From positions 310,001 to 374,000 of the forward strand of contig JAHBXI010000004.1 of NCBI GenBank assembly GCA_019636515.1: a DNA stretch of 64,000 bases. Direction: 5' to 3'. The translations under genes were made by a program, and so were the position numbers. Positions 1 to 64,000 of this stretch are shown piece after piece. A model generated the notes under the pieces. The model did not search any database. It saw only the letters and a program-made list of their open reading frames with translations, and had not been told where the DNA came from. The stretch comes from Phycisphaeraceae bacterium. Its GTDB lineage: Bacteria > Planctomycetota > Phycisphaerae > Phycisphaerales > UBA1924. Each line of letters starts with the position of its first letter. Positions within the stretch are counted from its first letter, which is position 1.

Positions 1-42
1 GGTTTGACCACCCATGCGGCTCGCCCCTGGGCGGACGCCGGG

Positions 43-255
43 TCAGGGGCGTTCGGTCTTCACCGGAGGCAGGTCGCCCTTGAGGCGACGGGCGATGCTC
101 TTGCGAGCGGCGCGGCGGCGACGCTCGGAGGGCTTCTCGAAGAACTCCTTGCGGCGAATATCCTTGGTCAGGCCTTCTTTTTCGCAGAGTTTTTTGAATC
201 GGCGGAGCATCTGCTCGACCGTCTCTCCGCCGCGTGACTTCACCCGAATCGCCAT
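43..255 (-). CDS. rpsU: 30S ribosomal protein S21
   Basis: Small-subunit ribosomal protein S21, a 70-residue basic protein of the 30S platform. The product opens MAIRVKSRGGETVEQML and continues with the family core (KKLCEKEGL, then IRRKEFFEKPSERRRR) and a Lys/Arg-rich tail, all at the usual S21 length. The reading frame stays open upstream, but only the ATG at 255 matches the family N terminus, and a GAGG sits four bases before it. It is divergent from the PTS enzyme I gene, so the roughly 215 bases between them must hold both promoters. I see no Rho-independent terminator in the 42 bases left downstream of it. Confidence 0.96.
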   Translation of the reverse strand: MAIRVKSRGGETVEQMLRRFKKLCEKEGLTKDIRRKEFFEKPSERRRRAARKSIARRLKGDLPPVKTERP

Positions 256-454
256 CGTAACCTCGTGCTGAAAGCCCGAACCATGCGCAAACCCCCCGCT
301 CCACCACGGCGCGGGGGAGGAAGTAAAGGTCGCATCCGGCCTCCGATCAAGCCGCCCGCCCGCCCACGGCATCCTCTTTGCTTTCGTTTGGGGTTGCCGC
401 CGCGAGTGCCCGAGGCTTCAGGGGGCGCGGCCCGGGTTGCGCATCCCGGGCCGA

Positions 455-460
455 TATACT
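455..460 (+). promoter_or_regulatory. Putative -10 box (TATACT) of ptsI
   Basis: TATACT matches the sigma-70 -10 consensus at five of six positions and ends nine bases before the GTG at 470. No good -35 box is seen 16-18 bases upstream. If used, transcription would begin at about 467, making the mRNA almost leaderless and ruling out the upstream in-frame TTG at 437 as the start. The same sequence context (GATATACTCGC) recurs in a stronger promoter at 44838-44843. Confidence 0.4.
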
Positions 461-469
461 CGCCTGTTC

Positions 470-2317
470 GTGCCGCAAAAGCCCCGTTCCAATTCGAGCG
501 ACGTGGTCGCTCCCGCCCTGGCGGGGGGGCGTTTTCCGATTCCCCAGCCGGCCGAGCCGCCACGCGTGCTCAAGGGCCTGGGCGTCTCGGCGGGCATCGT
601 GATCGGGCGCGCGATCGTCCTTGATTCCGGGCTGGGCAAGGTTCACCGGCGCGTGATCACGCCCGAGCACGTGAAGGTCGAGTTGATGAAGTTCGACCAG
701 GCGCTGAAGTCCTCGATCGAGGAATTGGCGGCGTTCCAGAAGCAGGCGGCCCGGGAAATGGGGGACGAGACGGCCAAGATCTTCGCGGTTCACCAGGGGA
801 TGCTGCGTGACAAGTCGCTGGTGGGCCCGATCCGGCGGATGATCGAATCGGAGACCGTGACGGCGGAGTATGCGGTCTACCACACGTTCTCGGAGATCGC
901 GTCGAAATTCCGCAAGATCCCCGACTCGGCGTTCACGACGAAGGTCAACGACATCGACGACCTGTCGATACGCCTGCTGCGCCACCTCATCGGCGACAGC
1001 GTGATGCGGGTGAAATCGGCGGGTGAGAACACGGTGATCGTGGCGCGAGACCTGACGCCCTCCCAGGCGGCGGGGTTTGACCGCCGCAAGATCGCGGCGT
1101 TCGCGACCGACCTGGGCGGCCGGACGAGCCACACGGCGATCGTGGCCCGGGCCCTGGGCATGCCCGCGGTCGTCGGGTGCCAGTCGGTCACGGAGGCGTG
1201 TACGGACGGCTCGGTGGTGATCCTCGACGGGGAACGGGGCGTGGTGATCGTCAGCCCCGACAGCGAGCAACTCGAGCAGTACCGCGGGTACATTGAGCAG
1301 GCCCGCGTCTACAGCCTGTCGATCTCGGAATTGTCGCACCGGCCGTCGGTCACCGTCGACGGGGCGAAAATCGAGATCCTTGGCAACATCGAGTTTCCCG
1401 ACGAGGTCCGGGCGGTCAATGAGGTGGGCGGGGAGGGGATCGGGCTGTACCGGACGGAGTTCCTGTACCTTACCAGCGACCACGAGCCAACGGAGCGCGA
1501 GCAGTTCCAGGCGTATCGCCGGTGCGTGGAACTGCTCGGCGGAAAGCCGCTGACCATCCGGACGCTCGACCTGGGGGCGGACAAACTGACACAGTCCCGG
1601 GAGGAGATCCCGGAGCGAAATCCGTTCCTGGGGCTCCGTTCGATCCGGTATTGCCTGAAGCGCCAGCCGATGTTCAAGACGCAGTTGCGGGCGATCCTGA
1701 GGGCCAGCGCGCTGGGCCCGGTGAAGGTGATGTTCCCGCTGGTGACCTCGACGGCGGAGTTTCGCCAGGCCAAGTACCTGGTCAACGACGTGATGGAGGA
1801 CCTGGAGGAGGAGGCGATCCCGTTCGACCGATCGGTCAAGGTGGGGATGATGGTCGAGGTCCCCTCGGCGGCTCTGATGGCCGATACCTTCGCGCAGGAG
1901 GCTGATTTCTTCTCGATCGGCACGAACGACCTGGTTCAGTACACGCTCGCGGTGGATCGGACCAACGAGCGCGTCGCGGGGTATTACAACCCGGCGCACC
2001 CCGCGGTGGTCCGCCTTATCCGGGACACGGTCCGGGCGGCGCGACGCCGGAGCATACCGGTGTCCTGCTGCGGGGAATCGGCCTCGGACCCTGAGTACGC
2101 GTTATTGCTTCTGGGTCTGGGGTTGCGTACGCTGTCCATGACGAGTTCCGCGATCCCCCCGCTCAAGCGGCTGATCGGGAGCGTGAGCATCTCGCAATGC
2201 GAGCGGATCGCCCGAAAGGTGATCTCGCTTGATTCGGACGTGCAGGTTTCCGCGTACTTGCGGGACTGTGCACGCAAGATCGTGCCCGAAGCCTTCGACG
2301 ACCGATCGGACGATTAG
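470..2317 (+). CDS. ptsI: Phosphoenolpyruvate-protein phosphotransferase (PTS enzyme I)
   Basis: Enzyme I takes phosphate from PEP onto a histidine and passes it to HPr; cytosolic. The 615-residue product has the N-terminal HPr-interacting helical part, the phosphohistidine motif GGRTSHTAIVARA (His at about 221), and the C-terminal PEP-binding barrel with GLYRTEFLY, NPFLGLRSIR and FFSIGTNDLVQYTLAVDR. The usual CGExAGD active-site loop appears as CCGESASDP: the Cys and Glu are kept, while AGD becomes ASD. Start is uncertain: TTG 437, GTG 470, GTG 503 or GTG 566 (which begins at the family's usual position, LKGLGVSAG) are all in frame; 470 is chosen because of the TATACT just before it. No HPr or sugar-specific EII gene is nearby, so a regulatory rather than transport PTS is possible. 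Confidence 0.93.
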   Translation: MPQKPRSNSSDVVAPALAGGRFPIPQPAEPPRVLKGLGVSAGIVIGRAIVLDSGLGKVHRRVITPEHVKVELMKFDQALKSSIEELAAFQKQAAREMGDETAKIFAVHQGMLRDKSLVGPIRRMIESETVTAEYAVYHTFSEIASKFRKIPDSAFTTKVNDIDDLSIRLLRHLIGDSVMRVKSAGENTVIVARDLTPSQAAGFDRRKIAAFATDLGGRTSHTAIVARALGMPAVVGCQSVTEACTDGSVVILDGERGVVIVSPDSEQLEQYRGYIEQARVYSLSISELSHRPSVTVDGAKIEILGNIEFPDEVRAVNEVGGEGIGLYRTEFLYLTSDHEPTEREQFQAYRRCVELLGGKPLTIRTLDLGADKLTQSREEIPERNPFLGLRSIRYCLKRQPMFKTQLRAILRASALGPVKVMFPLVTSTAEFRQAKYLVNDVMEDLEEEAIPFDRSVKVGMMVEVPSAALMADTFAQEADFFSIGTNDLVQYTLAVDRTNERVAGYYNPAHPAVVRLIRDTVRAARRRSIPVSCCGESASDPEYALLLLGLGLRTLSMTSSAIPPLKRLIGSVSISQCERIARKVISLDSDVQVSAYLRDCARKIVPEAFDDRSDD

Positions 2318-2645
2318 CCCCCGGCGGGGCGGCGCCGATCGGGTCCGCGGATCGTGCGGATCGAGGCTTTGGGAAAGAACATGGGTCCGTCGCCCGATCG
2401 GGCGCGCGGCCGGAAAGTCCAGTGTCCTCCGCTCGTGTCGAGCGTACGGTCCCAGGCCCACGCGGCCAGCGCCCGTCCCTTCCGAGCGTCGAGCATCGCG
2501 GGGTGTTTGCCCGAGCCGCTTGGCTTCCAGGGCTTACGTCCGCGGCATTCGCGACCGCCACGCCGTGCATACGCACCGCCGGCGGCCGAGGGTTCGGGGG
2601 TTTCCGAGTCACACGCGAGGCGGGCGTCCGGCCAGAGGACGCATC
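2318..2645 (+). other. Gene-free leader between ptsI and the RNase E/G gene
   Basis: This 328-base stretch has no recognisable gene. Directly after the ptsI stop is a GCCCC-CGGC-GGGGC hairpin without a T-run, and at 2391-2404 there is a perfect 14-base palindrome (CGCCCGATCGGGCG). Stop codons are rare, so open frames run through it, but none has family similarity. It probably contains the RNase E/G promoter and 5' leader. In enterobacteria the rne leader mediates autoregulation; whether this one does so is only a guess. Confidence 0.4.
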
Positions 2646-5426
2646 ATGCCCCACACCCAGATGATCATCAACTATGTCCCCGGCGAAGAGTGCCGCGTCG
2701 CGGTCGTCGAGGACGGCAAACTCGAGGAACTCCACACCGAGCGGTTCGCCTCGGCCTCACGCGTGGGAAACATCTACCTCGGCCGTGTATCGAACGTCGA
2801 GGCGTCGATTCAGGCGGCGTTCATCGACTTTGGCGTCGAGGAGAACGGGTTTCTCCACATCTCCGATCTTCATCCGCGGTACTTCCCCGGAGAGGACGTC
2901 GAGGAGACCACCGAGCGCGTCGGGCACAAGACCCCCCGCCGGGAGCGCCCCCCGATCCAGCACAGCCTGCGGCGCGGCCAGGAGATCGTCGTCCAGGTGC
3001 TGAAAGAAGGCGTCGGAACCAAGGGCCCGTCGCTGACCAGTTATCTCTCGATACCCGGTCGGTTCCTGGTGATGATGCCGCAGATGGACCGCGTCGGGGT
3101 CTCGCGCAAGGTTGAAGACGAGGACCTCCGCCACCGGATGCGGGAGATCCTCGACCAACTCGAACTGCCCGACGGCTTTGGGTTCATCCTCCGCACCGCC
3201 GGGATGGACCGGACCAAGACGGAACTCAAGCGAGACCTGGCCTACCTGCAGCGGCTTTGGAAGGACATGGACCGTCGGCTCGCGACCGGGAGCAAGCCAC
3301 GGCTGCTGTACTCCGAAAGCGACTTGCTGGTGCGCTGCCTGCGGGACGTGCTGACCACCGAGACCGACGAGATCGTGATTGACAACGAATTGGCGCTGCG
3401 GCGGGCGAGCCGATTCCTCAAGATCGTCGCCCCGCGGACGTCCACCAAACTCCTGCATTACCCCGGCAAGTCGCCCATTTTTCACGCCTTTGGAGTCGAG
3501 CAGCAGATCGCGCTGATCAACGCCCGGGAGGTCCCGCTCCCGTCGGGGGGGCGGTTGGTGATCGACCAGACCGAGGCGCTGGTGGCGATCGACGTGAACT
3601 CGGGCAAGTCCCGTGACGCGCGGGACGCGGAGGACAACGCGTACCGCACGAACATCGAGGCGGTGGACGAGATCTGCCGTCAACTTCGCCTGCGGGACCT
3701 GGGCGGGATCGTCATCAACGACCTGATCGACATGCGGCACGCCTCGCACCGAAAGGATATCGAGCAGCGGTTCCGGGAGCGTCTCAGGCGTGACCGCGCA
3801 CGCAGCACCATCACCCCCATCAGCGAGTTCGGGATCCTTGAGATGACCCGTCAGCGGATGCGAGGAAGCCACGAACAGGTTCACTTCCACGACTGCCCCG
3901 GATGCCGCGGGCGAGGGCTGGTCCAGCGCCCCGACTCGGTGGCCGCCGATGCGCTGCGGGAACTGGCGGCGATCCTGGACGTCGAGCGGGTGCGCAAGGT
4001 CGAACTGGTGGTTCCGCCCCGCGTGGCCGGGGAACTGCTCAGCGCCAAGCGGCAATCTCTTTCGAGGATCGAACGCCACAGCGGCAAACGCGTCGAGGTC
4101 CGTGTCAGCGAAACGCTGGCCGCCGACCGTGTCTCGTTCTACGCGTACGACGCCCAGGGCGCCGACATCGACATGATCAATCTTCCCAAGCCCCGCCGGC
4201 CCCGGGACCTGATCGTCTGGGAGGAACCCGACTCCAAGAAGGACGCCGCCGAGGCGGGATGGTCCATCACCGACGAGGAGACCCGGCACGCCGCCGAGCC
4301 GGATTCCGCGGAGGCGCCCGAGGACGATCCGCACCCGATCGAGATCGACGACCCGGCCCCTCTCAACGACGACGAAGGTGGGTCTGATTCCGCTTCCACG
4401 GCGGCGGGCGAGTTCAGCGGCGACGGTGAGCGATCCGGTCGGCGTCGTCGTCGTCGCCGGGGCCGCGGGCGATCCGGTCGCGAGGCAGACCAGCAACGCG
4501 ATACACCCGGCCGGGATCCGTCCACCGCCCCATCCGCGCGTACCAACGCGACCACCCCCCCCGCCGAGCCATCCCAGGACGCCGCGGCGGGCCAGGCCGA
4601 CGGCGAACCCCGCCGAGGTCGCCGTCGTCGGCGGCGCCGGCGCGGTCGCGGAGCGGGTGCCACCGCCGAAAACGGCCAGGGAATGTCCGACGCGGGCTCG
4701 CCATCGGACGACGAGCAACCGGCGGATTCTCACAGCCGAGCACCTGGCGATCATGCCCACGCCAGGTCATCCCGGGCGTCAGCGGCCAGTTCCGACTCTC
4801 ACGGCATGAGCAATGACGGGCCGGATGTTGACGACGGCTCCTCTCGTTCAGGCATGGGGGTTGATTCTGTCGAATCGGGAGAACCCGGGGAGTCTGATGG
4901 ACCCGGCACGAAGAAGCGGCGGAGACGGCGTAAGCGTCGCGGTCGCGGCGGCGCGGCGGGTGGGGGAATGACCGGAGGTGGCGTGGGAGGCGGCGCCGAC
5001 GAGCACGCCAATCCATCCAACGTTCTCGCCGAGGGACCGCCCAGAACGGCCACTCGCGCGGCGGCCGAATCAATGCCAACGGCGCGGGGAGATGGTGGCG
5101 GGCGAAACTCCGGGGAGCGTGGTGGACGCGGCGGACGTGGGGGGGGTGGGGAGCGTGGGGGACGCGGTGGGCGTGGTGGACGCGGCGGACGTGGGGGGGG
5201 TGGGGAGCGTGGGGGACGCGGTGGGCGTGGTGATCAACGCGGTGAGGGCGCCGCCGGCGGCGGCCCCAATGGCTCCAGATCCGGGGAACAAGGCCGCCCG
5301 CCGACGGATGCGGGGACACGCCCGGCTCCACAAGTACCTCCGGCCGAACCGAAGCCCAAACTTCTGTACAGTTTCCGTCGCAAACTCTCCGCCAGCGAAC
5401 TGAACCGACGCCCCAAGCCGGAATGA
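2646..5426 (+). CDS. rne: Ribonuclease E/G with long Arg/Gly-rich tail
   Basis: Endoribonuclease for mRNA turnover and rRNA maturation. Of 926 residues, about the first 500 form the conserved catalytic half: S1 domain (about 35-125, with an insertion), the metal-binding aspartates in AIDVNSGK (D316) and VINDLIDM (D359), and the zinc-link motif CPGCRGRG (from about 417) that joins subunits in RNase E. The rest is low complexity: acidic stretches broken by Arg clusters (RRRRRRRGRGR, RRRRRRRRGRGAG, KKRRRRRKRRGRGG) and a block of RGG repeats, ending in KLLYSFRRKLSASELN. Such a tail normally binds RNA or scaffolds a degradosome. ATG 2646 starts exactly at the family N terminus. A perfect 54-base tandem duplication lies in the RGG block (5121-5228). 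Confidence 0.93.
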   Translation: MPHTQMIINYVPGEECRVAVVEDGKLEELHTERFASASRVGNIYLGRVSNVEASIQAAFIDFGVEENGFLHISDLHPRYFPGEDVEETTERVGHKTPRRERPPIQHSLRRGQEIVVQVLKEGVGTKGPSLTSYLSIPGRFLVMMPQMDRVGVSRKVEDEDLRHRMREILDQLELPDGFGFILRTAGMDRTKTELKRDLAYLQRLWKDMDRRLATGSKPRLLYSESDLLVRCLRDVLTTETDEIVIDNELALRRASRFLKIVAPRTSTKLLHYPGKSPIFHAFGVEQQIALINAREVPLPSGGRLVIDQTEALVAIDVNSGKSRDARDAEDNAYRTNIEAVDEICRQLRLRDLGGIVINDLIDMRHASHRKDIEQRFRERLRRDRARSTITPISEFGILEMTRQRMRGSHEQVHFHDCPGCRGRGLVQRPDSVAADALRELAAILDVERVRKVELVVPPRVAGELLSAKRQSLSRIERHSGKRVEVRVSETLAADRVSFYAYDAQGADIDMINLPKPRRPRDLIVWEEPDSKKDAAEAGWSITDEETRHAAEPDSAEAPEDDPHPIEIDDPAPLNDDEGGSDSASTAAGEFSGDGERSGRRRRRRRGRGRSGREADQQRDTPGRDPSTAPSARTNATTPPAEPSQDAAAGQADGEPRRGRRRRRRRRGRGAGATAENGQGMSDAGSPSDDEQPADSHSRAPGDHAHARSSRASAASSDSHGMSNDGPDVDDGSSRSGMGVDSVESGEPGESDGPGTKKRRRRRKRRGRGGAAGGGMTGGGVGGGADEHANPSNVLAEGPPRTATRAAAESMPTARGDGGGRNSGERGGRGGRGGGGERGGRGGRGGRGGRGGGGERGGRGGRGDQRGEGAAGGGPNGSRSGEQGRPPTDAGTRPAPQVPPAEPKPKLLYSFRRKLSASELNRRPKPE
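5121..5228 (+). repeat. Perfect 54-base tandem duplication inside the RNase E/G tail
   Basis: Two identical, adjacent 54-base units (5121-5174 and 5175-5228). Being a multiple of three, each encodes the same 18 residues, made of GGR and GGGGER units in an RGG-box pattern. Perfect identity at DNA level, including synonymous positions, points to recent slippage or unequal crossover, so the copy number could vary between strains. Confidence 0.9.
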
Positions 5427-5544
5427 CGACCGACCCGCCACGATCCAAGAACGTCGAGCCCGCGGTGGCGACTCGCGCCATGCGAGAGCGATTCATCAAG
5501 CGGCAGTCCCGCTCTTGTGCAAGCGTGCCGGATCGCGGGGCCGC

Positions 5545-6774
5545 ATGACGACTCGGCGAGTCATCCTCCTGGGCTCAACCGGTTCGGTCGGGAAGCAGGC
5601 GATCGACGTGATCCGACACCTCAACGCGCTGCACGCGCGGGGTGATTTTCCGGTTCGCTTCGAGGTCGTCGGGCTGGCGGCCAGGAGCCGCCTGGACACG
5701 CTGGCGAGTCAATGGTCGGAGTTCTCCTCGGCCCGTCTCGCGGTCGCCTCGGACAACCTGGGCGTCCACGGGATTGCCGGACTGACGCGGGGCGGGGCTG
5801 TCTTCACCGGCCCCGACGCGGCCGAGCGGCTGGTCCGCGAGGTAGGCTGCGATGTGGTGGTGTCGGCAATCGTGGGATCGGCGGGACTTGCGGCCACGGT
5901 CGCCGCGGTGGAACTGGGGCGTCACGTGGCGGTGGCGAACAAGGAGTCCCTGGTCGCGGCCGGTTCGATCCTGGTTCCTTCCGCCCGATCTTCCGGATCC
6001 TGCCTTCTTCCGCTTGACAGCGAACATTCGGCGCTGTGGCAGTGCCTTGACGCCTCCCCGGGTGACGGCGTCCAGGCAAGGCCGGCGCCGCCCACGATGG
6101 TCGGGCCGGGTGTCAGCCGCGTCATCCTCACCGCCTCGGGTGGCCCCTTCCGCACGTGGAGCAAAGAGCGCATCGACCTGGCCACGCCCGAGGAGGCCCT
6201 GCGCCACCCGACCTGGAGCATGGGGGCCAAGGTCACGATCGACAGCGCCTCTCTGATGAACAAGGCGCTGGAGGTCATCGAGGCCTACTGGCTCTTCGGC
6301 GTCCCGGGCGACCGCATCGAGGCGGTTATTCACCCGCAGTCGATCGTTCACGGCATGGTCGAGTACGCCGATGGGAGCGTCATCGCCCACATGGCCGTGG
6401 CGGACATGCGCCTCCCGATTCAGCACGCATTGGCGTGGCCGCGCCGACTGCCCGGGGCCTGGCCTCGCCTGGACTGGCGGGGGGTCGGCCGGCTGGATTT
6501 CGAGCCGCCCGATCTTGATCGGTTCCCGGCCCTGGCGCTGGCTCGCCTGGTGATCGAGCCCCGCCATGCCCAGGGGACCTCGGGCGCGATCCTGACCGCG
6601 GCCAACGAGGAAGCGGTCCGGGCATTCCTGGAACACCGGATCCGGTTCGGGCGGATCAGCGAACTTGTGGCCGGGGCGCTGGGGTCGGTCGGGTCCTCCG
6701 AGGTCCGAGGCCTGGGCGATGTCCTGGAAGCCGAACGGCAGGCGAGGGAGTATGTCCGTCGATCCGTCGGATGA
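5545..6774 (+). CDS. dxr: 1-deoxy-D-xylulose 5-phosphate reductoisomerase
   Basis: Converts DXP to 2-C-methyl-D-erythritol 4-phosphate with NADPH, the committed step of the MEP isoprenoid pathway; cytosolic. The 409-residue product shows the N-terminal NADPH site GSTGSVGKQAIDVI, then ANKESLVAAG, the metal/substrate region PLDSEHSA, the flexible-loop segment TASGGPF, and TWSMGAKVTIDSASLMNKA, all diagnostic for DXR. Residues between PLDSEHSA and TASGGPF are extended by a Pro/Ala-rich linker. ATG 5545 places the start just before the Rossmann strand; the TTG at 5515 adds ten residues with no family match. It lies about 120 bases after the RNase E/G gene, same strand. Confidence 0.96.
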   Translation: MTTRRVILLGSTGSVGKQAIDVIRHLNALHARGDFPVRFEVVGLAARSRLDTLASQWSEFSSARLAVASDNLGVHGIAGLTRGGAVFTGPDAAERLVREVGCDVVVSAIVGSAGLAATVAAVELGRHVAVANKESLVAAGSILVPSARSSGSCLLPLDSEHSALWQCLDASPGDGVQARPAPPTMVGPGVSRVILTASGGPFRTWSKERIDLATPEEALRHPTWSMGAKVTIDSASLMNKALEVIEAYWLFGVPGDRIEAVIHPQSIVHGMVEYADGSVIAHMAVADMRLPIQHALAWPRRLPGAWPRLDWRGVGRLDFEPPDLDRFPALALARLVIEPRHAQGTSGAILTAANEEAVRAFLEHRIRFGRISELVAGALGSVGSSEVRGLGDVLEAERQAREYVRRSVG

Positions 6775-6861
6775 TGGCTCATACGATCGGTCCATTCCGA
6801 CGTGGGCCGCCGCCGCAACGGACGCATCCTTCGTTTCTTCACCGGATACCACGCAAGGGAC

Positions 6862-7698
6862 ATGGGCGACATGCTGAACGCGGGACTCTTGCGACGGGCG
6901 TACCTGGAGACACGCTGGACCACCCTGGTCTTCGGGGTGTGCGTGCTGCTGATCTCCACCCTGTTGCATTTCGCGCTCCCACGGTTCCAGAAGAATCTGG
7001 AGGCGTTTCAACTCCCGGCGGCCAGGCTCACCAACCTGAACAACATCCGCAACGCGATGCTCGGAGCGGACGTCAGCAACGCGGGCGGTCGAGAGATCGC
7101 CGCTGGAGTCGCGTGGTCGCACCCGTTCTTTCTGGCGCTGATCTTCGCGCAGGTCATCACGGTCTGCACGCGCGTCCCGGCGGCGGAACTCGATCGAGGC
7201 ACGATGGACGTGCTGCTGGGTCTGCCGGTCTCACGGTCGCAGTTGTATTTCAGCGAGACCGCGGTCTGCGTGGCAACCTCGGCGGTGGTGGTGGGCCTGG
7301 CGGTCGCCGGGAGCCGGATCGGCAACACGATGGCGCCCTTGGGGATGGCTCCGGACCTGCCGCCGGTCCTGATCATCGCCGTGAACCTGCTGCTGCTGAA
7401 CGTGGCGGTGGGGGCGTTTGCAATGGGGTGCTCGGCGGTGCTGGGACGACGGATGCACGCGGTGGCCGCGGTGCTGATCGTGGTGGTCGGTTCGCTGCTG
7501 ATCAACTACCTGCGTCTGCTGTGGGAGCCGGCCCGGCACATCGCGTTCCTGAGCATCCTTGATTACTACCGGCCGATCATCCCGCTGCGCGACGGGCAAT
7601 GGCCCTGGAAGGACATGGCCGTGCTGGGAGGAACCTCGCTGGCGCTGTGGGTGGCGGCGGGGGCCTGGTTCTTCCGCCGCGACCTGAGCACGACGTAG
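6862..7698 (+). CDS. ABC-2-type transporter permease, no ATPase partner nearby
   Basis: A 278-residue membrane protein with about six transmembrane helices (for example LVFGVCVLLISTLLHF near the N terminus, then PFFLALIFAQVI, and AVAAVLIVVVGSLLI). The segment AAELDRGTMDVLLGLPVSR between helices 2 and 3 is the short amphipathic stretch typical of ABC-2 permeases, where it contacts the ATPase. No ATP-binding subunit is encoded alongside, so its partner and substrate are unknown. The start was set at ATG 6862, which has AAGGGA five bases upstream; ATG 6871 and an upstream GTG are alternatives. It begins 87 bases after dxr. Confidence 0.7.
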   Translation: MGDMLNAGLLRRAYLETRWTTLVFGVCVLLISTLLHFALPRFQKNLEAFQLPAARLTNLNNIRNAMLGADVSNAGGREIAAGVAWSHPFFLALIFAQVITVCTRVPAAELDRGTMDVLLGLPVSRSQLYFSETAVCVATSAVVVGLAVAGSRIGNTMAPLGMAPDLPPVLIIAVNLLLLNVAVGAFAMGCSAVLGRRMHAVAAVLIVVVGSLLINYLRLLWEPARHIAFLSILDYYRPIIPLRDGQWPWKDMAVLGGTSLALWVAAGAWFFRRDLSTT

Positions 7699-7796
7699 CC
7701 CGCGCCCATCCGGTGGGGTCGTCCGTACCCTTCTTCTTGCGCGTCCGCCCGCGGGCGGTTGATCGCTTTCCCGGTCGCACCTCCTGGAGGATCATC

Positions 7797-8462
7797 ATGA
7801 ACACCCGTATGAGTGCTCGCTCGTCCCGGCCTTTCCGGCTGATCTCCACCGCGGCCGCCCTCCTGGGCGTCGGAACGGCGGGGGGCGCGATCGCGGCTCG
7901 TTCCGCGGAGGCCGTCTCGGGAAACCAGCCCGACCTGGACAAGAAGACGATCACGGCGATGTTCGACCAGGTGGGTGGACCCGTCGCCGAGCACGCCAAC
8001 CTGGAGCCTCTCGTCGGCGATTCTGACATGGAGGTCCGCATCACGATGATGCCCGGCACGCCGCCCATGATCGCCCGGGCCGTCGGGCAGGCCCGATGGG
8101 TCCTGGGCGGGAGGTTCATCGAACTGCGCAGCACCCCCGCGCCGGGGGAAGAACTTGGCATCTCCTCGATCGGGTACATGGGATACGACAAACGCCAGGG
8201 AAAGTACTTCTGGTGGGCCATCGATTCGACCGACACCTACAGCGTCTTTGCCCAGGGGAATTACGACCCCGACTCGCGGACCTTCACGCTGCTGGGCGAG
8301 AACCAGGAGCCGGGGATTGGCATGGTCCCGTTCAAGATCATCATCCGACAAGACAACGACACGCGAGGGACCACGCAGGTGTGGTTCAAGAGGCTCGACG
8401 CCCCGAACGCCGACGCCGAAGGATGGGCCATGATGGTCGAGATGATCTCGACGCGAAAATAG
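7797..8462 (+). CDS. Secreted DUF1579-family protein
   Basis: A 221-residue exported protein of unknown function. The N terminus has two arginine pairs, then a hydrophobic run (LISTAAALLGVGTAGGAIAA), consistent with a signal peptide. The body resembles DUF1579: an N-terminal segment on the level of substance (LEPLVGDSDMEV), RWVLGGRFIELR, IGYMGYDKRQGKYFWWAIDS, and a C-terminal beta-rich part. The family has a lipocalin-like predicted fold and is abundant in Planctomycetota. ATG 7797 has a strong GGAGG six bases upstream. A second protein with a similar body, as a lipoprotein, lies at 44893-45450. Confidence 0.75.
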   Translation: MNTRMSARSSRPFRLISTAAALLGVGTAGGAIAARSAEAVSGNQPDLDKKTITAMFDQVGGPVAEHANLEPLVGDSDMEVRITMMPGTPPMIARAVGQARWVLGGRFIELRSTPAPGEELGISSIGYMGYDKRQGKYFWWAIDSTDTYSVFAQGNYDPDSRTFTLLGENQEPGIGMVPFKIIIRQDNDTRGTTQVWFKRLDAPNADAEGWAMMVEMISTRK

Positions 8463-8538
8463 GCCGGATTCCCGGGGGGCGGGCATGCCGACGACCGGTC
8501 GCTATGCTTCCGGCCCATCTCCAGGCGAGGCCCGACGC

Positions 8539-10254
8539 ATGACCGACGCACCGATCCCCACGCTCAAGGAAATCACCTCGCTCTACGCGAAGATCGAGGC
8601 CTCGATCCGGGAAGGGGGCGGGTCGAAGGCCATCGAACGCCAGCACGCCAAGGGGCGCCTCACCGCCCGGGAGCGTGTCGCTCGCCTGGTCGGCGCCGAT
8701 CCCGCGCGTGCCGACGGGTCGGATCCGGCCGTCTTCCAGGAACTGGGCTTGTGGGCCGCGTGGGACATGTACAAGGAGCATGGCGGAGCCCCGGCGGCGG
8801 GCGTCGTCACCGGGATCGGGCTGGTCGGGGGGAAGCGGTGCATGATCATCGCCAACGACGCCACGGTGAAGGCCGGGGCGTTCTTTCCGATGACCTGCAA
8901 GAAGATCATCCGGGCGCAGGCCGTCGCGCAGATGGCCAGACTTCCCCTGATCTACCTGGTGGATTCGGCGGGCGTGTTCCTCCCGCTTCAGGAGGATGTG
9001 TTCCCGGACACGGACGACTTTGGAAGGATCTTCCGCAACAACGCGGTGATCAGCGCCGAGGGGATCCCGCAGATCGCGGCCATCATGGGCTACTGCGTTG
9101 CCGGAGGCGGCTACCTGCCGGTCTTGTGCGACACGCTCTTGATGACCGAGGGGAGCGGGCTGTACCTGGCGGGTCCGGCGCTGGTAAAAGCCGCCATCGG
9201 CCAGGACGTCACCGACGAGGAACTCGGCGGCGCCTCCATGCACGCCTCGATCTCCGGGACCATCGACTTCAAGGAAAAAGACGACGAATCGTGCATCGAG
9301 CGCCTGCGGCACCTGATCGCCAAATCGGCTCGGGCCACGTCCGGGTCCACCCAGCCCGACCGAACCCGTCGGACGGCGCCGGCCCGGGACGGGGCCGACG
9401 CCTACTCGATCTTCACCGACAAGCCCGGGGCACAGTACGACGTCAAGGAATTGATCGCGTGCCTGGTCGATCCGCGGGCCGAGCCCAACGCCGATGGGCA
9501 CGAGTCGCTCTCATCCGACTTTGACGAGTACAAGGCCGAGTACGGGCAGTCCATCGTCTGCGGGTACGCCTCGATCGGGGGACATCCCTGCGGGATCGTC
9601 GCCAACCAGAAGAAAACCACGCACCGGCAGATGCCCGGGGGCAAAGCCGGCCCAGGCCGGTTCACCAACATGCCCGGCGTCATCTACGACGACTCGGCCG
9701 ACAAGGCCGCGCGGTTCATCATGGACTGCAACCAGCGCCGGATCCCGATCATCTTCCTGCACGACACCACGGGGTTCATGGTCGGCCGCGACAGCGAACA
9801 GGGAGGCATCATCCGCGCCGGAGCCAAGATGGTCAACGCGATGAGCAACTCCGTCGTGCCCAAGATCGCCGTGATCCTCGGGGGCTCGTACGGCGCGGGG
9901 AACTACGCGATGTGCGGGAGGGCCTTCGATCCGTTCCTCACGCTCGCCTGGCCCGGCTCGCGCTGCGCGGTCATGGGCGCCAACCAGGCCACCGGCACCC
10001 TCGCCACCATCGAGGAGGCCGCCCGTCGGCGCCGCGGCGACGCCATCGACGAGCAGACGCACAAGGCGATCCTGGCCGCGATCCATGCCGGATACACCGA
10101 GCAGGCCGACATCCGCCACGGGGCCGCCCGCGGGTGGGTCGACCGGATCATCCAGCCGCATCGGACTCGCGAGGAACTGGTGGCCGCGCTCGACGCCGCC
10201 GCGCAGGGCTGGGACCACTCCAGGCCGTTGAGGACCGGCGTGCTTCAGACCTGA
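8539..10254 (+). CDS. Acyl-CoA carboxylase carboxyltransferase subunit
   Basis: Carboxyltransferase (beta) subunit of a biotin-dependent acyl-CoA carboxylase, 571 residues, two crotonase-like domains. The N-terminal domain carries KGRLTARERV and GGAPAAGVVTGIG, the glycine-rich CVAGGGYLPVLCD and MTEGSGLYLAGPALV; the C-terminal domain has QKKTTHRQMPGG, IIFLHDTTGFMVG and GGSYGAGNYAMCGRAFDP. The pattern is closest to methylcrotonyl-, geranyl- or propionyl/acetyl-CoA carboxylase beta chains; the substrate cannot be read from sequence. No biotin carboxylase or biotin carrier gene is adjacent. ATG 8539 fits the family start; ATG 8485 is also in frame. A TATGCT box at 8503-8508 could be its -10 element. 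Confidence 0.88.
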   Translation: MTDAPIPTLKEITSLYAKIEASIREGGGSKAIERQHAKGRLTARERVARLVGADPARADGSDPAVFQELGLWAAWDMYKEHGGAPAAGVVTGIGLVGGKRCMIIANDATVKAGAFFPMTCKKIIRAQAVAQMARLPLIYLVDSAGVFLPLQEDVFPDTDDFGRIFRNNAVISAEGIPQIAAIMGYCVAGGGYLPVLCDTLLMTEGSGLYLAGPALVKAAIGQDVTDEELGGASMHASISGTIDFKEKDDESCIERLRHLIAKSARATSGSTQPDRTRRTAPARDGADAYSIFTDKPGAQYDVKELIACLVDPRAEPNADGHESLSSDFDEYKAEYGQSIVCGYASIGGHPCGIVANQKKTTHRQMPGGKAGPGRFTNMPGVIYDDSADKAARFIMDCNQRRIPIIFLHDTTGFMVGRDSEQGGIIRAGAKMVNAMSNSVVPKIAVILGGSYGAGNYAMCGRAFDPFLTLAWPGSRCAVMGANQATGTLATIEEAARRRRGDAIDEQTHKAILAAIHAGYTEQADIRHGAARGWVDRIIQPHRTREELVAALDAAAQGWDHSRPLRTGVLQT

Positions 10255-10268
10255 AGCGGGCCTCGGGC

Positions 10269-11864
10269 TTATTCACCGATGGTCTTCTTGCGACGAAGGA
10301 TGTGGTGGTAGTGCTGCGCGAAGCGGTGGGCCTCGTCACGGATCGCCTGAAGAAGCCGCAGACCGGCGTTCTCCCTCCCCAGCCGGATCGGCGCCGACTC
10401 GCGCTGCGTGTAGACGAGTTCTTCCTTCTTGGCCAGGGAGATCACCATCGGGGGCTTGACGGCCAGCGTCTCAAAGGCCTCCAGCGCGGCGTGCAACTGG
10501 CCCAGGCCGCCGTCGATCAGGATCACGTCGGGGTACAACTCGTGGCCCGTCCCCGCTTCCCGGTACCGCCGCGAAACAACCTCCCGGATGCTCGCGTAGT
10601 CGTCGTTGACCGGGGCCTCGCCGGCCGTGAACGCGGGAACGGGCACCCCGCCGACCGTGGGAGGCACAAACCCCCCGGAGCCGGGTCCGGTGTCGTCGGG
10701 GACAAACTCATCGCCTTCCCGTGCCTGCCCGGCGGACCAGCGGCGGCGATGGTCCGCCGATGCCGACGCGCGGATCCGAAATCGCCTGTACTCGCTCTTG
10801 AAGGGCCTCCCGTCGATAAAGCAGACCTTGCTGCCGACGGTTTCGCCGCCCTGAAGATGCGCGATGTCGATCCCTTCGATGCAGCGGATCGGCTCGTCGA
10901 GGCCCAGGGTCTTTTTCAGCGACCGCAGCGCCCGGGCGGGATCGATGGGCATGATCTCGGCCTCGGGCTGCCAGTGGTCCGACCGGCTGGCACGCTCCCC
11001 GAGTTTCTCGATGGCGCGGACCTGATCGCGCAGCGCGGCGGCACGCTCGAACCGCAGGTCCGCGGCGGCACGCTCCATCTCGCGACGCATCTCGTTGACG
11101 ACCGAGGTTCCCTTGCTCCCCAGGAACCGTGTGAAATGCTCGACGTCAGAGGCGTAGGCCTCGCGGGAGATCTTCCCGGCGCACGGGGCCGTACACTGGT
11201 TGATCGCGTGCAGGAGGCAGGGCCTGAAAAAACGGTTCTTCTCGTCCCCGTCCACGATATCGAGCCGGCACGTACGGAACTTGAAGACCCGCTGGAGCAA
11301 CTGGACCGCCTCGCGCAGCGCCCCGGCGCCGGCGAACGGGCCGTACACCCTTGCCCCCTTCATCTCCGCCGCGATCCGGCCGTCCTCCGCCACGCCCGAA
11401 GGGTTCCGCGTCACAAAGACGCGGGGGAAGTCCTCCCGCTGCGTCACCACCAGGTACGGGAACGTCTTGTCGTCCGCCAGGCGCACGTTGTACCGCGGCT
11501 TGATGTCCTTGATCAGCCGGTTTTCCGTGAACAGCGCCTCCCACTCGCTGTCGCACCCCAGCGTGTCGATGTCGTGTACCACGTCGAGCAACGGCCGCTT
11601 CTTGAGCCCAAGATCCGCCGACGGTACGAAGTAACTCGACACCCGGTCCCGAAGCCGGCCCGCCTTTCCCACGTAGACCACGACCCCGGCCCCGTCCTTC
11701 ATCAGGTACACCCCCGGAGAGTCGGGCAGACCCCGCGACTTGGCCAGGAGGCGTGCAAGCCGCTGGTCCATCGTCTCCGACCCCCACGGAGGAGGGACAT
11801 CGGACGGGAGCAAGCCTTGCTCGTCAGGGATCGGCAGATCGGGATCGTCGGTTCCGCGGGGCAC
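10269..11864 (-). CDS. uvrC: Excinuclease ABC subunit C, lacking the C-terminal HhH domain
   Basis: UvrC makes both incisions in nucleotide excision repair. The 531-residue product has the GIY-YIG nuclease domain (SPGVYLMKD, VVYVGKAGRLRDRVSSYF), the cysteine cluster around RPCLLHAINQCTAPCAG, a UVR motif (ADLRFERAAALRDQV) that binds UvrB, and the RNase H-like second nuclease (VILIDGGLGQLHAA, then IRDEAHRFAQHYH). It stops soon after, where longer homologues continue into tandem helix-hairpin-helix motifs. A roughly 50-residue Gly/Pro-rich insertion precedes the second nuclease. GTG 11864 is preceded by TACGAT seven bases upstream (leaderless layout); ATG 11771 is the alternative and matches the E. 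coli start. The gene is convergent with the carboxylase, 14 bases away. Confidence 0.93.
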   Translation of the reverse strand: MPRGTDDPDLPIPDEQGLLPSDVPPPWGSETMDQRLARLLAKSRGLPDSPGVYLMKDGAGVVVYVGKAGRLRDRVSSYFVPSADLGLKKRPLLDVVHDIDTLGCDSEWEALFTENRLIKDIKPRYNVRLADDKTFPYLVVTQREDFPRVFVTRNPSGVAEDGRIAAEMKGARVYGPFAGAGALREAVQLLQRVFKFRTCRLDIVDGDEKNRFFRPCLLHAINQCTAPCAGKISREAYASDVEHFTRFLGSKGTSVVNEMRREMERAAADLRFERAAALRDQVRAIEKLGERASRSDHWQPEAEIMPIDPARALRSLKKTLGLDEPIRCIEGIDIAHLQGGETVGSKVCFIDGRPFKSEYRRFRIRASASADHRRRWSAGQAREGDEFVPDDTGPGSGGFVPPTVGGVPVPAFTAGEAPVNDDYASIREVVSRRYREAGTGHELYPDVILIDGGLGQLHAALEAFETLAVKPPMVISLAKKEELVYTQRESAPIRLGRENAGLRLLQAIRDEAHRFAQHYHHILRRKKTIGE

Positions 11865-11871
11865 TGGACAA

Positions 11872-11877
11872 ATCGTA
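11872..11877 (-). promoter_or_regulatory. Putative -10 box (TACGAT) of uvrC
   Basis: TACGAT on the minus strand ends seven bases before the uvrC GTG start. It belongs to the recurring TANNNT-6-to-9-base-start pattern in this window and would yield a leaderless transcript. Confidence 0.4.
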
Positions 11878-11949
11878 CGGCTTACCCGACCCCGGACCGC
11901 GCCGCCAGGGCCGACCCGTGCGCTTCCGACGGCGAGTCAACAATCCGCC

Positions 11950-12351
11950 GTGATCCGAGGACTCAGCGAACTTGTGCTCATCGTCGCGGATGTCTCACGC
12001 TCCGCGGCGTTCTACTCGGACATCGTCGGGCTGAAACTCGAGCGCCCCGCCACCGACCAGTGGGCCTGGTTTACCGTCGGGCCAACCTCGGGCCGCCAAC
12101 GCCTGGCGCTGCATCGCGGCCCACTTTTGTTCGAAGAGCACTCCCCGCGCCCGCCGGGCGAGCGGTTCGGCAGGGTTCATTTCGCGATGGAGGTCCCCCG
12201 TCAGGATCTCGATTCGCAGGTCGAGCGGGTCCGTTCGGCGGGTGTGGCCGTTTACGGACCGGTCCGCCTCGAATGGATGCTCGCCGACTCCTGGTATTTC
12301 TACGACCCCGACGGGAACCTCGTCGAGTTCTGGTCGCCGGACCAGCCCTGA
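11950..12351 (+). CDS. VOC-family (glyoxalase/bleomycin resistance-like) protein
   Basis: A 133-residue single-domain protein of the vicinal oxygen chelate superfamily. It shows the characteristic paired beta-alpha-beta-beta-beta layout: GLSELVLIVADVSRSAAFYSDIVGLKLE at the N terminus (quoted in part: AAFYSDIVGLKL) and YFYDPDGNLVEFW at the C terminus, where the final Glu is the usual metal ligand. HFAMEV in the middle supplies the conserved His. The enzyme activity or ligand is not predictable; a metal-dependent lyase, dioxygenase or binding protein are all possible. Start GTG 11950 gives a normal-length VOC domain; it is divergent from uvrC with an 85-base gap. Confidence 0.82.
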   Translation: MIRGLSELVLIVADVSRSAAFYSDIVGLKLERPATDQWAWFTVGPTSGRQRLALHRGPLLFEEHSPRPPGERFGRVHFAMEVPRQDLDSQVERVRSAGVAVYGPVRLEWMLADSWYFYDPDGNLVEFWSPDQP

Positions 12352-12372
12352 TTCCCGCCGCCATCCCACGCT

Positions 12373-13347
12373 TCAATACCCAAGGTCGTTCGCCGCGCGG
12401 ATCGCCGCCGGGATCGCCACGCCAAGTACCACGCCCGGCAGCACGCCAAGCGCCGCCATCCGCCACGCGGCACGCGGAAGGCCGGAAACCCGTCCCAGCA
12501 TCAAACGATCCAGCACGGCCGCAAAGACCGGCCCGGCCATCACCATCAAGGCCATCCACAACGCCAGGCCCGAGTAATGGTGCCCACCAAAGACCAAAAT
12601 CCCCGTCAACATCGCCACCACGCCACCCCCGGAAATACCCCCTCTCGCCCCGCCCCCGGCCACATCCATCGTGCGCCGGACCACCGCCCCGACCACCAGT
12701 GCCCCCGCGCTCGCCGCGACCATCGCCCCGTACGACCCCAGGAGAAGGCTGTCCGTTGCCGCCAGTGCCTGCGAGGCCATCCCCGCCCACACCGAAAGAA
12801 GCAGCGGCCCGCACCACCCGGGCATTACGCGGGCATTTTCTCCCTCACTCCGACCACGGATGCCATCGCCCTCACCACCGCCCGCGCGTGACGATGCGAT
12901 CCGGTCAAAGGCGGCCCACGCGAGCATGATCCCAAGCCCGGTCCCCCCGATCCAGAATACCGCCTCCGCTACCGACCACGACTCCCTCGCCAGTCGCCAC
13001 GAGATCCCCGCGGACACCGCAAAACTTGCCAGGGCACGCATCCCCCATCGCCACGCCGGGCCGCTGGGCATGACCGCCGCCCAGAACGAAACGACCGCCG
13101 CAAACGCGCCCACGATCGCCACCCAGTGCTCAAACCGTCCGGGCGGAACAGGCCAGCCACCCGTTCCCTTCAGCGCGTACCCGACGACCATCCCCACGCC
13201 GATCGCCAGCCCGGGAGTGAGGCGGCGAACGGCCAGGACCCGCCGGCCACTCCCGGGCACCACGGCCCCCGCGAGCATGACCACCCCCGCGGTGATCGCC
13301 GGCGCGGGCAGGGCCGACAGGATCGCGTTGATCACGGTGGAGTCCAT
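12373..13347 (-). CDS. Polytopic membrane protein of unknown function
   Basis: A 324-residue protein I do not recognise. It is strongly hydrophobic with eight or so likely membrane helices, for example ITAGVVMLAGAVVPG, LAIGVGMVVGYAL, WVAIVGAFAAVVSFWAAVM, LGIMLAWAAFDRI, GAMVAASAGALVVGAVV and LALWMALMVMAGPVFAAVL. A charged, Gly-rich loop (SSRAGGGEGDGIRGRSEGE) separates two halves, suggesting a cytoplasmic linker. ATG 13347 has GGAG about eight bases upstream. It is convergent with the VOC gene (21-base gap) and separated from the upstream YceI gene by a terminator, so it is probably transcribed alone. Confidence 0.7.
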   Translation of the reverse strand: MDSTVINAILSALPAPAITAGVVMLAGAVVPGSGRRVLAVRRLTPGLAIGVGMVVGYALKGTGGWPVPPGRFEHWVAIVGAFAAVVSFWAAVMPSGPAWRWGMRALASFAVSAGISWRLARESWSVAEAVFWIGGTGLGIMLAWAAFDRIASSRAGGGEGDGIRGRSEGENARVMPGWCGPLLLSVWAGMASQALAATDSLLLGSYGAMVAASAGALVVGAVVRRTMDVAGGGARGGISGGGVVAMLTGILVFGGHHYSGLALWMALMVMAGPVFAAVLDRLMLGRVSGLPRAAWRMAALGVLPGVVLGVAIPAAIRAANDLGY

Positions 13348-13400
13348 CGTCGCCTCTCCAGGCGGAGGTCGTGCCTGGAACCGACCACCCCGATCGATCG

Positions 13401-13443
13401 AAAAAAAGGCGTCCCGGTGGCGGGGTTGCCGCGCCGGGACGCC
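13401..13443 (-). terminator. Rho-independent terminator of the yceI-like gene
   Basis: A perfect 10-base-pair stem, GGCGTCCCGG (13408-13417) with CCGGGACGCC (13434-13443), is flanked at 13401-13407 by seven A residues. Read on the minus strand this is a GC-rich hairpin followed by seven T residues, located 64 bases after the stop of the YceI-family gene. Confidence 0.88.
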
Positions 13444-13506
13444 TGGAGAGAGAGTGCCATGTCCGTCATGCCGAGTCGAGTTGGGGCCGGTCCGTTCCCG
13501 CGCCGT

Positions 13507-14127
13507 TCAGGCGTTTCCTTCCAGCGACACGATCAAGGTCACCTCATCGCCCAGCGGACCCACCATGTAGTTGATCCCAAAGTCGGTCCGCTTGATCGTG
13601 AACCGGGCCTCGAAGCCCTGGACCTTGCCTTGCCCGCGCTGGCCGGGGCCTTCCCCGGTCTTCTCGATCGACACCGTCACGTCCCGCGTAACGCCCCGGA
13701 GCGTCAGCGGCCCGCGGGCCTCAAAGGTGTCGTCCCCGGTCCTGGTCATCGATGTTGACTTGAACGTGATCTCCGGGAACTCCTTGGCGGAGAAGAAATC
13801 GGGGCTCTGGAGGTGACCATCGCGCTTGGCGTTGGCGCTGTCCACGCTCGCCGTCTTGACCGTCACGTCGATCGCCCCCCCGTCGTCGATGTTGAATGTC
13901 CCCGAGATGTCGTTGAAGCGTCCATACGACCACGCGGCGTTGAGGTGCTTGATCCGGTACAGGACCGACGAGTGGACGGCATCGACTTTAAAAGTGGGCG
14001 ATGCCGCCGGCGACGCCGACACCGGCCCGCCGTCGGCGGACGACCCGGAGGAGTACGCCAATGCCAAGGCCGATCCAGCCACGATCGCCGCCGCGACCCC
14101 GACCACGCCAAACGCTCGTCGATGCAT
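13507..14127 (-). CDS. YceI-family periplasmic protein
   Basis: A 206-residue exported protein of the YceI family, small lipocalin-like beta barrels that bind long-chain isoprenoid-type lipids. The N terminus is a signal peptide (RRAFGVVGVAAAIVAGSALALA), followed by the YceI body: FKVDAVHSSVLYRIKHL, FNDISGTFNIDD, a long central beta region (FSAKEFPEITFKSTS), GPLTLRGVTRDVTVSIE and a C-terminal RTDFGINYMVGPLGDEVTLIV, where DFGI is a family hallmark. The start is ATG 14127, with CAGGAG seven to twelve bases upstream. A strong terminator follows the gene, so it is probably monocistronic. Exact ligand unknown. Confidence 0.9.
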   Translation of the reverse strand: MHRRAFGVVGVAAAIVAGSALALAYSSGSSADGGPVSASPAASPTFKVDAVHSSVLYRIKHLNAAWSYGRFNDISGTFNIDDGGAIDVTVKTASVDSANAKRDGHLQSPDFFSAKEFPEITFKSTSMTRTGDDTFEARGPLTLRGVTRDVTVSIEKTGEGPGQRGQGKVQGFEARFTIKRTDFGINYMVGPLGDEVTLIVSLEGNA

Positions 14128-14364
14128 GTTCCTATCTCCTGAATTCCGCAAACCCGACCCACCATTCATTCCGGCAAACCCGCCGATCCCGTTCCCGCCA
14201 CATCCACGCCACGAACCACCAAACGCGAACCACGAGGAGCCCGCGGGCCACGATCCGGCCCGGACAGTTTAGTTGTTTCAACAAATTCTAGACCCGGTCA
14301 CGCGTCAGGCCAACCTTGTCCCGAACCTTCGCACGGGCGATGAACGGCCCGCCCACTCTCTTCG

Positions 14365-15669
14365 CTACGCCGCCCCCGAAAGTTCGCCTCCGTCCCTCAG
14401 AACATCCTCGGAGGCTTCCCCGTCCGGCTGCGTCCGGTCGATCGCCGCCAGGATCCCCATCGAGAACGCCGTCAGGATCCACCCCGTCCCACCCGAACTC
14501 ACCAGCGGCAGCGCGATCCCCTTCGTCGGACCAAGCCCCGTCACCACGGCCAGGTTCATCAGCGCCTGGAGCGCGATCGTCGAAACCAGGCCAAGCGCGG
14601 ACAGTCTCAGGAAGACCTCGCGCTCTCGGCGAGCAATCGAGACGCCCGCCCAGACCATGCCAACGAACAGGAAGATCACCACCGCCGCCCCGGCGATCCC
14701 GAGTTCCTCGCAGATCACCGCGAAAAGGAAGTCCGTCCGGTCCTCGGGAAGGTACCCGAACTTCTGCAGGCCGTGCCCCAGGCCCCGGCCCGGCCCCTCG
14801 CCCCCCATCACGGCGAGCATCGACTGGATCATGTGATACCCCGACCCCTCCGGGTCTCCGTAGGGGTCCACGAAACTTCGGATGCGCTCGATCCGGTACG
14901 GGTTCGAGATAATCGCCGCCGCCAGCCCGGCCCCCGCGAAAGGCAGGAGCATCAGGAACTGCCAGACCCGCGCCCCCGCCGCCACCAGCACGACGCACGA
15001 CGCCGCCGCGATCAGCACCCCCGTCCCCAGGTCTTCCAGCACCACCACCGCCGAGACCGCCCCGACCGCCACCAGGGCCGGCACCAGTCCGGTCCAGAAT
15101 CGGTGCATGAACGCCGCTCTGGTCGCCCCGTACCAGGCCACCACCGCTACCAGGGACCACTTCACGATCTCGCTGGGCTGGACGCTCAGCGCATCACCCA
15201 GTCCCGGCACCGGCAGGCGGAGCCAGCGGTACGCCCCGTTCACTTCCTTTCCGATCACCGGGGCGTACGCCAGCAGCGTCACCCCCACCAACAGAACCGA
15301 CACCGCCGCGAGTTTCACCAGGGTGCCCCGGCCGTTGATCCCGCGAAGCCCGCGAGGCGGATCCAGCGGGCGGCTCAGCCGCCAGGAGACGGCCCGCACC
15401 GGGAAGAAGTACCCCACCCCCAGCGCCAGCACCGCAAGACCCAGGTAGACGGTCGTACGAGAAGCCAGGATGGATCGCAGCGTCACCGATTCGGCCCGGG
15501 TCACGGGGGCCATCTCGGGGGCGGCGTCGAGGCTGGGCCCGGCCGTCACCGATGGGCCGGCGGACCCGGCCACGCCCGTCACGGACATGTCCGCCGAATT
15601 GACCATGACCACGCCGATGCACAGCAGGGCGAGGACACACAGCGCCAGGGCCTGGCCGGGGCGGATCAT
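14365..15669 (-). CDS. ftsW: FtsW/RodA/SpoVE-family peptidoglycan glycosyltransferase
   Basis: SEDS-family glycosyltransferase that polymerises lipid II at the division septum or lateral wall; inner membrane. The 434-residue product has about ten membrane helices and the diagnostic stretches NGAYRWLRL, VQPSEIVKWSLV, the loop DPEGSGYHMIQSMLAVMGGE, FLFAVICEELGIAG, and IALPLVSSGGTGW near the end. An insertion of about 40 Ala/Pro/Ser-rich residues follows the first helix. FtsW and RodA cannot be told apart securely; the GSGYHMIQS-L pattern leans to FtsW. No partner transpeptidase gene is adjacent. On the minus strand TAGTGT lies six bases before ATG 15669, a leaderless layout. Confidence 0.92.
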   Translation of the reverse strand: MIRPGQALALCVLALLCIGVVMVNSADMSVTGVAGSAGPSVTAGPSLDAAPEMAPVTRAESVTLRSILASRTTVYLGLAVLALGVGYFFPVRAVSWRLSRPLDPPRGLRGINGRGTLVKLAAVSVLLVGVTLLAYAPVIGKEVNGAYRWLRLPVPGLGDALSVQPSEIVKWSLVAVVAWYGATRAAFMHRFWTGLVPALVAVGAVSAVVVLEDLGTGVLIAAASCVVLVAAGARVWQFLMLLPFAGAGLAAAIISNPYRIERIRSFVDPYGDPEGSGYHMIQSMLAVMGGEGPGRGLGHGLQKFGYLPEDRTDFLFAVICEELGIAGAAVVIFLFVGMVWAGVSIARREREVFLRLSALGLVSTIALQALMNLAVVTGLGPTKGIALPLVSSGGTGWILTAFSMGILAAIDRTQPDGEASEDVLRDGGELSGAA

Positions 15670-15675
15670 GCCATG

Positions 15676-15681
15676 ACACTA
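15676..15681 (-). promoter_or_regulatory. Putative -10 box (TAGTGT) of ftsW
   Basis: Minus-strand TAGTGT ends six bases before the ftsW ATG; part of the recurring leaderless-start pattern. The -35 region is not recognisable. Confidence 0.35.
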
Positions 15682-15861
15682 TCGGCTCGGCCCGCGAAGA
15701 GCCTGCACACGACCACCCCGTCACCCGGCGGCCACTCACGTCCGTGGTGCTCCGATCCGTCGGCGCCCGCGGCGGCATCCCGCGCGATTCAAAGCGGTGA
15801 TCCGTCAGGCAGAATCCATGACGGGCTCCGGCCGCGTGGCGACGGTCGCCGGAGGTTTGTC

Positions 15862-15867
15862 TACAGT
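15862..15867 (+). promoter_or_regulatory. Putative -10 box (TACAGT) of the lipoprotein gene at 15874
   Basis: TACAGT ends six bases before the ATG at 15874, so transcription would begin at or next to the start codon. No purine-rich ribosome binding site fits between them. Confidence 0.4.
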
Positions 15868-15873
15868 TCATTC

Positions 15874-16281
15874 ATGGAACGCCTGAGTCGCCGGCTCATC
15901 CTCGTTCTCGCGGTTTGCGTGCCGCCGATCCTGGCGGGATGCTCGGTTTCTCGTGAGCAACGGCTTCGCGACCGCTCCGTTCGCATCTCGGACACGCTTT
16001 CCAGGGAGCGGCAACGCATCCTTGAATCGGACGTTGCCTCGGACGTGCGGGCGTCGCGGCTTGACCACTTCAACTCGCTCAAGGCTTCGCTCACGGCGGT
16101 GAATCTTGCCTTGGGATCGGTCAACCGCCTGCCCGTGCATGGCCGTGACATGGCGTACGACGTGATCGAAGTGGCGTACGACACGATCGAATGGAATATA
16201 CCCCTGGGCCCTGGCGATCGGCCCCGCCCCATGCCCGATGGTCTTGCCGACGGGAAACTCCGCCTCACCACGCCACCGTAG
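15874..16281 (+). CDS. Small lipoprotein of unknown function
   Basis: A 135-residue protein with a lipoprotein signal peptide: a charged start (MERLSRRL), a hydrophobic run (ILVLAVCVPPI) and the lipobox LAGC, so it should be lipid-anchored facing the periplasm. The mature part is helical and charged (REQRLRDRSVRISDTLSRE) with repeated hydrophobic positions, ending in a Pro-rich stretch. I recognise no family. It stands alone between divergent ftsW and the convergent SpoIIE-type phosphatase gene, which ends 24 bases downstream. Confidence 0.75.
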   Translation: MERLSRRLILVLAVCVPPILAGCSVSREQRLRDRSVRISDTLSRERQRILESDVASDVRASRLDHFNSLKASLTAVNLALGSVNRLPVHGRDMAYDVIEVAYDTIEWNIPLGPGDRPRPMPDGLADGKLRLTTPP

Positions 16282-16305
16282 CGCCGCGAGGCGGACAGGT
16301 CCGGG

Positions 16306-17619
16306 TCACGCGGCACGGAGGGAAGCAACCACCGCGGCCCGGGAGATGGCAAGAACGGTGACATCGTCAACACCGTGGAGCGAACCGGACTGGCGGTCGA
16401 GTTCTTCGGCCAGTTCGGGCATGACCGCGGCCACGGTGATCTCTCGGCTGGCGGCCTGTCGTCCAACGCGGGAAAAGACGCCCATGTAGGCCTTGGTTGG
16501 CTTGGCGGAACCCGCGACGGTTGAGAAGGCGGTTTCGACTCCGTCGGTGTAGAGCAACAGCGAGTGCCCCGGTTCAAGCGTGAACGTGGTCTCGTCGAAT
16601 TCGGCGTCGGCGAAGACTCCCAGGAGCGGGCCGGAAGCCTCGATCTCGGCCGCGCCTTCGCGGGACACGATCATCGGTGGGGGGTGACCACCGCACGAGA
16701 GCGAGACCTCGCCGGTCTTGCGGTCGATGATGCCGTAGACGCCGGTCGCGAAGCGTTGCCCGGAGAACTGCCGGGAGACGAGGTCCTCGTTGAGCCTGGC
16801 GAGCACGTCGCGCGGTCGGCGGGGCGTCCAGCCGTCGTCGCGTCGATCGAGCGCCTGGAGCCCCCGGCACAGCGCCACGGTCAGCAGCGCGGCGGGAACG
16901 CCGTGACCGACCACGTCGGCGATGAAAAAGCCGACCGTCTGTTCATCAATGAGGAACAGGTCGTACACATCGCCGCTGACATATCCCACGGGCCGGAAAA
17001 TGACGCCAAAGTCAAGATCCGGAACGTCGGGAAGCGTCCGGGGAAGGAATTCCCTCTGGACGTCGGCGGCGGAGGCGAGTTCTTCCTGGAGCCGCTGCAT
17101 TTCACCGCTGACACCGCCCTGGGCGCGTCGGGAGACCCGGAGGTCAACCGCGATGCGCTGAACGGTCCTCTGACGACGCGAGAGTGCAAAGAGCATCGCC
17201 GCCAGGATGGCCGGCGGCGTGTCCGGACGGGTCACCACCACGCCCTCTGACTCGAGCCGCTGGAGGCTCTGGTCGGTCGAGTGGGTGAGCAGGATCGCCG
17301 GGAGCAGATGGACCTGAAGGGTGTCGAGCAGGAGAGCCAAATCTCGGTCCGTTGCCGCCGGCGCGACGATCAGGAGCGGGGCCATGACGTCCGGCTCGAT
17401 CCCCCGTGCGGCCAGTTCGAGCCTCATCGTCAGGTCCAGCGGCGTGACCACGACCGAGTCGGCCGGCCCATCGGGCCACGACCCGCGGATGGGATCGATC
17501 CAGCGGTCACGCACAACCTGCTCGGTCGTGTCTCCGAAGGCGACGGTGATGAAGGTATCCGCCGGAGGTGTCAACGCGGGATCCCCTCGCGGGAGCGAAT
17601 CGGGAGGCGCCGCGGGCAC
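16306..17619 (-). CDS. SpoIIE-type PP2C serine/threonine phosphatase
   Basis: A 437-residue cytosolic protein. The C-terminal half is a SpoIIE/PP2C phosphatase domain with the metal-binding residues in SGDVYDLF, IADVVGHGVPAALL, SCGGHPPP, LLLYTDGVETAF and VDDVTVLAI. A short coiled coil (SGEMQRLQEELASAADVQREFLPR) precedes it. The N-terminal 130 residues have a receiver-like alternation (VVVTPLDLTMRL, PLLIVAPAATDRD, LLPAILLTHS), but no clear phosphoacceptor aspartate pocket is visible. Such proteins usually dephosphorylate anti-sigma antagonists in partner-switching pathways; no anti-sigma kinase or STAS gene lies nearby. GTG 17619 is the start used. A second, membrane-bound member is at 38479. 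Confidence 0.87.
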   Translation of the reverse strand: MPAAPPDSLPRGDPALTPPADTFITVAFGDTTEQVVRDRWIDPIRGSWPDGPADSVVVTPLDLTMRLELAARGIEPDVMAPLLIVAPAATDRDLALLLDTLQVHLLPAILLTHSTDQSLQRLESEGVVVTRPDTPPAILAAMLFALSRRQRTVQRIAVDLRVSRRAQGGVSGEMQRLQEELASAADVQREFLPRTLPDVPDLDFGVIFRPVGYVSGDVYDLFLIDEQTVGFFIADVVGHGVPAALLTVALCRGLQALDRRDDGWTPRRPRDVLARLNEDLVSRQFSGQRFATGVYGIIDRKTGEVSLSCGGHPPPMIVSREGAAEIEASGPLLGVFADAEFDETTFTLEPGHSLLLYTDGVETAFSTVAGSAKPTKAYMGVFSRVGRQAASREITVAAVMPELAEELDRQSGSLHGVDDVTVLAISRAAVVASLRAA

Positions 17620-17657
17620 GCCGGGACGGAGAAGAACGTCACCGGGTTGGTATCGGT

Positions 17658-18200
17658 TCAGCGGGCTCGTTTCTTCAGACCATCAAGGTCGAGAGGGATC
17701 TTCTGCCCTTCCGAGAGTTTGAGTTTGTCGAGTTCACCACCCGCCAATTCGATGACAAACTGGGCGGCGTACCGGCTCGAGTACCTCTTGAGTCGGGCTT
17801 CGTACGGATCGGGAACGCGGGGGTTCTCGGGCTTTGGCTCATCGGGCCGGCGAGCCTCCTCGACCTTCATGGCGTGGGTCGCGGTGACGCGACCGGATCG
17901 GTCGAGAAAAATAATGTCGATCGGAATTCGGCAATCCCTCATGACAAATTCCTGGACGCGGACCTCACGATCGGGAAAGACAAAGAGCATGCCCGTCCCG
18001 TCGGGGATGACCTCCCGCTCGGAGAGCCCCTTCTGGCGTTTTTCGAGATCGAGGGCGAGTTCGAGGGTGTAGGCGCGGCCCGAGATGGTGACCTTCTCGT
18101 GCGTGCCGTCGGAGGTTTTATCGTTGCACCCCGGGAGTATGAACAAGACCAGAACCGCCGCCCAGGCAACGGCCACGGGTGTCACGGAACGGATGTTCAT
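17658..18200 (-). CDS. DUF192-family lipoprotein
   Basis: A 180-residue lipid-anchored protein: hydrophobic signal VAVAWAAVLVLFILPGC ends in a lipobox Cys, then the DUF192 domain with LELALDLEKRQKGLSERE, GMLFVFPD, FVMRDCRIPIDIIFLDRSG and FVIELAGGELDKLKLSEGQ. DUF192 proteins have a small beta fold and no settled function. A 25-residue charged insertion (around EEARRPDEPKPENPRVPDP) interrupts the domain. ATG 18200 is preferred; ATG 18242 is in frame and would overlap the upstream GluQ-RS gene by 22 bases. With ATG 18200 the two genes are 20 bases apart and probably cotranscribed. Confidence 0.85.
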   Translation of the reverse strand: MNIRSVTPVAVAWAAVLVLFILPGCNDKTSDGTHEKVTISGRAYTLELALDLEKRQKGLSEREVIPDGTGMLFVFPDREVRVQEFVMRDCRIPIDIIFLDRSGRVTATHAMKVEEARRPDEPKPENPRVPDPYEARLKRYSSRYAAQFVIELAGGELDKLKLSEGQKIPLDLDGLKKRAR

Positions 18201-18220
18201 GCACCACCAGGCTCGCCCGC

Positions 18221-19234
18221 TCAGACCGGCAATCGAAGCCATTGCTCATCCTCCACCCGGAAGACCACATCGCCCGGGGACATGGTAGTGAGATCGAATC
18301 GCCGCGAAAACTCCGTGGCATCGATGGTGCCGGACATGGTCTCGACGCCGCACCACCGGGCCAGGAGCGTCAAAATCCGTCCGGGCGGGACGCCCATCCG
18401 CCGGTAGGAGTCAAGGCGGGTATCCCCATGTCGCTTGGCCAGTCGGCGACCGTCGACTCCCCGGACCAACGGCAGGTGCGTGTAGGTTGGGATCGGGCCA
18501 AGGCCCAGGGCCCGGTACAGCAGGATCTGCCGGGCGGCCGAGTCGAGCAGGTCGTTGCCGCGTACCACCTGCGTCACGCCCTGGCGGTGATCATCCACCA
18601 CGACGGCCAGTTGGTACGCCGGGATGCCGCGGCGTGTCCAGACGACAAAGTCCCCGATCGAACGGGCCGGCTCGATGATCCTGAGCCCGGCGAATCGGTC
18701 GGTGAACTTCACGGAACCCTCATCAACAACAAAGCGCCAGTTCGTGTGCTCATCGTCAAACGACCGTGAGGCAACGACCGCCGGACGCATGGAGGCCGGG
18801 AATACGGTCTCGCCGGAACCCTCCTGCGGCGCGCCGGCGGCGCCCTCGATTTCCGCCCTGGTAAGTTCGCATGGGTAGACCAGGCCCTGGGCGGCTAGCC
18901 TCCGCATCGCCTGTCGGTAGGGATCCAGGTCGCGTGACTGGACCATCGGTCCTTCGTCCCAGTCAAGGCCGAGCCACCGGAGAAGATCGACGGTGAGGTC
19001 CACGGCGCCGGGCTTGATCCTGGGTCCGTCCAGGTCCTCGATGCGGAGGATTATTTTCCAGTTCTGACGGCGGGCCAGTGACCAGTTGATGAGAAACGTG
19101 CGGGCGTTGCCAAGATGCAATGCCCCGGTCGGTGATGGGGCCAGGCGCGTGGTGTGACCGGGAGTCGGAACCTCGCCGGGAGGTTCCCGCCGTGAAGCGG
19201 CCGGATGACTGGCTCGGCTTGCAGGTTGCTCCAT
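18221..19234 (-). CDS. gluQ: Glutamyl-Q tRNA(Asp) synthetase
   Basis: A truncated GluRS paralogue that attaches glutamate to queuosine at the wobble base of tRNA(Asp). The 337-residue product has the class I signature TRLAPSPTGALHLGNARTF (HLGN as HIGH), LRIEDLDGPR, the catalytic region IGDFVVWTRRGIPAYQLAVVVDD and the KMSKR-like RLAKRHGD, and lacks any anticodon-binding domain, as expected. The E. coli enzyme binds zinc through a CxC pair; here the site reads YPCELTR, so one cysteine is missing. ATG 19234 is preceded by TAGCGT seven bases upstream; the in-frame GTG at 19285 adds residues with no family match. Confidence 0.92.
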   Translation of the reverse strand: MEQPASRASHPAASRREPPGEVPTPGHTTRLAPSPTGALHLGNARTFLINWSLARRQNWKIILRIEDLDGPRIKPGAVDLTVDLLRWLGLDWDEGPMVQSRDLDPYRQAMRRLAAQGLVYPCELTRAEIEGAAGAPQEGSGETVFPASMRPAVVASRSFDDEHTNWRFVVDEGSVKFTDRFAGLRIIEPARSIGDFVVWTRRGIPAYQLAVVVDDHRQGVTQVVRGNDLLDSAARQILLYRALGLGPIPTYTHLPLVRGVDGRRLAKRHGDTRLDSYRRMGVPPGRILTLLARWCGVETMSGTIDATEFSRRFDLTTMSPGDVVFRVEDEQWLRLPV

Positions 19235-19241
19235 GAATGAA

Positions 19242-19251
19242 ACGCTACACT
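19242..19251. promoter_or_regulatory. Back-to-back -10 boxes between gluQ and the pterin dehydratase gene
   Basis: The 10-base sequence ACGCTACACT holds TACACT on the plus strand (19246-19251), placed about 78 bases before the dehydratase ATG, and TAGCGT on the minus strand (19242-19247), seven bases before the gluQ ATG. The two boxes share the central TA, so polymerases would compete for this site. Confidence 0.35.
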
Positions 19252-19328
19252 GCCTTTCCGGGATACGGGGTTCGCGTTCCGACACGCCCCGTCCGTGACC
19301 GAGCGATTCGCGAACAGGTGATCACGAT

Positions 19329-19625
19329 ATGGCCAAACTGACCGCGAAGCAGGTGGAGAGTGGGCTGCGGGATCTGCCCGAATGGACCTCCACGGGGGAG
19401 TCGATCCAGCGGACGGTTCGCTTCGCGGACTTTGTCGCGGCGATGGAGTTCGTGAAGCGGATCGCGGAGGAGGCCGAACGCGAACAGCACCACCCCGACA
19501 TCCTCATCCGGTATGACAAAGTGACGCTGACGCTCAGCACGCACGATGCGGGCGGGATGACGGGCAAGGACCTGCGTTTCGCGGGACTCGTGGACGGTTT
19601 GATCGCGGGTCAATCCCAGGCGTAG
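19329..19625 (+). CDS. phhB: Pterin-4a-carbinolamine dehydratase
   Basis: A 98-residue single-domain protein that dehydrates 4a-hydroxytetrahydrobiopterin to recycle pterin cofactor; homologues also act as accessory proteins. It shows the family pattern LTAKQVESGLRDLPEW at the start, FADFVAAMEFVKRIAEEAE, the catalytic EQHHPDI and YDKVTLTLSTHDAGGMT. No aromatic amino acid hydroxylase gene is in the window. ATG 19329 follows an AGGTGA about nine bases upstream. The gene is convergent with the small gene at 19630, four bases away. Confidence 0.93.
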   Translation: MAKLTAKQVESGLRDLPEWTSTGESIQRTVRFADFVAAMEFVKRIAEEAEREQHHPDILIRYDKVTLTLSTHDAGGMTGKDLRFAGLVDGLIAGQSQA

Positions 19626-19629
19626 CGTT

Positions 19630-19923
19630 CTACAGCGCGGATCGCAATTCTCGATCGATGCCCGGGATCCATCGGCGTGCCTTCCCGGCGTCGAATCGCG
19701 GGGGAAGCGTGGTATCGACGCCGTGGGCGATCAGGTGATCGATGACCGTCTCGACGACGCGGGAGGGGGGGATCCGCCCGCCCGACCAGTGCTCATGGTC
19801 GGCCCAGGACAGCCGCACCCGGTGCTGGGTCGTGTCTCCCGAGTCATGGCGCACCAGGACGGTGTAGTCCCAGCATTTCTGCCGGGTGTTTTCCATCTCG
19901 GTCTGGACGTCAACCTTGCTCAT
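19630..19923 (-). CDS. Small protein of unknown function
   Basis: A 97-residue soluble protein. It starts MSKVDVQTEMENTRQKCWDY and contains a beta-like stretch (YTVLVRHDSGDTTQHRVRLS), a Trp/His-rich turn (WADHEHWSGG), and a helix (SRVVETVIDHLIAHGV). I recognise no family, though the codon use and composition match neighbouring genes, supporting a real gene. It is convergent with the pterin dehydratase gene and divergent from the permease gene 156 bases away. ATG 19923 is the first start in the frame. Confidence 0.65.
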   Translation of the reverse strand: MSKVDVQTEMENTRQKCWDYTVLVRHDSGDTTQHRVRLSWADHEHWSGGRIPPSRVVETVIDHLIAHGVDTTLPPRFDAGKARRWIPGIDRELRSAL

Positions 19924-20079
19924 GGGTGGCGGCTCGGCCCCTCGGGGATCGCGCCGGGGCGTTCATCGCCCACCGCGATCCTCTTCCTACACTTCGTCCG
20001 TTGAGCGTATCGCCTTGAGCCGCAACCCGCCGACGGCTCGACGGGGGACGAATTCCTTGCTTTTCAGGCGTTTGACACG

Positions 20080-21414
20080 ATGGCGTTCCTGATCGAGATT
20101 ATCCGCCTGGGCCTGTCGAATCTGCGGCTTCACAAGATCCGCGCGTTCCTGACCACGCTGGGCATCATCCTGGGCGTCGCGGCGGTGATCACCATGGTGA
20201 GCCTGGGCGAGGGCGCCAAGCAGGACGCTTTGACGAAGATCGAGCGCCTGGGCGCCAAGAACATCATCATCCGCTCGCAGAAGCCGGCCGAACAGCAGGC
20301 ACAGTCATCCGGACAGCAGCGCCAGAGTTGGATCAGCCGGTACGGCATCACGCGGGACGACCTGGACGTCATCCAGCAGAATTTTCCCGACGCCGAGCAC
20401 ATCGTCCCGCTCAAGGAGATCGGCAGCCAGATCCTCCGCGAGGACAAGCGCAAGATAAGCCAGGCGTACGGGACGACGCCCGAACTGCTCCGGGTGGCCA
20501 ACCTGCGTATCGGGCGCGGACGGTACCTGACGCCGGCGGACATGGCCGAATCGGCGACGGTCTGCGTGATCGGGGCGGAGGTGGCCAAGGAGTTCTTCCC
20601 GCTCGAAGACCCGATCGGCCAGTCGCTGCGGATCGACAGCAAGCCGTTCACGGTGGTCGGGGTGCTGGCTCCGATCGGATTGTCGGGGGGGGCGGGGGCG
20701 GCGCTGGTCGGCCGCGACATGAACCTCGACATTCACGTGCCGATCAGCGCGGCCCGGGCGGTCTTCTCCGACCTGGTCCGGAGGTTCAGTTCCGGCTCAT
20801 TCCAGGCCAACGAGGTGCAGGTATCGGAGATCTACCTTTCGGTCCCGACGCGGGACCGGGTGATGGTCGACGCGGAGCGGCTGCGTCGGATCATGGATGT
20901 CCGGCACCCGGGGCTGACCGACATCGGGATGATCGTCCCGTACGAACTGCTCGAGAGTGCTCGCAAGACCGCGTTGACGTTCAACCTGGTCTCCGGGGCG
21001 ATCGCCGGTGTCGCGCTGCTGGTGGGCGGCATCGGGATCATGAACATCATGCTCGCCACGGTGACCGAGCGGATCCGCGAGATCGGCATCCGCCGGGCGG
21101 TGGGCGCGACCCGCCGTCACATCCTGATGCAGTTCCTGGTGGAAACGGGCGTTCTCAGTTCGCTGGGAGGGGTGGTCGGCGTGGCGCTGGGCATCGGGGC
21201 GAGCGTGTTCATCGGGTGGGTGGTGCCGAGGCTGCCGACTCTCCCGCTGGTTGGCGGGCTTTTCCCGTCGGACGTGGCGCTCCCGACGGCGGTGACGCTG
21301 TGGTCGATCCTGGTTTCTTTCGGCGTGGCGGTCGCGACGGGGCTGATCTTCGGGATCTACCCGGCACGGCAGGCCGCGGCGCAGGACCCGATCGTCGCGC
21401 TGCGGCACGATTGA
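20080..21414 (+). CDS. MacB/FtsX-type ABC transporter permease
   Basis: A 444-residue inner-membrane protein. It has one N-terminal helix (LTTLGIILGVAAVITMVSLGEGA), a large periplasmic MacB-PCD-like domain (about 60-290), and three C-terminal helices of the FtsX domain including GAIAGVALLVGGIGIMNIML, the linking segment TERIREIGIRRAVGATRRHI and GLIFGIYPARQAAAQDPI. The segment EIGIRRAVGA is the coupling helix contacting the ATPase. In E. coli MacB the ATPase is fused; here neither a fused nor a neighbouring ATPase is present, so the partner gene must lie outside. Such pumps export lipoproteins, toxins or peptides by a mechanotransmission mechanism. ATG 20080 is the first start. Confidence 0.88.
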   Translation: MAFLIEIIRLGLSNLRLHKIRAFLTTLGIILGVAAVITMVSLGEGAKQDALTKIERLGAKNIIIRSQKPAEQQAQSSGQQRQSWISRYGITRDDLDVIQQNFPDAEHIVPLKEIGSQILREDKRKISQAYGTTPELLRVANLRIGRGRYLTPADMAESATVCVIGAEVAKEFFPLEDPIGQSLRIDSKPFTVVGVLAPIGLSGGAGAALVGRDMNLDIHVPISAARAVFSDLVRRFSSGSFQANEVQVSEIYLSVPTRDRVMVDAERLRRIMDVRHPGLTDIGMIVPYELLESARKTALTFNLVSGAIAGVALLVGGIGIMNIMLATVTERIREIGIRRAVGATRRHILMQFLVETGVLSSLGGVVGVALGIGASVFIGWVVPRLPTLPLVGGLFPSDVALPTAVTLWSILVSFGVAVATGLIFGIYPARQAAAQDPIVALRHD

Positions 21415-21437
21415 TCGGGCGTGGTCGGCGCCAACGG

Positions 21438-22082
21438 TCAATCGACCTCGTCGAGCCTCCTGGGGACCACCGAGGCGACAAGCCGGAGTTTGTCGGAGGC
21501 AAGCGAGGTGTGGATCTTGCCGGCCTGGTCGTCGTCTGGCTCCACGATCATGTCGATCGTCGCCCGCACGAGGCGCGGACCGGCCTCGTACTCGAGCCGG
21601 AACCCGATGCTCTGAAGATTCGTGATGAGCGGGGATTCGGAGGTGGCCTGGAGTTCATCCCCGACAAAGTCCTGCTGGATGTACCAGAGTTCGTACGGGC
21701 CGCGGTCGGCGGAGAGCGCGTCGCGCCGCTCGACGCGGACGATCCTCCGTTGCCCGGTGTCGTGGTCGCGGAGGGCGGTGAACTCAATGAAGGTCGAGTC
21801 GACGGGGTTTTCGAGGGGGTTGAAAATGTCAATGGGGTAAGGCCCAAACTCGTCGCCGGTACGGATCATGGCGGTGAGCCGGCCCATCACGATGCGCGAG
21901 ACGACGTGGGTCGAGACCGCATCGGTGGTGTGCTTGTAGGCCTTGAACGAGGCGTCGAGCGCGGCCAGGGAGGCCGTCAGGAGCGTGGCGGTGATGGTCA
22001 GGGCCACGAGCATCTCGATGAGGCTGAACCCTCGGCGCCGGGCCGGCGCGGACCAAGAACGGGGCGAAGATGCGTGGTTCAC
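21438..22082 (-). CDS. Type IV prepilin-like protein (PilW/GspJ-like)
   Basis: A 214-residue minor pilin or pseudopilin. The leader ARRRG is followed by the class III prepilin signature FSLIEMLVALTITATLLTASLAAL, including Glu at position +5, and then a helical region (FKAYKHTTDAV) and a beta-rich C-terminal domain (YELWYIQQDFVGDEL, FRLEYEAGPRLVRATIDMI). Length and layout resemble PilW or GspJ. The GTG start at 22082 overlaps the stop of the upstream gene by four bases (GTGA), implying translational coupling, and it is the last gene of the downstream pilus block. Confidence 0.8.
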   Translation of the reverse strand: MNHASSPRSWSAPARRRGFSLIEMLVALTITATLLTASLAALDASFKAYKHTTDAVSTHVVSRIVMGRLTAMIRTGDEFGPYPIDIFNPLENPVDSTFIEFTALRDHDTGQRRIVRVERRDALSADRGPYELWYIQQDFVGDELQATSESPLITNLQSIGFRLEYEAGPRLVRATIDMIVEPDDDQAGKIHTSLASDKLRLVASVVPRRLDEVD

Positions 22083-24970
22083 AGGCGGCCCTCCCGGTAG
22101 GTAGCGGACAGCGGCTGGATGCGCAGCGGAAGTTTGACGCCGTTGGGGAGCACCATGTCGGGATCGAACCGGATGATGATCCGTCCGTACCCGTGGAAGG
22201 GAACCGGCGTCGAGCCCGGCGGCTGGGGCTTGTTGCCGTTGACGTCGGCGAGCCCGTCGCCGTTGGTATCCCAGCCCGCGATGCGGACGCCGCCGATGAT
22301 GGGGAGCGTGTCGGGATCCAGTGACTCTTCGTCGCCGTCCTCGGGACCAAAGTACCCGAGCGACGTGTTGAATCCCGCCGGATTGCCGACCGGATTCCCG
22401 AGGGCATCGACCAGCGGCATCTGCCCGGCGGTCGGGGAGAAGGTCAGCAGCAAGGCCCCGTCGATCGACGTGTTGCCGCGGACATCCATGACGCCGGCGA
22501 TGATCGCGCCCTTGAGCGCGACGTTCTGCCCCGACGGGCTGTTGAAAGTGCCGATGTCCACCGAGTAGTTCGGGAGCATCATCGAACTCTTGGCGATCTC
22601 CGCCAGGTCGGAGGACTTTGGATTCAGGGACGAATCGTCGGGAAACTCGGGGTGCCGCTGGGTGAACCGCGTCTTGCCCGTGAACTGGAGTTTGTTGCGC
22701 ACCTGCATGTACGTCGAGGGGGAGTCGCTGACGATCGACCCCACGAACAGGCAGTCGTGGAAGCGGATGTTGTTCGAGTGGGGCTTGGTGTCGGTGACGC
22801 GCTTGCCCCCGATCACCAGCGGCTCGGGGAGTGATTCGTACCCGTTGATGGAGCCGGTCATGTTGTCCGGGATGTCGGCCTTGTCGAGCGGGCTCGACAA
22901 CGCCATCAGGATCATCTGGTTGGGCGGGATGGCCGACGACGGCAGCATCGTCGGGTAACTCGTCTCCCCGACGCTGTCGCCGTAGACGATCCTCGAGACG
23001 CGGGGCTTGGGACGCCCGCTCCCCGTGTCCAGGTCCATGCGCCCGTACTCCGACCAGAGGAACACCCCGTTGGACGTGGTGGTTCGCACGTACGTCACGC
23101 CCACGAAGGTGCAGTTGCGGAACAGCGCGTTGGTCCCGATGGGGATCCGCACGTCCTTGAAGGTCATGTTCTGGTAGACCGGCCGGTAGTAGTAGTCGGA
23201 GAAGTTCGGGCTGTTGTAGGGCATCTTCTCGAAGTACGCGGTCTCCCAGTTGTCGGGCAGGCCGTCGAGGGTGTTGTCGGGGTCGAGCCGAAGGTACCGG
23301 GGCTGGTCGCTGCTCTCGGGCTTTGTCTCGACGTAGGCGGCCAGGGCACCCGTGGAGATCCCGAGTTGCGCCGCCACCTGGGCGGCGAACGATTCGCCGT
23401 CCGCGGCGGCCTTCAGCGCGGTCATCGACGAACTGAAGTTGCCCACGCCGATGTCGGGCAGCACGTCGTCGGGGGCGTCGTACAGACGGGGCGATTGCCC
23501 GGTCCGGGGCTTGAGGGATCCCCTGAGTCGGGAGTCGTAGTCGGGACGGGCCGCCTTCCACGACGCATCGCTGACCTTGAGCACAAGCCGACCGCGGACT
23601 TTCGCGTACTGGTCGCGGCGGTCAAGCACGCCGTCCCGGTACCCAAGCGCCTGGTCCCGGTTGATGCCCGCGTCCTGGTCGCGGTCGACGAACGCCTCCC
23701 CCTCGTCCCAGATCCCGTTGCCGTTGGTGTCGATGAACCCGTGCAGTCCGTTGCGGTTTCGGTCGGGGTTGGCCGTGTCCAGAAGGTACGCCAGGTCGTC
23801 GTCGACCGGCAGCCCGCCGGAGCCGACAAACTCGGACGTCAGCATCGCGGCGGGGGTGCCGGCTTTCAGCGCGGCCGAGAGCACGACCATCCCGTCCCCG
23901 TTCTTGTCGTAATGCTTCAGGAAGATGTCGAACTCGTCGAGGAAACCGTCCTGCGTGACGTCGGCGAAGGCGCCGTCCATGTGCCCGTCGCCGTCGTAGT
24001 CCTTGTCCAGCGGGATTCCGGCGCCCTCGATCGAGTGACCGATCCGCAGGCGGTTGTCCCCGTCAACGTCGTGGCTCGCCAGGGCATTGAAGAAATCCGT
24101 GAGTTTGCTGTCGAGCGTCGGGTCAAGTCCAAAGAAGTCCGAACGCATCACGATGGGGTCGCCGTGGGTCTGCTCGACATCGGTGTACCGTGCCGCCAGG
24201 TCTCCGACGACCTGCACGTTCTTGCCGACCATGATCCTCGTCGGGGCGTTGATCGCGCTGTTCACGCGCTTGACCAGTCGGAAGTCCTGGGTCACCGTCC
24301 GGGTGATCGGCCGGCTCCCCTTGTAGTCAAAGTCATACCCGGTGGCGATGACACGGACGTCCGTTCCGTTGGCCAGCGGGGCGTACGTGACCGAGAACGC
24401 CAGGGGGCGGCCGTGGTCGCCGCCCGAGTCGGTGTCGAGCCACACGATCGGCGTGTACACCCAGCCATCCTCGGCATAAACCGTCAGGTCGGCGTCGGTG
24501 ACCGCGGCCCCGATCGTCGGGACCGAGACACCCAGGTCGGTCCGGATATTCTGGTCGGCGGCGTGCAGGTTGGCCACCGCCTGGGCGATTCCCGCCGGCG
24601 CCGAGGCCTCGTCGTTTCCGCTGGGCGAGGCGAGCGGCGCCGGATCGTCCGGATCGCTCCACGTACCGTTCCAGATCGCCGTTCCGAAGGCGGCGTTGAT
24701 CTCGCTGTGAGAGACGATGAACCGCCCGGTTGATTCGGCCAGGCGGGCCTGCCCGATGCGAAGCCCCGTCTCGGCCGCCCCCAGCGCCCGCATCACGTGC
24801 AGGTGGGTCGCGGAGTTCCGTATGTTCCCCTTGCTGGCGATCGCCATGGCGGTGGCGAGAGAGCCGAACAGGATGAGGAACATCATCGCCAGGATCGAGG
24901 CGACGCCCCGCCGATCCCCTGATCGCCGACGCCGCCCATGAACGTGCCCTGTGCGTGGATGGCTGGTCAC
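22079..24970 (-). CDS. Large PilX-like pilus-assembly protein with EF-hand-type loops
   Basis: A 963-residue protein, far longer than PilX (about 200). After a basic leader (RRRRSGDRRG) comes a 24-residue hydrophobic N-terminal helix (VASILAMMFLILFGSLATAMAIA) lacking the +5 Glu, then AETGLRIGQ, as in PilX/GspK N termini. The middle third holds several Asp/Asn-rich calcium-loop motifs: DVDGDNRLRIG (about 301), DYDGDGHMDG (324), DKNGDGMVVLS (355), DTNGNGIWDEGE (414), DRDQDAGINRDQ (429), and DTNGDGLADVNG near the C terminus. The last 300 residues are beta-rich, with short right-handed-helix-like repeats (FRNCTFVGVTYV, FHDCLFVGSIV). The GTG start at 24970 has AAGGAG eight bases upstream. Confidence 0.72.
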   Translation of the reverse strand: MTSHPRTGHVHGRRRRSGDRRGVASILAMMFLILFGSLATAMAIASKGNIRNSATHLHVMRALGAAETGLRIGQARLAESTGRFIVSHSEINAAFGTAIWNGTWSDPDDPAPLASPSGNDEASAPAGIAQAVANLHAADQNIRTDLGVSVPTIGAAVTDADLTVYAEDGWVYTPIVWLDTDSGGDHGRPLAFSVTYAPLANGTDVRVIATGYDFDYKGSRPITRTVTQDFRLVKRVNSAINAPTRIMVGKNVQVVGDLAARYTDVEQTHGDPIVMRSDFFGLDPTLDSKLTDFFNALASHDVDGDNRLRIGHSIEGAGIPLDKDYDGDGHMDGAFADVTQDGFLDEFDIFLKHYDKNGDGMVVLSAALKAGTPAAMLTSEFVGSGGLPVDDDLAYLLDTANPDRNRNGLHGFIDTNGNGIWDEGEAFVDRDQDAGINRDQALGYRDGVLDRRDQYAKVRGRLVLKVSDASWKAARPDYDSRLRGSLKPRTGQSPRLYDAPDDVLPDIGVGNFSSSMTALKAAADGESFAAQVAAQLGISTGALAAYVETKPESSDQPRYLRLDPDNTLDGLPDNWETAYFEKMPYNSPNFSDYYYRPVYQNMTFKDVRIPIGTNALFRNCTFVGVTYVRTTTSNGVFLWSEYGRMDLDTGSGRPKPRVSRIVYGDSVGETSYPTMLPSSAIPPNQMILMALSSPLDKADIPDNMTGSINGYESLPEPLVIGGKRVTDTKPHSNNIRFHDCLFVGSIVSDSPSTYMQVRNKLQFTGKTRFTQRHPEFPDDSSLNPKSSDLAEIAKSSMMLPNYSVDIGTFNSPSGQNVALKGAIIAGVMDVRGNTSIDGALLLTFSPTAGQMPLVDALGNPVGNPAGFNTSLGYFGPEDGDEESLDPDTLPIIGGVRIAGWDTNGDGLADVNGNKPQPPGSTPVPFHGYGRIIIRFDPDMVLPNGVKLPLRIQPLSATYREGRL

Positions 24971-25053
24971 CTTCGCGCTCCTTGCTCCGCCGCTGCATTG
25001 CCCGCCGCCTGCCGGCGCCTGTCGTTCACGACGGCGCCGCCGAGAGCCCCCAT

Positions 25054-25737
25054 TCACGGGACGATCCACGAGACGGCGGCGATTTCCCGGGGTTCCGAAT
25101 CGAACATCCCGCGGTAGGTCACGCTCACCGTGACGCGCAGCGGGTACTGATCGACACGCCGGCCCGGGAAGGAGCCCTGCGGATCCTCCTTGAACGCCGG
25201 CGCGCGGACCGTGGAGTAGTTGAACGGGTCCACCTTCTCGACCTTGACCGACTGGGTCCACCCGGCCAGCCCGTAGGGATGTCCCTCCTCGTCGAGCGCC
25301 ACGACGCCGGCGGCGTTGGTCTCGGGGATCAGGTTGCCGTAGGAATCGATCGGGCCGGCGTGGTTGCCCTCGAGCCCGAAGACCGCGCCGTCGAGGTCGT
25401 CGATGTCGTCAAAGTCTCCCGCGTCGATCTCTCCGGCCTCCGGACCCCACCCGCGCAGGACGGGGTTGCCATCCACGGTCTCCAGGTACAGGCCCGTGAC
25501 GGGGTCGTGCCGGGGAAGGCGGCGGCTGAGTTCGCGGATCTCGTTGGCCAGGTACATGGCCCGGGCGGTCTGGCTGGACCACTCGTTGTTCGACATGAAC
25601 GACCGCTGGGCCTCGACGAAGGCCAGCACGCCGACGCCGATGATGATCAGGGCCATGGATGTTTCAAGGAGCGTGAAGCCTCGGCGGCCCGCCCGTCGGG
25701 GGAGCGGTCGTCGGCTGCTGGCGGTTCGTGGCATCAT
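25054..25737 (-). CDS. PilV-like type IV prepilin
   Basis: A 227-residue minor pilin. The basic leader RRAGRRG precedes the class III prepilin signature FTLLETSMALIIIGVGVLAFVEAQ with Glu at +5, typical of PilV/type IV pilus modification proteins; AMYLANEIRELSRRL follows as the N-terminal helix continues. The C-terminal part is polar and beta-like and includes an Asp-rich loop (DAGDFDDIDDLDG) that could bind calcium. It lies between the PilC-like gene (71 bases upstream) and the large PilX-like gene (83 bases downstream), same strand. Two ATG codons open the frame; the first (25737) is used. Confidence 0.82.
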   Translation of the reverse strand: MMPRTASSRRPLPRRAGRRGFTLLETSMALIIIGVGVLAFVEAQRSFMSNNEWSSQTARAMYLANEIRELSRRLPRHDPVTGLYLETVDGNPVLRGWGPEAGEIDAGDFDDIDDLDGAVFGLEGNHAGPIDSYGNLIPETNAAGVVALDEEGHPYGLAGWTQSVKVEKVDPFNYSTVRAPAFKEDPQGSFPGRRVDQYPLRVTVSVTYRGMFDSEPREIAAVSWIVP

Positions 25738-25808
25738 CGATCCGGACCTCCGCGCGGCCGCGGTTCTCGGACGATTCGGGTCCGCGGGCCGTCACCGGAG
25801 AAGATCGG

Positions 25809-27035
25809 TTACTTCACGATCTGACTCATCTTGAAGATGGGAAGGATGATGGCCATGGCGATGAACCCCACGACTGTACCCATCGCGAGGATCATGATGG
25901 GCTCGATCATTCCGGTAACCGCCTTGATCTTGTCCTTGAGTTCCCGGGCGTAGTACGCCGAGATCTCGTCAAGGACCTCGCCGAGTTTGCCGGACTCCTC
26001 GCCCGCGGAGATCATCTGCGTAACGGCCCGGGGGAGCGTGTCGTCCTTCGCCAGGGCCTGCGTGATCTTCTTGCCCTGCTTGACGTTGGTGTAGACCTTC
26101 TTCCACAGGCCCCGGAAGATCGCGTTGCCGGAGATGTCCCCGGTGATCGCCAGCGTATCGAGCATGGGCACGCCCGCGTTGATCAACTGTCCCATCGTCT
26201 GGAGCGACCGGCTGATGTACAGGCACCGGAACATCGACTTGACGACCGGGAAGGTGAGTTTGACACGGTCAACCCAGAACGCCCCGACCTCGGTTCGGGT
26301 GAACGCGTACAACGCCCCGAACACCAGGGCGATCGACCCGACGATGTACACCCAGTGGTTCACGACCCCCGCCGACAGGGACATCAGGAACGTCGTGGCC
26401 CAGGGCAGAACGTCCTCCTTGCCCTCGAAGACCGCCTTGAACTTGGGGAGCACGAACGTGAGCAGAAACACCGTCACCCCCACCGCCAGCGTGCCGATGA
26501 TGCCCGGGTAGATCGCGGCCCCGACCACCATCTTGCGGGTCTCGATGCTCTGGGCGATGTATCCGGCGATGCGGTCGAGCATCTTCGAGAACGCGCCCGA
26601 GACCTCCGAGGCGCGCACCATGTTGATGTAGAGCGGGTTGAAGAGTTTGGGGTGCTTGGCGATGGCCTCGGAAAACTGGCGGCCCGACTCGACATCGTTC
26701 TTGATCGTCGTGATGACCCGCTTGAACCCGCGGTGCTCGGTCTGGTCGGCGATGCCGTCGAGGGCCGCCCGCAGGTTGATGCCCGCGCGGATCATGACCG
26801 CCAACTGGGTCGTGAAATCAAGGACATGCTTCTCCCCCGGCTTGCCGGCGTTGAAGTCGCGGAATCGCTCGATGAGCCCGGCGGAGGAGCCGCCGCCGGC
26901 CAGGGGCGAGAGCGAGAGCACGTGCAGTCCCTGGTTGCGCAGGAGCGCGGCGGCGGTCGCGGCGTTGTCGGCCGCGAGGGTTCCGGACTGGGTCTGGCCC
27001 TGGGGGTTGCGAGCCTGGTAGCGGTAGTTGGCCAT
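25809..27035 (-). CDS. pilC: Type IV pilus assembly platform protein (PilC/GspF family)
   Basis: Inner-membrane platform protein of a type IV pilus, 408 residues. Starts MANYRYQARNPQGQTQSGTL, the usual PilC N terminus, then two GspF domains (about 70-195 and 272-395) with FTTQLAVMIRAGINLRAAL and SRSLQTMGQLINAGVPMLDTL, each followed by the conserved ISAGEESGKLGEVLDEI-like segment, and three membrane helices (IYPGIIGTLAVGVTVFLL, WVYIVGSIALVFGALYA, MILAMGTVVGFIAMAIILPIF). It lies 152 bases after pilT in the same direction, a classic pilT-pilC pairing. A second, divergent family member is at 35820. Confidence 0.95.
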   Translation of the reverse strand: MANYRYQARNPQGQTQSGTLAADNAATAAALLRNQGLHVLSLSPLAGGGSSAGLIERFRDFNAGKPGEKHVLDFTTQLAVMIRAGINLRAALDGIADQTEHRGFKRVITTIKNDVESGRQFSEAIAKHPKLFNPLYINMVRASEVSGAFSKMLDRIAGYIAQSIETRKMVVGAAIYPGIIGTLAVGVTVFLLTFVLPKFKAVFEGKEDVLPWATTFLMSLSAGVVNHWVYIVGSIALVFGALYAFTRTEVGAFWVDRVKLTFPVVKSMFRCLYISRSLQTMGQLINAGVPMLDTLAITGDISGNAIFRGLWKKVYTNVKQGKKITQALAKDDTLPRAVTQMISAGEESGKLGEVLDEISAYYARELKDKIKAVTGMIEPIMILAMGTVVGFIAMAIILPIFKMSQIVK

Positions 27036-27187
27036 GGCCGCGCGGGGGTGAGTCAGCGGGTCGCGCCGTTCCGCCGACGGGTCGGTGGCGGGGGCGCCGT
27101 GCTTCCGCGGATCACGCTCCTACTCCTTCTGGTTAAGGCCACGTGGGCCGGTCCACTTCCAACGATCGAACGACGATGGCCGCCGAG

Positions 27188-28243
27188 TCATGCCGCCAGT
27201 TGCCGCTCGAGTTTGTCGGGGTACGCCGAGGAGGCGATGGCGTCCTCGCGTGAGATCATGCCGTTGAAGTAGAGTTCGGCGATGGAGGAATCGAGCGTCG
27301 ACATCCCGATCGCGCGGTTGGTCTCGATCACGTTGGGGATCTCGAACGTCCGGCTCTCTCGGATAAGGTTCCGGACCGCCGGCGTGCAGAGCAGCACCTC
27401 GACGGCCGGCACCATCCCGGGACGGTCGATCCGGCTGAAAAGGGTCTGGCTGATAACCGCCTGCAGCGTGTTGGAGAGCATCGACCGGATCTGGTTCTGC
27501 TGTCCGCCGGGGTACATATCGATGATCCGCTCGACGGTCTGGGAGGCGTTGACGGTGTGGAGCGTTGAGAGCACGAGGTGGCCGGTCTCGGCGGCGGAGA
27601 TCGCCAGGCCGGTCGTCTCCAGGTCGCGCATCTCGCCCACCAGGATGATGTCGGGGTCCTGGCGCAGGGCGTGCTTGAGCCCCGAGGCGAATGTCGGCAT
27701 GTCCGCGCCCAGTTCACGCTGCTCGATCACGCACTGATCGCTCTTGAAGATGTACTCGACCGGGTCCTCCAGGGTGATGATGTGCTTTCGGTATCGCTCG
27801 TTCATCGCCTGGATCATCGCGGCCAGCGTCGTGGATTTGCCCGATCCGGTGTCGCCGGTCACCAGCACCAGCCCACGGGGCAGGTACGTGAGCCTGGCAA
27901 TAACCTCCGGGAGGCTCAACTTCGAGAGGGGCGGGACCTTGGTCTTGATCATGCGCATCGCCATGCCGATCATGCCGCGCTGCATGTGCGCGTTGACGCG
28001 GTAGCGGGCGAGGCTCTCGAACTGGTACGAAAAATCGGAGTCCTTCTGACGGTCGAAGGTGGCGACGGCCTCGGGAGACGCCATCTGCTCGAGGAACTTG
28101 CGAGACTGCTCCTTCGTGATGACCGGGTAGTCCATGTAGGTCATGACCTGATGGACCCGCATCACGGGCGCCTCGCCGCCGATGAGGTGGACGTCGGAGG
28201 CATCGGCATCGATGGCGGCTTTCAGTATGTCGTGCAGGTTCAC
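27188..28243 (-). CDS. pilT: Type IV pilus twitching motility ATPase PilT
   Basis: Hexameric secretion-family ATPase that retracts type IV pili; cytosolic. The 351-residue product has the Walker A GDTGSGKST (from about 130), Asp box TLEDPVEY, Walker B IILVGEMRD, the His box GHLVLSTLHT, and AVRNLIRE near the end, the PilT-specific AIRNLIRE motif needed for retraction, which separates it from PilB/GspE. No PilB gene is in the window. GTG 28243 aligns with the PilT N terminus (MNLHDILKAAIDADASDVHL). It is divergent from the coiled-coil gene at 28476, leaving 232 bases for both promoters. Confidence 0.95.
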   Translation of the reverse strand: MNLHDILKAAIDADASDVHLIGGEAPVMRVHQVMTYMDYPVITKEQSRKFLEQMASPEAVATFDRQKDSDFSYQFESLARYRVNAHMQRGMIGMAMRMIKTKVPPLSKLSLPEVIARLTYLPRGLVLVTGDTGSGKSTTLAAMIQAMNERYRKHIITLEDPVEYIFKSDQCVIEQRELGADMPTFASGLKHALRQDPDIILVGEMRDLETTGLAISAAETGHLVLSTLHTVNASQTVERIIDMYPGGQQNQIRSMLSNTLQAVISQTLFSRIDRPGMVPAVEVLLCTPAVRNLIRESRTFEIPNVIETNRAIGMSTLDSSIAELYFNGMISREDAIASSAYPDKLERQLAA

Positions 28244-28475
28244 GCGGTGGCTCTCCGTCTACAGGAACATGGCCAGACGACTATCGGCTCGGCGCGGCGG
28301 TCACTGCGGCGGCTCGGCGCGACGAACGCGCGAAGTTCACGTTCTTGGCGAGCCGCGAAGTCCGAGAACGGCCCTTGTTGTCGGCGATCGTCCGATAGGC
28401 ACGGAAACAGGGCCGTTGGGTGCAACCCCGCCCGCGGCGTGACGATGCAGGAGGGAGGGAGGAGCCACGCCACGC

Positions 28476-28943
28476 ATGGACGGCAACCTGACCATCGCGA
28501 CCATCCTGGTTCTCGGATCGACGCTGATCGCGATCCTGTCCCTGGGCAGCCGTGTGACGATGGTCCACGCGCTGCGGACCGCGCAGCGGCGATGCTCGAC
28601 GCTGGCGGATGAACTGGCAAGGGTCCGCAAGTCGTCCGATGAGCGCCAGGCGCACGACGGCGAGACGATCTCGCGCCTGAACAACCGAACCGTGCAGCAG
28701 GGGCAGATGCTGCGCAGCCTCCAGGATGACCTGGACAAGTTCATCACCCAGCACCGCGCGATGGTCGAGGTCCAGGCACGCTCGGATCGGGACGAGGCGG
28801 CCGCGACGGCCGATGCGGCCGCCGCCGAGCAACGCGAGCGGGCGATTCGGGAGCGACTCCGGACGATGCTCAACGAGTTCCGCGCCGTCACCGGCGGCAT
28901 CGCCGAGGCCGAGCCTCACGGCGAACCGGCCAAAGCCGCCTAA
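28476..28943 (+). CDS. Membrane-anchored coiled-coil protein
   Basis: A 155-residue protein with one N-terminal membrane helix (TIATILVLGSTLIAILSL), a heptad-rich coiled coil (about 35-130) with regular Leu/Val spacing (LADELARVRKSSDERQ, MLRSLQDDLDKFITQH) and an Ala/Glu-rich tail. I recognise no family. It is the only plus-strand gene inside the pilus/secretion region, between pilT (divergent) and the TPR lipoprotein (convergent, stop codons overlapping by four bases). Its topology resembles small scaffold proteins, but a role in pilus assembly is only inferred from position. ATG 28476 is the sole plausible start. Confidence 0.65.
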   Translation: MDGNLTIATILVLGSTLIAILSLGSRVTMVHALRTAQRRCSTLADELARVRKSSDERQAHDGETISRLNNRTVQQGQMLRSLQDDLDKFITQHRAMVEVQARSDRDEAAATADAAAAEQRERAIRERLRTMLNEFRAVTGGIAEAEPHGEPAKAA

Positions 28944-29635
28944 CGGCCCTCGCGGCGGGCGGATTCCTTCTCGGCCTTGATCTGCTGCTCGACCCGGACG
29001 CGCTCGCGATGAATCATGGTCCGCCACTTGGAGTCGGGCTCGACCATGGATCCCCGCCGGAGAATCTCAAGTATGTCATCGTCCGCCCGGTTGAGGCGGT
29101 AGGCGCACATCGCCACGCCCCGGATCGACTCCACACGCGTAGGGTCGCGATCCAGGCTCTCCATGTAGTGACGCAGCGCCTGCTCGTCGTACCCGGCCCG
29201 GAAATAGGTCAGGCCCAGACTTTCGAGGGGTCGCGGGTCGGTCGGGGCAAGGTCCGCGGCGGCGCGGAGCGCCCCGGCCGCGGCCATGTAGTCCTTCTGC
29301 TCCATCAGGAGAGTCCCCAGGTTGTGCCAGGCGGCGAAGTTGGATCCGTCCAGCCCAAGCGACCGGCGGTAGAGGTCGATCGCCTCGGGCTGATTGCCCT
29401 TTCGCCGGGCCTGGTCGGCCCTGGTTTGCAGTTCGCGCGCCTGGCGGAGCCGGTCTTCAATCTCGGCGGCGTCGGGCAGGACCGCTTTCCTCGGCGCGGG
29501 CGAGCATCCGGAGAGTCCCGCAACCGCCGCCGACAAGGACGCCGCCGCCACGGTCGCCGACAGAAACACCAGGAAGGAACTCCTGGCCACGACCGGCCGC
29601 CAGGACGCCACGGTGACCATCGTTCGCCTGCTCAT
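28940..29635 (-). CDS. TPR lipoprotein, last gene of the GspF-M-like operon
   Basis: A 231-residue predicted lipoprotein. Signal region (RSSFLVFLSATVAAASLSAAVAG) ends in the lipobox LSGC, followed by about four tetratricopeptide repeats (for example EAIDLYRRSLGLDGSNFAAW, AWHNLGTLLMEQKDYMAAA, DPRPLESLGLTYFRAGYD). PilF/PilW-type TPR lipoproteins assist secretin assembly, which would fit a pilus or T2SS operon; this is inference. Its ATG overlaps the preceding GspM-like stop by four bases (ATGA), indicating coupling. Its stop overlaps the convergent coiled-coil gene's stop (TAG/TAA sharing 28941-28942). Confidence 0.8.
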   Translation of the reverse strand: MSRRTMVTVASWRPVVARSSFLVFLSATVAAASLSAAVAGLSGCSPAPRKAVLPDAAEIEDRLRQARELQTRADQARRKGNQPEAIDLYRRSLGLDGSNFAAWHNLGTLLMEQKDYMAAAGALRAAADLAPTDPRPLESLGLTYFRAGYDEQALRHYMESLDRDPTRVESIRGVAMCAYRLNRADDDILEILRRGSMVEPDSKWRTMIHRERVRVEQQIKAEKESARREGR

Positions 29636-30231
29636 CGGTTCGGTCGCTCCCAGCGTGAGAAGGTCACGTCCATCTGCCACATCCCTTGCATCGTCATGGG
29701 TTGAATCCGCACCGAATAGACCTGAAGGCCCGGGACGTCTTGGCACGCCGACTCAAGCCATCGCACCAGGGCGCCAAGGTCCGGGTCGTTGACCCGCTGG
29801 TAGCGGATTTTCTTCTGGACCGCCCCGGTCCTGGCGTCACGCGTGTCGGACTGCGGCTGCGCGGAAGGAATCTTGTCCCGCACCCCGGCTCGCTCGGCCG
29901 CCGACTCGATACGGCTGTAGAACGTCGTCAGAGGCTCGTTGGGCCGCGTTCCCGAGGAGGACGACGTGTCGGCCTTGAGGCCCTTCCATTCGGCGACCAG
30001 AGCCTTGACGGTTCGGGCCTCATCCTGAGCCGAACGCAGGGCCGACCGGGCCGCGTTGCGGGCGCTCATCGACCACAGCATGGTCACGCACGACACCAGG
30101 AGCAAGGCGGAGGACAGGACCAGGAGGTGCATGGGGCGATTCCGGCGCTCGCCCATCGCCGCCGACGCCGCGAGTTGCTCGCGACGCTCGTCCACGCGGC
30201 TTATCCCCGCCGACGCGGGCATGGAGGTCAT
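29632..30231 (-). CDS. GspM/PilO-like bitopic protein
   Basis: A 199-residue protein with a cytoplasmic N-terminal segment, one membrane helix (HLLVLSSALLLVSCVTMLWSM, about 35-55), a coiled-coil-like stretch (ARSALRSAQDEARTVKALV) and a C-terminal periplasmic domain with a beta-alpha pattern (KIRYQRVNDPDLGALVRWL, LQVYSVRIQPM). This is the layout of GspM and PilO, which form dimers with GspL/PilN in the inner-membrane platform. Sequence identity to known families is low, so the call rests on topology, size and operon position directly after a GspL-like gene, with which it shares an ATGA overlap. Confidence 0.65.
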   Translation of the reverse strand: MTSMPASAGISRVDERREQLAASAAMGERRNRPMHLLVLSSALLLVSCVTMLWSMSARNAARSALRSAQDEARTVKALVAEWKGLKADTSSSSGTRPNEPLTTFYSRIESAAERAGVRDKIPSAQPQSDTRDARTGAVQKKIRYQRVNDPDLGALVRWLESACQDVPGLQVYSVRIQPMTMQGMWQMDVTFSRWERPNR

Positions 30232-31892
30232 GGCGAACCTCCCGGCCCCGGCCCGGAGGGGGTTGCCGCGGCAAACACCCCGGAGTACGTGCAGGGAACC
30301 TTGTCGCTTCCGGGCGTGCGCGTCCCCGGAACAAAGGTCCAGGTCGCGATATCGCTTCCGGCGATCCGTCCCAGCGCCTCGTTGAGCGCTTCGGCGCTCG
30401 CCAGGTCCGGCGCGTTGAGTTGGATGGTCACCGACGACCGCAGTGAATCGAGGCTGATGTTCGTCAGTTCGAAATCGGGCAGTGCCAGGACATGGCTGAG
30501 CGTTTCGAGTTCCTTCAGGATGGGACGGGCCTGCTCGATTCCCACCAGGGGGGCTGTTTCCCTCCGCGCCCGCTCCACCTCCGTCCGCAGTTCCATGACT
30601 TCAAGCCCGGGCATCGGCGGCTTGGCGAGCGTTACCTGCGAGAAAGCCTCCTTCCAGGATCCCTCGACCTGCCTTGCCAGCAAGGAAAGATTCGATGCCT
30701 GTACCCGAAGTCCCCAGGCGAATACCCCGACCCCGGCCGCGGCCGCCGTGATCGCCAGCGATGACCACAGGATCAGCGTGCGGTGAGAACCGCCCGGACG
30801 CGTGGAGAGCGAAACCAGTGATCGGGATGGGTCCATCGCCTCTTCGACCGGGATGATCCCGTCACGATCGTCGAGGTGCTCGGCCACGCGCATAAGCGTC
30901 GCCCCGACCGGGTCGTCGTGAACAGCCAGGTCAACCGTCGCCGTCGGCCAGGCGGCGGCAATGCCTTGCCCGAACCGGGCCGCCCCGATCGAGCCCGGCG
31001 ATGCCTCCTGGGCGGACGACGGCGCGAGCACGATGATTCGCTCGGGGGCCAGGGCGACCTGCGCCGACCAGGCGAGCCAGTCCGAGGCAAGCCTTGCCGC
31101 CGCGTCGGCGGTCAGCAACGGGGTATCCGGTGCCGCGTCCGGAGAATGCCGGCGCGCCGGCATTCGCATGGCGCCGCCCGCCACCAATCGCCCCTCCAGG
31201 GACCATGCCCACAAGACTCGGCCTCCGGGTTCGATCAGGATCATCGCGGTCGGACCGGCCGGCGACTGCAAGACAACCGGGTCGCCGGGATCGGCGCCGC
31301 GAAGACGCGGCACGGAGGGATCCCACGCCCTCGCCATCGCATGCCAGATCGTCACGACCATGCCGCAGCCCACGCCCAGGGCGTCGATCCGGTCGATCAG
31401 AAGCCTGGGAACACCGTCACCAACCGCGAGTATCGCGGATCGGCGTCGGCCGTCGAGCGCGGCGTGTGGCGGAAGCGTGGTCCAACCCAACGGCTGAATC
31501 GTCGAATCCGCGGCGCCGGGGGCATAGTACCCGATCACGCTCAGGCGACCCGACGACGATGCCGGGTCCGATCCATCGCCGCCCGCCTCCGACCCCGAAT
31601 CGGCGTGCTGGCGGACCACGGCCTCGACCAGGGCGGGATCCGACCCCGGTACCGTCGACCACAGGCATACCGACCCATCGGCATCGAGAACAACCAGGTC
31701 CAGTTGGGGAGCGGGGGAGACTCGGGAAGCGATCCAGCGAGCGGCGTCACCGATCGACTCATCGCCCCCCGACTCGGCGGAACCAACCGACACCGCCGAC
31801 CAGCGTTCATCGCCGCGAGGCGTCACCAGTCGCACGCCGGTCAGCCGTGAACCTCGCTCGGCCCGCTCGATGTAGACAACGCGTGTGGTCAC
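30228..31892 (-). CDS. GspL/PilM-PilN-like inner-membrane platform protein
   Basis: A 554-residue protein with a long cytoplasmic N-terminal part with an actin-like alternation of strands (LDLVVLDADGSVCLWSTV, TAMILIEPGGRVLWAWSLEG, ERIIVLAPSS), one membrane helix near residue 395 (TLILWSSLAITAAAAGVGVF), a coiled-coil segment and a C-terminal ferredoxin-like periplasmic domain (FELTNISLDSLRSSVTIQLN). This is the GspL architecture, or a fusion of PilM and PilN. GspL binds the GspE ATPase, whose gene is not here. GTG 31892 is the first start; it lies 25 bases after the GspC-like gene. Its stop overlaps the GspM-like ATG. Confidence 0.65.
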   Translation of the reverse strand: MTTRVVYIERAERGSRLTGVRLVTPRGDERWSAVSVGSAESGGDESIGDAARWIASRVSPAPQLDLVVLDADGSVCLWSTVPGSDPALVEAVVRQHADSGSEAGGDGSDPASSSGRLSVIGYYAPGAADSTIQPLGWTTLPPHAALDGRRRSAILAVGDGVPRLLIDRIDALGVGCGMVVTIWHAMARAWDPSVPRLRGADPGDPVVLQSPAGPTAMILIEPGGRVLWAWSLEGRLVAGGAMRMPARRHSPDAAPDTPLLTADAAARLASDWLAWSAQVALAPERIIVLAPSSAQEASPGSIGAARFGQGIAAAWPTATVDLAVHDDPVGATLMRVAEHLDDRDGIIPVEEAMDPSRSLVSLSTRPGGSHRTLILWSSLAITAAAAGVGVFAWGLRVQASNLSLLARQVEGSWKEAFSQVTLAKPPMPGLEVMELRTEVERARRETAPLVGIEQARPILKELETLSHVLALPDFELTNISLDSLRSSVTIQLNAPDLASAEALNEALGRIAGSDIATWTFVPGTRTPGSDKVPCTYSGVFAAATPSGPGPGGSP

Positions 31893-31917
31893 TCGTGTTC
31901 CTGAAATACCCGAAGGG

Positions 31918-32661
31918 TCATTGCCCCGGGGCCGATCGCTGTTCGCGGTTTCGCCCCCCCCCGATCATGGGGATCGCTTGCAGGTTCGGCCGCCCGCGAC
32001 CTCTCTGCTGCATCTGCTGCAATTGCTGCTGCGCCGCGGCGGCCCGGCCTTCGGCCGCGCTGGAGTCAAACTCGGCACCGGCATGACCGGTGTTCACGGG
32101 TGAACGCCCCTTGACAAGGGTCGTACTCGTGCCGCCGGATCTCTGGTTCCGATGAATCTTTTTCTCGACACCGCCCTCCCGCACGGTCATCGTTTCCTCG
32201 CCAATGGAAACAACCGTCAGCCCCGAGACCTCCTCACCCTCGGCCACGATCCGCTGCCGGCCGCCCATGGCGATCATCGCCAGCAGGCGCCCGGGCTCAC
32301 GGATCACGCCCAGGAACCTCGCCGACTCGGACGGAGCGGGAGCGGGCGGTTCATCGTCGCCCATTTCCACGGGTAACTCGGGCGGCGGCTCAACCTTCGG
32401 GCGGTTGGAGAACTGCATGAAGCGATCGGAAATGCCCGCGGAGTTGACGGGTTGCCCCGGAACAAGCCCTGAAGCGGCCGACACCGACACGGTCGTCGCC
32501 GCCGGCGCGGGCCGATCGTCGTCAAGGGCGGGACGGGCCGTGAACCGCGGGAGGACCAGCATGGCGACGGCCACCGACCCAACCGCCGCCACGGCGAAGG
32601 CGGCCCGCGCGTACCGCGCCCGCGACAGTGCCAGTGATCGCGACATGGTTGTCCGGTTCAT
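31918..32661 (-). CDS. GspC/PilP-like periplasmic link protein
   Basis: A 247-residue bitopic protein: cytoplasmic tail, one membrane helix (AAFAVAAVGSVAVAMLVL, about 20-40), a Pro-rich linker, then a small beta domain (FLGVIREPGRLLAMIAM, IVAEGEEVSGLTVVSIGEE, MTVREGGVEKKIHR). The GE--SG--V--I pattern matches the GspC homology region/PilP fold that links the platform to the secretin. The C terminus is Gln-rich low complexity (AAAAQQQLQQMQQRGRGRP). ATG 32661 has a strong GAGGAGG about eight bases upstream. Sited between GspK-like and GspL-like genes. No secretin gene accompanies it. Confidence 0.65.
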   Translation of the reverse strand: MNRTTMSRSLALSRARYARAAFAVAAVGSVAVAMLVLPRFTARPALDDDRPAPAATTVSVSAASGLVPGQPVNSAGISDRFMQFSNRPKVEPPPELPVEMGDDEPPAPAPSESARFLGVIREPGRLLAMIAMGGRQRIVAEGEEVSGLTVVSIGEETMTVREGGVEKKIHRNQRSGGTSTTLVKGRSPVNTGHAGAEFDSSAAEGRAAAAQQQLQQMQQRGRGRPNLQAIPMIGGGRNREQRSAPGQ

Positions 32662-32720
32662 GAAGTCGCCTCCTCGTCAGTCGCGTCGCCCGGGCGGGAT
32701 ACTCCGCCGTCCGACATAGA

Positions 32721-33635
32721 TTACTCGAGGCCCGAGTCCCGAGCGCGCCGCCATTGCTCGATTGAGCGAGCATCCCCCGACCGGCCAAGATCCACATGGT
32801 TCCATGTCAGGACGTTGATCCGGTTGGCGTATACCGACGCCGATTGCCGAGAATCGGGAAGCAGGAGAAGTCCCCAGTAGCGGGCCCGGGTTGGGACCCG
32901 CGAGAACTGGGGGCCAAGTTCCGCGTCAAGGACCACCTCCCACAACCGCGGAGACGCCGTCAGCAGGCGAAGGAACGGCTCTGTGTGGTCATCGTCCATC
33001 AATCGCAGGATCTCGGGCTTGGAGAGCCCCGCCGGCGAGGGGTTCGGATCGTCGCGCAGAGCCAGGATGGCCTCGATTACTTCCGACGAATTGATCCCCC
33101 CGGTGACGTGATTGACGATGTCCGACAGCGTCTCGATCGGGGAGGTGTAAATGCTCACCGGCACGGGGCCGAACGACCTGGTCCGGAGCACCCTCTCCGT
33201 GGGCCGCAGCGGCCCGACCGCCTCGATCAACGATACGGCGTCATCCCGTTCGGCCTGCGTCAGCCCCGTCATGTCCGTGCGCACGGTCCCCTGAACTTCG
33301 AACGCGTACATCGTGATTCGAGTCCCGTCGGCCAGGGAGATCTCGCCGACCCGGCCGTCGAGGTCGATCGCGCTGCGAAGCGGCATCTGCCGACCGGCCC
33401 CCCGGGAATGCTCCTTCACCCAGGCCTGGAAAATCTCCCGGAGTCCACGCTGGAAATGGAACGAGCGGGTCGCCTCGATTTCCCTGGCCAGTTCGAGAGT
33501 CCGCCCGCTCTGGCGGTCGAGCATGACGGCCAGCAGCAACGTGCCCGCCAGGGCAAGCATCACCACCAGCGGCATCGCGAATCCACGCCTTGAGGGTGAC
33601 CGACGTGAGCGGAACTCGGCGGCGGTAAAGGTCAT
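32721..33635 (-). CDS. GspK-like minor pseudopilin
   Basis: A 304-residue pseudopilin. Leader SRRG, then FAMPLVVMLALAGTLLLAVML as hydrophobic helix; position +5 is Leu, not Glu, which is normal for GspK, the tip protein of the pseudopilus. It continues with REIEATRSFHFQRGLREIFQAW and a helix-hairpin-like segment (TLSDIVNHVTGGINSSEVIEAILALRDD in part) characteristic of GspK. The ATG overlaps the stop of the GspJ-like gene by four bases. In T2SS, GspI, GspJ and GspK form the initiating tip complex, and the three genes are consecutive here. Confidence 0.82.
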   Translation of the reverse strand: MTFTAAEFRSRRSPSRRGFAMPLVVMLALAGTLLLAVMLDRQSGRTLELAREIEATRSFHFQRGLREIFQAWVKEHSRGAGRQMPLRSAIDLDGRVGEISLADGTRITMYAFEVQGTVRTDMTGLTQAERDDAVSLIEAVGPLRPTERVLRTRSFGPVPVSIYTSPIETLSDIVNHVTGGINSSEVIEAILALRDDPNPSPAGLSKPEILRLMDDDHTEPFLRLLTASPRLWEVVLDAELGPQFSRVPTRARYWGLLLLPDSRQSASVYANRINVLTWNHVDLGRSGDARSIEQWRRARDSGLE

Positions 33636-34714
33636 CGGCCGCCCCCTCGGCCGCTCCCACGACCGCCCGGAGGCGGTGTGGGAGGACGTTGCAGGCCGGC
33701 CGGAGGGCGAACCACCGGGCGAGCGCCCGAACCCGCGCCCGGCAGGGCGTCTGGCGTGGATGATTCCTCTTCGCTCGACATGATGAAATCCACTTCAAAG
33801 ATCCAGTTGGCCCACAACCCCGCGGCCGTCTGAACTTCCAACTCGACGTACGCGGGCAGGCCGTTGACGTAGGCGGTCGCGAACTCCGTCTTGCGCACGC
33901 GGTCGTCGAAGAACTGCCACCGAAGGTATGTCAGATCCGTCACGATGAGAGTCGGAGACGGCAAATCATGGTCGCGCACCGAACCCTCGGCGGGGGCCCC
34001 TCCCGTGGCGCCGGGCGGCAGCGGCCGCCACCAGAGCGTCCAGGTCGTGATCGGCCGGACGGGAGAGTCCCCCGGGCCTCGTGCGCCGGGCTCGACGGGC
34101 TGCAATTCAAAGACTCCACGGGACAACCTGGCGCCGGAAATCCTCTCGTCGGTCGGGTCGTCTCGGCCGGCCGATGCCTCGGGGAAGACGGTTCGGGCGT
34201 GATCCCCGGGACCTTGTCGGATGGGGACCGGTGGCCGGCCCAAGACCACTTCCAGGCGCTGAGGCGCCCAGGTCGCGGGGGATGACGATGCATCGACGCC
34301 GGGTCCATCCAGTTTGCGCATCAGGGTCGCGGAGACTCTGCGATCCTCCGTCAGGATCACTCGCGGCGGTTCCGGGGGCGCGTCGGCCGCGGGGTCCGGG
34401 CGCGTCGCGGAACGTCCGGCGGCGCTTGCCCCGGAGTCCTGGCCGGGCCTTGGCGTGGCGGATGCCGGCCTGGGCCGGGGCATCGGCCTCGACGACATCG
34501 CCAGGTTCACGAACGTCCGACGCATGATCGTGTGCAGCCGGTTCAATTGCGACGACTGCTCGGATCGGGCTTTGAGCGTCCGGTCCGCACGATCCAGCGC
34601 GTTGAAGACGCCGGTCGTCGCCATGAGGATGATCCCGCCGATCAAAACGGCCAGCGACACCTCGAGCATGGAGAAGCCCGGACGCCGCCCTTCGATGGTT
34701 GCTCGGCGTGTCAT
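33632..34714 (-). CDS. GspJ-like minor pseudopilin
   Basis: A 360-residue pseudopilin with leader EGRRPG and the signature FSMLEVSLAVLIGGIILMATTGVF, including Glu at +5, then the helix DRADRTLKARSEQSSQLNRL and a beta-rich C-terminal domain (TLIVTDLTYLRWQFFDDR, PAYVELEVQTAAGLWANW). It is longer than typical GspJ (about 200) owing to Pro/Ala-rich insertions (SRPMPRPRPASATPRPG) and a Gly/Pro-rich tail (PTPPPGGRGSGRGGG). Start and stop both overlap neighbours by four bases (ATGA), so GspI-, GspJ- and GspK-like proteins are translationally coupled. Confidence 0.82.
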   Translation of the reverse strand: MTRRATIEGRRPGFSMLEVSLAVLIGGIILMATTGVFNALDRADRTLKARSEQSSQLNRLHTIMRRTFVNLAMSSRPMPRPRPASATPRPGQDSGASAAGRSATRPDPAADAPPEPPRVILTEDRRVSATLMRKLDGPGVDASSSPATWAPQRLEVVLGRPPVPIRQGPGDHARTVFPEASAGRDDPTDERISGARLSRGVFELQPVEPGARGPGDSPVRPITTWTLWWRPLPPGATGGAPAEGSVRDHDLPSPTLIVTDLTYLRWQFFDDRVRKTEFATAYVNGLPAYVELEVQTAAGLWANWIFEVDFIMSSEEESSTPDALPGAGSGARPVVRPPAGLQRPPTPPPGGRGSGRGGGR

Positions 34715-35310
34715 CGGTTGTTTCGCGGGCGTTCGCCCCCTCCATTGGACGCCGGGGCGAGGGGTGGAAGTCCCAGCGGAACACCGGTTGAGGACTCGGT
34801 GATGCGGCGCCTTCCCGCCTCCGTGCCGAGCATGTGCTCGAGGGCGTCGGGATTTCGGAACACGGCCGTGACGTCGTACATGCGCGATACCTCGACGCTG
34901 GGCGTGACGGAGCCCGGAGAGCCGGACGGGTCGTCAAGCCAGACGCGTACGTAGAAAATCCTGAAGTTCTCGAAGCCCCTCTGCGGCCGTCCCTCCACCG
35001 CGGGAGGGGGGCGGGACGGCTGGAATGACAGGTACGATTCCTCCAGACTCCAACGGTACCGGTCGCCGCCGTAGGTGAGAGGTTGCGAGGGGTCCGGCAT
35101 CCCGTCCCGGTCGTCAAGAAACTGCAGAATCAGGCGGTTGGCAAGTTCGCAGCAGGCGAGCGACCGCTGTTCGTGCTTCTGCCTGGAGAGCATCGAATTG
35201 GCGGCGCCCAGCAGGGTGGCGGACAGGATGCCCAGCAGCGCCACCGCGAAGACGATCTCCAGGAACGTCATGCCGCGTCGTGCCGGGATGGTTCGTGTGG
35301 TTGGTTGCAT
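34711..35310 (-). CDS. GspI-like minor pseudopilin
   Basis: A 199-residue pseudopilin. Leader PARRG, then MTFLEIVFAVALLGILSATLLGA with Glu at +5 and Met instead of the usual Phe at +1, followed by the helix MLSRQKHEQRSLACCELANRLI, which resembles GspI. The C-terminal part contains strands (YRWSLEESYLSFQ, FRIFYVRVWLDD). The ATG at 35310 (MQPTTRTIPARRG) gives a leader of ordinary length; an in-frame ATG 60 bases upstream is less likely. It lies 41 bases after the GspG gene and overlaps the GspJ-like start. Confidence 0.83.
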   Translation of the reverse strand: MQPTTRTIPARRGMTFLEIVFAVALLGILSATLLGAANSMLSRQKHEQRSLACCELANRLILQFLDDRDGMPDPSQPLTYGGDRYRWSLEESYLSFQPSRPPPAVEGRPQRGFENFRIFYVRVWLDDPSGSPGSVTPSVEVSRMYDVTAVFRNPDALEHMLGTEAGRRRITESSTGVPLGLPPLAPASNGGGERPRNNR

Positions 35311-35351
35311 CGTGTCGGCGCCAATGGCCCACGGCGGTCCGTGGTCATCGG

Positions 35352-35750
35352 TTACCTGTCCATCGTCCACACGTCGATGTCGTCGGCGGTCTGGAACTTG
35401 GCGTCGGGTCCCGACGAGAGCAGTTCATACGGTCGCCCCTCGCGTCCGACCGGGGCGTAGTACAGGGGCTGCTCGAAACCATCCTTGATCTTCTTGTCCT
35501 CGAGGTACTTGCTCACGACCAGGGTCTGGAGGTCGGGCGGGAAGACCGAGTGGTCGACCTGGTAGGTTTGGAGAATGTTCTTGATGGTGCCCAGCGTCGC
35601 CTTGGTGGCGCGGACCTTGGCCCGCTCTCCCGCGCCCATGAAGTTGTACGCGGCGACGGCCATCAGAACCCCGACGATGGCGAGCACGAGGCTCAGTTCC
35701 AGGAGCGAAAAGCCGCGGCGGGTGTATCTCACGGGTCTGGTCGGGTTCAT
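35352..35750 (-). CDS. gspG: Major pseudopilin GspG
   Basis: Major pseudopilin of a type II secretion system, 132 residues. Leader YTRRG, then FSLLELSLVLAIVGVLMAVAAYNFMG with Glu at +5, and the GspG-specific body: RATKATLGTIKNILQTYQVDHSVFPPDLQTL, where the Y---(H/N)---(F/Y)P pattern is diagnostic, and PDAKFQTADDIDVW near the end, the calcium-binding loop of the major pseudopilin. Length is typical. It sits 69 bases after the GspF gene and 41 before the GspI-like gene, the usual gspF-G-(H)-I-J-K order with no gspH. Confidence 0.9.
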   Translation of the reverse strand: MNPTRPVRYTRRGFSLLELSLVLAIVGVLMAVAAYNFMGAGERAKVRATKATLGTIKNILQTYQVDHSVFPPDLQTLVVSKYLEDKKIKDGFEQPLYYAPVGREGRPYELLSSGPDAKFQTADDIDVWTMDR

Positions 35751-35819
35751 CGAGATCGCTCCTTGGTTGCTTCTCTTTCACCTCGGAAGGCCTTGCCGCC
35801 GGCATCGGGGCCCGGGGGT

Positions 35820-37076
35820 TCACGCGACGGCACTGGCGGTCATGTTCATCAGGGGAATCATCACGGACATCAACAGGGATCCGATCATCAGGAACATGAA
35901 GACAATCAGGATGGGGTCGAGGGCGGCGAGCAGGCGCGTCGATCGACGTTCCACTTCCTCGGCCATGTCCTGTGCCAGCGTGTCAAAGGCCGACTGAAGA
36001 TCGCCCGACCGCTCGGCCGCGATCATCAGGCGCCTGGTCGCCACCGGAAAGGCGTCCACGTCCTGGATCAGGTTCCGGAGCACGCCGCCTTCGATCAGGC
36101 GAGTCCGCAGCCGCGTGATCTGCCCTTTCAGGGTCGGGTGTCCCAGCGCTCCCACCGCCACCCCGAGAGAATCCGCCAGCGTCACCCCGCTGCGTGACAT
36201 CGCCGCCATGACCGTGAAGAACCGGGTCGATTCTTGTGCAAGCACCACGCCCTTGACCATCGGAAGCCGCCGCATCAGGCGTAGCGCCGCGGCCGCGAGC
36301 GACCGACGACAGGCCGTGGCCAGCGCCGCCGCCGCAAGAACTCCCATCGCGAGCCAGCCCATGTTCTCGCGCATCAGGTCGCCCGTTCTCCAGAGAAAGA
36401 CCGTTACGCCGGGAAGTTGGGAGTTGTTGCTCGCCAGCGACGAGGCGATCCTCGGAACGATGACCATGAGCATGAACACCGAAACCGCCAGGCTGATCGT
36501 CATCACGATCGCGGGGTAGATCAAGAGTGTGACCGCCTTGCCGGAAATGGCCAGTTGCCGCCGGGCCGAGGTGGCCAGTTGCCGCGCGGCGCCGGCGAGT
36601 TCCCCCGTCCGCTCCGCCGCTCGATAGACCGCGACGGTGACCTCGTCGAAACTCCCCACGCTCCGGCACGCCTCCGAGAACGACGAACCCGAGGCCACCA
36701 GGTCACGCAGGCGCTCCACCCGAGGTCGAGACGCGGTCGTCACCGATGACGCCGTCACGTCCAGCGCCTCCACCAACGGAACCCCGCGGGACAGCAATTG
36801 CGCCAACTGAAAATGGATCTCCGCCTGATCCTTCAGCGACAGGTCCGATTCTCCTCCGACCCACGAAGGGAGCGACCAGGCCCGGATCGGCACCAGCCGC
36901 CGAGAGCGAAGATGCGCTGCCAGGTCGCGGCGGTCTCGTGCCCGACGGATCCCGAACCGCCGGCTTCCGGACGCCGTCACGGCCATATAGGCGAAGGTGG
37001 TGGCAAGCCCGCCGGCGCCGCGACGTGATTCGATCGCCATCGAGCGGGCCGGGGTTGAGTATCGAAGAAGTGCCAT
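35820..37076 (-). CDS. gspF: Type II secretion platform protein GspF
   Basis: Inner-membrane platform protein of the T2SS-like machine, 418 residues, first gene of the upstream block. The N-terminal region has FAYMAVTASGSRRFG, typical of GspF, followed by two GspF domains (FQLAQLLSRGVPLVEALDV; FFTVMAAMSRSGVTLADSL) and three membrane helices (VTLLIYPAIVMTISLAVSVFML, WLAMGVLAAAALATA, LIVFMFLMIGSLLMSVMIPLM). It differs clearly from the PilC at 25809, so two independent platforms are encoded. The start is unsure: ATG 37076 is used, ATG 37040 and an upstream TTG 37094 are in frame, and none has a clear ribosome binding site. Confidence 0.88.
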   Translation of the reverse strand: MALLRYSTPARSMAIESRRGAGGLATTFAYMAVTASGSRRFGIRRARDRRDLAAHLRSRRLVPIRAWSLPSWVGGESDLSLKDQAEIHFQLAQLLSRGVPLVEALDVTASSVTTASRPRVERLRDLVASGSSFSEACRSVGSFDEVTVAVYRAAERTGELAGAARQLATSARRQLAISGKAVTLLIYPAIVMTISLAVSVFMLMVIVPRIASSLASNNSQLPGVTVFLWRTGDLMRENMGWLAMGVLAAAALATACRRSLAAAALRLMRRLPMVKGVVLAQESTRFFTVMAAMSRSGVTLADSLGVAVGALGHPTLKGQITRLRTRLIEGGVLRNLIQDVDAFPVATRRLMIAAERSGDLQSAFDTLAQDMAEEVERRSTRLLAALDPILIVFMFLMIGSLLMSVMIPLMNMTASAVA

Positions 37077-37315
37077 CAGCGGAAGCGCCGACAATTCCAG
37101 GATCGCCCGCCCACACCCCCCACCCGGACGCCGGACGGGTCGAACACGGCCAATCGGTTCGGGTCAACCCGCAGCGCAAGTCTATCGCGCGGAGGGAGGG
37201 AGCCTCTCCCGCACGAGTGATTCACCACGATCCTCGCGGAAGGCGTTTGATACCCCCCTCAGCCGCGCCCACAATTCACCACGTCTGACGGTAACCCCTT
37301 TCCAGGACGCTCACG

Positions 37316-38416
37316 ATGGCCACGCTTACGTCCGGGAAATACCCGGTACAGGACCCGATCAGCAGTCGGGCACACTCCATGCGAGCACTTATCAAACACC
37401 ACGCCGGGCCGCACCTGGCCTTCGTCCCAGACCGCTCCCGACCCATCCCCGGCCCCCGAGACGTCCTGATCCGAGTGAAGAAGGCCGGGATCTGCGGCAC
37501 CGACCGCCACATCTGGGAATGGGACGCCTGGGCCGCGGGGCGGATCCCGGTGGGGATCGTCACCGGGCACGAGTTCGTCGGCGTCATCGAAGAGGTCGGG
37601 TCGGCCGTGACCAAGTACGCCCCGGGGCTGCGCGTCTCCGCCGAGGGGCATGTGACCGCCTGGACGGACTACAACAGCCGGACCGGCAACGCCCACATCG
37701 CCAGCGACACAAAGATCATCGGCATCGACCGCGACGGATGCTTCGCCGACTACGTGGTCGTTCCGGAAGACAACGTCTGGCCGGTGCATCCGACAATCCC
37801 CGACCGGATCGCCGCCGTGCTCGACCCGCTGGGCAACGCCGTCCACACCGTCATGGCCGCCGGCGTGAGCGCCCGCAGCGTGCTCATCACGGGGACGGGG
37901 ATCATCGGTCTCATGGCCGTGACGGTCGCCAAAGCGGCCGGGGCGGGGCGGATCTTCGCCACGGACATCGATCCCCGCCGACGCGAACTTGCCAGGCGTC
38001 TCGGCGCGGTCGAGGCGTTTGATCCCCGGGACGACGCATGGATCCGCGAGGTCAGGTCCGCCTGTCGCGGGGAAGGGGCCGATGTCCTGCTCGAGATGTC
38101 CGGCGCCGAACCCGCCCTCTCCCAGGGCCTGTCCGCGCTGCGCAACGGCGGCACGGCCGCGCTGCTGGGGCTGTTCCGGGGGCCGATCACCTTCGACATC
38201 AACTCCCTGGTCATCTTCAAAGGATGCTCGGTCCTCGGGATCAACGGCCGAAAAATGTTCGAGACCTGGTACCAGATGGAGGAACTTCTCCTCTCCGGAC
38301 GCCTTGAACTCGACGACATCATCACCCACGAGTTCGATCTCCAGGACTTCGTCAAGGCGCACGAGACCATGATCTCCGGCGAGGGGATCAAGGTGGTCCT
38401 GAACATCGGGGATTGA
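37316..38416 (+). CDS. tdh: L-threonine 3-dehydrogenase-like, zinc-type, lacking structural zinc site
   Basis: Medium-chain dehydrogenase/reductase that oxidises threonine to 2-amino-3-ketobutyrate with NAD. The 366-residue product keeps the catalytic zinc ligands (Cys60 in GICGTDRHIW; His85-Glu86 in TGHEFVG), the Rossmann GTGIIGLMAVT and Tdh-specific DPLGNAVHT and MFETWYQME. The structural zinc loop aligns without gaps to E. coli Tdh, but its four cysteines are Ala115, Asp118, Ser121 and Ala129. Sequence otherwise matches Tdh closely. ATG 37316 is used, with AGGA 12 bases upstream; ATG 37379 corresponds to the E. coli start. No 2-amino-3-ketobutyrate CoA ligase (kbl) gene is adjacent. Confidence 0.88.
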   Translation: MATLTSGKYPVQDPISSRAHSMRALIKHHAGPHLAFVPDRSRPIPGPRDVLIRVKKAGICGTDRHIWEWDAWAAGRIPVGIVTGHEFVGVIEEVGSAVTKYAPGLRVSAEGHVTAWTDYNSRTGNAHIASDTKIIGIDRDGCFADYVVVPEDNVWPVHPTIPDRIAAVLDPLGNAVHTVMAAGVSARSVLITGTGIIGLMAVTVAKAAGAGRIFATDIDPRRRELARRLGAVEAFDPRDDAWIREVRSACRGEGADVLLEMSGAEPALSQGLSALRNGGTAALLGLFRGPITFDINSLVIFKGCSVLGINGRKMFETWYQMEELLLSGRLELDDIITHEFDLQDFVKAHETMISGEGIKVVLNIGD

Positions 38417-38478
38417 CCGCCCCGCGGCTCTCATTCAGGGATTTGGGACGTCGGACATGGCGCCTGCACGGGGATTTC

Positions 38479-39879
38479 ATGACTCCATCCCAGATCGCAT
38501 CCTCCACGGCGTTCAGGTCCCGGGTACTCCACGGCGACCTCTGGCGAGCCGCCGTGCTTGCCTCCGTCTGGGGCATGGTCCTGGCCACCGTCGTGCTGCG
38601 AAGGATGCTCGGCGATGTCGCCCTGGCTGACACGGCGGTCTTCGCGACTGCGCTGCTGATCGCCGCCGCCTCCGTCGCGTTCCAGGCATGGGTGTTTCTC
38701 GACCTCAGGTCTCGCGTCCGTCGCGGGGACGACGTGCCGGGAAGACGATGGATCGTGATCGCCGCCGTGGAGTTTGCGTTCCCCACGGCCTTCATCGCCT
38801 GGATCCAGGAGCACGACCCCGGGCATGCACAGGAAGTCCTGACCGCGCCGGTCATCCTGGCCTACGTCCTGCTGATCGCGGTCTCCCCGCTGCGCCTCAG
38901 CCCCAGGGTGTCGCTCTCGATGGGTCTGACATCCCTGGTGATGCACTGGTGCCTGGTTCTCAACGCGGTCCGGCTCGGCGAGATTGAAAGCCACCGATGG
39001 CCCGCGCTGTTCACCTTCGGTATCTTCCTGGCGCTTATCGGCGTGGCGTGCGCGTCGGTCGCGGCGAACCTCCGCTCCGCGACGCTCGACGCGATCGGAG
39101 AAGCCGTCGCGGCGGAGCGTTCCCGGGGCGACCTGGCCCTTGTCGAGCGCGACCTTCAGGTGGCCCGCGAGATCCAACAGGGGTTGATGCCGTCGTCCCC
39201 TCCGGACGCCCCCGGGTTTGATATCGCTGGTCTGGCAAGGCCGGCGCAGGAGACGGGGGGCGATTACTACGACTGGCACCGCCTGCACGACCAGCGAACG
39301 GTGGTCCTTATCGCCGACGTCACCGGCCATGGGATCGGCCCGGCTCTGGTGATGGCCGTTTGTCGTGCCTACGCCCGGGCGACCGCCCCGGACGCCGGGA
39401 ACGCCGAGGAACTCCTGAATGCTCTCAACGACCTGGTTTACAACGACCTGGCCGAGTCCGGACGTTTCATCACGATGGCCGTCGCCGTGCTCACCTGCGA
39501 TGGTCGATTGAATCTGCTCTCGGCGGGGCATGGACCGTCCCTGCTGTACCGGGCCGCGACCGGCCGGATCGAGGTGTTCGGGGGTGACGGCCCTCCGCTT
39601 GGAATCGGCCCCGGGCAGTCCTACGGGCCGCACGTTCAACGGGACCTTCAGCCCGGAGACGTCCTGTTGCTGGCCACCGACGGGTTCATCGAGTGGGCCA
39701 GGCAATCGGACCGGGAGCGGTTCGGGCTCGAGGGACTTCAGAACGCCCTGCGCGCGCACGCCGCCGGTACGGCCCGTGAGATTCTCGAAGGCATCGACCG
39801 CGCCGCCAGCGACTTCTCGCAGGGCACCCCGCAGGAAGACGACACCACCGCCGTGGTGATCAAGCGGATCGTCGGCTGA
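38479..39879 (+). CDS. Membrane-anchored SpoIIE-type PP2C phosphatase
   Basis: A 466-residue protein with about six N-terminal membrane helices (AAVLASVWGMVLATVVL, VFATALLIAAASVAFQAWVF, WIVIAAVEFAFPTAFIAWI, VILAYVLLIAVSPL, ALFTFGIFLALIGVACASVA), a coiled-coil linker (AERSRGDLALVERDLQVAREIQQG in part) and a C-terminal SpoIIE domain with intact metal sites: GGDYYDW, IADVTGHGIGPALV, SAGHGPS, LLLATDGFIEW and EDDTTAVVI. The membrane part may sense a signal and control dephosphorylation of a partner-switching antagonist. ATG 38479 follows a GGGGA; an in-frame TTG at 38413 overlaps the tdh stop. About 60 bases after tdh. Confidence 0.87.
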   Translation: MTPSQIASSTAFRSRVLHGDLWRAAVLASVWGMVLATVVLRRMLGDVALADTAVFATALLIAAASVAFQAWVFLDLRSRVRRGDDVPGRRWIVIAAVEFAFPTAFIAWIQEHDPGHAQEVLTAPVILAYVLLIAVSPLRLSPRVSLSMGLTSLVMHWCLVLNAVRLGEIESHRWPALFTFGIFLALIGVACASVAANLRSATLDAIGEAVAAERSRGDLALVERDLQVAREIQQGLMPSSPPDAPGFDIAGLARPAQETGGDYYDWHRLHDQRTVVLIADVTGHGIGPALVMAVCRAYARATAPDAGNAEELLNALNDLVYNDLAESGRFITMAVAVLTCDGRLNLLSAGHGPSLLYRAATGRIEVFGGDGPPLGIGPGQSYGPHVQRDLQPGDVLLLATDGFIEWARQSDRERFGLEGLQNALRAHAAGTAREILEGIDRAASDFSQGTPQEDDTTAVVIKRIVG

Positions 39880-39899
39880 ACCCGTCGCCCCGGTGATGG

Positions 39900-39905
39900 T
39901 ACGAT
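39900..39905 (+). promoter_or_regulatory. Putative -10 box (TACGAT) of the lipoprotein gene at 39912
   Basis: TACGAT ends six bases before ATG 39912. A weak -35 candidate, CTGAAC at 39876-39881, is 18 bases upstream. Transcription would start at the ATG itself. Confidence 0.4.
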
Positions 39906-39911
39906 GCATCC

Positions 39912-40541
39912 ATGAAGACAAGACTCATGGGATCGGTGACGGTGGCCGCGGCGTTGCTTCTCGCCTCGTGCGAGAGGTCCCAGCCCTCACCGACAACGCC
40001 GACGCCCGCCGCGAACGATCCGGCAAAGACGGATCAACCGGCCGCCGCCGCGGCGCCCGCCGCGATCTCCGACGAAGCGCCGCCGGCGATGGTCTTTGCC
40101 GCGGGGATCGTCTTTGACGCCCCCCCTGGGTGGAAGCAGGTGGCCCCCGCCAACCCGATGCGTCTGGCCGAGGTCCGCGTGGCCGATGCCTCGGGCGACG
40201 CTTCCAGGGACTGCCTGTTGACCGTTTCAACGGCCGGCGGCGACATTGACATGAACATCGACCGCTGGACCCGCCAGATGCGAACCCCGAGCGGAGAGCC
40301 CCCCGAGCCCGATGTCCGAGTCATCGAGTCGGGCGGATTGAAGGTCCACGTCGTCGTGCTGGAGGGTTCGTACCAGGGCATGACCGATCCCGCTCCGCTT
40401 CCCGAGTGGATGATGCGTGGCGCGATTGTCGAGAATCCCGGATCCGCGACGGTCTTCATTAAAATGACCGGCCCCGCCGCCGCGATGCGGTCCATCTCCG
40501 ATGGGTGGGCATCCCTGGTGTCGAGCATCCGCAAGCCCTGA
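39912..40541 (+). CDS. Predicted lipoprotein of unknown function
   Basis: A 209-residue protein with a lipoprotein signal (MKTRLMGSVTVAAALLLASC) and a Pro/Ala/Thr-rich linker of about 45 residues. The folded part begins FAAGIVFDAPPGWKQ and contains AEVRVADASGDASRDCLLTVS and an IKMTGP-containing C-terminal region; this looks like the DUF1795/PsbP-like fold seen in secreted proteins (a beta sheet beginning with F--P--W), but the assignment is weak. It lies seven bases before the OGT-like gene, same strand, so the two are probably cotranscribed. Confidence 0.72.
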   Translation: MKTRLMGSVTVAAALLLASCERSQPSPTTPTPAANDPAKTDQPAAAAAPAAISDEAPPAMVFAAGIVFDAPPGWKQVAPANPMRLAEVRVADASGDASRDCLLTVSTAGGDIDMNIDRWTRQMRTPSGEPPEPDVRVIESGGLKVHVVVLEGSYQGMTDPAPLPEWMMRGAIVENPGSATVFIKMTGPAAAMRSISDGWASLVSSIRKP

Positions 40542-40547
40542 GCGACC

Positions 40548-42326
40548 ATGTCCACCACGTCCCCGGCGTACCTTGCCGCCCGACGACTCTACGACCAGGG
40601 GCGGCTCGACGAGTGCCGAGTCTCCCTCCAGAGAGCCATCTCCCGGACCCCGGGCGATGCGGACCTCAACACGCTCATGGGCGGCGTGCTCGTCGAGATG
40701 GGTCGGCCCGAGCAGGCCCTGTACTTTCTCGAACGAGCCGCCGCATCACCCTCGGGAGGAGAGATTGCCCGTTCCATCCTCGGTGAAGCGCAGATGCACT
40801 CGGGCCGGCTCGAAGATGCCGAGCGATCCTTCCGATCCGTGATCGCCTCCGTTCCATCTTCCTACTCGCCGCGGATCAACCTCGCCAACCTCCTCATCCG
40901 ACGTGGTGTCCTTGACGAGGCGGAAGAGCACCTCCGCCACGCCGCCGCCGCGAGGCCCGACCTCTTCCAGGCGTACAACAACCTCGCGCTGCTCCTGCTC
41001 GACTCGGGCCGATCCGACGAGGCCGCCGCCCTGGTCCGGGAGAAGGCCTCGTCGCAGCCGAACGACCCCGCCATCAACCGATGTCTGGCGAACATCCTGA
41101 ACTACGTCGATGAGCAAAGACCCGGGGAGAGCCTGGCGGCCCATCGAATCCACGGGGAATGGATCGAACGCGCCGCGCAGGCCGCTCGCGTGCCATCGGG
41201 CGGCCACTCCAACTTCCCCGACCCCGATCGACGATTGCGCATCGCGTACCTCTCCCCGGATTTTCGGGAGCACTCGGTCGCCTACTTCATCGAGCCGGTC
41301 ATGCGCCGGCACGATCGGGAGCGATTCGAAGTCTTCGCGTACTCCAACGCCGCCGCCCCCGACGCCCGCACCGAGGTCTTCAAGTCCATCGCGGATCACT
41401 GGCGTGACATCGCCCGCACGGGCGATACCTCGGCCGCCGGAATGATCCGTGCCGACCAGATCGACATCCTCGTCGACCTGGCGGGTCTTACCCACAACAA
41501 CCGCCTGGGGCTGCTGGCCCTGAAACCCGCCCCCGTCCAGATGTCCTACTGCGGGTACCCGAGCACGACGGGGCTTTCCGCCGTCGATTACCGCCTGGTT
41601 GACCAGGTGACCGACCCTCCAGGATCGGAATCCCGCTGCGTCGAGCGGCTTCTCTACCTCCGACCGCCGGGGAGTTTCAGTTGCTATGCCCCGCCGCCGG
41701 GGATGCCCGAGCCTGCGCCCTTGGTCACGGGCACGCCGGTGGTCTTCGGGTCGTTCAATGTCCTTTCCAAGGTCACGCCGCCGGTGGTTGAGACGTGGTG
41801 TCGTATCCTCACGCAATGCCCGGGATCGCGCCTGGTGCTCAAGGCACGATCGCTCGCCGAGCCCTCCGTGCGGCGTCGGTACGCCGAGTCCTTCGCGTCC
41901 CGAGGCATCGATCGGGATCGGGTGGAACTCCTCGGGCCGCTCCCCGGGGTCGCGGATCATCTGGCCGTCTACGGCCGCGTGGCGATCGCCCTTGATCCCT
42001 TCCCCTACAACGGGACCACCACCACGTACGAGGCGCTCTGGATGGGCGTGCCCGTGGTCACGCTCGCCGGGATCACCCACGCCGGGCGGGTCGGGGCGAG
42101 CATCCTCACCGCGCTGGGTGAGCCGTTGCTTATCGCTCGGAACACCGACGACTACGTGCGCACAGCGTGCGAACTGGCCGCCGACCTCTCGCGGATCAAC
42201 ACCTACCGGACCACGCTCAGGGGCCGGCTCGGGTCGTCCCCCCTGTGCGACGCCGAGGGATACACCCGCCGGCTTGAAGAGGCCCTGAGGATCGCGTGGT
42301 CTTGCTGGTGCGGCTCGACTCGCTGA
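40548..42326 (+). CDS. TPR and SPINDLY-type O-linked N-acetylglucosamine transferase-like protein
   Basis: A 592-residue soluble protein. The N-terminal 190 residues are about five TPR motifs (AARRLYDQGRLDECRVSLQRA, EIARSILGEAQMHSGRLEDA, QAYNNLALLLLDSGRSDEA). The rest is a glycosyltransferase family 41 domain: RLRIAYLSPDFREHSVAYFIEP, the catalytic-lobe segment DILVDLAGLTHNNRLG, PAPVQMSYCGYPSTTGL, FGSFNVLSKVTP, LDPFPYNGTTTTYEALWMGVPVVTLAG, the UDP/GDP-sugar-binding region. GT41 enzymes add GlcNAc or fucose to Ser/Thr of proteins; Planctomycetota carry many. The His of the HSVAYFIEP motif is the putative base. Acceptors are unknown; the TPR part likely selects them. Confidence 0.9.
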   Translation: MSTTSPAYLAARRLYDQGRLDECRVSLQRAISRTPGDADLNTLMGGVLVEMGRPEQALYFLERAAASPSGGEIARSILGEAQMHSGRLEDAERSFRSVIASVPSSYSPRINLANLLIRRGVLDEAEEHLRHAAAARPDLFQAYNNLALLLLDSGRSDEAAALVREKASSQPNDPAINRCLANILNYVDEQRPGESLAAHRIHGEWIERAAQAARVPSGGHSNFPDPDRRLRIAYLSPDFREHSVAYFIEPVMRRHDRERFEVFAYSNAAAPDARTEVFKSIADHWRDIARTGDTSAAGMIRADQIDILVDLAGLTHNNRLGLLALKPAPVQMSYCGYPSTTGLSAVDYRLVDQVTDPPGSESRCVERLLYLRPPGSFSCYAPPPGMPEPAPLVTGTPVVFGSFNVLSKVTPPVVETWCRILTQCPGSRLVLKARSLAEPSVRRRYAESFASRGIDRDRVELLGPLPGVADHLAVYGRVAIALDPFPYNGTTTTYEALWMGVPVVTLAGITHAGRVGASILTALGEPLLIARNTDDYVRTACELAADLSRINTYRTTLRGRLGSSPLCDAEGYTRRLEEALRIAWSCWCGSTR

Positions 42327-42362
42327 CCGCCGATCATTCGCCTTGCGGGCTCCCCGGCACGA

Positions 42363-43184
42363 TCACTTGATGACACGCACCTTGATGTTGCGGTACCAGA
42401 CCTTGTCGCCGTGGTCCTGGAGCGCGATGTGCCCTCGCGGCTGAACGGCAAATCCCTTCCACGCATCGAACTTGCTCGCCTTGACCAGTTTCCTGAACTC
42501 CTCGGAGCCCAGGTCCGCCTCGACGACCTTCTCCCCGTTCCACCAGTGCTCCACGAGCGTTCCCTTGACCACGATCCGCGCCGTGTTCCATTCGCCGGCG
42601 GGCCTGGTCATGTCCTTCGTGGGGGCGTAGAGGCCGTACAAGGAGGCGGACATCGTTCTGGGATCGGCGTTGTCGCGATGTCGGGCGTTGTCGAGGACCT
42701 GAAACTCCGGTCCCGTCTCGTACGTGGCGTTCCCCGACTCCGAGACGCGGTAGATGATCCCGCTGTTGCCGCCTTGCGAGACCATCCACTCGCACGAGAA
42801 CTCGAAGTCCTCGTACTGCTCGCGCGTCATGATGTCGCCGCCGCCGCCCAGCACCACAAGCGTCTGGTTGTCGGCGATGGTCCATGACGACGGCACCGCG
42901 TCGGACTTGAATCCCTTGAAGTGCTCAAGAGTCGCCCCGTCGAACAGGAGGATCCAGCCGTCGGCCTTCTCCTGCTCGGTCAGCGTGTTGATCCGGGGGA
43001 CGCCCCTGGTCGGCTTTGGCTCATGGCCGTGGTCGGCGGGTTGCACGGACTTTGCCTCCTGTCGAGACGCCTGGCCGGGCCGGGCGTCGGCGCTGGCGGA
43101 CACGATCGCCACCCCCGCGCACGCCGCCGCGATGATCCCCCCGATCAGCGCGACCTTGTTCATCCCGACGCAGCAGCAATTCAT
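42363..43184 (-). CDS. Exported DUF1080 (3-keto-disaccharide hydrolase-like) protein
   Basis: A 273-residue exported protein. After a short Cys-rich start (MNCCCVGMNKVALIGG) comes a signal/membrane helix (VALIGGIIAAACAGVAIVSAS) and, from about residue 95, a DUF1080 domain: DGWILLFDGATLEHFKGF, SSWTIADNQTLVV, DFEFSCEWMVSQGGNSGIIYRVSE, EFQVLDNARH, WNTARIVVKGTLVEHWWNGEKVVE and GHIALQDHGDKVWYRNIKVR. These are concanavalin-like jelly-roll proteins; several DUF1080 members hydrolyse 3-keto-glycosides, and the family is greatly expanded in Planctomycetota. ATG 43184 has CGGAGA upstream; ATG 43163 is an alternative. Its upstream region holds a 12-base tandem repeat. Convergent with the OGT-like gene. 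Confidence 0.9.
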   Translation of the reverse strand: MNCCCVGMNKVALIGGIIAAACAGVAIVSASADARPGQASRQEAKSVQPADHGHEPKPTRGVPRINTLTEQEKADGWILLFDGATLEHFKGFKSDAVPSSWTIADNQTLVVLGGGGDIMTREQYEDFEFSCEWMVSQGGNSGIIYRVSESGNATYETGPEFQVLDNARHRDNADPRTMSASLYGLYAPTKDMTRPAGEWNTARIVVKGTLVEHWWNGEKVVEADLGSEEFRKLVKASKFDAWKGFAVQPRGHIALQDHGDKVWYRNIKVRVIK

Positions 43185-43234
43185 GTTCGATCTCCGTTCT
43201 CCGCCAGAAGCGGTCTGCCCGGAAACGGCCCCAA

Positions 43235-43304
43235 ACAGCGGCCCCGACAGCGGCCCCGACAGCGGCCCCGACAGCGGCCCCGACAGCGGCCCCGACAGCG
43301 GCCC
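43235..43304. repeat. 12-base tandem repeat upstream of the DUF1080 gene
   Basis: The unit ACAGCGGCCCCG occurs five times without change from 43235 (at 43235, 43247, 43259, 43271 and 43283), followed by a partial sixth copy. A diverged copy (AAACGGCCCC) precedes the array. It lies 51 bases before the DUF1080 ATG, in its presumed leader or promoter. Because 12 is a multiple of three, all frames stay open across it, and a minus-strand frame would read as (GPLS)n joined to the DUF1080 protein. Confidence 0.92.
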
Positions 43305-43392
43305 AAGCGGTGGCCCATCTCCGGCCTGCGACGCGAGCCGCCGTGCCATGCCAATCATCCAGACCACCAAGCATAGTCACCCGCGCCGGCGG

Positions 43393-43422
43393 TTCGGCAC
43401 GGCCAGGTCCGCGGCGTATAGT
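43393..43422 (+). promoter_or_regulatory. Putative promoter (TTCGGC-18-TATAGT) of the MFS gene
   Basis: A good -10 box, TATAGT (43417-43422), with a weak -35 candidate, TTCGGC (43393-43398), 18 bases upstream. It lies 38 bases before the GTG start at 43461. Confidence 0.45.
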
Positions 43423-43460
43423 CGGCACCGATCGGCCACCCCGTTCACGCGAGCCCGCCC

Positions 43461-44798
43461 GTGCCACCGCCGGAAACGCCGGATCGTCGTTACGACTCGT
43501 CCCGATGGTCGCCCGGGACGCTTTCGCTGCACGCGGCGGGCGTGGTGCTGATCCAGTCCTCGCAGAACGCCGTGTTTTTCATCCTCGCCGTGATGGCCCG
43601 CAAGCGTTTCAGCGCGACGGACTGGGAAACGGTGCTCATCACGTCCGCTCCGACGGTCCTGTTTGTCACCGGGATCTTCTGGAACGACGTCTTCCGGCGG
43701 TCGAGACTGGGCCGCTACCTGTGGACCTACTGGCTGGTCTGCGGCGCACCGCTGCTGGCCGCCCCGTTCATCGACGCGTACTGGCACCTTCTGGCGGTCC
43801 ACCTGGTGGTGTGCGTGGGAATCGCGGGGTACCACCCGGCGGCGGGCGAGTTGCTGAGGCACCTGTACCCCGACGCCTCGCGCGGACGGATCTTTGCCAC
43901 GCTTTCGGCGGTCAGCATGCTCCTCACCGCCGCGGGCGGGTACGTGGTGGGCGTGATCCTCGACTTCGACGCCGACTCATTCCGCTGGTACATGCCGCTG
44001 GCGGCGCTGCTTCAGGGCGTCGGCGTGGCGGTTTTCTGGTGTCTGGCACACCGCTCCGGGCTGCTGCATACTCGGGCCGTCCGTGACTCGACCGCCGCCT
44101 CGGTCCTCCGCCGGGTGATCGACCCGGTCGTTCATATGCGCCAGGTCCTTCGGGAGGACCGCGTCTTCTACCGCTACGAGGCGTCGTACATGACCTACGG
44201 CGTCGGGTGGATGATCTGCTACGCCCTCTTGCCGCTGCTGGTGACCAACCGCCTGGGACTCAATTACGAAGAGGTCGCCCGGTCCACCCACGTGGCCTAT
44301 CTGGTGGTCCTGGTCGCGGCCCTGGTCCCCTGCGGCCTGCTCATGGACCGACTGGGGGCGGCTCGGACCAGCGCGATCTCCTTCGTCGCGCTCACCGTCT
44401 ACCCCGTCGGCCTGGCCTTCGCCGACAGCGCGATGGAACTCGCCGTGGTCAGCGCCATCTACGGCCTGGCGCATTCGGGCACGCACCTGGGATGGACCCT
44501 CGGGCCGGTTTCCCTGGCTCCAGCGCAGGACAAGGTGCCACAGTACGTCGCGATCCACGCCACGCTGGTCGGGCTGCGTGGAGCGGTATTCCAAGGGCTC
44601 GGGGTCCTTATCTACAGGCTCACCGGGAGTTTTTCGGTCCCGCTCGCCATGGCCGCCGTCGCCTTCGCCTGGGCCTCGTGGCAGATGTTCGGAATCGAAG
44701 GCATGATCCGCGAGCGAACACGGGCCGTCATCGGGCGCCACTCCAACCCCCGGGCTTCCGGCAACCTCACCGCCAAGTCTCCCGACGAGCCCGACTGA
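43461..44798 (+). CDS. Major facilitator superfamily transporter
   Basis: A 445-residue inner-membrane protein with about twelve predicted helices (for example VLIQSSQNAVFFILAVMA, LAVHLVVCVGIAGYHPA, LPLLVTNRLGLN, VAYLVVLVAALVPCGLLMDRL, FSVPLAMAAVAFAWASW). Cytoplasmic-loop patterns LYPDASRGRIFATLSAVSML (after helix 4) and LLMDRLGAARTSAISF (between helices 8 and 9) are MFS-like. The substrate is not predictable. GTG 43461 sits 38 bases downstream of a TATAGT box. It is divergent from the DUF1080 gene. Confidence 0.82.
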   Translation: MPPPETPDRRYDSSRWSPGTLSLHAAGVVLIQSSQNAVFFILAVMARKRFSATDWETVLITSAPTVLFVTGIFWNDVFRRSRLGRYLWTYWLVCGAPLLAAPFIDAYWHLLAVHLVVCVGIAGYHPAAGELLRHLYPDASRGRIFATLSAVSMLLTAAGGYVVGVILDFDADSFRWYMPLAALLQGVGVAVFWCLAHRSGLLHTRAVRDSTAASVLRRVIDPVVHMRQVLREDRVFYRYEASYMTYGVGWMICYALLPLLVTNRLGLNYEEVARSTHVAYLVVLVAALVPCGLLMDRLGAARTSAISFVALTVYPVGLAFADSAMELAVVSAIYGLAHSGTHLGWTLGPVSLAPAQDKVPQYVAIHATLVGLRGAVFQGLGVLIYRLTGSFSVPLAMAAVAFAWASWQMFGIEGMIRERTRAVIGRHSNPRASGNLTAKSPDEPD

Positions 44799-44814
44799 CC
44801 GTCCGCGCCGGGCG

Positions 44815-44843
44815 TTGCTTGGAAGGTTTCTGTTCGATATACT
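44815..44843 (+). promoter_or_regulatory. Sigma-70-type promoter (TTGCTT-17-TATACT)
   Basis: TTGCTT at 44815-44820 and TATACT at 44838-44843 are separated by exactly 17 bases, matching the housekeeping consensus at four of six and five of six positions. It lies 17 bases after the MFS stop codon and drives the lipoprotein gene at 44893, with a leader of about 43 bases. Confidence 0.75.
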
Positions 44844-44892
44844 CGCATGCAAGGCGTGGTTGCGTGATGGCGGTTCGCGCGGGAGTACTCAC

Positions 44893-45450
44893 ATGAATAA
44901 CACCATGAAAGTTCGGATCGGGCTCGTGGCCGTGTTGCTCGCAGTGGTCGGCATCATGGGGTGCGCGGCATCGGGTTCATCGGAGCGTGTCCGCGTGGTG
45001 GGGCCCGCCACTCCCCAGGCACAGGCGATGTTCGACCAGATCAAGGGCCTCGCCGGGACCTGGGAAATGACCGACGAGAGCGGGCAACGGATGACCGGCG
45101 CGATCTACCGCGTTGTTTCGGCGGGCTCGGCGGTGTGCGAGCGGATGTTTCCCGGGTCCGACCACGAGATGATCAACATGTACCACCTCGACGGCGACCG
45201 GGTCCTGGTCACGCATTACTGCGCCCAGGGCAACCAGCCGCGGATGGCCGCGCGGTCACGCGCCTCGGCAAACCTGATCGCCTTCGAGCCCGAGAGCGTC
45301 ACCAACCTGGTCGCGTCCGACATCGAGTACATGGCGAGGCTCGAACTCGACATGACCGACGCCGACCATATCACCCAGCGCTGGCAATCGATGACGCGTG
45401 GCGAGCCGACATCTCACGTGGAGTTCCGATTGACTCGCCTTGGCTCGTGA
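44893..45450 (+). CDS. DUF1579-like lipoprotein
   Basis: A 185-residue predicted lipoprotein: signal region VRIGLVAVLLAVVGIMGC with lipobox Cys, then a small beta-barrel-like domain beginning MFDQIKGLAGTWEM, with VCERMFPGSDHEMINMYHLDGDRVLVTHYC, LIAFEPESVTNL and HITQRWQSM. This is the lipocalin-like pattern shared by DUF1579-type proteins common in Planctomycetota. Function unknown; a role in lipid or metal binding would be a guess. ATG 44893 lies behind a sigma-70-type promoter (44815-44843). It is 65 bases upstream of the M48 peptidase gene. Confidence 0.8.
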   Translation: MNNTMKVRIGLVAVLLAVVGIMGCAASGSSERVRVVGPATPQAQAMFDQIKGLAGTWEMTDESGQRMTGAIYRVVSAGSAVCERMFPGSDHEMINMYHLDGDRVLVTHYCAQGNQPRMAARSRASANLIAFEPESVTNLVASDIEYMARLELDMTDADHITQRWQSMTRGEPTSHVEFRLTRLGS

Positions 45451-45515
45451 CCGCGGCGTTTGCCGGGCGATGTGTCCCCTCGTCCGGCTCGATCATGTGT
45501 ACCCGAGGTGACCCG

Positions 45516-46499
45516 ATGACCGCAACAAGACACCACGTGCTGATGACGGCCCTGATCGGTCTCGCCGCGGCGTTCACCGGCATGTTCGCCGGATGCAGCA
45601 CCAACCCCGCCACGGGGCGTTCGCAACTCGCCTTTTTCGGGCGCGACTGGGAGATCGAGATCGGCCAGCAGGCCGCCCCAGGCCTGGTCGAGGAGTTCGG
45701 CGGAGAGGTGAAGGACGCCGAACTGCGGGCCTACGTCGCCGACATCGGGGCCAGGCTCGCCCGGCACACCGAGGCCGATTTCCCGAGTCTCCCCTGGACC
45801 TTCACGCTGCTCGATTCGGACGTCATCAACGCCTTCGCGCTCCCCGGCGGCAAGGTCTTCTTTTCCCGCGGACTGGCCGCGAGGATGACCGACGAGGCGC
45901 AGATGGCCGGTGTCCTGGGTCACGAGATCGGCCATGTCACGGCCCGTCACACCGCCGAGCGCATCAGCCAGGTCACGCTGATCCAGGGCGCGGTCCAGAT
46001 CGCGGGCGTCGCGGCGGATTCGGCGGGCGGCTCGGGCGCCGGGCAACTGCTCCCGGCGCTCAACGTCGGCGGGCAACTTGTCACCCTGAAGTTCGGACGT
46101 GACCAGGAATCCGAAGCCGATTCCCTCGGCCTTCGGTATATGTCCAAGGAAAATTACAACCCCTGGGCGATGCTGAAAGTCATGGAGATCCTCAAGGAGG
46201 CCTCCGGCGGGGAGGGGTCAAGCGAGTGGATGTCCACCCACCCCTTGCCAGAGACCCGGATCCAGCGCATCACCCAGGAACTCCAGCGTGACTACGCCTT
46301 CACCCGGGACAATCCCGAGTACCAGTTTCACGAGCAGCGCTACCGCGAGCGGTTTCTCCGGCGGCTGGCCACGCGGCCACCCCCCTCCGATCCGAGAGCC
46401 TCAACGCCCCTGGCAATCGATCTTTCCGACCCGAGTGCCTGGTGTTCCCTCTGCGCGGCACAACCCTCGGTCGCGCATTCCGAACGACAGGGACCGTGA
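45516..46499 (+). CDS. M48-family metallopeptidase lipoprotein
   Basis: A 327-residue predicted lipoprotein: signal VLMTALIGLAAAFTGMFAGC ending in the lipobox, TNPATGRSQLAFF (typical of BepA/LoiP-like periplasmic M48 proteins), and the zinc motif HEIGHVTARH (His136, Glu137, His140) with the third ligand Glu in RDQESEADSLGLRYM. FALPGGKVFFSRGL is conserved in the family. Periplasmic M48 enzymes take part in outer-membrane protein quality control. A 65-residue extension after the peptidase domain has no clear fold and ends in a Cys pair (WCSLCAAQP). ATG 45516 is preceded by GAGGTG. Confidence 0.9.
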   Translation: MTATRHHVLMTALIGLAAAFTGMFAGCSTNPATGRSQLAFFGRDWEIEIGQQAAPGLVEEFGGEVKDAELRAYVADIGARLARHTEADFPSLPWTFTLLDSDVINAFALPGGKVFFSRGLAARMTDEAQMAGVLGHEIGHVTARHTAERISQVTLIQGAVQIAGVAADSAGGSGAGQLLPALNVGGQLVTLKFGRDQESEADSLGLRYMSKENYNPWAMLKVMEILKEASGGEGSSEWMSTHPLPETRIQRITQELQRDYAFTRDNPEYQFHEQRYRERFLRRLATRPPPSDPRASTPLAIDLSDPSAWCSLCAAQPSVAHSERQGP

Positions 46500-46856
46500 C
46501 TCTTCACGCGTTCACGGTTTCGCCGCAAGGTTGGGCTTGGGGAGAATCCGCGGAAGGTTCGCAACACCCATTCGCTCGGCTCCGCACAATGGCCTTGAAC
46601 ACGGCCCGGCTTTCTGGTACGAATGCCGTGGTCCGCTTGTACTTGTATGTTCCAAGGGTCGGATGCAGTCAATGGCGTGGCGAGAGTGGGACCTTTGATT
46701 TCTTGATATAATTGTCCGCATTATCGCCGGCGGTCGGCCGCGGGGTTGGATGGCTCCATTGTTCCGCCCGCGTTCGCGGGAGTGTCCGCGCTTTCGGCGA
46801 ACGGTCGAGGCAACATTCGGGCGAAGGGTACCACCCCCGCCATCAGAAGGAGAAGC
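46500..46856 (+). other. Lower-GC gene-free stretch upstream of the dockerin protein gene
   Basis: 357 bases with no gene I can support. Base composition is visibly less GC-rich than the neighbours, especially 46600-46720. It contains the extended -10 promoter at 46704-46712, after which about 138 bases of leader remain, including a small hairpin (CCCGCGTTCGCGGG, 46767-46780). Short open frames across the M48 3' end and this region have no family similarity. Confidence 0.45.
46704..46712 (+). promoter_or_regulatory. Extended -10 promoter (TGATATAAT) for the dockerin protein gene
   Basis: TGA followed directly by a perfect TATAAT (46707-46712) forms an extended -10 element (TGnTATAAT), which can work without a -35 box; none is evident. 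The predicted transcript would start near 46719 with a leader of about 138 bases before ATG 46857. Confidence 0.6.
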
Positions 46857-48857
46857 ATGATGGATCGAGTTCTGGCGCTCTCAAGCGTGGCGGTTGTCGT
46901 GGTCCTGGGCTCTTCTGCCGTCGCACCAGCCGACATCCTGGCTTCAAACCCCATCCGTCCGGACTTCACGACGCTTTACTACGAGAATGCCTGGATTTCG
47001 GGCGGGGAGCCGGGATTTTTCTTCGGACAAAGCGCGGATGGCTTCGCCCTTGCTCAGGAGTCGGTCGTAACCGATGTTACGTTTGCCGGTCGCATAGTCG
47101 CAGCGGGTTGCTTTTACAAGGATCTTACAAATATTTCTCATTTCCGGGTCATGATCCTGTCTGACGCGGGTGGCGTGCCCGGCGCCGTGGTCCACGAACA
47201 GTTGTTCACCAAAGCGCAGACCAACCCGGTCTTGGCAGCCGTGTTGCCCGACACGTTCAACCTGTACACCCATTCGGCGGCTTTCTCGTCTCCTCCCACG
47301 CTTCCCGCCGGGAACTACTGGGTATCGGTGATGGGGATTTACATTATCAAGGAGTTCTGCGACCACTGGGGCTGGGCTCAAGGGACCGTGACCGGGCACG
47401 CCCGGAGGTCAGAACCGGACGGGGCGTGGCAGCAAGTACTGGTCAGCGACAGCGGGCTTACGTATGAGATCATCGGCTACCCCGTTGTACCTCCCGCGAC
47501 GTTTGTCCGGCGCGTGGCGGCGGTGGGGGACATCCTGCCCGGCACGCCGGGCCTGGCGTGTGAATCGCTGAACGATCCGTACACCGATGGATACGGGGTG
47601 GTGGGGTTCACGGGCCGCGGTACCGGGGACAACAACTTTGTGTGGTACGACGATCGAGTCATCTGGCTCAACAGCGAGGCGGCTCCGGCGTACACCCTGA
47701 CCGGCGCCGAGGGAACCATGGACGTCGGCAACGGCGGCCGGTTCATCTACTCCCCGTCGATCGACGGCAACGACGGGGTCTGGACACAGGCGGGGTATCT
47801 CCTTGCCGACAACGACCCGGCCCCGGGATTCGCCAAGTTCAGCACCTTTAACAGCCGTCCGGGCATGGCGCCCAACGGGGTGGCGTACTGGGTCGCGGGC
47901 CTGAGCGACACCGCCACGAGTTCAACGAACCAGCGGGTCCTTTACCGCGTCCCCAATCCCGCCAACCCGGTTTTCAGCGCGGTCCTGGTCGGGGGCCAGA
48001 CCTACGCGGGCCTGACCATCACCGCGACGGGCATCAACTTTGCTTACGACGCCGACGACTCGGGCCTGTGGTTCGTCAACAACCTGACCAACACCGGGCC
48101 GACCGCGAACGACGTCTATCTGATGCTCACCGGGCCCAACGGCAGCGAGGTCATCGCGAGGGAGGGCTTTTTCATCCCCGGCTCGAACAACGAGTCCTTC
48201 ACCTCCACGTTCCGCATCCCGTCGGTGAACTGGCACGGGGATGTGGCGTACGCGGGGGACACCAACGCCGCGACCGACCGCGACGAGGTGCTGGTTTACA
48301 AGGATGTCGTGCGTCTGCGAGAGGGCGATGTGGTTGACGGGGTGCCGCTGGCCGGAGCGAGCGGGCTGGGCGGCACGGTGATCATGGTGAGTCTGAACAA
48401 CTGCGGGCAGATCGCGCACCTGTGGGACTGCGGGACCGCCACGACCGATCCCGAGCGCCTGTTCTTCGGGCCCGGGGAGGACCTGAAGAACTCGTCGAGA
48501 CTGCTGCTGTCAACCGGGGATGAAATCGACTTTGACGGCGACGGCATCTGCGACGGGGTGGTGACGGACTTCAACGCCTCGTCCGTGATCGCTCCCGGGC
48601 TTGACCTTGCCAACGACGGGATGATCTACGTACACGTGGACGTCCAGCCCTGCGGGGGCGGGTCGGCGGTGGAGATGATCATCGGGATCCGGGCGTACTG
48701 CCCGAGTGACTGGGACGCCAGCGGGTTCAGCGACATCGAGGACTTCACGGCCTTTGTGCTGGACTTCGAACTGGGCGAGGCGGACTTCGACTGCTCGGGG
48801 TTCACCGACACGGACGACTTTGACGCCTTCATCAGGGCTTTCGAGCAGGGGTGCTGA
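46857..48857 (+). CDS. Secreted protein with GC-type dockerin C terminus
   Basis: A 666-residue secreted protein. The signal peptide (VLALSSVAVVVVLGSSAVAPA) is followed by an N-terminal choice-of-anchor-like beta domain (about 25-200), then a central beta-rich, propeller-like domain with repeated segments (FTGRGTGDNNFVWYD, FIYSPSIDGNDGVWTQ, VAYAGDTNAATDRDEVL). The C terminus has a paired dockerin: DWDASGFSDIEDFTAF and DFDCSGFTDTDDFDAF, each a D-x-D-x-S-G calcium loop, ending in Gly-Cys, the mark of the GC-type dockerin found in Phycisphaerae. It should be surface-displayed or exported by a system recognising that tail. The first third is markedly less GC-rich than the rest. ATG 46857 has AAGGAG eight bases upstream. 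Confidence 0.88.
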   Translation: MMDRVLALSSVAVVVVLGSSAVAPADILASNPIRPDFTTLYYENAWISGGEPGFFFGQSADGFALAQESVVTDVTFAGRIVAAGCFYKDLTNISHFRVMILSDAGGVPGAVVHEQLFTKAQTNPVLAAVLPDTFNLYTHSAAFSSPPTLPAGNYWVSVMGIYIIKEFCDHWGWAQGTVTGHARRSEPDGAWQQVLVSDSGLTYEIIGYPVVPPATFVRRVAAVGDILPGTPGLACESLNDPYTDGYGVVGFTGRGTGDNNFVWYDDRVIWLNSEAAPAYTLTGAEGTMDVGNGGRFIYSPSIDGNDGVWTQAGYLLADNDPAPGFAKFSTFNSRPGMAPNGVAYWVAGLSDTATSSTNQRVLYRVPNPANPVFSAVLVGGQTYAGLTITATGINFAYDADDSGLWFVNNLTNTGPTANDVYLMLTGPNGSEVIAREGFFIPGSNNESFTSTFRIPSVNWHGDVAYAGDTNAATDRDEVLVYKDVVRLREGDVVDGVPLAGASGLGGTVIMVSLNNCGQIAHLWDCGTATTDPERLFFGPGEDLKNSSRLLLSTGDEIDFDGDGICDGVVTDFNASSVIAPGLDLANDGMIYVHVDVQPCGGGSAVEMIIGIRAYCPSDWDASGFSDIEDFTAFVLDFELGEADFDCSGFTDTDDFDAFIRAFEQGC

Positions 48858-48912
48858 GGGAACGGGGAGAGCCGTCCACGGGAAGCGTGCCGGCGGCGAC
48901 TGTTACGTCAGG

Positions 48913-48942
48913 GGCCCGCGCCAGCGACGCGGGCCTTTTTTT
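48913..48942 (+). terminator. Rho-independent terminator after the dockerin protein gene
   Basis: A perfect 8-base-pair stem, GGCCCGCG (48913-48920) with CGCGGGCC (48928-48935), a 7-base loop, and seven T residues (48936-48942). It lies 56 bases after the stop codon. Confidence 0.92.
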
Positions 48943-48966
48943 CGTGCGAGCGGTCATCCCATCGCG

Positions 48967-48972
48967 TAGGCT
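48967..48972 (+). promoter_or_regulatory. Putative -10 box (TAGGCT) of the carbonic anhydrase-like gene
   Basis: TAGGCT ends six bases before ATG 48979, as in the other leaderless-type starts of this window. It sits between the terminator at 48913-48942 and the gene, so an independent promoter is required here. Confidence 0.45.
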
Positions 48973-48978
48973 TGGCGC

Positions 48979-49449
48979 ATGAGCCAGATGTCCCCCCCCG
49001 CCTGCTACCAAAGCCCGATCCGTTACGATCCATCGCGCATGCACGCCGCGGCGCTGTACTGCTCGGACGGCCGCGTCGGGGAGCATTTCGACGACTTCCT
49101 GCACAACGGCCTGTTGCTTCCGAGGTACGACCGGCTGTGCCTTCCCGGCGGGCCGGCGTGCCTGGCCGGTCATCCCCAGGCGCACCTCGAGGAGCAGGGC
49201 GTCGTCGATGAACTCCAGTTTCTCGTGCAGGTCCATAAACTGCGACGCATCGTCCTGATCGCCCACTCGGGCTGTGCGTTCTACGGCAACCGGCTTGAAC
49301 TCAGGGAGCCGAGGCTTGAACTCGTTCAGAGGGCCGATCTCGTACGTGCCGCCGCGTTCGCGCATCGCGTGACCGGGATCGACGCGATCGAGGCCTATTA
49401 CGCCCGCCTGAACGACAAGTCCTTGTCGTTCGAGCGAGTGGACGTGTAA
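48979..49449 (+). CDS. Small beta-carbonic anhydrase-like protein
   Basis: A 156-residue soluble protein. It has the beta-class carbonic anhydrase signature: CSDGR (Cys28, Asp30, Arg32) and HSGC (His96, Cys99), the three zinc ligands plus the Asp/Arg dyad. The spacing of about 68 residues between the first Cys and the His is longer than usual for the class, the protein is shorter than true enzymes (about 200), and the segment after GCAFYGNRL is diverged. It may be an active small enzyme or a zinc-binding relative. It stands alone between a terminator and the convergent nadC, 19 bases away. Confidence 0.7.
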   Translation: MSQMSPPACYQSPIRYDPSRMHAAALYCSDGRVGEHFDDFLHNGLLLPRYDRLCLPGGPACLAGHPQAHLEEQGVVDELQFLVQVHKLRRIVLIAHSGCAFYGNRLELREPRLELVQRADLVRAAAFAHRVTGIDAIEAYYARLNDKSLSFERVDV

Positions 49450-49468
49450 TCACGCCTGGGCCGTCGAT

Positions 49469-50437
49469 TCACGGCTGGAGGTCGAGCCCCACGTCGATGG
49501 ACGCGGACCCGTGCGTCAGCGATCCCACGCTGATCCGGTCAACGCCCGTGCGGGCGACCTGGGCGATTGTCTCGAGCGTGATGCCGCCCGAGGCTTCCAG
49601 TTCCGGCCGCGGACCCCGGCGATCACGGATCGCCACCGCCTGCGTCAGCGCCTCGGCGCCCATGTTGTCGAGCAGCACCACGTCCACCACCCCGGGCTCG
49701 AGGGTCATCACCGCGTCGAGTTGCGCCAGCGAATCAACCTCCACCTCGACAAACGAGAGAAGCCCACCCGTCTGCCGCCGGGCCGCCTCCGCCGCCGACC
49801 GTATGAACTCGGGGAGGTCCTCCAACTTCAGGTGCGCGATGTGGTTGTCCTTGATGAGCGCGGCATCGAACAGGCCGACCCGGTGGCAGCACCCTCCCCC
49901 GCACCGCACGGCGTACTTCTCCAGCACGCGAAGCCCCGGGGTGGTCTTGCGTGTGTCGTAAAGCCGCGTGGCGGTCGAGGCGAATTCTCCCCCCATCGCC
50001 GAGAGGAACCGGCGCGTCCGCGTCGAGACGCCCGACAGGCGACCCACCAGATTCAGGATCATCCGTTCGGCCGCGAGGACCTGACGGATCGGCCCGACGA
50101 TCTCCCCGATGGTCTCCCCGGCCCGCATCTCCGTCCCGTCGCGCTTCGACGGGGCAAACCGGCATCCCGGGGAAACCAGCGACAGGATCTCGGGCACCAC
50201 GGCCAGCCCGCACGCCACGCCGGGCGACCTGGCCCGCAGCAACGCGAGCCTTTCCCGGCCGTCGAAAGGGCACGACGCCCCGGTCACGTCGCCCGACAAC
50301 GTCCCCCATGCCCCGCCGAAGCCACCCGCCGGGCCGAGGTCCTCGTCCCGTGCGATCTCGATCAGCCGTCGCACCAGCCCCGTTCTTGCGAAATGGGTGT
50401 ACAACTCAGCCAGTGACAGGGAGTTCAGGTCGAGCAT
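49469..50437 (-). CDS. nadC: Nicotinate-nucleotide pyrophosphorylase (quinolinate phosphoribosyltransferase)
   Basis: Converts quinolinate and PRPP to nicotinate mononucleotide in de novo NAD synthesis. The 322-residue product shows the N-terminal GDVTGAS, AERMILNLVGRLSGVSTRTR, the phosphoribosyl-binding ATRLYDTRKTTPGLRVLEKYAV, CGGGCCHRVGLFDAALIKDNH, VEVEVDSLAQL, VDVVLLDNM, and LEASGGITLETI plus GVDRISVGSLTH at the end, all hallmarks of NadC. The extension before RAGETIGEI is a little longer than usual. No nadA or nadB is near. ATG 50437 is the first start. It is convergent with the carbonic anhydrase-like gene. Confidence 0.95.
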   Translation of the reverse strand: MLDLNSLSLAELYTHFARTGLVRRLIEIARDEDLGPAGGFGGAWGTLSGDVTGASCPFDGRERLALLRARSPGVACGLAVVPEILSLVSPGCRFAPSKRDGTEMRAGETIGEIVGPIRQVLAAERMILNLVGRLSGVSTRTRRFLSAMGGEFASTATRLYDTRKTTPGLRVLEKYAVRCGGGCCHRVGLFDAALIKDNHIAHLKLEDLPEFIRSAAEAARRQTGGLLSFVEVEVDSLAQLDAVMTLEPGVVDVVLLDNMGAEALTQAVAIRDRRGPRPELEASGGITLETIAQVARTGVDRISVGSLTHGSASIDVGLDLQP

Positions 50438-50476
50438 CGGCAGGTCAACTCCGCGCCGCGCGGTCGGGGGTGTCCA

Positions 50477-50803
50477 TCAACGGGATGTAACGCGAACCAG
50501 GGCGGCCTCTTGCTCGGAAGACGACATTTCCTGCCACCTGGGAATGCATCCCTTGCAGCAAAGAGCCACGTGCTTGCCGCTCCAATCAGCCCGGCCGCCG
50601 GTGTAGGCGACCGACGCCCCGGTCGAGCGGGCATCTTCATTACTCATCACCGGGCACGCGGCGTTGATCATCCCGGGTTCCGGGGCGGCTCCCGGCACGG
50701 CGGGGCGGCAATTCTCGTCGTCCGGCGTCTTGGTTGCCTGACATCCCACGATTGCCAGCGTTGCGAACACGACCGTGAGTCCCGCGAGTCGAATGCCGTT
50801 CAT
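50477..50803 (-). CDS. Small lipoprotein with YHS/TRASH-like cysteine motif
   Basis: A 108-residue predicted lipoprotein: signal IRLAGLTVVFATLAIVGC with the lipobox Cys, then a short linker and a domain containing ACPVMSNEDA, VAYTGGRADWSGKHVALCCKGCIPRWQEM. CPV---(V)AY-G--V-LCCKGC--W resembles the YHS/TRASH type of small metal-binding domains seen in Planctomycetota, where the cysteines bind copper, zinc or similar ions. A metal-sensing or -trapping role is inferred only. ATG 50803 has GGGAG about nine bases upstream. Same strand as nadC, 39 bases before it. Confidence 0.72.
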   Translation of the reverse strand: MNGIRLAGLTVVFATLAIVGCQATKTPDDENCRPAVPGAAPEPGMINAACPVMSNEDARSTGASVAYTGGRADWSGKHVALCCKGCIPRWQEMSSSEQEAALVRVTSR

Positions 50804-50947
50804 GTCACGATGCTCCCTTGGTCATCTCGTGATCCGCGAGCCGCGCCACCAGGCCCGGCTCCATTCAGGACGATAGCCGCGCTCGCCGCGTCCGGTCGAT
50901 CGTCTCGGTCGCCGGTCACCCGTGAAGAGCCGTACCGCGGGGCGTAC

Positions 50948-52660
50948 TCAGAACGTCTCCCGAGCCGGGATACGCTCTTCGACGGATTCCGGCAGGGTGG
51001 CCGCGTGCGGGCTGGACAACAGGTGCCGGGCCGCCCTCCAGACCCGGTAGCCAACGCGGTCGAGCCAGCGCTTCGCCTCAATCCGGTCGATGGCCTCTTC
51101 GGCGCTCATGCCTCCCGCCGCCGTCTGGGCGAGTACTTCCTCACGCCCCCGGCGACGACGCTGGGCGATATCTCTCGCGACCCCTTCGATCCGGACCACC
51201 GTGGCAGCCTCCACCGATTCCGTCCCCGTCGCTTGCGAAAGTGCGGAGCGGATCGACACCGTGACCGCCTCAACCGCCCCGAGCAACTCGGCGCGGCTCA
51301 GGACCAGCGAGGGGTCATCGGCGGCAAGCCGGGCCGACCGTGTCTCTTGGCTGGCCTCGATCAACCGAAGCAGGTGATCAATCGCGTGGAGTACCGACAA
51401 CCGCCGAGCCTCGCCTTCGCCGGCGCTGCCCGCCTCGTCGCCGCGTCCGACCGCTCCCAGGAACCGCGCCGTCTCCATGAGCGCGGACCCCGCCTCGGCA
51501 AGCCGGTCACCGCTCGACGATGACTCGCGGTGACGCATCAGGCCCGAGAGGTGCTCCAAGACCAGCCCGAAGACCTCCAGTGCCGAACGTCGCCCCGCCT
51601 CCACGGCCACGGCGGGCATCGTTGCTACCGAGCGGTCCAGATGGCGCGTCAGTTCCGGCCCGCGCTGCCTCACGAGTCGCTCGATGAACCGGGAAAATGG
51701 TCCGATCACGGGCAGGATGATCGCCAGGCCCAGAACGTTGAACGCCGTATGAAACGCCGCCAGCAATATCGGCGGAGAAACAGCGTGCCCCGGCGGGACA
51801 TCGGATGGCCCGGCGCCGGCCAGCGATGCCGATCGCTCGACCAGCAACGGCGTCACCACCGGCAGCAGCGCGAAGACGACCACGCCCGTGAAGACGTTGA
51901 AGATGATGTGGGACGCGGCGGTTCGCTTGGCGGGCGTCGTGGATCCGATCGCCGCCACGGCGGAACTCACGGCCGTCCCGATGTTCTGTCCGACCACCAT
52001 CGCCATCGCCTGGTCGAGCCCGATCGCGCCCGCGTGCAGCGCCGAGAGTGTCGCCGCCGCGGCCACGCTCGATGACTGTGTCACGATGGTCAGCGCGCAG
52101 CCGATTCCCAGCAGCGCCGCACGCCCGGCCAGCGTCGCCCCGGGCATGTCCGAAGGCGAGAACCGCTCGGCAATCCCCGACATGCCATCGGCGAGCATCC
52201 CGATGCCCACAAACAGAAGCCCGAATCCCGCCATCGCCAGGCCACCTGGAACCGCCCGCCCACGGCCCATCATGCGGAGCATGGCGCCCGCGAAGATCAA
52301 GGGAAGGGCGGCCGATCCGATCGAGAATTTCAGCCCAAGAAGCGCCACGAGCCAACTCGTGCTGGTCGTTCCGACGTTCGCCCCCAGCACCACGCCCACC
52401 GCCTGGTTGAACGTCAAGAGCCCGGCGCTGACGAGCCCGATGGTCATCATCGTCGTCGCGCTCGATGACTGAACCAGCCCTGTAACCACGGCGCCGGTTG
52501 CCACCCCGGAGCAAGGTCCCCGAACCGCTCGCCGAAGCAGCCCGCGCAGGTCCGTACCGGCCATGCCCCTCAGGCCGTCGGTCAAGAGGTTCATGCCCAG
52601 AAGGAAAAGCCCAAGTCCACCGAGAATGGTGATGGCCGTGGTCAGCGATGCGCTCCTCAT
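50948..52660 (-). CDS. Na/Pi-cotransporter family protein with PhoU-like tail
   Basis: A 570-residue inner-membrane protein of the NptA/YjbB type. The membrane part has two inverted repeats with signature Gln-Ser-Ser-Ser motifs (GLVQSSSATTMMTIGL and IVTQSSSVAAAATLSAL) and GANVGTTSTSW and GQNIGTAVSSA, which form the phosphate/sodium site, plus about nine helices. The last 220 residues are helical and PhoU-like (MRHRESSSSGDRLAEAG, SVLHAIDHLLRLIEASQ). Such proteins move phosphate with sodium. ATG 52660 is used; an in-frame TTG at 52729 would add 23 residues. Divergent from the universal stress gene pair. Confidence 0.88.
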   Translation of the reverse strand: MRSASLTTAITILGGLGLFLLGMNLLTDGLRGMAGTDLRGLLRRAVRGPCSGVATGAVVTGLVQSSSATTMMTIGLVSAGLLTFNQAVGVVLGANVGTTSTSWLVALLGLKFSIGSAALPLIFAGAMLRMMGRGRAVPGGLAMAGFGLLFVGIGMLADGMSGIAERFSPSDMPGATLAGRAALLGIGCALTIVTQSSSVAAAATLSALHAGAIGLDQAMAMVVGQNIGTAVSSAVAAIGSTTPAKRTAASHIIFNVFTGVVVFALLPVVTPLLVERSASLAGAGPSDVPPGHAVSPPILLAAFHTAFNVLGLAIILPVIGPFSRFIERLVRQRGPELTRHLDRSVATMPAVAVEAGRRSALEVFGLVLEHLSGLMRHRESSSSGDRLAEAGSALMETARFLGAVGRGDEAGSAGEGEARRLSVLHAIDHLLRLIEASQETRSARLAADDPSLVLSRAELLGAVEAVTVSIRSALSQATGTESVEAATVVRIEGVARDIAQRRRRGREEVLAQTAAGGMSAEEAIDRIEAKRWLDRVGYRVWRAARHLLSSPHAATLPESVEERIPARETF

Positions 52661-52717
52661 GACCCCGCAAGACTTCGCTTCCAAGGCAATTCCAGGCGGC
52701 GATGCGCCGGGCGCGGC

Positions 52718-52746
52718 TTGGTCGGACAATCCGTCCGTTCTATGAT
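52718..52746 (+). promoter_or_regulatory. Sigma-70-type promoter (TTGGTC-17-TATGAT) of the usp pair
   Basis: TTGGTC at 52718-52723 and TATGAT at 52741-52746 are separated by 17 bases. It lies about 90 bases upstream of ATG 52836, pointing towards the universal stress genes. On the other strand TATCAT (52745-52750) could serve the divergent cotransporter gene. Confidence 0.6.
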
Positions 52747-52835
52747 GATAGTGAGTGCTCCGCGGTGAGCGTCCAGGAGCGCGGTGTTCGTATCAACGCA
52801 CGCCCGGCGTGCCGCCGCGGAAGAAGGGTTGATCC

Positions 52836-53759
52836 ATGAGCCCATACTCTTCGATCACCGTCGGCACGGACTTCTCGGCGTGCTCGGCGGTCGCCGTCGC
52901 GCAGGCCGTCCGTCTGGCCGGCCTGTCGGGCACGCGCCCCCGGGTCGTGCATGTCCTTGACACCCTCGTCGTGACGGATCTTGAACGAAAACTCTCTCCC
53001 TTGCAGGTATCGATCCAGGAGAGTCTCGTCCGGGATGCCCGCCTGGCGTGGAAGGAATTCGCCTCGACAATCCCCGACACGCCGGACGCGGCCGGCCTTG
53101 AACTTGACATACGGATCAACAACAGGGTGGTCGGGCTGATCGACCACGCCCGATCGACCAACGCCGACCTGCTGGTCGTCGGAGCGCTGGGAGACCAGGC
53201 GCCCGACGTGGGCGCGGGAACGGTTGCCACCGGGTGCGTCCGCAAGGCTCCCTGCGACGTGCTGCTCGTGCGGGACACGCACCGCGGACCGTACCGGACG
53301 ATTCTGGCGTGCGTGGATTTCTCGGATTCAGCCCTCAGGGCCCTGGGCGCCGCCGCGCGGTTCGCACGGCGGGAGGGAGCGGCGCTGCACATCATCAACG
53401 TGTACGAGGGAACCGCCAACCCCTTCCCGTTCTCGACATCCCTGCAAAGAGCCATCGACGATTCCAACGCCCAGACGGCCGCCCTGGTTCGCGAGCGGCT
53501 TGATCGGTTCATCGCCAGGGCCGGGCCGGATTTCCCGGGAACCACCCCGACGCTTCACACGGTCGATGCCGCGTCCTGCGGGCGGGGCATCGTTCAGTGC
53601 GCCAAGGCTCTGGGCTCCGACCTCATCGTCCTGGGCACCAGGGGACGCTCGAATCTTCGCGACACGCTCCTGGGCAGCACCGCCGAGCGGGTCCTGAGAG
53701 ACTCTCGTTCATCCATTCTCGCCGTACGACCAGCGGAGTTCGCCAGAGCGGAGTCCTGA
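52836..53759 (+). CDS. Tandem-domain universal stress protein, copy 1
   Basis: A 307-residue cytosolic protein of two UspA domains (about 1-145 and 150-300). The second carries a complete nucleotide-binding motif, G-x2-G-x9-G-S/T, as GTRGRSNLRDTLLGST; the first is degenerate (GALGDQAPDVGAGTV). Both begin with the typical VGTDFSACS and ACVDFSDSALRAL. Usp proteins modulate stress survival and may bind ATP. ATG 52836 follows AAGAAGG; the promoter at 52718-52746 precedes it. A paralogue of identical length follows 57 bases downstream. Confidence 0.9.
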   Translation: MSPYSSITVGTDFSACSAVAVAQAVRLAGLSGTRPRVVHVLDTLVVTDLERKLSPLQVSIQESLVRDARLAWKEFASTIPDTPDAAGLELDIRINNRVVGLIDHARSTNADLLVVGALGDQAPDVGAGTVATGCVRKAPCDVLLVRDTHRGPYRTILACVDFSDSALRALGAAARFARREGAALHIINVYEGTANPFPFSTSLQRAIDDSNAQTAALVRERLDRFIARAGPDFPGTTPTLHTVDAASCGRGIVQCAKALGSDLIVLGTRGRSNLRDTLLGSTAERVLRDSRSSILAVRPAEFARAES

Positions 53760-53816
53760 CCAGCCGCACACCGGCACGACACGTTCGCAAGCCCAGGCAC
53801 ACAAGGAGATCCCACC

Positions 53817-54740
53817 ATGGACCGCCTCAAGTCGATCATGGTCGCCGTCGATTTTTCCGCCTGCTCGGCCGACGCGTTCCGCCAGGCCGCTCGCATCGCC
53901 GAATGGAACGGGGCTTCACTCTCCGCGATGCACGCGGTCCCGCTGCCGGGCCACCCACACACGCCATACCCCTTCATACCCATCGACGTCCCGACCACCG
54001 GCGATTTCGTCGGTGAAGCCCGTCGCCGGTGGGAAGGGTTCGCTCCCGACGCTCCGGCGCGGCGAGCCACCGACCTGGCCGTGGTGGTCGGCGGCCCGCG
54101 TTCGGAGATCGTCGAGCGGGTCCGCTCCGAGCGTCCGGACCTGCTCGTCGTCGGGGCGCACGGAGACCAGGATGCCGCTCGCGGCATCGGCGCCACCGCC
54201 GCCGCCTGCGTCCAGCGGGCGCCGGCACGCGTCATGGTCATCCGAGAGGGCGCCGCCGGGCCGTTCACCCGCGTCGTGGCCTGCGTTGATTTCTCGGAGA
54301 CCTCCCGCATCGCACTGGATCAGGCCATCCGGATCACCGCGCAGGACGGTTCTTTCCTGCACATCCTCCACGTCTACCAGGACCCCTGGGGCGGGCTTGG
54401 GCCTCCCGACGACATGAAGGCCAACATGCCCGACTTCTGGCCCGCGTACGAGAAGGCGGTCGTCGAGCGCCTCGCCTCGTTCTGCGACCCGTTGGGACAT
54501 GAAGTGGCCGCGCTCAAGGCCACCTTCCATGCCTTCAAGTCCGCGGACCACGGGCTGGGCATCATCGACTTCGTGAACCAGACCAAGGCCGACCTGGTCG
54601 TCCTGGGAACCAGGGCACGGTGGAACCTGCGCGACGCGTTCTGGGGGAGCACCGCCGAACGCGTGGTCCGCGCCGCCCCGTGCAGCATCCTGACCGTCAA
54701 GCCCGAGGGATTCGACCAGCCCGCGGGCACCTCGCACTGA
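53817..54740 (+). CDS. Tandem-domain universal stress protein, copy 2
   Basis: A 307-residue two-domain UspA protein, paralogue of the upstream gene with the same length. Domain 1 starts IMVAVDFSACSADAFRQAA; domain 2 starts VVACVDFSETSRIALDQA. Here the nucleotide-binding motif of the second domain is altered: GTRARWNLRDAFWGST has Ala in place of the second Gly, and the first domain is degenerate too (GAHGDQDAARGIGATA). ATP binding may therefore be weakened compared with copy 1. ATG 53817 has AAGGAG eight bases upstream. Sequence identity to copy 1 is moderate, so the duplication is old. Confidence 0.9.
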   Translation: MDRLKSIMVAVDFSACSADAFRQAARIAEWNGASLSAMHAVPLPGHPHTPYPFIPIDVPTTGDFVGEARRRWEGFAPDAPARRATDLAVVVGGPRSEIVERVRSERPDLLVVGAHGDQDAARGIGATAAACVQRAPARVMVIREGAAGPFTRVVACVDFSETSRIALDQAIRITAQDGSFLHILHVYQDPWGGLGPPDDMKANMPDFWPAYEKAVVERLASFCDPLGHEVAALKATFHAFKSADHGLGIIDFVNQTKADLVVLGTRARWNLRDAFWGSTAERVVRAAPCSILTVKPEGFDQPAGTSH

Positions 54741-54790
54741 ACCCGCGGCGTGCGATCGGGACACGCCCGGCCAGAGCGGCCCGAGCCCCT

Positions 54791-55771
54791 TCACCGCCCG
54801 CTCAGCGCGGAAAGCCCCGATACCAGCAAGAACGCCGCGTAGGACGCCAGCAGCACGGTGCCTTCGATCCTCGAAACCCTTCTCTTGTTGGTCCGGCTGA
54901 TGGGGACCAGCACGACCGCCAGCACCCCCATGTAGGCGATCGGCAGTGTCATCGCCGCCCCGGTCTCGGGCGGGGCGATAAGCCCGGTGATCCCGAAGAT
55001 CGCCCCGGCGTTGAACATGCACGACCCGATCGCATTGCCCATCGCCAGGTCGGTCTGCCCTCGGCGGATCGCAAAGTACGAGGTCGTCAGTTCCGGAAGG
55101 GTCGTCCCGATCGAGACGATCGTCACACCGACCACCGACGCCGGGACCCCGAGGTTGATCGCGAGGCCCGAGGCCCCGTCGCTCGCCAGCGATCCCCCGA
55201 TCGAAAGCAGCGTCAGCCCGCCGATGAAACAGGACACGATCATCAGCCAGCCCATCGGGTGCTTCTCGCGCGTGGGGTCATCCCCCAGTCCCGCGTGCGA
55301 AGCGTCCTCCCCCGGCCCATTCCCGCGAAGCGCCGACATCACCGTCCACGTGCTGTACACGCCGAAGGCCAGGAGCAGCAAACCCGGGAAGAACCTCTCA
55401 AAGCCGACGGTCAGCCCCAGCGCGGCCATGATCGACAGCCCGACCGCGTTGAGCACGATCTCCACCCGAACAAGCCGCTCCTGCACCAGCAGCGGACGCA
55501 TCAGGGCGCACACCCCAAGCACGAGCGCCATATTGCAGATGTTGGCGCCCACCACGTTCCCAAGCGCCAGGTCGCCCCGGCCCTTGGACGCCGAGATCAG
55601 GTTCAACGCCATTTCCGGCGCGGAGGTTCCCCACGCCACCAGCGTCAGACCCACCACCAGCGGCGAGACATCGAGCCGCTTGGCCGTATCCACCGAGGCC
55701 GACACGAGCAGGCGCCCGCCGACCAGCAGCAGCACCAAGCCCACCGCAAACTCCAGCGCATCGCTCACCAT
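54791..55771 (-). CDS. Calcium/sodium antiporter (YrbG/CaCA family)
   Basis: A 326-residue inner-membrane protein of the Ca2+:cation antiporter family. Two alpha-repeats with the signature GTSAPEMALNLISASKG...GNVVGANICN and GTTLPELTTSYFAIRRG...GNAIGSCMFN hold the Glu residues that bind Ca2+; each is flanked by five helices (VVGLTLVAWGTSAP, LVLGVCALM, SVVGVTIVSIGTTLP, GAIFGITGLI). A cytoplasmic charged loop (GNGPGEDASHAGLGDDPTREK) links the halves. It exchanges Na+ (or H+) for Ca2+. ATG 55771 has a GGGGGGA upstream. It is 98 bases after the MCE gene, same strand, and convergent with the second usp gene. Confidence 0.92.
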   Translation of the reverse strand: MVSDALEFAVGLVLLLVGGRLLVSASVDTAKRLDVSPLVVGLTLVAWGTSAPEMALNLISASKGRGDLALGNVVGANICNMALVLGVCALMRPLLVQERLVRVEIVLNAVGLSIMAALGLTVGFERFFPGLLLLAFGVYSTWTVMSALRGNGPGEDASHAGLGDDPTREKHPMGWLMIVSCFIGGLTLLSIGGSLASDGASGLAINLGVPASVVGVTIVSIGTTLPELTTSYFAIRRGQTDLAMGNAIGSCMFNAGAIFGITGLIAPPETGAAMTLPIAYMGVLAVVLVPISRTNKRRVSRIEGTVLLASYAAFLLVSGLSALSGR

Positions 55772-55869
55772 ATGCCCAGCAATCCCCCCATGCGGTCAAC
55801 CGAGAAGAAAACGACGCGAACCGAACACCCGGCAACCGCCTCTTCGGGAATACCCCGTCCACCCGACCT

Positions 55870-57180
55870 CTAGCGCTCCGTCTTGCCGATCTGCTCGAAC
55901 AGGCGGCTCTCCGCCACGCGGTACCTCTCCAGCGCCTCGTCGAGTTCCCGCTTGAGCCGGGCGACCTCCGCGGGGTCGATCCCCGGTCGTACGCCCGACG
56001 CCGTGATCGTTTCGAGAGCCGTCGCCGAGGCACGCAGGTCGCTCAGCGCCGAGGCGTAACTCCTCGCCGAATCGTACAGCAACTGCTGCTGGAGTTCCTT
56101 GGTATCCGGCTGGACCAGCAGCCGCCAGGGCTGGGCGCGGATCTCCATCATGGCCAGTTTCAACTGGTCCGACGCGAGCCTTGCGTTGGCCATCGTACGC
56201 CGGACCGTGGACGACTCGGTCGCCACGATCGTGTCCAGTCGGGTGGCCAGACTCTCAAAACTCTCCATGGTGCGGCGGGCCTGCTCCCCCGCGGGCTCGA
56301 TCGTCTCGCGAATCGAGACGGCCGCCGCGTCGAGGCTCTCGAAGAACTGGTCGATCTTCGGCCGGTTCTCGTTCACCAGCCCGCGCAAGTCTCCGACCAG
56401 CCCCCGGCTATCGTCGATCACGCCCTGCGCGCTCGTCCCCAGCGCCGGCAGACGCGATCCCGCGTCGTCCGCGTTGGACAGGAAGGAATCCACATGCAGG
56501 GTCCAGCCCGGGACCTTCTCGGAGATCGTCTCGATCGACGCACGGGCGCTCCCCGTCGCCGAACGCACATCCTCCAGCGCCGCCCTGACCAGCGCGGCGT
56601 TGCTTTCGATCAACTCGTCCACCTTCTCCATCGCCGATTTGGCCTTTTCGATGATGCTCCGGAGGTCCATCACCTGCTCGGATCCAAGCCCCGCGTCGGC
56701 AAGGAACGACGGAGGCGCCACCGAACCTTCAATCCGCTCCCCGGGCAGGAGTTGCGGACCCGGGCCGATCCGTTCCTCGGGCCTGACCGTCGCGGGGTTG
56801 CCCATCGAAACAATGTTGATGGACGTCAACGACCCCAGGAGCGGCTTTTCCAGGGTGAACAGGGCGTTATCCGCCAACTCGAACCGCGAATCGATCCGGA
56901 CCGTCACGTCCACGCTTCCCCGTTCCCCCGCCGACGCCGCGTCGGGCACCACGGCCACGCTCATCACCTTTCCCACCGGCTGACCGCCCAGCGTCACCGG
57001 GGAACCGCCCTTGATCCCCGCCGCGCCCTGCTGGATCGAGAAACGAACCACGTACTCGCTGGTCGAACGCATCCGTTCGCCCACGTCCGAAAGAATGAAA
57101 CTTGCCACGACCGCCAGGGCCACCGAAGCCAGCAGAAACGACCCGGCAAGAAGGTTGTTGCGGGATGATGACGCGGCCAT
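55870..57180 (-). CDS. MCE (MlaD-like) protein
   Basis: A 436-residue bitopic inner-membrane protein: N-terminal helix (LLAGSFLLASVALAVVASFIL), one MCE domain (about 35-130; VVRFSIQQGAAGIKGGSPVTLGGQPVGKV), and a long helical and coiled-coil tail (about 170-430) with apolipoprotein-like repeats (SIIEKAKSAMEKVDELIESN, DQFFESLDAAAVSIRETIEP). MCE proteins ferry lipids between membranes with an ABC transporter (MlaE/MlaF type); no permease, ATPase or MlaC gene is adjacent. TATGCT eight bases upstream of ATG 57180 gives a short or no leader. Confidence 0.88.
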   Translation of the reverse strand: MAASSSRNNLLAGSFLLASVALAVVASFILSDVGERMRSTSEYVVRFSIQQGAAGIKGGSPVTLGGQPVGKVMSVAVVPDAASAGERGSVDVTVRIDSRFELADNALFTLEKPLLGSLTSINIVSMGNPATVRPEERIGPGPQLLPGERIEGSVAPPSFLADAGLGSEQVMDLRSIIEKAKSAMEKVDELIESNAALVRAALEDVRSATGSARASIETISEKVPGWTLHVDSFLSNADDAGSRLPALGTSAQGVIDDSRGLVGDLRGLVNENRPKIDQFFESLDAAAVSIRETIEPAGEQARRTMESFESLATRLDTIVATESSTVRRTMANARLASDQLKLAMMEIRAQPWRLLVQPDTKELQQQLLYDSARSYASALSDLRASATALETITASGVRPGIDPAEVARLKRELDEALERYRVAESRLFEQIGKTER

Positions 57181-57188
57181 GAGGCAAG

Positions 57189-57194
57189 AGCATA
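57189..57194 (-). promoter_or_regulatory. Putative -10 box (TATGCT) of the MCE gene
   Basis: Minus-strand TATGCT ends eight bases before ATG 57180. It lies in the 55 bases between the Hsp70 stop and the MCE start, so a separate promoter may start here, though readthrough from the Hsp70 gene is possible. Confidence 0.4.
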
Positions 57195-57235
57195 CACCGG
57201 GCGATCCAAACCCGCTTCCCCGGTTGACCGAACGG

Positions 57236-59170
57236 TCAGGCCCCGCCGGGTAGCGCTCCGGGCGGATCCACCCGGAGCGACTCGGTGATGGACACCTCCT
57301 GAAGCCGGACGCTCAGCCGGTCGAGGAACTCCTTGGCGGTGTAAAACTCGCCCGCCTCGACGCTCCTCCAGTCCGACTCCGCCCGGGCGACCATCGCCGC
57401 CAGCGCCTCCGCCGCCTCGCGCAGTTGGCCCAGGTAATCGGCTTCCACAAGGTGCCCGAAACGCTCCATCCGGTCGCCGATCCATTTCAGGTCAAGGCGG
57501 CTGTTCACGACCAGGTCGATGACGCGGTGTCGAGCCATGTCCTCTCGGGCATGCACCACCGACTCGCGCTCGATGCGGTCCACCTCTTCGGCCGTCAGCC
57601 CGTGGTTGGGGATGACCTGCACCGCCGCCCGCCGGCCCGAGCGACGCTCCACCGCCGACACGCTCAGCACCCCGTTGGAGTCCACGGCAAACTCGACCTG
57701 CAACTGCGGGATTCCCGCCGGCATGGGGGCAATGCCACGCACGTGGAACATCCCAAGACTCCGGCAATCCTGGGACAACTCCCGTTCGCCCTGCAGGATG
57801 TGGATCGCGATCGACGTCTGCCCATCCACGCTGGTCGAGAACATCTCCGTCGCGCGCGTCGGCACCGCCGAATTGCGCATGATGAGTTTGGCCACCGCCC
57901 CTCCCACGGTCTCGATTCCAAGCGACAAGGGGATCACGTCCAGCAGCAGCCTTCCCCGCGTGGTTCCCGACAGGATCGACGCCTGCACCGACGCACCCAG
58001 CGCCACCACCTCGTCGGGATCCAGCGCCACGTAGGGATCGAGCCCGAAGAACTCACCCACACGGCGCCGCACGAGCGGGATGCGCGTCGATCCTCCAACC
58101 ATCACCACCGCCCCGACCCGCATGGACCCGCCGTCCATCCCCAGCACTCGGGCGGCATCCCCCATCGCGCGCCGGCAGCACGTGATCGCCCGCTCGACCC
58201 AGCCTTCGATCAGGCGCTCGAACGCACCCCGATCCAGGGATCTCTCGACGCGCGGCCCCTCGCTTTGATCGACGCCGATCACCGCCCGGTCGCCCTGGCT
58301 CAGGTATCGCTTGGCCGCTTCCGCCGAAGCCACCAGCCGAGCCATGTCACCCGGCGCGACCGATCCGACCGGCCGGCCGTCCAGCGCATAGTCCACCAGC
58401 AGGCGGTCAACGTCGTCTCCTCCCAGGTGGGTGTCTCCAGACGTGGCGATCACCTGGAACACCGACGTTTCCTCCCCCGCGGGCCCTCCCGCGGACAGGA
58501 TTTTCAGAATCGAAACATCAAAGGTCCCTCCGCCCAGGTCAAAGACCGCGACCGGCTCCTTCGCCGCGTTCCGCTCGCTCTGCCGATCAAGACCCAATCC
58601 ATACGCCAGGGCGGCGGCGGTCGGCTCGTTGAGGATCCTCACCACTTCCAGCCCCGCGAGGCGCCCGGATTCCCGCGTTGCCTGGCGCTGTGCATCGTCG
58701 AAATACGCGGGGACCGTCACCACGGCCCGGTGAACCTCCGCTCCCAGAGCCGCCGAGGCCTGCTCGCGAAGCGTCCGCAGGATGTCCGCGCTCACCTCCT
58801 GCGGCGACACGATTCGCTCCCCTGATGGAGTGGGGATCGCAAGCCGAGCCGTTCCCCTCTCGCCCGCACGAACGTCGAAGGAAAAGTACGGGAGGTCGGC
58901 CCGGGCGTCATCGACCGAACGCCCCATCAGCCGCTTCACGCTCGATATGGTCGTCGCGGGGAACTCCCCCGCCGCCGCGCGGGCCTCGCTTCCCACCACC
59001 GCCCTTGATTCCCCGCCGGCCGTCGATTCGTACCGCACCACGCTGGGGACCAGGCGTTCCCCACGCTCGTTGACAAGGACCCTGGGTCCCTGCTGGTCGC
59101 AGTACGCGACCAGGCTGTTGGTCGTCCCAAGATCGATCCCGACGATGATGTCACTCGACGACCCCGCCAT
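57236..59170 (-). CDS. HscA/DnaK-like Hsp70 chaperone
   Basis: A 644-residue cytosolic Hsp70 with full nucleotide-binding domain (VGIDLGTTNSLVAY, VVTVPAYFDDAQRQATRESG, LNEPTAAALAYGLG, VFDLGGGTFDVSIL, VVMVGGSTRIPLVRRRV) and substrate-binding domain (RLLLDVIPLSLGIETVGG, IHILQGERELSQDCRSLG, LQVEFAVDSNGVLSVSAVE). GTTNSLVA rather than GTTNSCVA is typical of HscA-like members, which load iron-sulfur clusters; the lid is short. The adjacent small Nfu-N gene, 40 bases upstream, supports such a role. ATG 59170 has GGAGG four bases upstream. No HscB, IscU or GrpE gene is near. Confidence 0.9.
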   Translation of the reverse strand: MAGSSSDIIVGIDLGTTNSLVAYCDQQGPRVLVNERGERLVPSVVRYESTAGGESRAVVGSEARAAAGEFPATTISSVKRLMGRSVDDARADLPYFSFDVRAGERGTARLAIPTPSGERIVSPQEVSADILRTLREQASAALGAEVHRAVVTVPAYFDDAQRQATRESGRLAGLEVVRILNEPTAAALAYGLGLDRQSERNAAKEPVAVFDLGGGTFDVSILKILSAGGPAGEETSVFQVIATSGDTHLGGDDVDRLLVDYALDGRPVGSVAPGDMARLVASAEAAKRYLSQGDRAVIGVDQSEGPRVERSLDRGAFERLIEGWVERAITCCRRAMGDAARVLGMDGGSMRVGAVVMVGGSTRIPLVRRRVGEFFGLDPYVALDPDEVVALGASVQASILSGTTRGRLLLDVIPLSLGIETVGGAVAKLIMRNSAVPTRATEMFSTSVDGQTSIAIHILQGERELSQDCRSLGMFHVRGIAPMPAGIPQLQVEFAVDSNGVLSVSAVERRSGRRAAVQVIPNHGLTAEEVDRIERESVVHAREDMARHRVIDLVVNSRLDLKWIGDRMERFGHLVEADYLGQLREAAEALAAMVARAESDWRSVEAGEFYTAKEFLDRLSVRLQEVSITESLRVDPPGALPGGA

Positions 59171-59210
59171 CAATCCTCCGTCGGCAAGCCGGGCAACGAG
59201 GTCGCCGCGA

Positions 59211-59522
59211 TCATCCGGACTCGTCGGCCGACATCTTCTGGACAACCTGCCCACGCAAGACCGATTCCACCCCGCGCTTGATCGACCGCCAGTCCGCCCC
59301 GGGCCGGCGGTTCACCGTCACCCACCCGTCGAGAATCAAGACCTGGGTCACTCCATCGATCCCCAGCAGGGCGGCGGCGAGCGGGTCACCCGACGCGTCC
59401 GATCCCGGCCCGTAGGAGCGAGGTCCGGACCGGCCGGGCAGCGGCGGGATCGGCACGCCGACGACGCACTTGATCGCATCGGGGTTCGGGGTCTGCTGAT
59501 ACGTGATCGAGGGGTGCTTCAC
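59211..59522 (-). CDS. Small Nfu N-terminal-domain protein
   Basis: A 103-residue protein that contains only the N-terminal Nfu domain: ITYQQTPNPDAIKCVV at the start matches the TPNPN(A/S)(L/M)KF pattern, then a Gly/Ser-rich insert, DPLAAALLGIDGVTQVLIL and WVTVNRR plus DWRSIKRGVESVL. The C-terminal CxxC domain that binds the iron-sulfur cluster in full Nfu proteins is absent. It may act as a targeting or adaptor module for the Hsp70 encoded immediately downstream. Start GTG 59522. Divergent from cdaA, with 130 bases between. Confidence 0.8.
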   Translation of the reverse strand: MKHPSITYQQTPNPDAIKCVVGVPIPPLPGRSGPRSYGPGSDASGDPLAAALLGIDGVTQVLILDGWVTVNRRPGADWRSIKRGVESVLRGQVVQKMSADESG

Positions 59523-59652
59523 GGCCCGGCTGACCTCCGACGCCCGCGCGATTCTCGGCGTCTTTCGACGATGGTTCGGACCCGATCGCCGAATACACTG
59601 TCAGGAGCGTAGGTTCGGCCCGTGAAGGAATCGGCCGGACACCGGTGACCAC

Positions 59653-60633
59653 GTGCATTCCCTGACCCCCATCCTCGACCTGCTCGATCGTATCGCCGCC
59701 TACCCGACGGCGGTCGTTGTCACCGAACTCCTGCTCATCTGGCTCGTCGTCTACGGTGTCGCCAGGTTCGTCCAGGGAACCAGGGCCGCCGGCGCCCTCA
59801 AGGGGATGATCTTCGTCCTGATCATCACCGCCGTCGTCTCCAGAATCCTGGGCGTTACCGAGGCTTTCCAGAGGCTGTCCTACCTCTACGAACGATTCGT
59901 CGCCCTGGTCGCCATCGCCCTGGTCATTATCTTCCAGCCCGAACTTCGCCGAGTCCTGGTCCGCATCGGCGAAACGCCTTTCTTCCGATCCACTCCCTCC
60001 GACATCGCCTTCACCGTCGGCGAAATCGTCGAGGCCGCGTCCTTCCTCGGCCGCGCTCGATTCGGAGGCATCATCGTCATCGAGCGGAGCGTCGGCCTCG
60101 CCGGGCTCCTTGAGGGCGGCACCATCCTCAATTCCGACCTTTCCGCGAGGCTGCTCCAGACCATCTTTTTCCCCGGATCAGCCCTCCACGACCTGGCCGT
60201 CATCGTCAAGGGACGCCGGATCTACGCCGCCGGGGTTCAACTTCCACTTGCCGAGCCCACCGATATGCCGGATCCTTCCTTTGGTTCAAGGCACCGCGCG
60301 GCGGTCGGGCTCACCAAGGAGTGCGACGCCCTCGTCGTCGTCATCAGCGAAGAAACGGGATCCATGCGCATCGCTGAACGAGGAAGGCTCTCACCCCCAC
60401 TCGACGACGATACCCTCCGTGAGCAACTCCGGTCGCGACTCACCCGCGCCCAGCGAGCCGCCGCCGCGGCCGCCAAGAGCGAACGGCCGACCGGCGAGCA
60501 ACAGGACACCCCGGATTCAACGGATCATTCGGATCCCCTCCCCGATTCCGCTGACACGCCCGACGGAAAAAACCAGCAGGCCGGCGGCCCGATCGATCGG
60601 GACGACGACCAGCATCCCCAGAAAGTCGCCTGA
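59653..60633 (+). CDS. cdaA: CdaA-type diadenylate cyclase with altered DGA motif
   Basis: Makes cyclic di-AMP from two ATP; inner membrane. The 326-residue product has three N-terminal helices (VVVTELLLIWLVVYGV, GMIFVLIITAVV, FVALVAIALVIIF), the DAC domain (about 100-240; FGGIIVIERSVGL, IFFPGSALHD) and a Pro/Asp-rich polar tail. The RHR motif is intact (Arg213-His214-Arg215 in GSRHRAAVGL). The DGA motif, which positions the nucleotide, reads Asp180-Leu181-Ala182 (ALHDLAVI instead of the usual HDGAVI). The YbbR/CdaR-type partner gene follows 54 bases downstream, the arrangement known in Firmicutes. GTG 59653. Confidence 0.88.
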   Translation: MHSLTPILDLLDRIAAYPTAVVVTELLLIWLVVYGVARFVQGTRAAGALKGMIFVLIITAVVSRILGVTEAFQRLSYLYERFVALVAIALVIIFQPELRRVLVRIGETPFFRSTPSDIAFTVGEIVEAASFLGRARFGGIIVIERSVGLAGLLEGGTILNSDLSARLLQTIFFPGSALHDLAVIVKGRRIYAAGVQLPLAEPTDMPDPSFGSRHRAAVGLTKECDALVVVISEETGSMRIAERGRLSPPLDDDTLREQLRSRLTRAQRAAAAAAKSERPTGEQQDTPDSTDHSDPLPDSADTPDGKNQQAGGPIDRDDDQHPQKVA

Positions 60634-60687
60634 ACACCGCGCCGATCACGCCCGTGCCCCCCGGCTCACCTTATCGGGGAACCCGCC

Positions 60688-61719
60688 ATGCTCTCCGGCA
60701 TTCGAACGTTCGCCCTGGTCACCATCATCACCGTGCTCATCTGGGCCTTCGCGGAGGCCGAGAGCCTTACCACCAAGGTCCTGCGTTTCGAACTGCTCTT
60801 CACGGCCGACCCCCAGACCCGGCTCTTTGCCGACCCCGCCGATGTCCAGGGGTGGACCGGACGAGTCGAAGTGACCATCGAAGGGTCCAACCGTGCCGTG
60901 GGCGATGTCGAGTTCAACCTCCGCCGGGGCGTCTCCATTCGGCCGGGCATGAGCGGGATCCCCACCGAGCCCGGCGAGTACTCCATCGACCTCAACCAGG
61001 TCCTCCGAGCCGCTCCCGAGATTGTCAACCGGGGCGTTACCATCGCCAAGGTCGATCCGCCGATCCTGCTGGTCGTGGTGGACACCCTCGTCACGCGAGA
61101 ACTCCAGGTCATCGCCGACGCCCAGGGAGCGCTCGTCGATGGTCCCGTCGAGTGCCGGCCTTCCAACGCCAGGATCACGCTCCCCCGATCCCTGAGCCTG
61201 CTCCTCCCCGCGGACATCGCCCTCACCGCCCGCATCCCGCAAGAGACCATCGGATCGCTGGTCCCCGGGCGGTCCGAGACCATCGCGGGCATCCCTATCC
61301 TCCCCCCGCCACAGGTCCGGGGGCGGCCGCGCGTGACCATCGAGCCCGAGCGAGCCGACGCCGTCCTGACGCTCCGTACCCGCACCGACTCGTTCACCAT
61401 CACCAGCGTTCCCGTCCACGTGAAGGTTGCCGCCGGAGAGTACGGACGCTGGGATATCACCATTCCTGATGAGGATCGTTTCATCCGCGACGTCACGGTC
61501 AGCGGGCCGAGCGACATGGTCGCCCGGGTCCGCCGTGGCGAAATCAGGCTCACCGCCGTCCTCACCCTGTCCTTTGACGAACTCGAGCGGGGTATCTCCA
61601 GCAAGGATGTCCTCTTCTCCGAGGTTCCGACCGAACTGAAATTCGAGACCGACCGCACCACCGTCCGGCTCCGAATCGCCCGGCGCGCCGATCCCGCGGC
61701 ACTCCCAAGCGACGACTAA
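60688..61719 (+). CDS. YbbR-domain protein (CdaR-like)
   Basis: A 343-residue protein with one N-terminal membrane helix (TFALVTIITVLIWAFAEAESL) and about three YbbR-like beta domains outside (for example VEVTIEGSNRAVGDVEFNL, ITLPRSLSLLLPADIALTARI and ITIPDEDRFIRDVTVSGPSDM). YbbR/CdaR regulates the CdaA diadenylate cyclase by binding it through the membrane part. Gene order cdaA-ybbR matches the usual arrangement, but glmM is absent. ATG 60688 has GGGGA eight bases upstream. Confidence 0.83.
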   Translation: MLSGIRTFALVTIITVLIWAFAEAESLTTKVLRFELLFTADPQTRLFADPADVQGWTGRVEVTIEGSNRAVGDVEFNLRRGVSIRPGMSGIPTEPGEYSIDLNQVLRAAPEIVNRGVTIAKVDPPILLVVVDTLVTRELQVIADAQGALVDGPVECRPSNARITLPRSLSLLLPADIALTARIPQETIGSLVPGRSETIAGIPILPPPQVRGRPRVTIEPERADAVLTLRTRTDSFTITSVPVHVKVAAGEYGRWDITIPDEDRFIRDVTVSGPSDMVARVRRGEIRLTAVLTLSFDELERGISSKDVLFSEVPTELKFETDRTTVRLRIARRADPAALPSDD

Positions 61720-61766
61720 TCCTCGACCCCCCGCGTTGCCTTCGCGCGAAACACCCGATCCCCCGC

Positions 61767-61772
61767 TAGCCT
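61767..61772 (+). promoter_or_regulatory. Putative -10 box (TAGCCT) of sthA
   Basis: TAGCCT ends eight bases before ATG 61781. No ribosome binding site is seen in between. One of the weaker members of the leaderless-start set. Confidence 0.3.
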
Positions 61773-61780
61773 GTCCACCC

Positions 61781-63196
61781 ATGCGACACTTCGACCTGTG
61801 CGTCATCGGTTCCGGGGCGGGCGGCCAGAGGGCCGCCATCCAGGCCGCCAAACTCGGCCGTCAGGTCTGTGTCATCGAACGCAACGAAGTGGTCGGCGGC
61901 GCCGCCGTCAACACCGGCACCATCCCCTCCAAGGCCTTGCGCGAGGCCATCCTCCACGCCGCCGGATGTCGAGCCGCCGTCCCCGGTGCCGCCGACTTCC
62001 TCGCCGCGCGCAGCCTCGACATCGCCCGGCTCATGGCTTCCTGCCAGACGGTCATCAAGGCCGAGATCGACCTTGTACGATCGCACTTTGCCTCCAACGG
62101 CATCCACCTTGTCACAGGACGCGGGCAGTTCCGCGACCCGGGCACCGTCGACGTCATCGGGGAGCACGCCAGCGAGACCGTCCAGGCCGACCACACCATC
62201 ATCGCCGTCGGCACCACCCCCGCCAGGCCAGAGTCCGTCCCCTTCGACGGCGTCAACATCATCACCTCCGACGAGATCCCGCGACTGAACGTCCTGCCCA
62301 GGTCGATCATCGTCGTCGGCGGAGGCGTCATCGGAAGCGAGTACGCCTCCATGCTCTCGACCATCGGCGTCAAGACCACGCTGATCGAAGGGCGACCACG
62401 GCTCCTGGAATTCATCGACGCCGAAATCGCCGAAGCCTTCCAGTACCACGCCCGACAGGGAGGCATGACCCTCCGCCTCGGTGAGAAAGTCGTCCGCATC
62501 GACCTGGTCGACGCCCCGACGGGCGCCAGGTCCACCGACGGGATCATGGTCGACGCCGTTCTGGAAAGCGGCAAAATCCTCCGGGCCGACGCCCTGCTCT
62601 ATTGCGTCGGAAGGCAGGGAGCCACCGATGGCCTGTGCCTCGAGAACGCCGGCCTCGCCGCCGACTCCCGCGGCCGAATCTCCGTGAACGACCGTTTCCA
62701 GACCGCCGTCCCCAACATCTACGCCGTCGGCGACGTTATCGGATTCCCCGCACTCGCCAGCACCAGCATGGAGCAGGGCCGCCTCGCCGCCTGCCACATC
62801 TTCAATGAACGCTGCGAGCGCATGGACGAACTTCTCCCCTATGGCATCTACGCCATCCCCGAGATTTCAATGGTGGGCTGGACCGAGGAACGCCTTACCG
62901 CCGAGGGCATCCCGTACGAATCCGGAGTCGCCCAGTACCGGGAGATCGCCCGAGGTCAACTCCTCGGAGACAGCATCGGCATGCTCAAGTTGCTTATCCA
63001 CCAGGACTCCCACACCGTCCTTGGAGTCCACGCCATCGGCACCGGCGCCACCGAACTCATCCACATCGGGCAGGCCGCCATCGCCTTCAAGGCCACCGCC
63101 GAATATTTCGTCAACACCGTCTTCAACTATCCCACCCTCGCCGAATGCTACAAGGTCGCCGCCCTCAACGGCCTCAACAAACTCCGGGGCGTCTGA
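61781..63196 (+). CDS. sthA: Si-specific NAD(P)(+) transhydrogenase
   Basis: Soluble flavoprotein that transfers hydride between NADPH and NAD+; cytosolic. The 471-residue product has the FAD-binding start FDLCVIGSGAGGQRAAIQAAKLG, the segment NTGTIPSKALREAILHAAG, where the disulfide cysteines of related dihydrolipoamide dehydrogenases are replaced as in SthA, the NAD(P) site IIVVGGGVIGSEYASMLSTIG, the second FAD site NIYAVGDVIGFPALASTSMEQ, and a C-terminal dimer domain with IHIGQAAIAFKATAEYFVN. This matches SthA, not LpdA. ATG 61781. Its last 23 bases overlap the convergent HAD gene. Confidence 0.94.
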   Translation: MRHFDLCVIGSGAGGQRAAIQAAKLGRQVCVIERNEVVGGAAVNTGTIPSKALREAILHAAGCRAAVPGAADFLAARSLDIARLMASCQTVIKAEIDLVRSHFASNGIHLVTGRGQFRDPGTVDVIGEHASETVQADHTIIAVGTTPARPESVPFDGVNIITSDEIPRLNVLPRSIIVVGGGVIGSEYASMLSTIGVKTTLIEGRPRLLEFIDAEIAEAFQYHARQGGMTLRLGEKVVRIDLVDAPTGARSTDGIMVDAVLESGKILRADALLYCVGRQGATDGLCLENAGLAADSRGRISVNDRFQTAVPNIYAVGDVIGFPALASTSMEQGRLAACHIFNERCERMDELLPYGIYAIPEISMVGWTEERLTAEGIPYESGVAQYREIARGQLLGDSIGMLKLLIHQDSHTVLGVHAIGTGATELIHIGQAAIAFKATAEYFVNTVFNYPTLAECYKVAALNGLNKLRGV

Positions 63197-63878
63197 AGGT
63201 TGTCGCCCCGGGCCTCTCCCCGCACGACACGACCCCGTGCCGCTCCAGGTGTCCCAGCACCTGCGACGCCGTGTCCTTGGTGTGGTCGATCAACTCCGCG
63301 TGCCAGCCTTCCCCGCGGGCCGTCGCTATGTTTTCCGCCAGATCGTCGAAAAACAGGATCTCACCGGCGCTGCGCCCCACCCGCCGCTGGAACTCCCGGT
63401 AGATCTCCGGGCCGGGCTTGGCGCACCCGAGCAGGTGGCTTGCGTGGCGGTGCTTCAACCGACCCGCGGTCGGAAAGTGCGGCCACGCACCGTCCGGATC
63501 CGGCCGCTGCCTTGCCCAGTGCGCGGTGTTGGTGTTGCTCAGCAGGCCCGTCTCCAACCCTTCAACCGCGTTCAGGCGGTCGATCACGCCCCCCATCCCT
63601 TCGTACTCCTCCACAAGCCAGGCCGCGTGGACAAGCCGCACCTCTTCGGGCGTATACAGCCCTTCCATTGCCACCGACATCCCCTCATAGAACTCCGCCT
63701 CCGACATCCCACCGGTCTCGAAAACGCGAGACAGACGACGGCGACGATCCGCCCAGGACTCCGACGCGCTCTGCCCGCGCACCCCCAGCCCCGCCCCCAG
63801 GCACCCCTCCGACCACGAACGGCGGATCCGAAGAATCACCCCGCCCCAGTCAAAGCACACCAGTTTGATTTCACCCAT
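63174..63878 (-). CDS. HAD-IA family hydrolase
   Basis: A 234-residue soluble hydrolase of the haloacid dehalogenase superfamily. Motif I reads FDWGGVIL, i.e. with Gly at the second Asp position as in some subfamily IA phosphatases/dehalogenases; motif II is LLSNTN; motif III is the Lys of CAKPGPEIY; motif IV is FFDDLAENI. A helical cap (about 20-90) follows motif I. Substrate unknown; phosphatase or dehalogenase activity is possible. ATG 63878 is preceded by TACGCT seven bases upstream. Its 3' end overlaps the last 23 bases of sthA on the other strand. Confidence 0.85.
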   Translation of the reverse strand: MGEIKLVCFDWGGVILRIRRSWSEGCLGAGLGVRGQSASESWADRRRRLSRVFETGGMSEAEFYEGMSVAMEGLYTPEEVRLVHAAWLVEEYEGMGGVIDRLNAVEGLETGLLSNTNTAHWARQRPDPDGAWPHFPTAGRLKHRHASHLLGCAKPGPEIYREFQRRVGRSAGEILFFDDLAENIATARGEGWHAELIDHTKDTASQVLGHLERHGVVSCGERPGATTFRRPGVC

Positions 63879-63885
63879 ACCGCCG

Positions 63886-63891
63886 AGCGTA
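63886..63891 (-). promoter_or_regulatory. Putative -10 box (TACGCT) of the HAD gene
   Basis: Minus-strand TACGCT ends seven bases before ATG 63878, giving a leaderless layout. The remaining bases to the end of the window show no further gene. Confidence 0.4.
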
Positions 63892-64000
63892 GCCGCCCCG
63901 ATCGGCACGACCGCCCAACCCGGGCCAAACCGTGACGGATCCATCACCACGCGTCATCCCTGTGTCCTCATGCACGCCCAGAGTTCGTCTGCCATGCCGA

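Follow-up and report, generated by a model that had tools for sequence, protein, structure and literature searches.

The domains grafted in the Streptococcus sanguinis pilins PilB and PilC are of the von Willebrand type and the lectin type. These modular pilins are described as a functional domain grafted onto a pilin, and the pilus tip complex as capped by a subunit that lacks the glutamate at position +5 (Glu5) (PMC10191384). GspK of type II secretion systems (T2SS) also sits at the tip and binds Ca2+, as its homologue XcpX does (PMC7248040, PMC6211770), whereas Pseudomonas aeruginosa PilX is without even the insertion found in GspK (PMC7248040). In other bacteria, PilY1 is predicted to lend a strand to the PilX sheet (PMC13190605); its published Ca2+ motif is Dx[DN]xDGxxD. 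In ComZ of Thermus thermophilus a solenoid, with a reported likeness to ice-binding proteins, stands at the same insertion point in the pilin as in the protein described here, and the inserted head has been argued to be too large to pack inside the fibre (PMC6561018). In the open-licence literature, we found no paper that deals with the pilus tips of Phycisphaerae or with an EF-hand module in a minor pilin.

Here we analyse a 963-residue protein encoded in a 64,000-nucleotide stretch of DNA (the window) from a Phycisphaeraceae bacterium. We regard it as likely that the protein caps the tip of a retractable type IVa pilus as a minor pilin in the K/PilX position, without Glu5, built on the ComZ plan with a Ca2+-type module added. 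It resembles the modular pilins of S. sanguinis in carrying domains grafted onto a pilin, but the grafted domains are other ones.

Gene, operon and predicted fold

The gene and its operon partners lie on the minus strand of the window as follows.

21438-22088, minus strand: PilW-like prepilin with Glu5, its gene overlapping the end of the gene of the 963-residue protein by 10 bases
22079-24970, minus strand: putative tip minor pilin of the PilX/GspK class (K position), 963 aa, GTG start at 24970
24728-24970, minus strand: residues 1-81, leader ending in RRG and hydrophobic N-terminal pilin helix (24-81), Leu at +5
24245-24517, minus strand: pilin beta-sheet, residues 152-242 (DSSP of the model; match to the S. 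sanguinis PilA minor pilin)
24146-24238, minus strand: first solenoid turns, residues 245-275
23573-24145, minus strand: inserted EF-hand module, residues 276-466 (missing from the short orthologues)
23336-23446, minus strand: helices linking the EF module to the main solenoid, residues 509-545
22151-23299, minus strand: main beta-solenoid, ice-binding-protein-like, residues 558-940 (3wp9/4nuh match)
22091-22132, minus strand: C-terminal strand closing the pilin sheet, residues 947-960
25054-25737, minus strand: PilV-like prepilin with Glu5 (TIGR02523 at 1.7e-6, below its cut-off)
25809-27035, minus strand: PilC/GspF platform protein
27188-28243, minus strand: PilT retraction ATPase (TIGR01420, above cut-off)

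The gene is single-copy, and no paralogues were found in its own genome; a plus-strand reading of 22079-24970 was rejected, as stops are present. The N terminus, RRG|VASILAMMF, combines a class III (prepilin) leader with the hydrophobic helix that comes after it. Among 53 proteins of the family, Gly at -1 is invariant, and position +5 is occupied by Leu in 50, by Val or Met in the remainder and by Glu in none. The protein itself matched neither PilX_N nor an EF-hand model in Pfam, and Rfam gave no match within the window. However, against a PilX_N (PF14341) cut-off of 25.5 bits, the orthologues L149 and L146 score 29.8 and 27.6, and L148 stands at the cut-off. The short orthologues come from other families of the class and lack the EF-hand module; their profile aligned with that of the EF-module group at E 7.7e-58. 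The preliminary description had proposed a 963-residue PilX-like protein whose pilin-type helix lacks the +5 Glu, and on both points we agree with it, the short orthologues supporting the PilX-class N terminus.

The AlphaFold2 model (pLDDT 90.6) shows a pilin fold interrupted by a beta-solenoid of the ice-binding-protein type; the final strand of the pilin sheet comes only after it, at the C terminus. In this predicted model the solenoid is inserted between the penultimate and last pilin strands, and the EF-hand module forms a separate insertion near the solenoid start. Residues 236-939 resemble ice-binding proteins (4nuh, Z 13.1; 3wp9, Z 12.8), and the S. sanguinis PilA minor pilin matches the model from residue 50 to 961 (Z 7.7). 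The structure prediction that had been suggested as a check gave a confident model, and the beta-helix-like repeats first described correspond to the solenoid.

The top PDB match in Foldseek was ComZ (PDB 6qvi), with an individually insignificant E of 0.17; against the model it reaches Z 11.1 over 354 residues. ComZ was also the top match when the short-orthologue sequence profile was compared with the PDB (E 0.079), and the whole-family profile found nothing significant among PDB sequences. Both proteins consist of a pilin-like domain and an ice-binding-protein-like beta-solenoid placed ahead of the last sheet strand. In contrast to the protein studied here, ComZ is encoded in a competence locus and not with PilT, PilC, PilV and PilW, is about 400 residues shorter and has no described EF-hand module, but a long loop between its two domains at the module's position; sequence similarity between the two is not significant.

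The shared plan of pilin and solenoid leaves some room for a different function: as has been proposed for Thermus ComZ, the protein would be no adhesin but would receive DNA for a competence pilus, with the EF-hand module as a structural insert. A ComEC homologue in the genome and the adjoining PilT retraction motor are consistent with such a receptor. However, ComEC is widespread (the ComEC control was positive in 10 of 14 genomes), no competence gene was recognised in the operon, the protein is only weakly linked to ComZ at the sequence level, and a mapping of the ComZ DNA-binding lysines did not succeed. We consider this explanation possible but rather doubtful.

The EF-hand-type module and its distribution

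The loops of the module, and one near the C terminus, are listed below.

24026-24070, minus strand: loop 1, residues 301-315, DVDGDNRLRIGHSIE, a long variant loop (D301, D305 and E315 invariant)
23975-24001, minus strand: residues 324-332, DYDGDGHMD, a clade-restricted loop
23927-23962, minus strand: loop 2, residues 337-348, DVTQDGFLDEFD, canonical 12-residue spacing (D348 invariant; D337, D341 and D345 in 52 of 53)
23828-23908, minus strand: loop 3, residues 355-381, DKNGDG...SEF, with an insertion ahead of the Glu, which shorter homologues have at position 12
23738-23764, minus strand: loop 4, residues 403-411, DRNRNGLHG
23696-23731, minus strand: loop 5, residues 414-425, DTNGNGIWDEGE, a clade-restricted canonical loop
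23612-23647, minus strand: loop 6, residues 442-453, LGYRDGVLDRRD, second half canonical (D453 invariant)
22244-22270, minus strand: residues 901-909, DTNGDGLAD, fitting the PilY1 consensus (901, 905 and 909 always Asp where the loop is present)

Six motifs of the form D-x-[DNST]-x-[DNS]-[GN]-x-hydrophobic start at residues 301, 324, 337, 355, 403 and 414. Shuffling of the whole protein yielded a mean of 0.27 such motifs and at most 3 in 5000 shuffles, and shuffling of the D/N-rich segment alone a mean of 0.11, so that a chance origin was rejected. D301, D305, E315, D348 and D453 are invariant among the 53 proteins, the coordinating Asp and Glu are among the most conserved residues, and Asp is better conserved inside the module than outside it (p 2e-5). 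Conservation extends through the order for the loops at 301, 337 and 355 and for the half-loop DGxxDxxD at 446-453; the loops at 324, 414 and 901 are confined to nearer relatives. Loop 2 is a canonical 12-residue loop with nearly invariant ligands at 1, 3, 5, 9 and 12; the other loops are variant.

The strict PROSITE EF-hand pattern PS00018 has no match in the query and one or two matches in 26 of 52 homologues. Pfam EF-hand models are matched by 11-14 of the 53 proteins (best 1.3e-9), and homologues also match dockerin models. A sequence search with the module returned mostly EF-hand proteins (best E 0.012). Folded alone, the module reached a pLDDT of 94.3, with helices and short strands positioned as expected, and every identifiable entry among the Foldseek matches listed was an EF-hand protein (individually insignificant, E at least 0.36), with superposition over about 53 residues only and Z at most 3.2. 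The module resembles EF-hand and dockerin type I modules in its predicted helix-loop-helix build with D-x-[DN]-x-D-G loops; it differs from them in that the Glu of loop 1 comes at residue 15, an insertion is present in loop 3, and the set superposes over one pair at most. The expectation of at least five Asp/Asn-rich loops, with a further one near the C terminus, proved right, and the invariant ligands together with the Pfam matches of homologues support a conserved EF-hand-type module; not every loop is canonical.

By analogy with its relatives, the module would bind Ca2+. It is improbable that the module is no more than a spacer whose loops, as relics or ordinary D/N-rich turns, bind no Ca2+. 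The query does lack a strict PROSITE match, and loop 1 has an unusual spacing and is partly degenerate in several homologues of one family (f11); however, no residues of the module are better conserved than those at the ligand positions, canonical loop 2 is retained almost throughout, and homologues score against both the EF-hand and the dockerin models.

The protein was found in 56 of 61 relatives across the order. Its EF-hand module is present in Phycisphaerales and some sister families, as judged from the segments by eye; the tree labels, set by a crude regular expression, miss some members. Orthologues of other families in the class lack the module, and some of them also lie in a PilT-PilC-PilV-X-PilW operon, where X is the gene studied here. 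The search across the class was a single-sequence search, and such a search of 294 sampled planctomycete genomes gave no homologues outside the class at E 1e-5. In the homologue search that had been proposed, the module was conserved across the order; the refuting case, homologues in which the loops are not conserved, arose solely in families further away, which lack the module altogether.

Proposed position at the pilus tip and putative role

The gene order PilT-PilC-PilV-X-PilW is invariant in about 100 loci and was kept in every locus with enough flank. The L081 locus has extra genes within the operon, and an apparent PilV-X fusion in L178 (a 1207-aa open frame) was rejected as an out-of-frame open stretch. 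Glu5 is present in the V and W neighbours and absent from all 53 proteins of the X family; because absence of Glu5 marks a tip cap, the protein would, by analogy with its relatives, be placed at the tip. It shares with PilX (PF14341) and PilK of type IVa pili the lack of Glu5, the PilV-like and PilW-like gene neighbours and, to judge from the orthologues above the cut-off, the N-terminal helix family, but differs in having a solenoid and an EF-hand module and a length of 963 aa. Like GspK, the protein has a large inserted domain and would occupy the tip and hold Ca2+; however, the inserted domain is unlike, no solenoid or EF-hand module is named for GspK, and the system is another one.

Weak GspK matches in 11 of the 53 homologues (best 5.3e-5), and a T2SS-like pseudopilin cluster just upstream at 28.9-37.1 kb, could suggest a GspK-type pseudopilin, with Ca2+ sites that serve to stabilise the pseudopilus of a secretion system and are unrelated to the pilus. 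However, that cluster has its own Glu5-less prepilin (32721-33635), and the operon here is no type II secretion operon but contains PilT, which is not part of the T2SS. PilM/N/O lie upstream of the operon in one complete relative genome, and the short orthologues exceed the PilX_N cut-off, all of which makes a secretion role very unlikely. Some minor pilins without an assembly role are distributed along pili (PMC10191384), but for the present protein a non-core position along the filament is most improbable, given the missing Glu5, a head of the kind argued for ComZ to exclude packing inside the fibre, and a gene placed between the PilV-like and PilW-like genes.

Beyond the architecture, synteny and conservation established by computation, a tip-capping minor pilin would work as follows. 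It would prime the pilus jointly with the PilV-like and PilW-like prepilins and stay at the tip. Ca2+ outside the cytoplasm would fold and stiffen the EF-hand-type module, which, to judge from relatives, may stiffen the head and would fix the solenoid against the stem. The head would then bind its ligand, for which surface, polymer or DNA is our guess, and PilT would subsequently retract the pilus. The putative role of the protein is probably that of the part with which the pilus grips.

PilY1/PilC is a large Ca2+-binding tip protein, as the protein studied here would be, and since loop 901-909 matches its published motif, the comparison is concretely grounded. However, PilY1 is no pilin, and the protein studied here has no beta-propeller: Pfam scans gave no PF05567 match in the query or in 52 homologues. 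Of the suggestion in the preliminary description that the roles of PilX and PilY1 are joined, the shared loop motif remains, but there is no propeller and the nearest fold is ComZ, for which DNA reception and not adhesion has been proposed. No PilY1 was found in the genome itself or in the other planctomycetes searched; this absence is only suggestive, because the positive controls were mostly silent (Haloferax only in the first search, none in two large searches). Tentatively, Phycisphaerae pili might need no separate PilY1, a single polypeptide serving as both PilX and tip effector. The sheet strand lent elsewhere by PilY1 would come in cis from strand 947-960, with the head looped out. If so, the orientation of the head would be set by the EF-hand module at the joint, filled with Ca2+, and grip or retraction would depend on Ca2+.

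The ComZ plan, known until now from one crystal structure, is extended here to a protein that is conserved order-wide and appears to be a core tip pilin. Meanwhile, orthologues with and without the module in the same type of operon offer a natural comparison, and therefore the role of Ca2+ at the pilus tip is testable by deleting or grafting a single domain.

Gene context and distribution

The interval 22079-24970 is a single minus-strand gene with a GTG start, encoding the 963-residue predicted tip minor pilin; a plus-strand reading is ruled out, since stops close the frame. The surrounding pilus operon is as follows.

Genes of the pilus operon
27188-28243, minus strand: PilT, upstream (NCBIfam 435.8 bits, cut-off 319.1)
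25809-27035, minus strand: PilC, upstream
25054-25737, minus strand: PilV-like prepilin, upstream (weaker match, 1.7e-6)
22079-24970, minus strand: the predicted tip pilin
21438-22088: PilW-like prepilin, downstream, overlapping the tip pilin gene by 10 bases

The tip pilin itself matched no Pfam or NCBIfam family, bar one spurious sub-threshold match. The order PilT-PilC-PilV-tip pilin-PilW is constant across all homologous loci with enough flank. In one of them, L081, other genes intervene between PilC and PilV in an otherwise usual order; by eye, one of those at about 4700-8200 resembles an AAA ATPase (NFKAWKS...GTNSSGKSS) and one a PIN-type protein, so that a defence or toxin-antitoxin pair may have inserted into the operon here. 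PilM, PilN and PilO were located upstream in a relative with a complete genome (L058).

The pilin is single-copy in its own genome, with relatives in 56 of 61 sampled genomes (own genome counted) and in named Phycisphaerales/Phycisphaeraceae records. Matches were found in 95 of 248 sampled genomes of the class, and no genome in the phylum sample outside the class matched at 1e-5 in a single-sequence search. This Phycisphaerales locus also turns up, at 54-57% identity, in two records labelled Leptolyngbya sp. and Cyanobacteria bacterium, L078 (QWIH01000016.1) and L142 (RHKP01000020.1), whose names look wrong or old.

Immediately upstream, and transcribed like the operon, is a second, T2SS-like cluster (28940-37094, minus strand) containing GspF, GspG, two further prepilins, GspL/GspM-like proteins and a Glu5-less prepilin at 32721-33635. 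In the 3.4 Mb genome, prepilin N-terminal motifs number 50, alongside 14 matches to secretion/pilus ATPases and five secretins, pointing to the coexistence of several type 4 filament systems. One secretin domain (L191, G000:C2:439390-439887) falls within a 4753-codon open frame, which could encode a giant protein or be just an open GC-rich frame.

Calcium-type loops

The calcium-type loops proposed in the preliminary description were borne out. The pattern D-x-[DNST]-x-[DNS]-[GN]-x-hydrophobic occurs six times in residues 301-421, against 0.27 expected by shuffling the whole protein and 0.11 by shuffling the D/N-rich segment. D301, D305, R307, E315, D348 and D453 are invariant in 53 aligned proteins, and D337, D341, D345, D355 and D359 are conserved in at least 90%; mean Asp conservation is 0.73 in the EF-hand module (residues 276-466) versus 0.43 elsewhere (p 2e-5). 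Loop 2 (337-348) has the canonical 12-residue EF-hand form. In loop 1 the Glu stands at position 15, and loop 3 is extended by an insertion ahead of a Glu that shorter homologues have at position 12 (DSNNDGALSESEF). The corresponding segments of homologues matched the Pfam models EF-hand_5 (best 1.3e-9), EF-hand_1 (3.5e-8) and Dockerin_1 (4.9e-8); the query's own segment matched none of these models. Apart from these, a loop toward the C terminus, DTNGDGLAD (901-909), agrees with the motif Dx[DN]xDGxxD given for PilY1 (PMC8833165). It is present in 34 of the 53 proteins, where Asp 901, 905 and 909 never vary.

Predicted fold and short orthologues

The AlphaFold2 model (53-sequence alignment) has a mean pLDDT of 90.6 and pTM of 0.87. 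Foldseek against the PDB placed Thermus ComZ top, weakly (E 0.17). By VIA-align, ice-binding proteins scored Z 13.1 and 12.8 over model residues 236-939, the minor pilin PilA of S. sanguinis Z 7.7 over 50-961, and ComZ Z 11.1 over 354 residues with rmsd 11.9, implying that the two domains are differently oriented or that the alignment spans a hinge. The insertion point and ice-binding-protein likeness described for ComZ (PMC6561018) are both predicted in our model as well. Folded alone, the EF-hand module gave pLDDT 94.3; every identifiable protein among the 50 Foldseek matches listed was an EF-hand protein (best E 0.36), and superposition covered only about 53 residues (Z 3.2).

At the module site, relatives from the wider class, about 530-700 residues long, lack EF-hand loops and mostly have a loop of 35-134 residues instead; in L146-L177, repeated ETLDEDGNPMFDEDGNRIYS-type segments replace the module. 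Five of these short forms (L148, L152-L155) have PilC, and mostly also PilT and PilV, spaced as usual and are therefore probable orthologues. A profile of their family could be aligned to the long form at E 7.7e-58, and its best match in the whole PDB is ComZ (E 0.079). Some short orthologues pass the PilX_N cut-off, which supports the earlier assignment to the PilX type. In a FastTree tree (500 columns outside the module, midpoint root), long and short forms split across the root, consistent with a single gain or loss of the module. Two or three PilX-like prepilins in tandem adjoin the short orthologue in L149 (4286-9045), L147, L151, L157, L160 and L174.

Proposed role at the filament tip

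Type 4 filament tip complexes are capped by a subunit without Glu5 (PMC10191384). Glu5 is missing from the pilin in every homologue and present in its PilV-like and PilW-like neighbours; by analogy with such caps, the tip placement suspected earlier is probably right. Modelling of the Myxococcus tip gives the order PilA, FimU, PilW, PilV, PilX, PilY1, and PilY1 is predicted to supply the strand completing the PilX sheet (PMC13190605), whereas in our model this strand would come from the C terminus of the pilin itself, which follows the head. Searches of the own genome, of 151 genomes of the order and of 294 of the phylum detected no PilY1; no control gave a signal in the last two, so its absence is suggestive at most. 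In type II secretion the equivalent position is held by GspK, which binds Ca2+ there (PMC6211770), and PilY1 needs Ca2+; a Ca2+-dependent tip here would agree with both.

The pilin is a real, conserved and well-placed feature, in which stem and head would be joined in one protein as a one-chain tip that may serve in adhesion, as the preliminary description proposed. It is a variation on the known modular tip pilin, new as a variant and not a new kind.

Follow-up and report, generated by a model that had tools for sequence, protein, structure and literature searches.

In Phycisphaerae, leucine or methionine replaces the glycine of the DGA motif in CdaA-type diadenylate cyclases, together with a change at a predicted adenine-pocket residue

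The window analysed here, a stretch of 64,000 nucleotides from a Phycisphaeraceae bacterium, carries a cdaA-type diadenylate cyclase gene at positions 59653-60633 of the forward strand, with a GTG start codon and 326 encoded amino acids. The product matches the Pfam diadenylate cyclase domain (DAC, PF02457; E 1.2e-33, 115.6 bits against a cut-off of 27) and passes the NCBIfam model TIGR00159, "diadenylate cyclase CdaA" (195.7 bits, cut-off 188.8); it fails the DisA equivalog model PRK13482 (28.6 bits, cut-off 201). No other DAC match occurs in the source genome assembly, which spans 3.39 Mb over 7 contigs and is 94.6% complete. The N-terminus resembles CdaA_N and is probably a membrane region (59725-59943, forward strand; residues 25-97): an AF2 model predicts helices at residues 19-40, 45-66 and 70-93, and the CdaA_N score is 20.4 bits, under the cut-off of 23.8. 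On the reverse strand, the adjoining 59211-59522 encodes a 103-residue protein that is almost all Nfu N-terminal domain (E 1.4e-16), with no match to the Nfu C-terminal domain, and 57236-59254 encodes an Hsp70-type chaperone of 672 residues, transcribed away from cdaA.

The sequence-only reading of this gene had reported a DLA triplet where DGA is expected, beside an intact RHR motif, and codons and translation bear this out exactly. H179 (cac, 60187-60189) and D180 (gac, 60190-60192), both invariant columns in an alignment of 61 sequences, are followed by L181 (ctg, 60193-60195) and A182 (gcc, 60196-60198), so that the variant motif occupies 60190-60198 of the forward strand; L181 stands in place of Gly172 of the CdaA proteins of Bacillus subtilis and Listeria. 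Further along the same strand lie the intact RHR motif (60289-60297, residues 213-215), within a GXRHRXA motif that reads GSRHRAA (residues 211-217), and an intact SEETG motif (60346-60360, residues 232-236). The protein thus fails the exact DGA signature, yet groups with CdaA both by the curated model and in a phylogenetic tree.

Fifty-four bases downstream, at 60688-61719 of the forward strand, is an open reading frame encoding 343 amino acids that is a candidate for the membrane-anchored CdaR-like (YbbR-like) partner, on account of its position and an N-terminal hydrophobic stretch. The earlier description of it as CdaR-like finds support only in its orthologues. The frame itself has no Pfam match up to E 10 and none in NCBIfam, but of ten orthologous neighbours in other genomes, two (L038, L241) score over the cut-off for the YbbR domain (PF07949) and four (L032, L036, L037, L234) below it.

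How far does the substitution reach? The main cyclase has Leu or Met at residue 181 in all 125 Phycisphaerae genomes in which it was read, which excludes chance or sequencing error. These genomes comprise 59 from the window's own order (61 were searched and two had no match), sets of 28 and 20 from elsewhere in the class, 17 chosen by their riboswitches, and one found by pattern (locus L158 of genome G085). A class-wide DAC search covered 120 genomes and found a match in 118, and the residue was read in part of these. By contrast, Gly occupies the site in all 59 other Planctomycetota genomes read, which were the 30 best-scoring matches and 29 hand-picked ones, mostly low-scoring or odd; the wider search of the phylum from which they came covered 157 genomes, 11 of them from Phycisphaerae. 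Of 80 public contigs that resemble the window protein, 73 have Gly and seven have Leu or Met, all seven titled Phycisphaerales; reads outside Planctomycetota come from such contigs, chosen by similarity to the window protein, and leave room for independent changes of the Gly in other phyla. To the question raised earlier, whether Leu is fixed across Planctomycetota, the answer is divided: Leu or Met is fixed within Phycisphaerae as far as read, and the other Planctomycetota genomes read have Gly. Within our sample, the replacement of Gly by Leu or Met is confined to Phycisphaerae. These counts rest on domain-model searches followed by reading of residue 181. A wide DNA pattern spanning HD to RHR was tried as a counter and rejected as too noisy, since it matched 198 of 198 class genomes many times each, although a few of the matches listed were clearly cyclases.

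Within the class, Gly occurs at this site only in second DAC genes (four read of five fetched in the window's order, L140-L143, and ten read of 11 in the class, L273-L282). These are divergent genes that keep DGA and have RHA, RHT, RHM or RHG for RHR, the second Arg being gone. Separately, the main CdaA of three genomes from one family of the class (L245, L250 and L316, in G130, G167 and G152, respectively) reads RHL, together with D-L-G, which adds a natural variant at a second motif regarded as essential; G130 and G152 have this RHL cyclase and yet carry a ydaO riboswitch.

We built a FastTree phylogeny from 238 distinct CdaA-type sequences, 112 with Leu or Met and 126 with Gly, after removing columns 181 and 196. 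All 112 Leu/Met sequences fall in one clade that contains no Gly sequence (support 0.863), and the change from Gly to Leu/Met therefore happened once; statistically, the 125 genomes are a single event. When Leu and Met are told apart, the site changes state 12 times in all, that is, about 11 times after the initial switch. Clade members use ATG (47), CTN (58) and TTR (7) codons, so that Leu and Met are the only residues found, with no reversion to Gly in the sample. Movement of the site between Leu and Met alone argues that a long hydrophobic side chain is under constraint. The gene as a whole gave low dN/dS values between close pairs: 0.093 and 0.10 for the window cyclase against two congeners (G001 and G002, respectively, at a dS of about 1.2, near saturation) and 0.061 for L177 against L189. 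Over all 3523 class pairs with dS from 0.05 to 1.5, the median was 0.43 and values ran to 1.5; we set this all-pair estimate aside, a choice made after the result was seen, because a low apparent dS between distant sequences suggests codon bias in common.

A column-by-column comparison of the two groups revealed a second position that changed with the first. Residue 181 separates the class fully, and residue 196 comes next (divergence 0.94 bits). In the window cyclase, residue 196 is Gln (CAA, 60238-60240, forward strand). The 112 class sequences have Gln (102), Glu (7) or Pro (3) there, as against Leu (42), Val (29), Tyr (18), Phe (11), Ile (11), Met (7), His (4), Gln (2), Ala (1) and Thr (1) in the 126 others. 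Weaker shifts occur at 212, where the class has Ser for Thr202, and at 222, where Lys, Gln, Arg and others replace Glu. By alignment, window residues 181 and 196 correspond to residues 172 and 187 in the B. subtilis/Listeria numbering, in which the B. subtilis residues D171 and R203 are also given (PMC8573169). Tyr187 of Listeria CdaA is described as stacking on the adenine and as crucial for activity (PMC10167629); Gln196, which aligns with it, is the second half of the paired switch. The AF2 model has consecutive strands at 182-186 and 189-195, with a short turn between them; if they form a hairpin, the side chains of 181 and 196 would lie on the same face. The two changes need not occur together, since CdaA proteins of the Kuenenia type (L065, L071, L074), on a separate branch of the tree, combine Gln at 196 (CQLPL) with an ordinary DGA motif; Gln196 arose independently in that group.

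The rest of the catalytic set is kept. All 112 distinct class sequences retain D180, R213, H214 and E233; 109 retain R215 and 110 retain E234. The DAC domain of the window cyclase is modelled with a pLDDT of 92-98 (in 10-residue blocks) and superposes on the ATP complex of Listeria CdaA (8c4o) with a Z score of 26.9 and an rmsd of 1.2 over 151 residues, and on a c-di-AMP complex (6hvl) with a Z score of 26.5. Mutants of relatives have been published. In Mycobacterium tuberculosis DacA, a DisA, the change of Gly73 to Ala left ATP binding and activity in place, changing RHR to AAA abolished both, and changing DGA to AAL or AAA sent the protein into inclusion bodies (PMC3328451); Leptospira CdaA cannot do without the Asp and Arg of its two motifs (PMC12974146).

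Other components of c-di-AMP signalling are present in the class. Of 101 class genomes searched, 27 carry the ydaO c-di-AMP riboswitch (RF00379), with a score over the cut-off in 26, and 74 gave no match. In 25 of the 27, the sole DAC over the Pfam cut-off is the D[L/M][A/G] enzyme. One of the two exceptions, G154, has a second DAC; the other, G127, has no DAC match, despite two c-di-AMP riboswitches and a PgpH-type gene, and in this assembly, which is 91% complete, the missing DAC is probably a gap. Five aptamers aligned to RF00379 score 66-104 bits and look canonical. KimA and Trk/Ktr transporters are the usual company of ydaO. In G155, where the sole cyclase reads DLA, the aptamer is followed after 124 bases by a TrkH potassium transporter, and in three other genomes it is followed after 34-56 bases by a transporter of the amino-acid-permease type; at the fifth site inspected, in L320, no transporter stood out beside the aptamer. 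PgpH-type phosphodiesterases (PF07698, 7TM-7TMR_HD) are encoded by 98 of 101 class genomes, including the window's own, where the protein (on contig G000:C2) has 803 residues with 7TMR-HDED and HD domains and is encoded after a phoH-like gene. The seven genomes of the window's own family that were searched gave no RF00379 match, and for this family the product is therefore extrapolated from class relatives that share the same pocket. Judged from these sequence comparisons, the product is probably still c-di-AMP.

We propose that the gene encodes a housekeeping, membrane-anchored CdaA whose DAC domains would pair head to head and convert two ATP into c-di-AMP. The chemistry would fall to Asp180 and the RHR motif, as in other CdaA proteins, to judge from their conservation and from the mutants of relatives described above. 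Before the class diversified, the Gly that follows the catalytic Asp gave way to Leu or Met, both long, unbranched and hydrophobic, and the adenine-packing residue (Tyr187 in Listeria; elsewhere chiefly Leu, Val, Ile or Phe) gave way to Gln. A hydrophobic contact to the base, or within its pocket, may thereby have passed from residue 187 to residue 172 in the B. subtilis/Listeria numbering. We consider it likely that the class has a working CdaA variant with a rebuilt base pocket that still makes c-di-AMP. The active Gly73Ala mutant of M. tuberculosis DacA speaks for this reading. Points against it are that this tolerated change is to Ala in a DisA, that the AAL and AAA versions of DGA ended up in inclusion bodies, and that no riboswitch was found in the window's own family or in most class genomes. 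The sequence-only reading had left a choice between a tolerated lineage variant and an enzyme of altered activity or substrate. The single ancient change, its class-wide retention as Leu or Met, the conservation of the other catalytic residues, and the riboswitches and phosphodiesterases of the class all favour the former; for the latter, nothing positive emerged beyond Gln196, a second pocket change that the earlier reading had not mentioned.

That second change is what gives an altered substrate or product its appeal. Both of the residues that most sharply set the class apart lie at or beside the base and ATP site, residue 212 has also shifted from Thr to Ser and residue 222 from Glu to Lys, Gln, Arg and others, and a Gln next to the base could hydrogen-bond to the edge of a different one; Leu/Met172 and Gln187 together might then shift recognition towards another nucleotide, or yield a mixed or linear dinucleotide. 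Against this, the riboswitch-bearing genomes almost all rely on the variant as their only cyclase over the Pfam cut-off, and their aptamers look canonical. Moreover, in Listeria CdaA the adenine is reported to be bound through main-chain atoms of Leu188 (PMC10167629, PMC11066881), and the aligned residue, 197, is Leu or Phe in nearly all sequences of both groups. The Kuenenia-type enzymes also show Gln together with an ordinary DGA. We therefore disfavour an altered substrate, and regard it as quite improbable. To the stronger form of the idea, in which the paired switch changed base selection so that, throughout the class, another cyclic dinucleotide replaces or accompanies c-di-AMP as the product, we give the least credence of all; in that event, the riboswitches of the class would have to read the new product.

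It is also conceivable that the enzyme is a weak or dead cyclase, retained as a nucleotide sensor or as a scaffold for CdaR. The Gly belongs to the textbook ATP-binding motif, where a bulky residue could reduce activity, and the main copy reads RHL in the three genomes noted above. We think this very unlikely, given that the Asp, R213-H214 and the SEE residues are almost always kept, that the variant is the sole DAC in most class genomes, and that PgpH is found alongside it while c-di-AMP riboswitches persist. Neutral drift overlaps with the favoured explanation in everything except the pocket swap: the enzyme would be an ordinary c-di-AMP synthase, with Leu/Met having no function of its own and the pairing with Gln196 reflecting shared ancestry. 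A single origin is compatible with this, and in M. tuberculosis DacA the Gly73Ala mutant kept ATP binding and activity (PMC3328451), although the tolerated change there was to Ala in a DisA, whereas Leu is much bulkier and the enzyme here is a CdaA. A site directly after the catalytic Asp that has held through the depth of the class without reversion, and at which Leu and Met have been exchanged only for each other, does not behave like an unconstrained position, and we consider drift alone unlikely. A functional CdaA with a remodelled pocket remains our preferred explanation.

The DGA motif serves as a signature of diadenylate cyclases (PMC12974146, PMC6741144), and a sequence list in PMC6741144 names Planctomycetales. 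We did not find the Leu/Met variant in the open-licence literature, nor any account there of c-di-AMP or diadenylate cyclase with Phycisphaerae; subscription papers lay outside the scope of this search. The signature is not universal, in that one class carries Leu or Met for the Gly wherever the residue was read; because these bulky residues occur while the signalling system looks intact, the motif appears less universal than is taught. It may not be possible to extend motif-based annotation, or the design of inhibitors from Firmicutes structures, to these enzymes. The class also offers a natural experiment on which features of the adenine pocket c-di-AMP synthesis needs, and the paired switch allows a clean two-residue test.

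The closest known systems are the CdaA/DacA proteins of B. subtilis and Listeria monocytogenes (TIGR00159; structures 8c4o, 6hvl and 8ogk), with which the window cyclase shares a membrane N-terminus (predicted here), the DAC fold (Z 26-27), the His-Asp pair, RHR, SEETG and a CdaR-like gene downstream, here a candidate. It differs from them in having DLA (D[L/M][A/G] across the class) for DGA, Gln for Tyr187, Ser for Thr202, Lys222 for a near-invariant Glu, and a one-residue insertion before RHR. The DACs of other Planctomycetota, although from the same phylum and mostly with His-Asp (56 of 59 genomes) and RHR (54 of 59), keep the Gly in all 59 and carry at 196 either His, Thr or a hydrophobic residue. 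CdaA proteins of the Kuenenia type have Gln196 in common with the window cyclase, but with an ordinary DGA and on another branch of the tree. M. tuberculosis DacA G73A resembles it in that the same motif glycine is replaced in an enzyme reported to be still active, but that protein is a DisA, and the replacement, by Ala, was engineered (PMC3328451).
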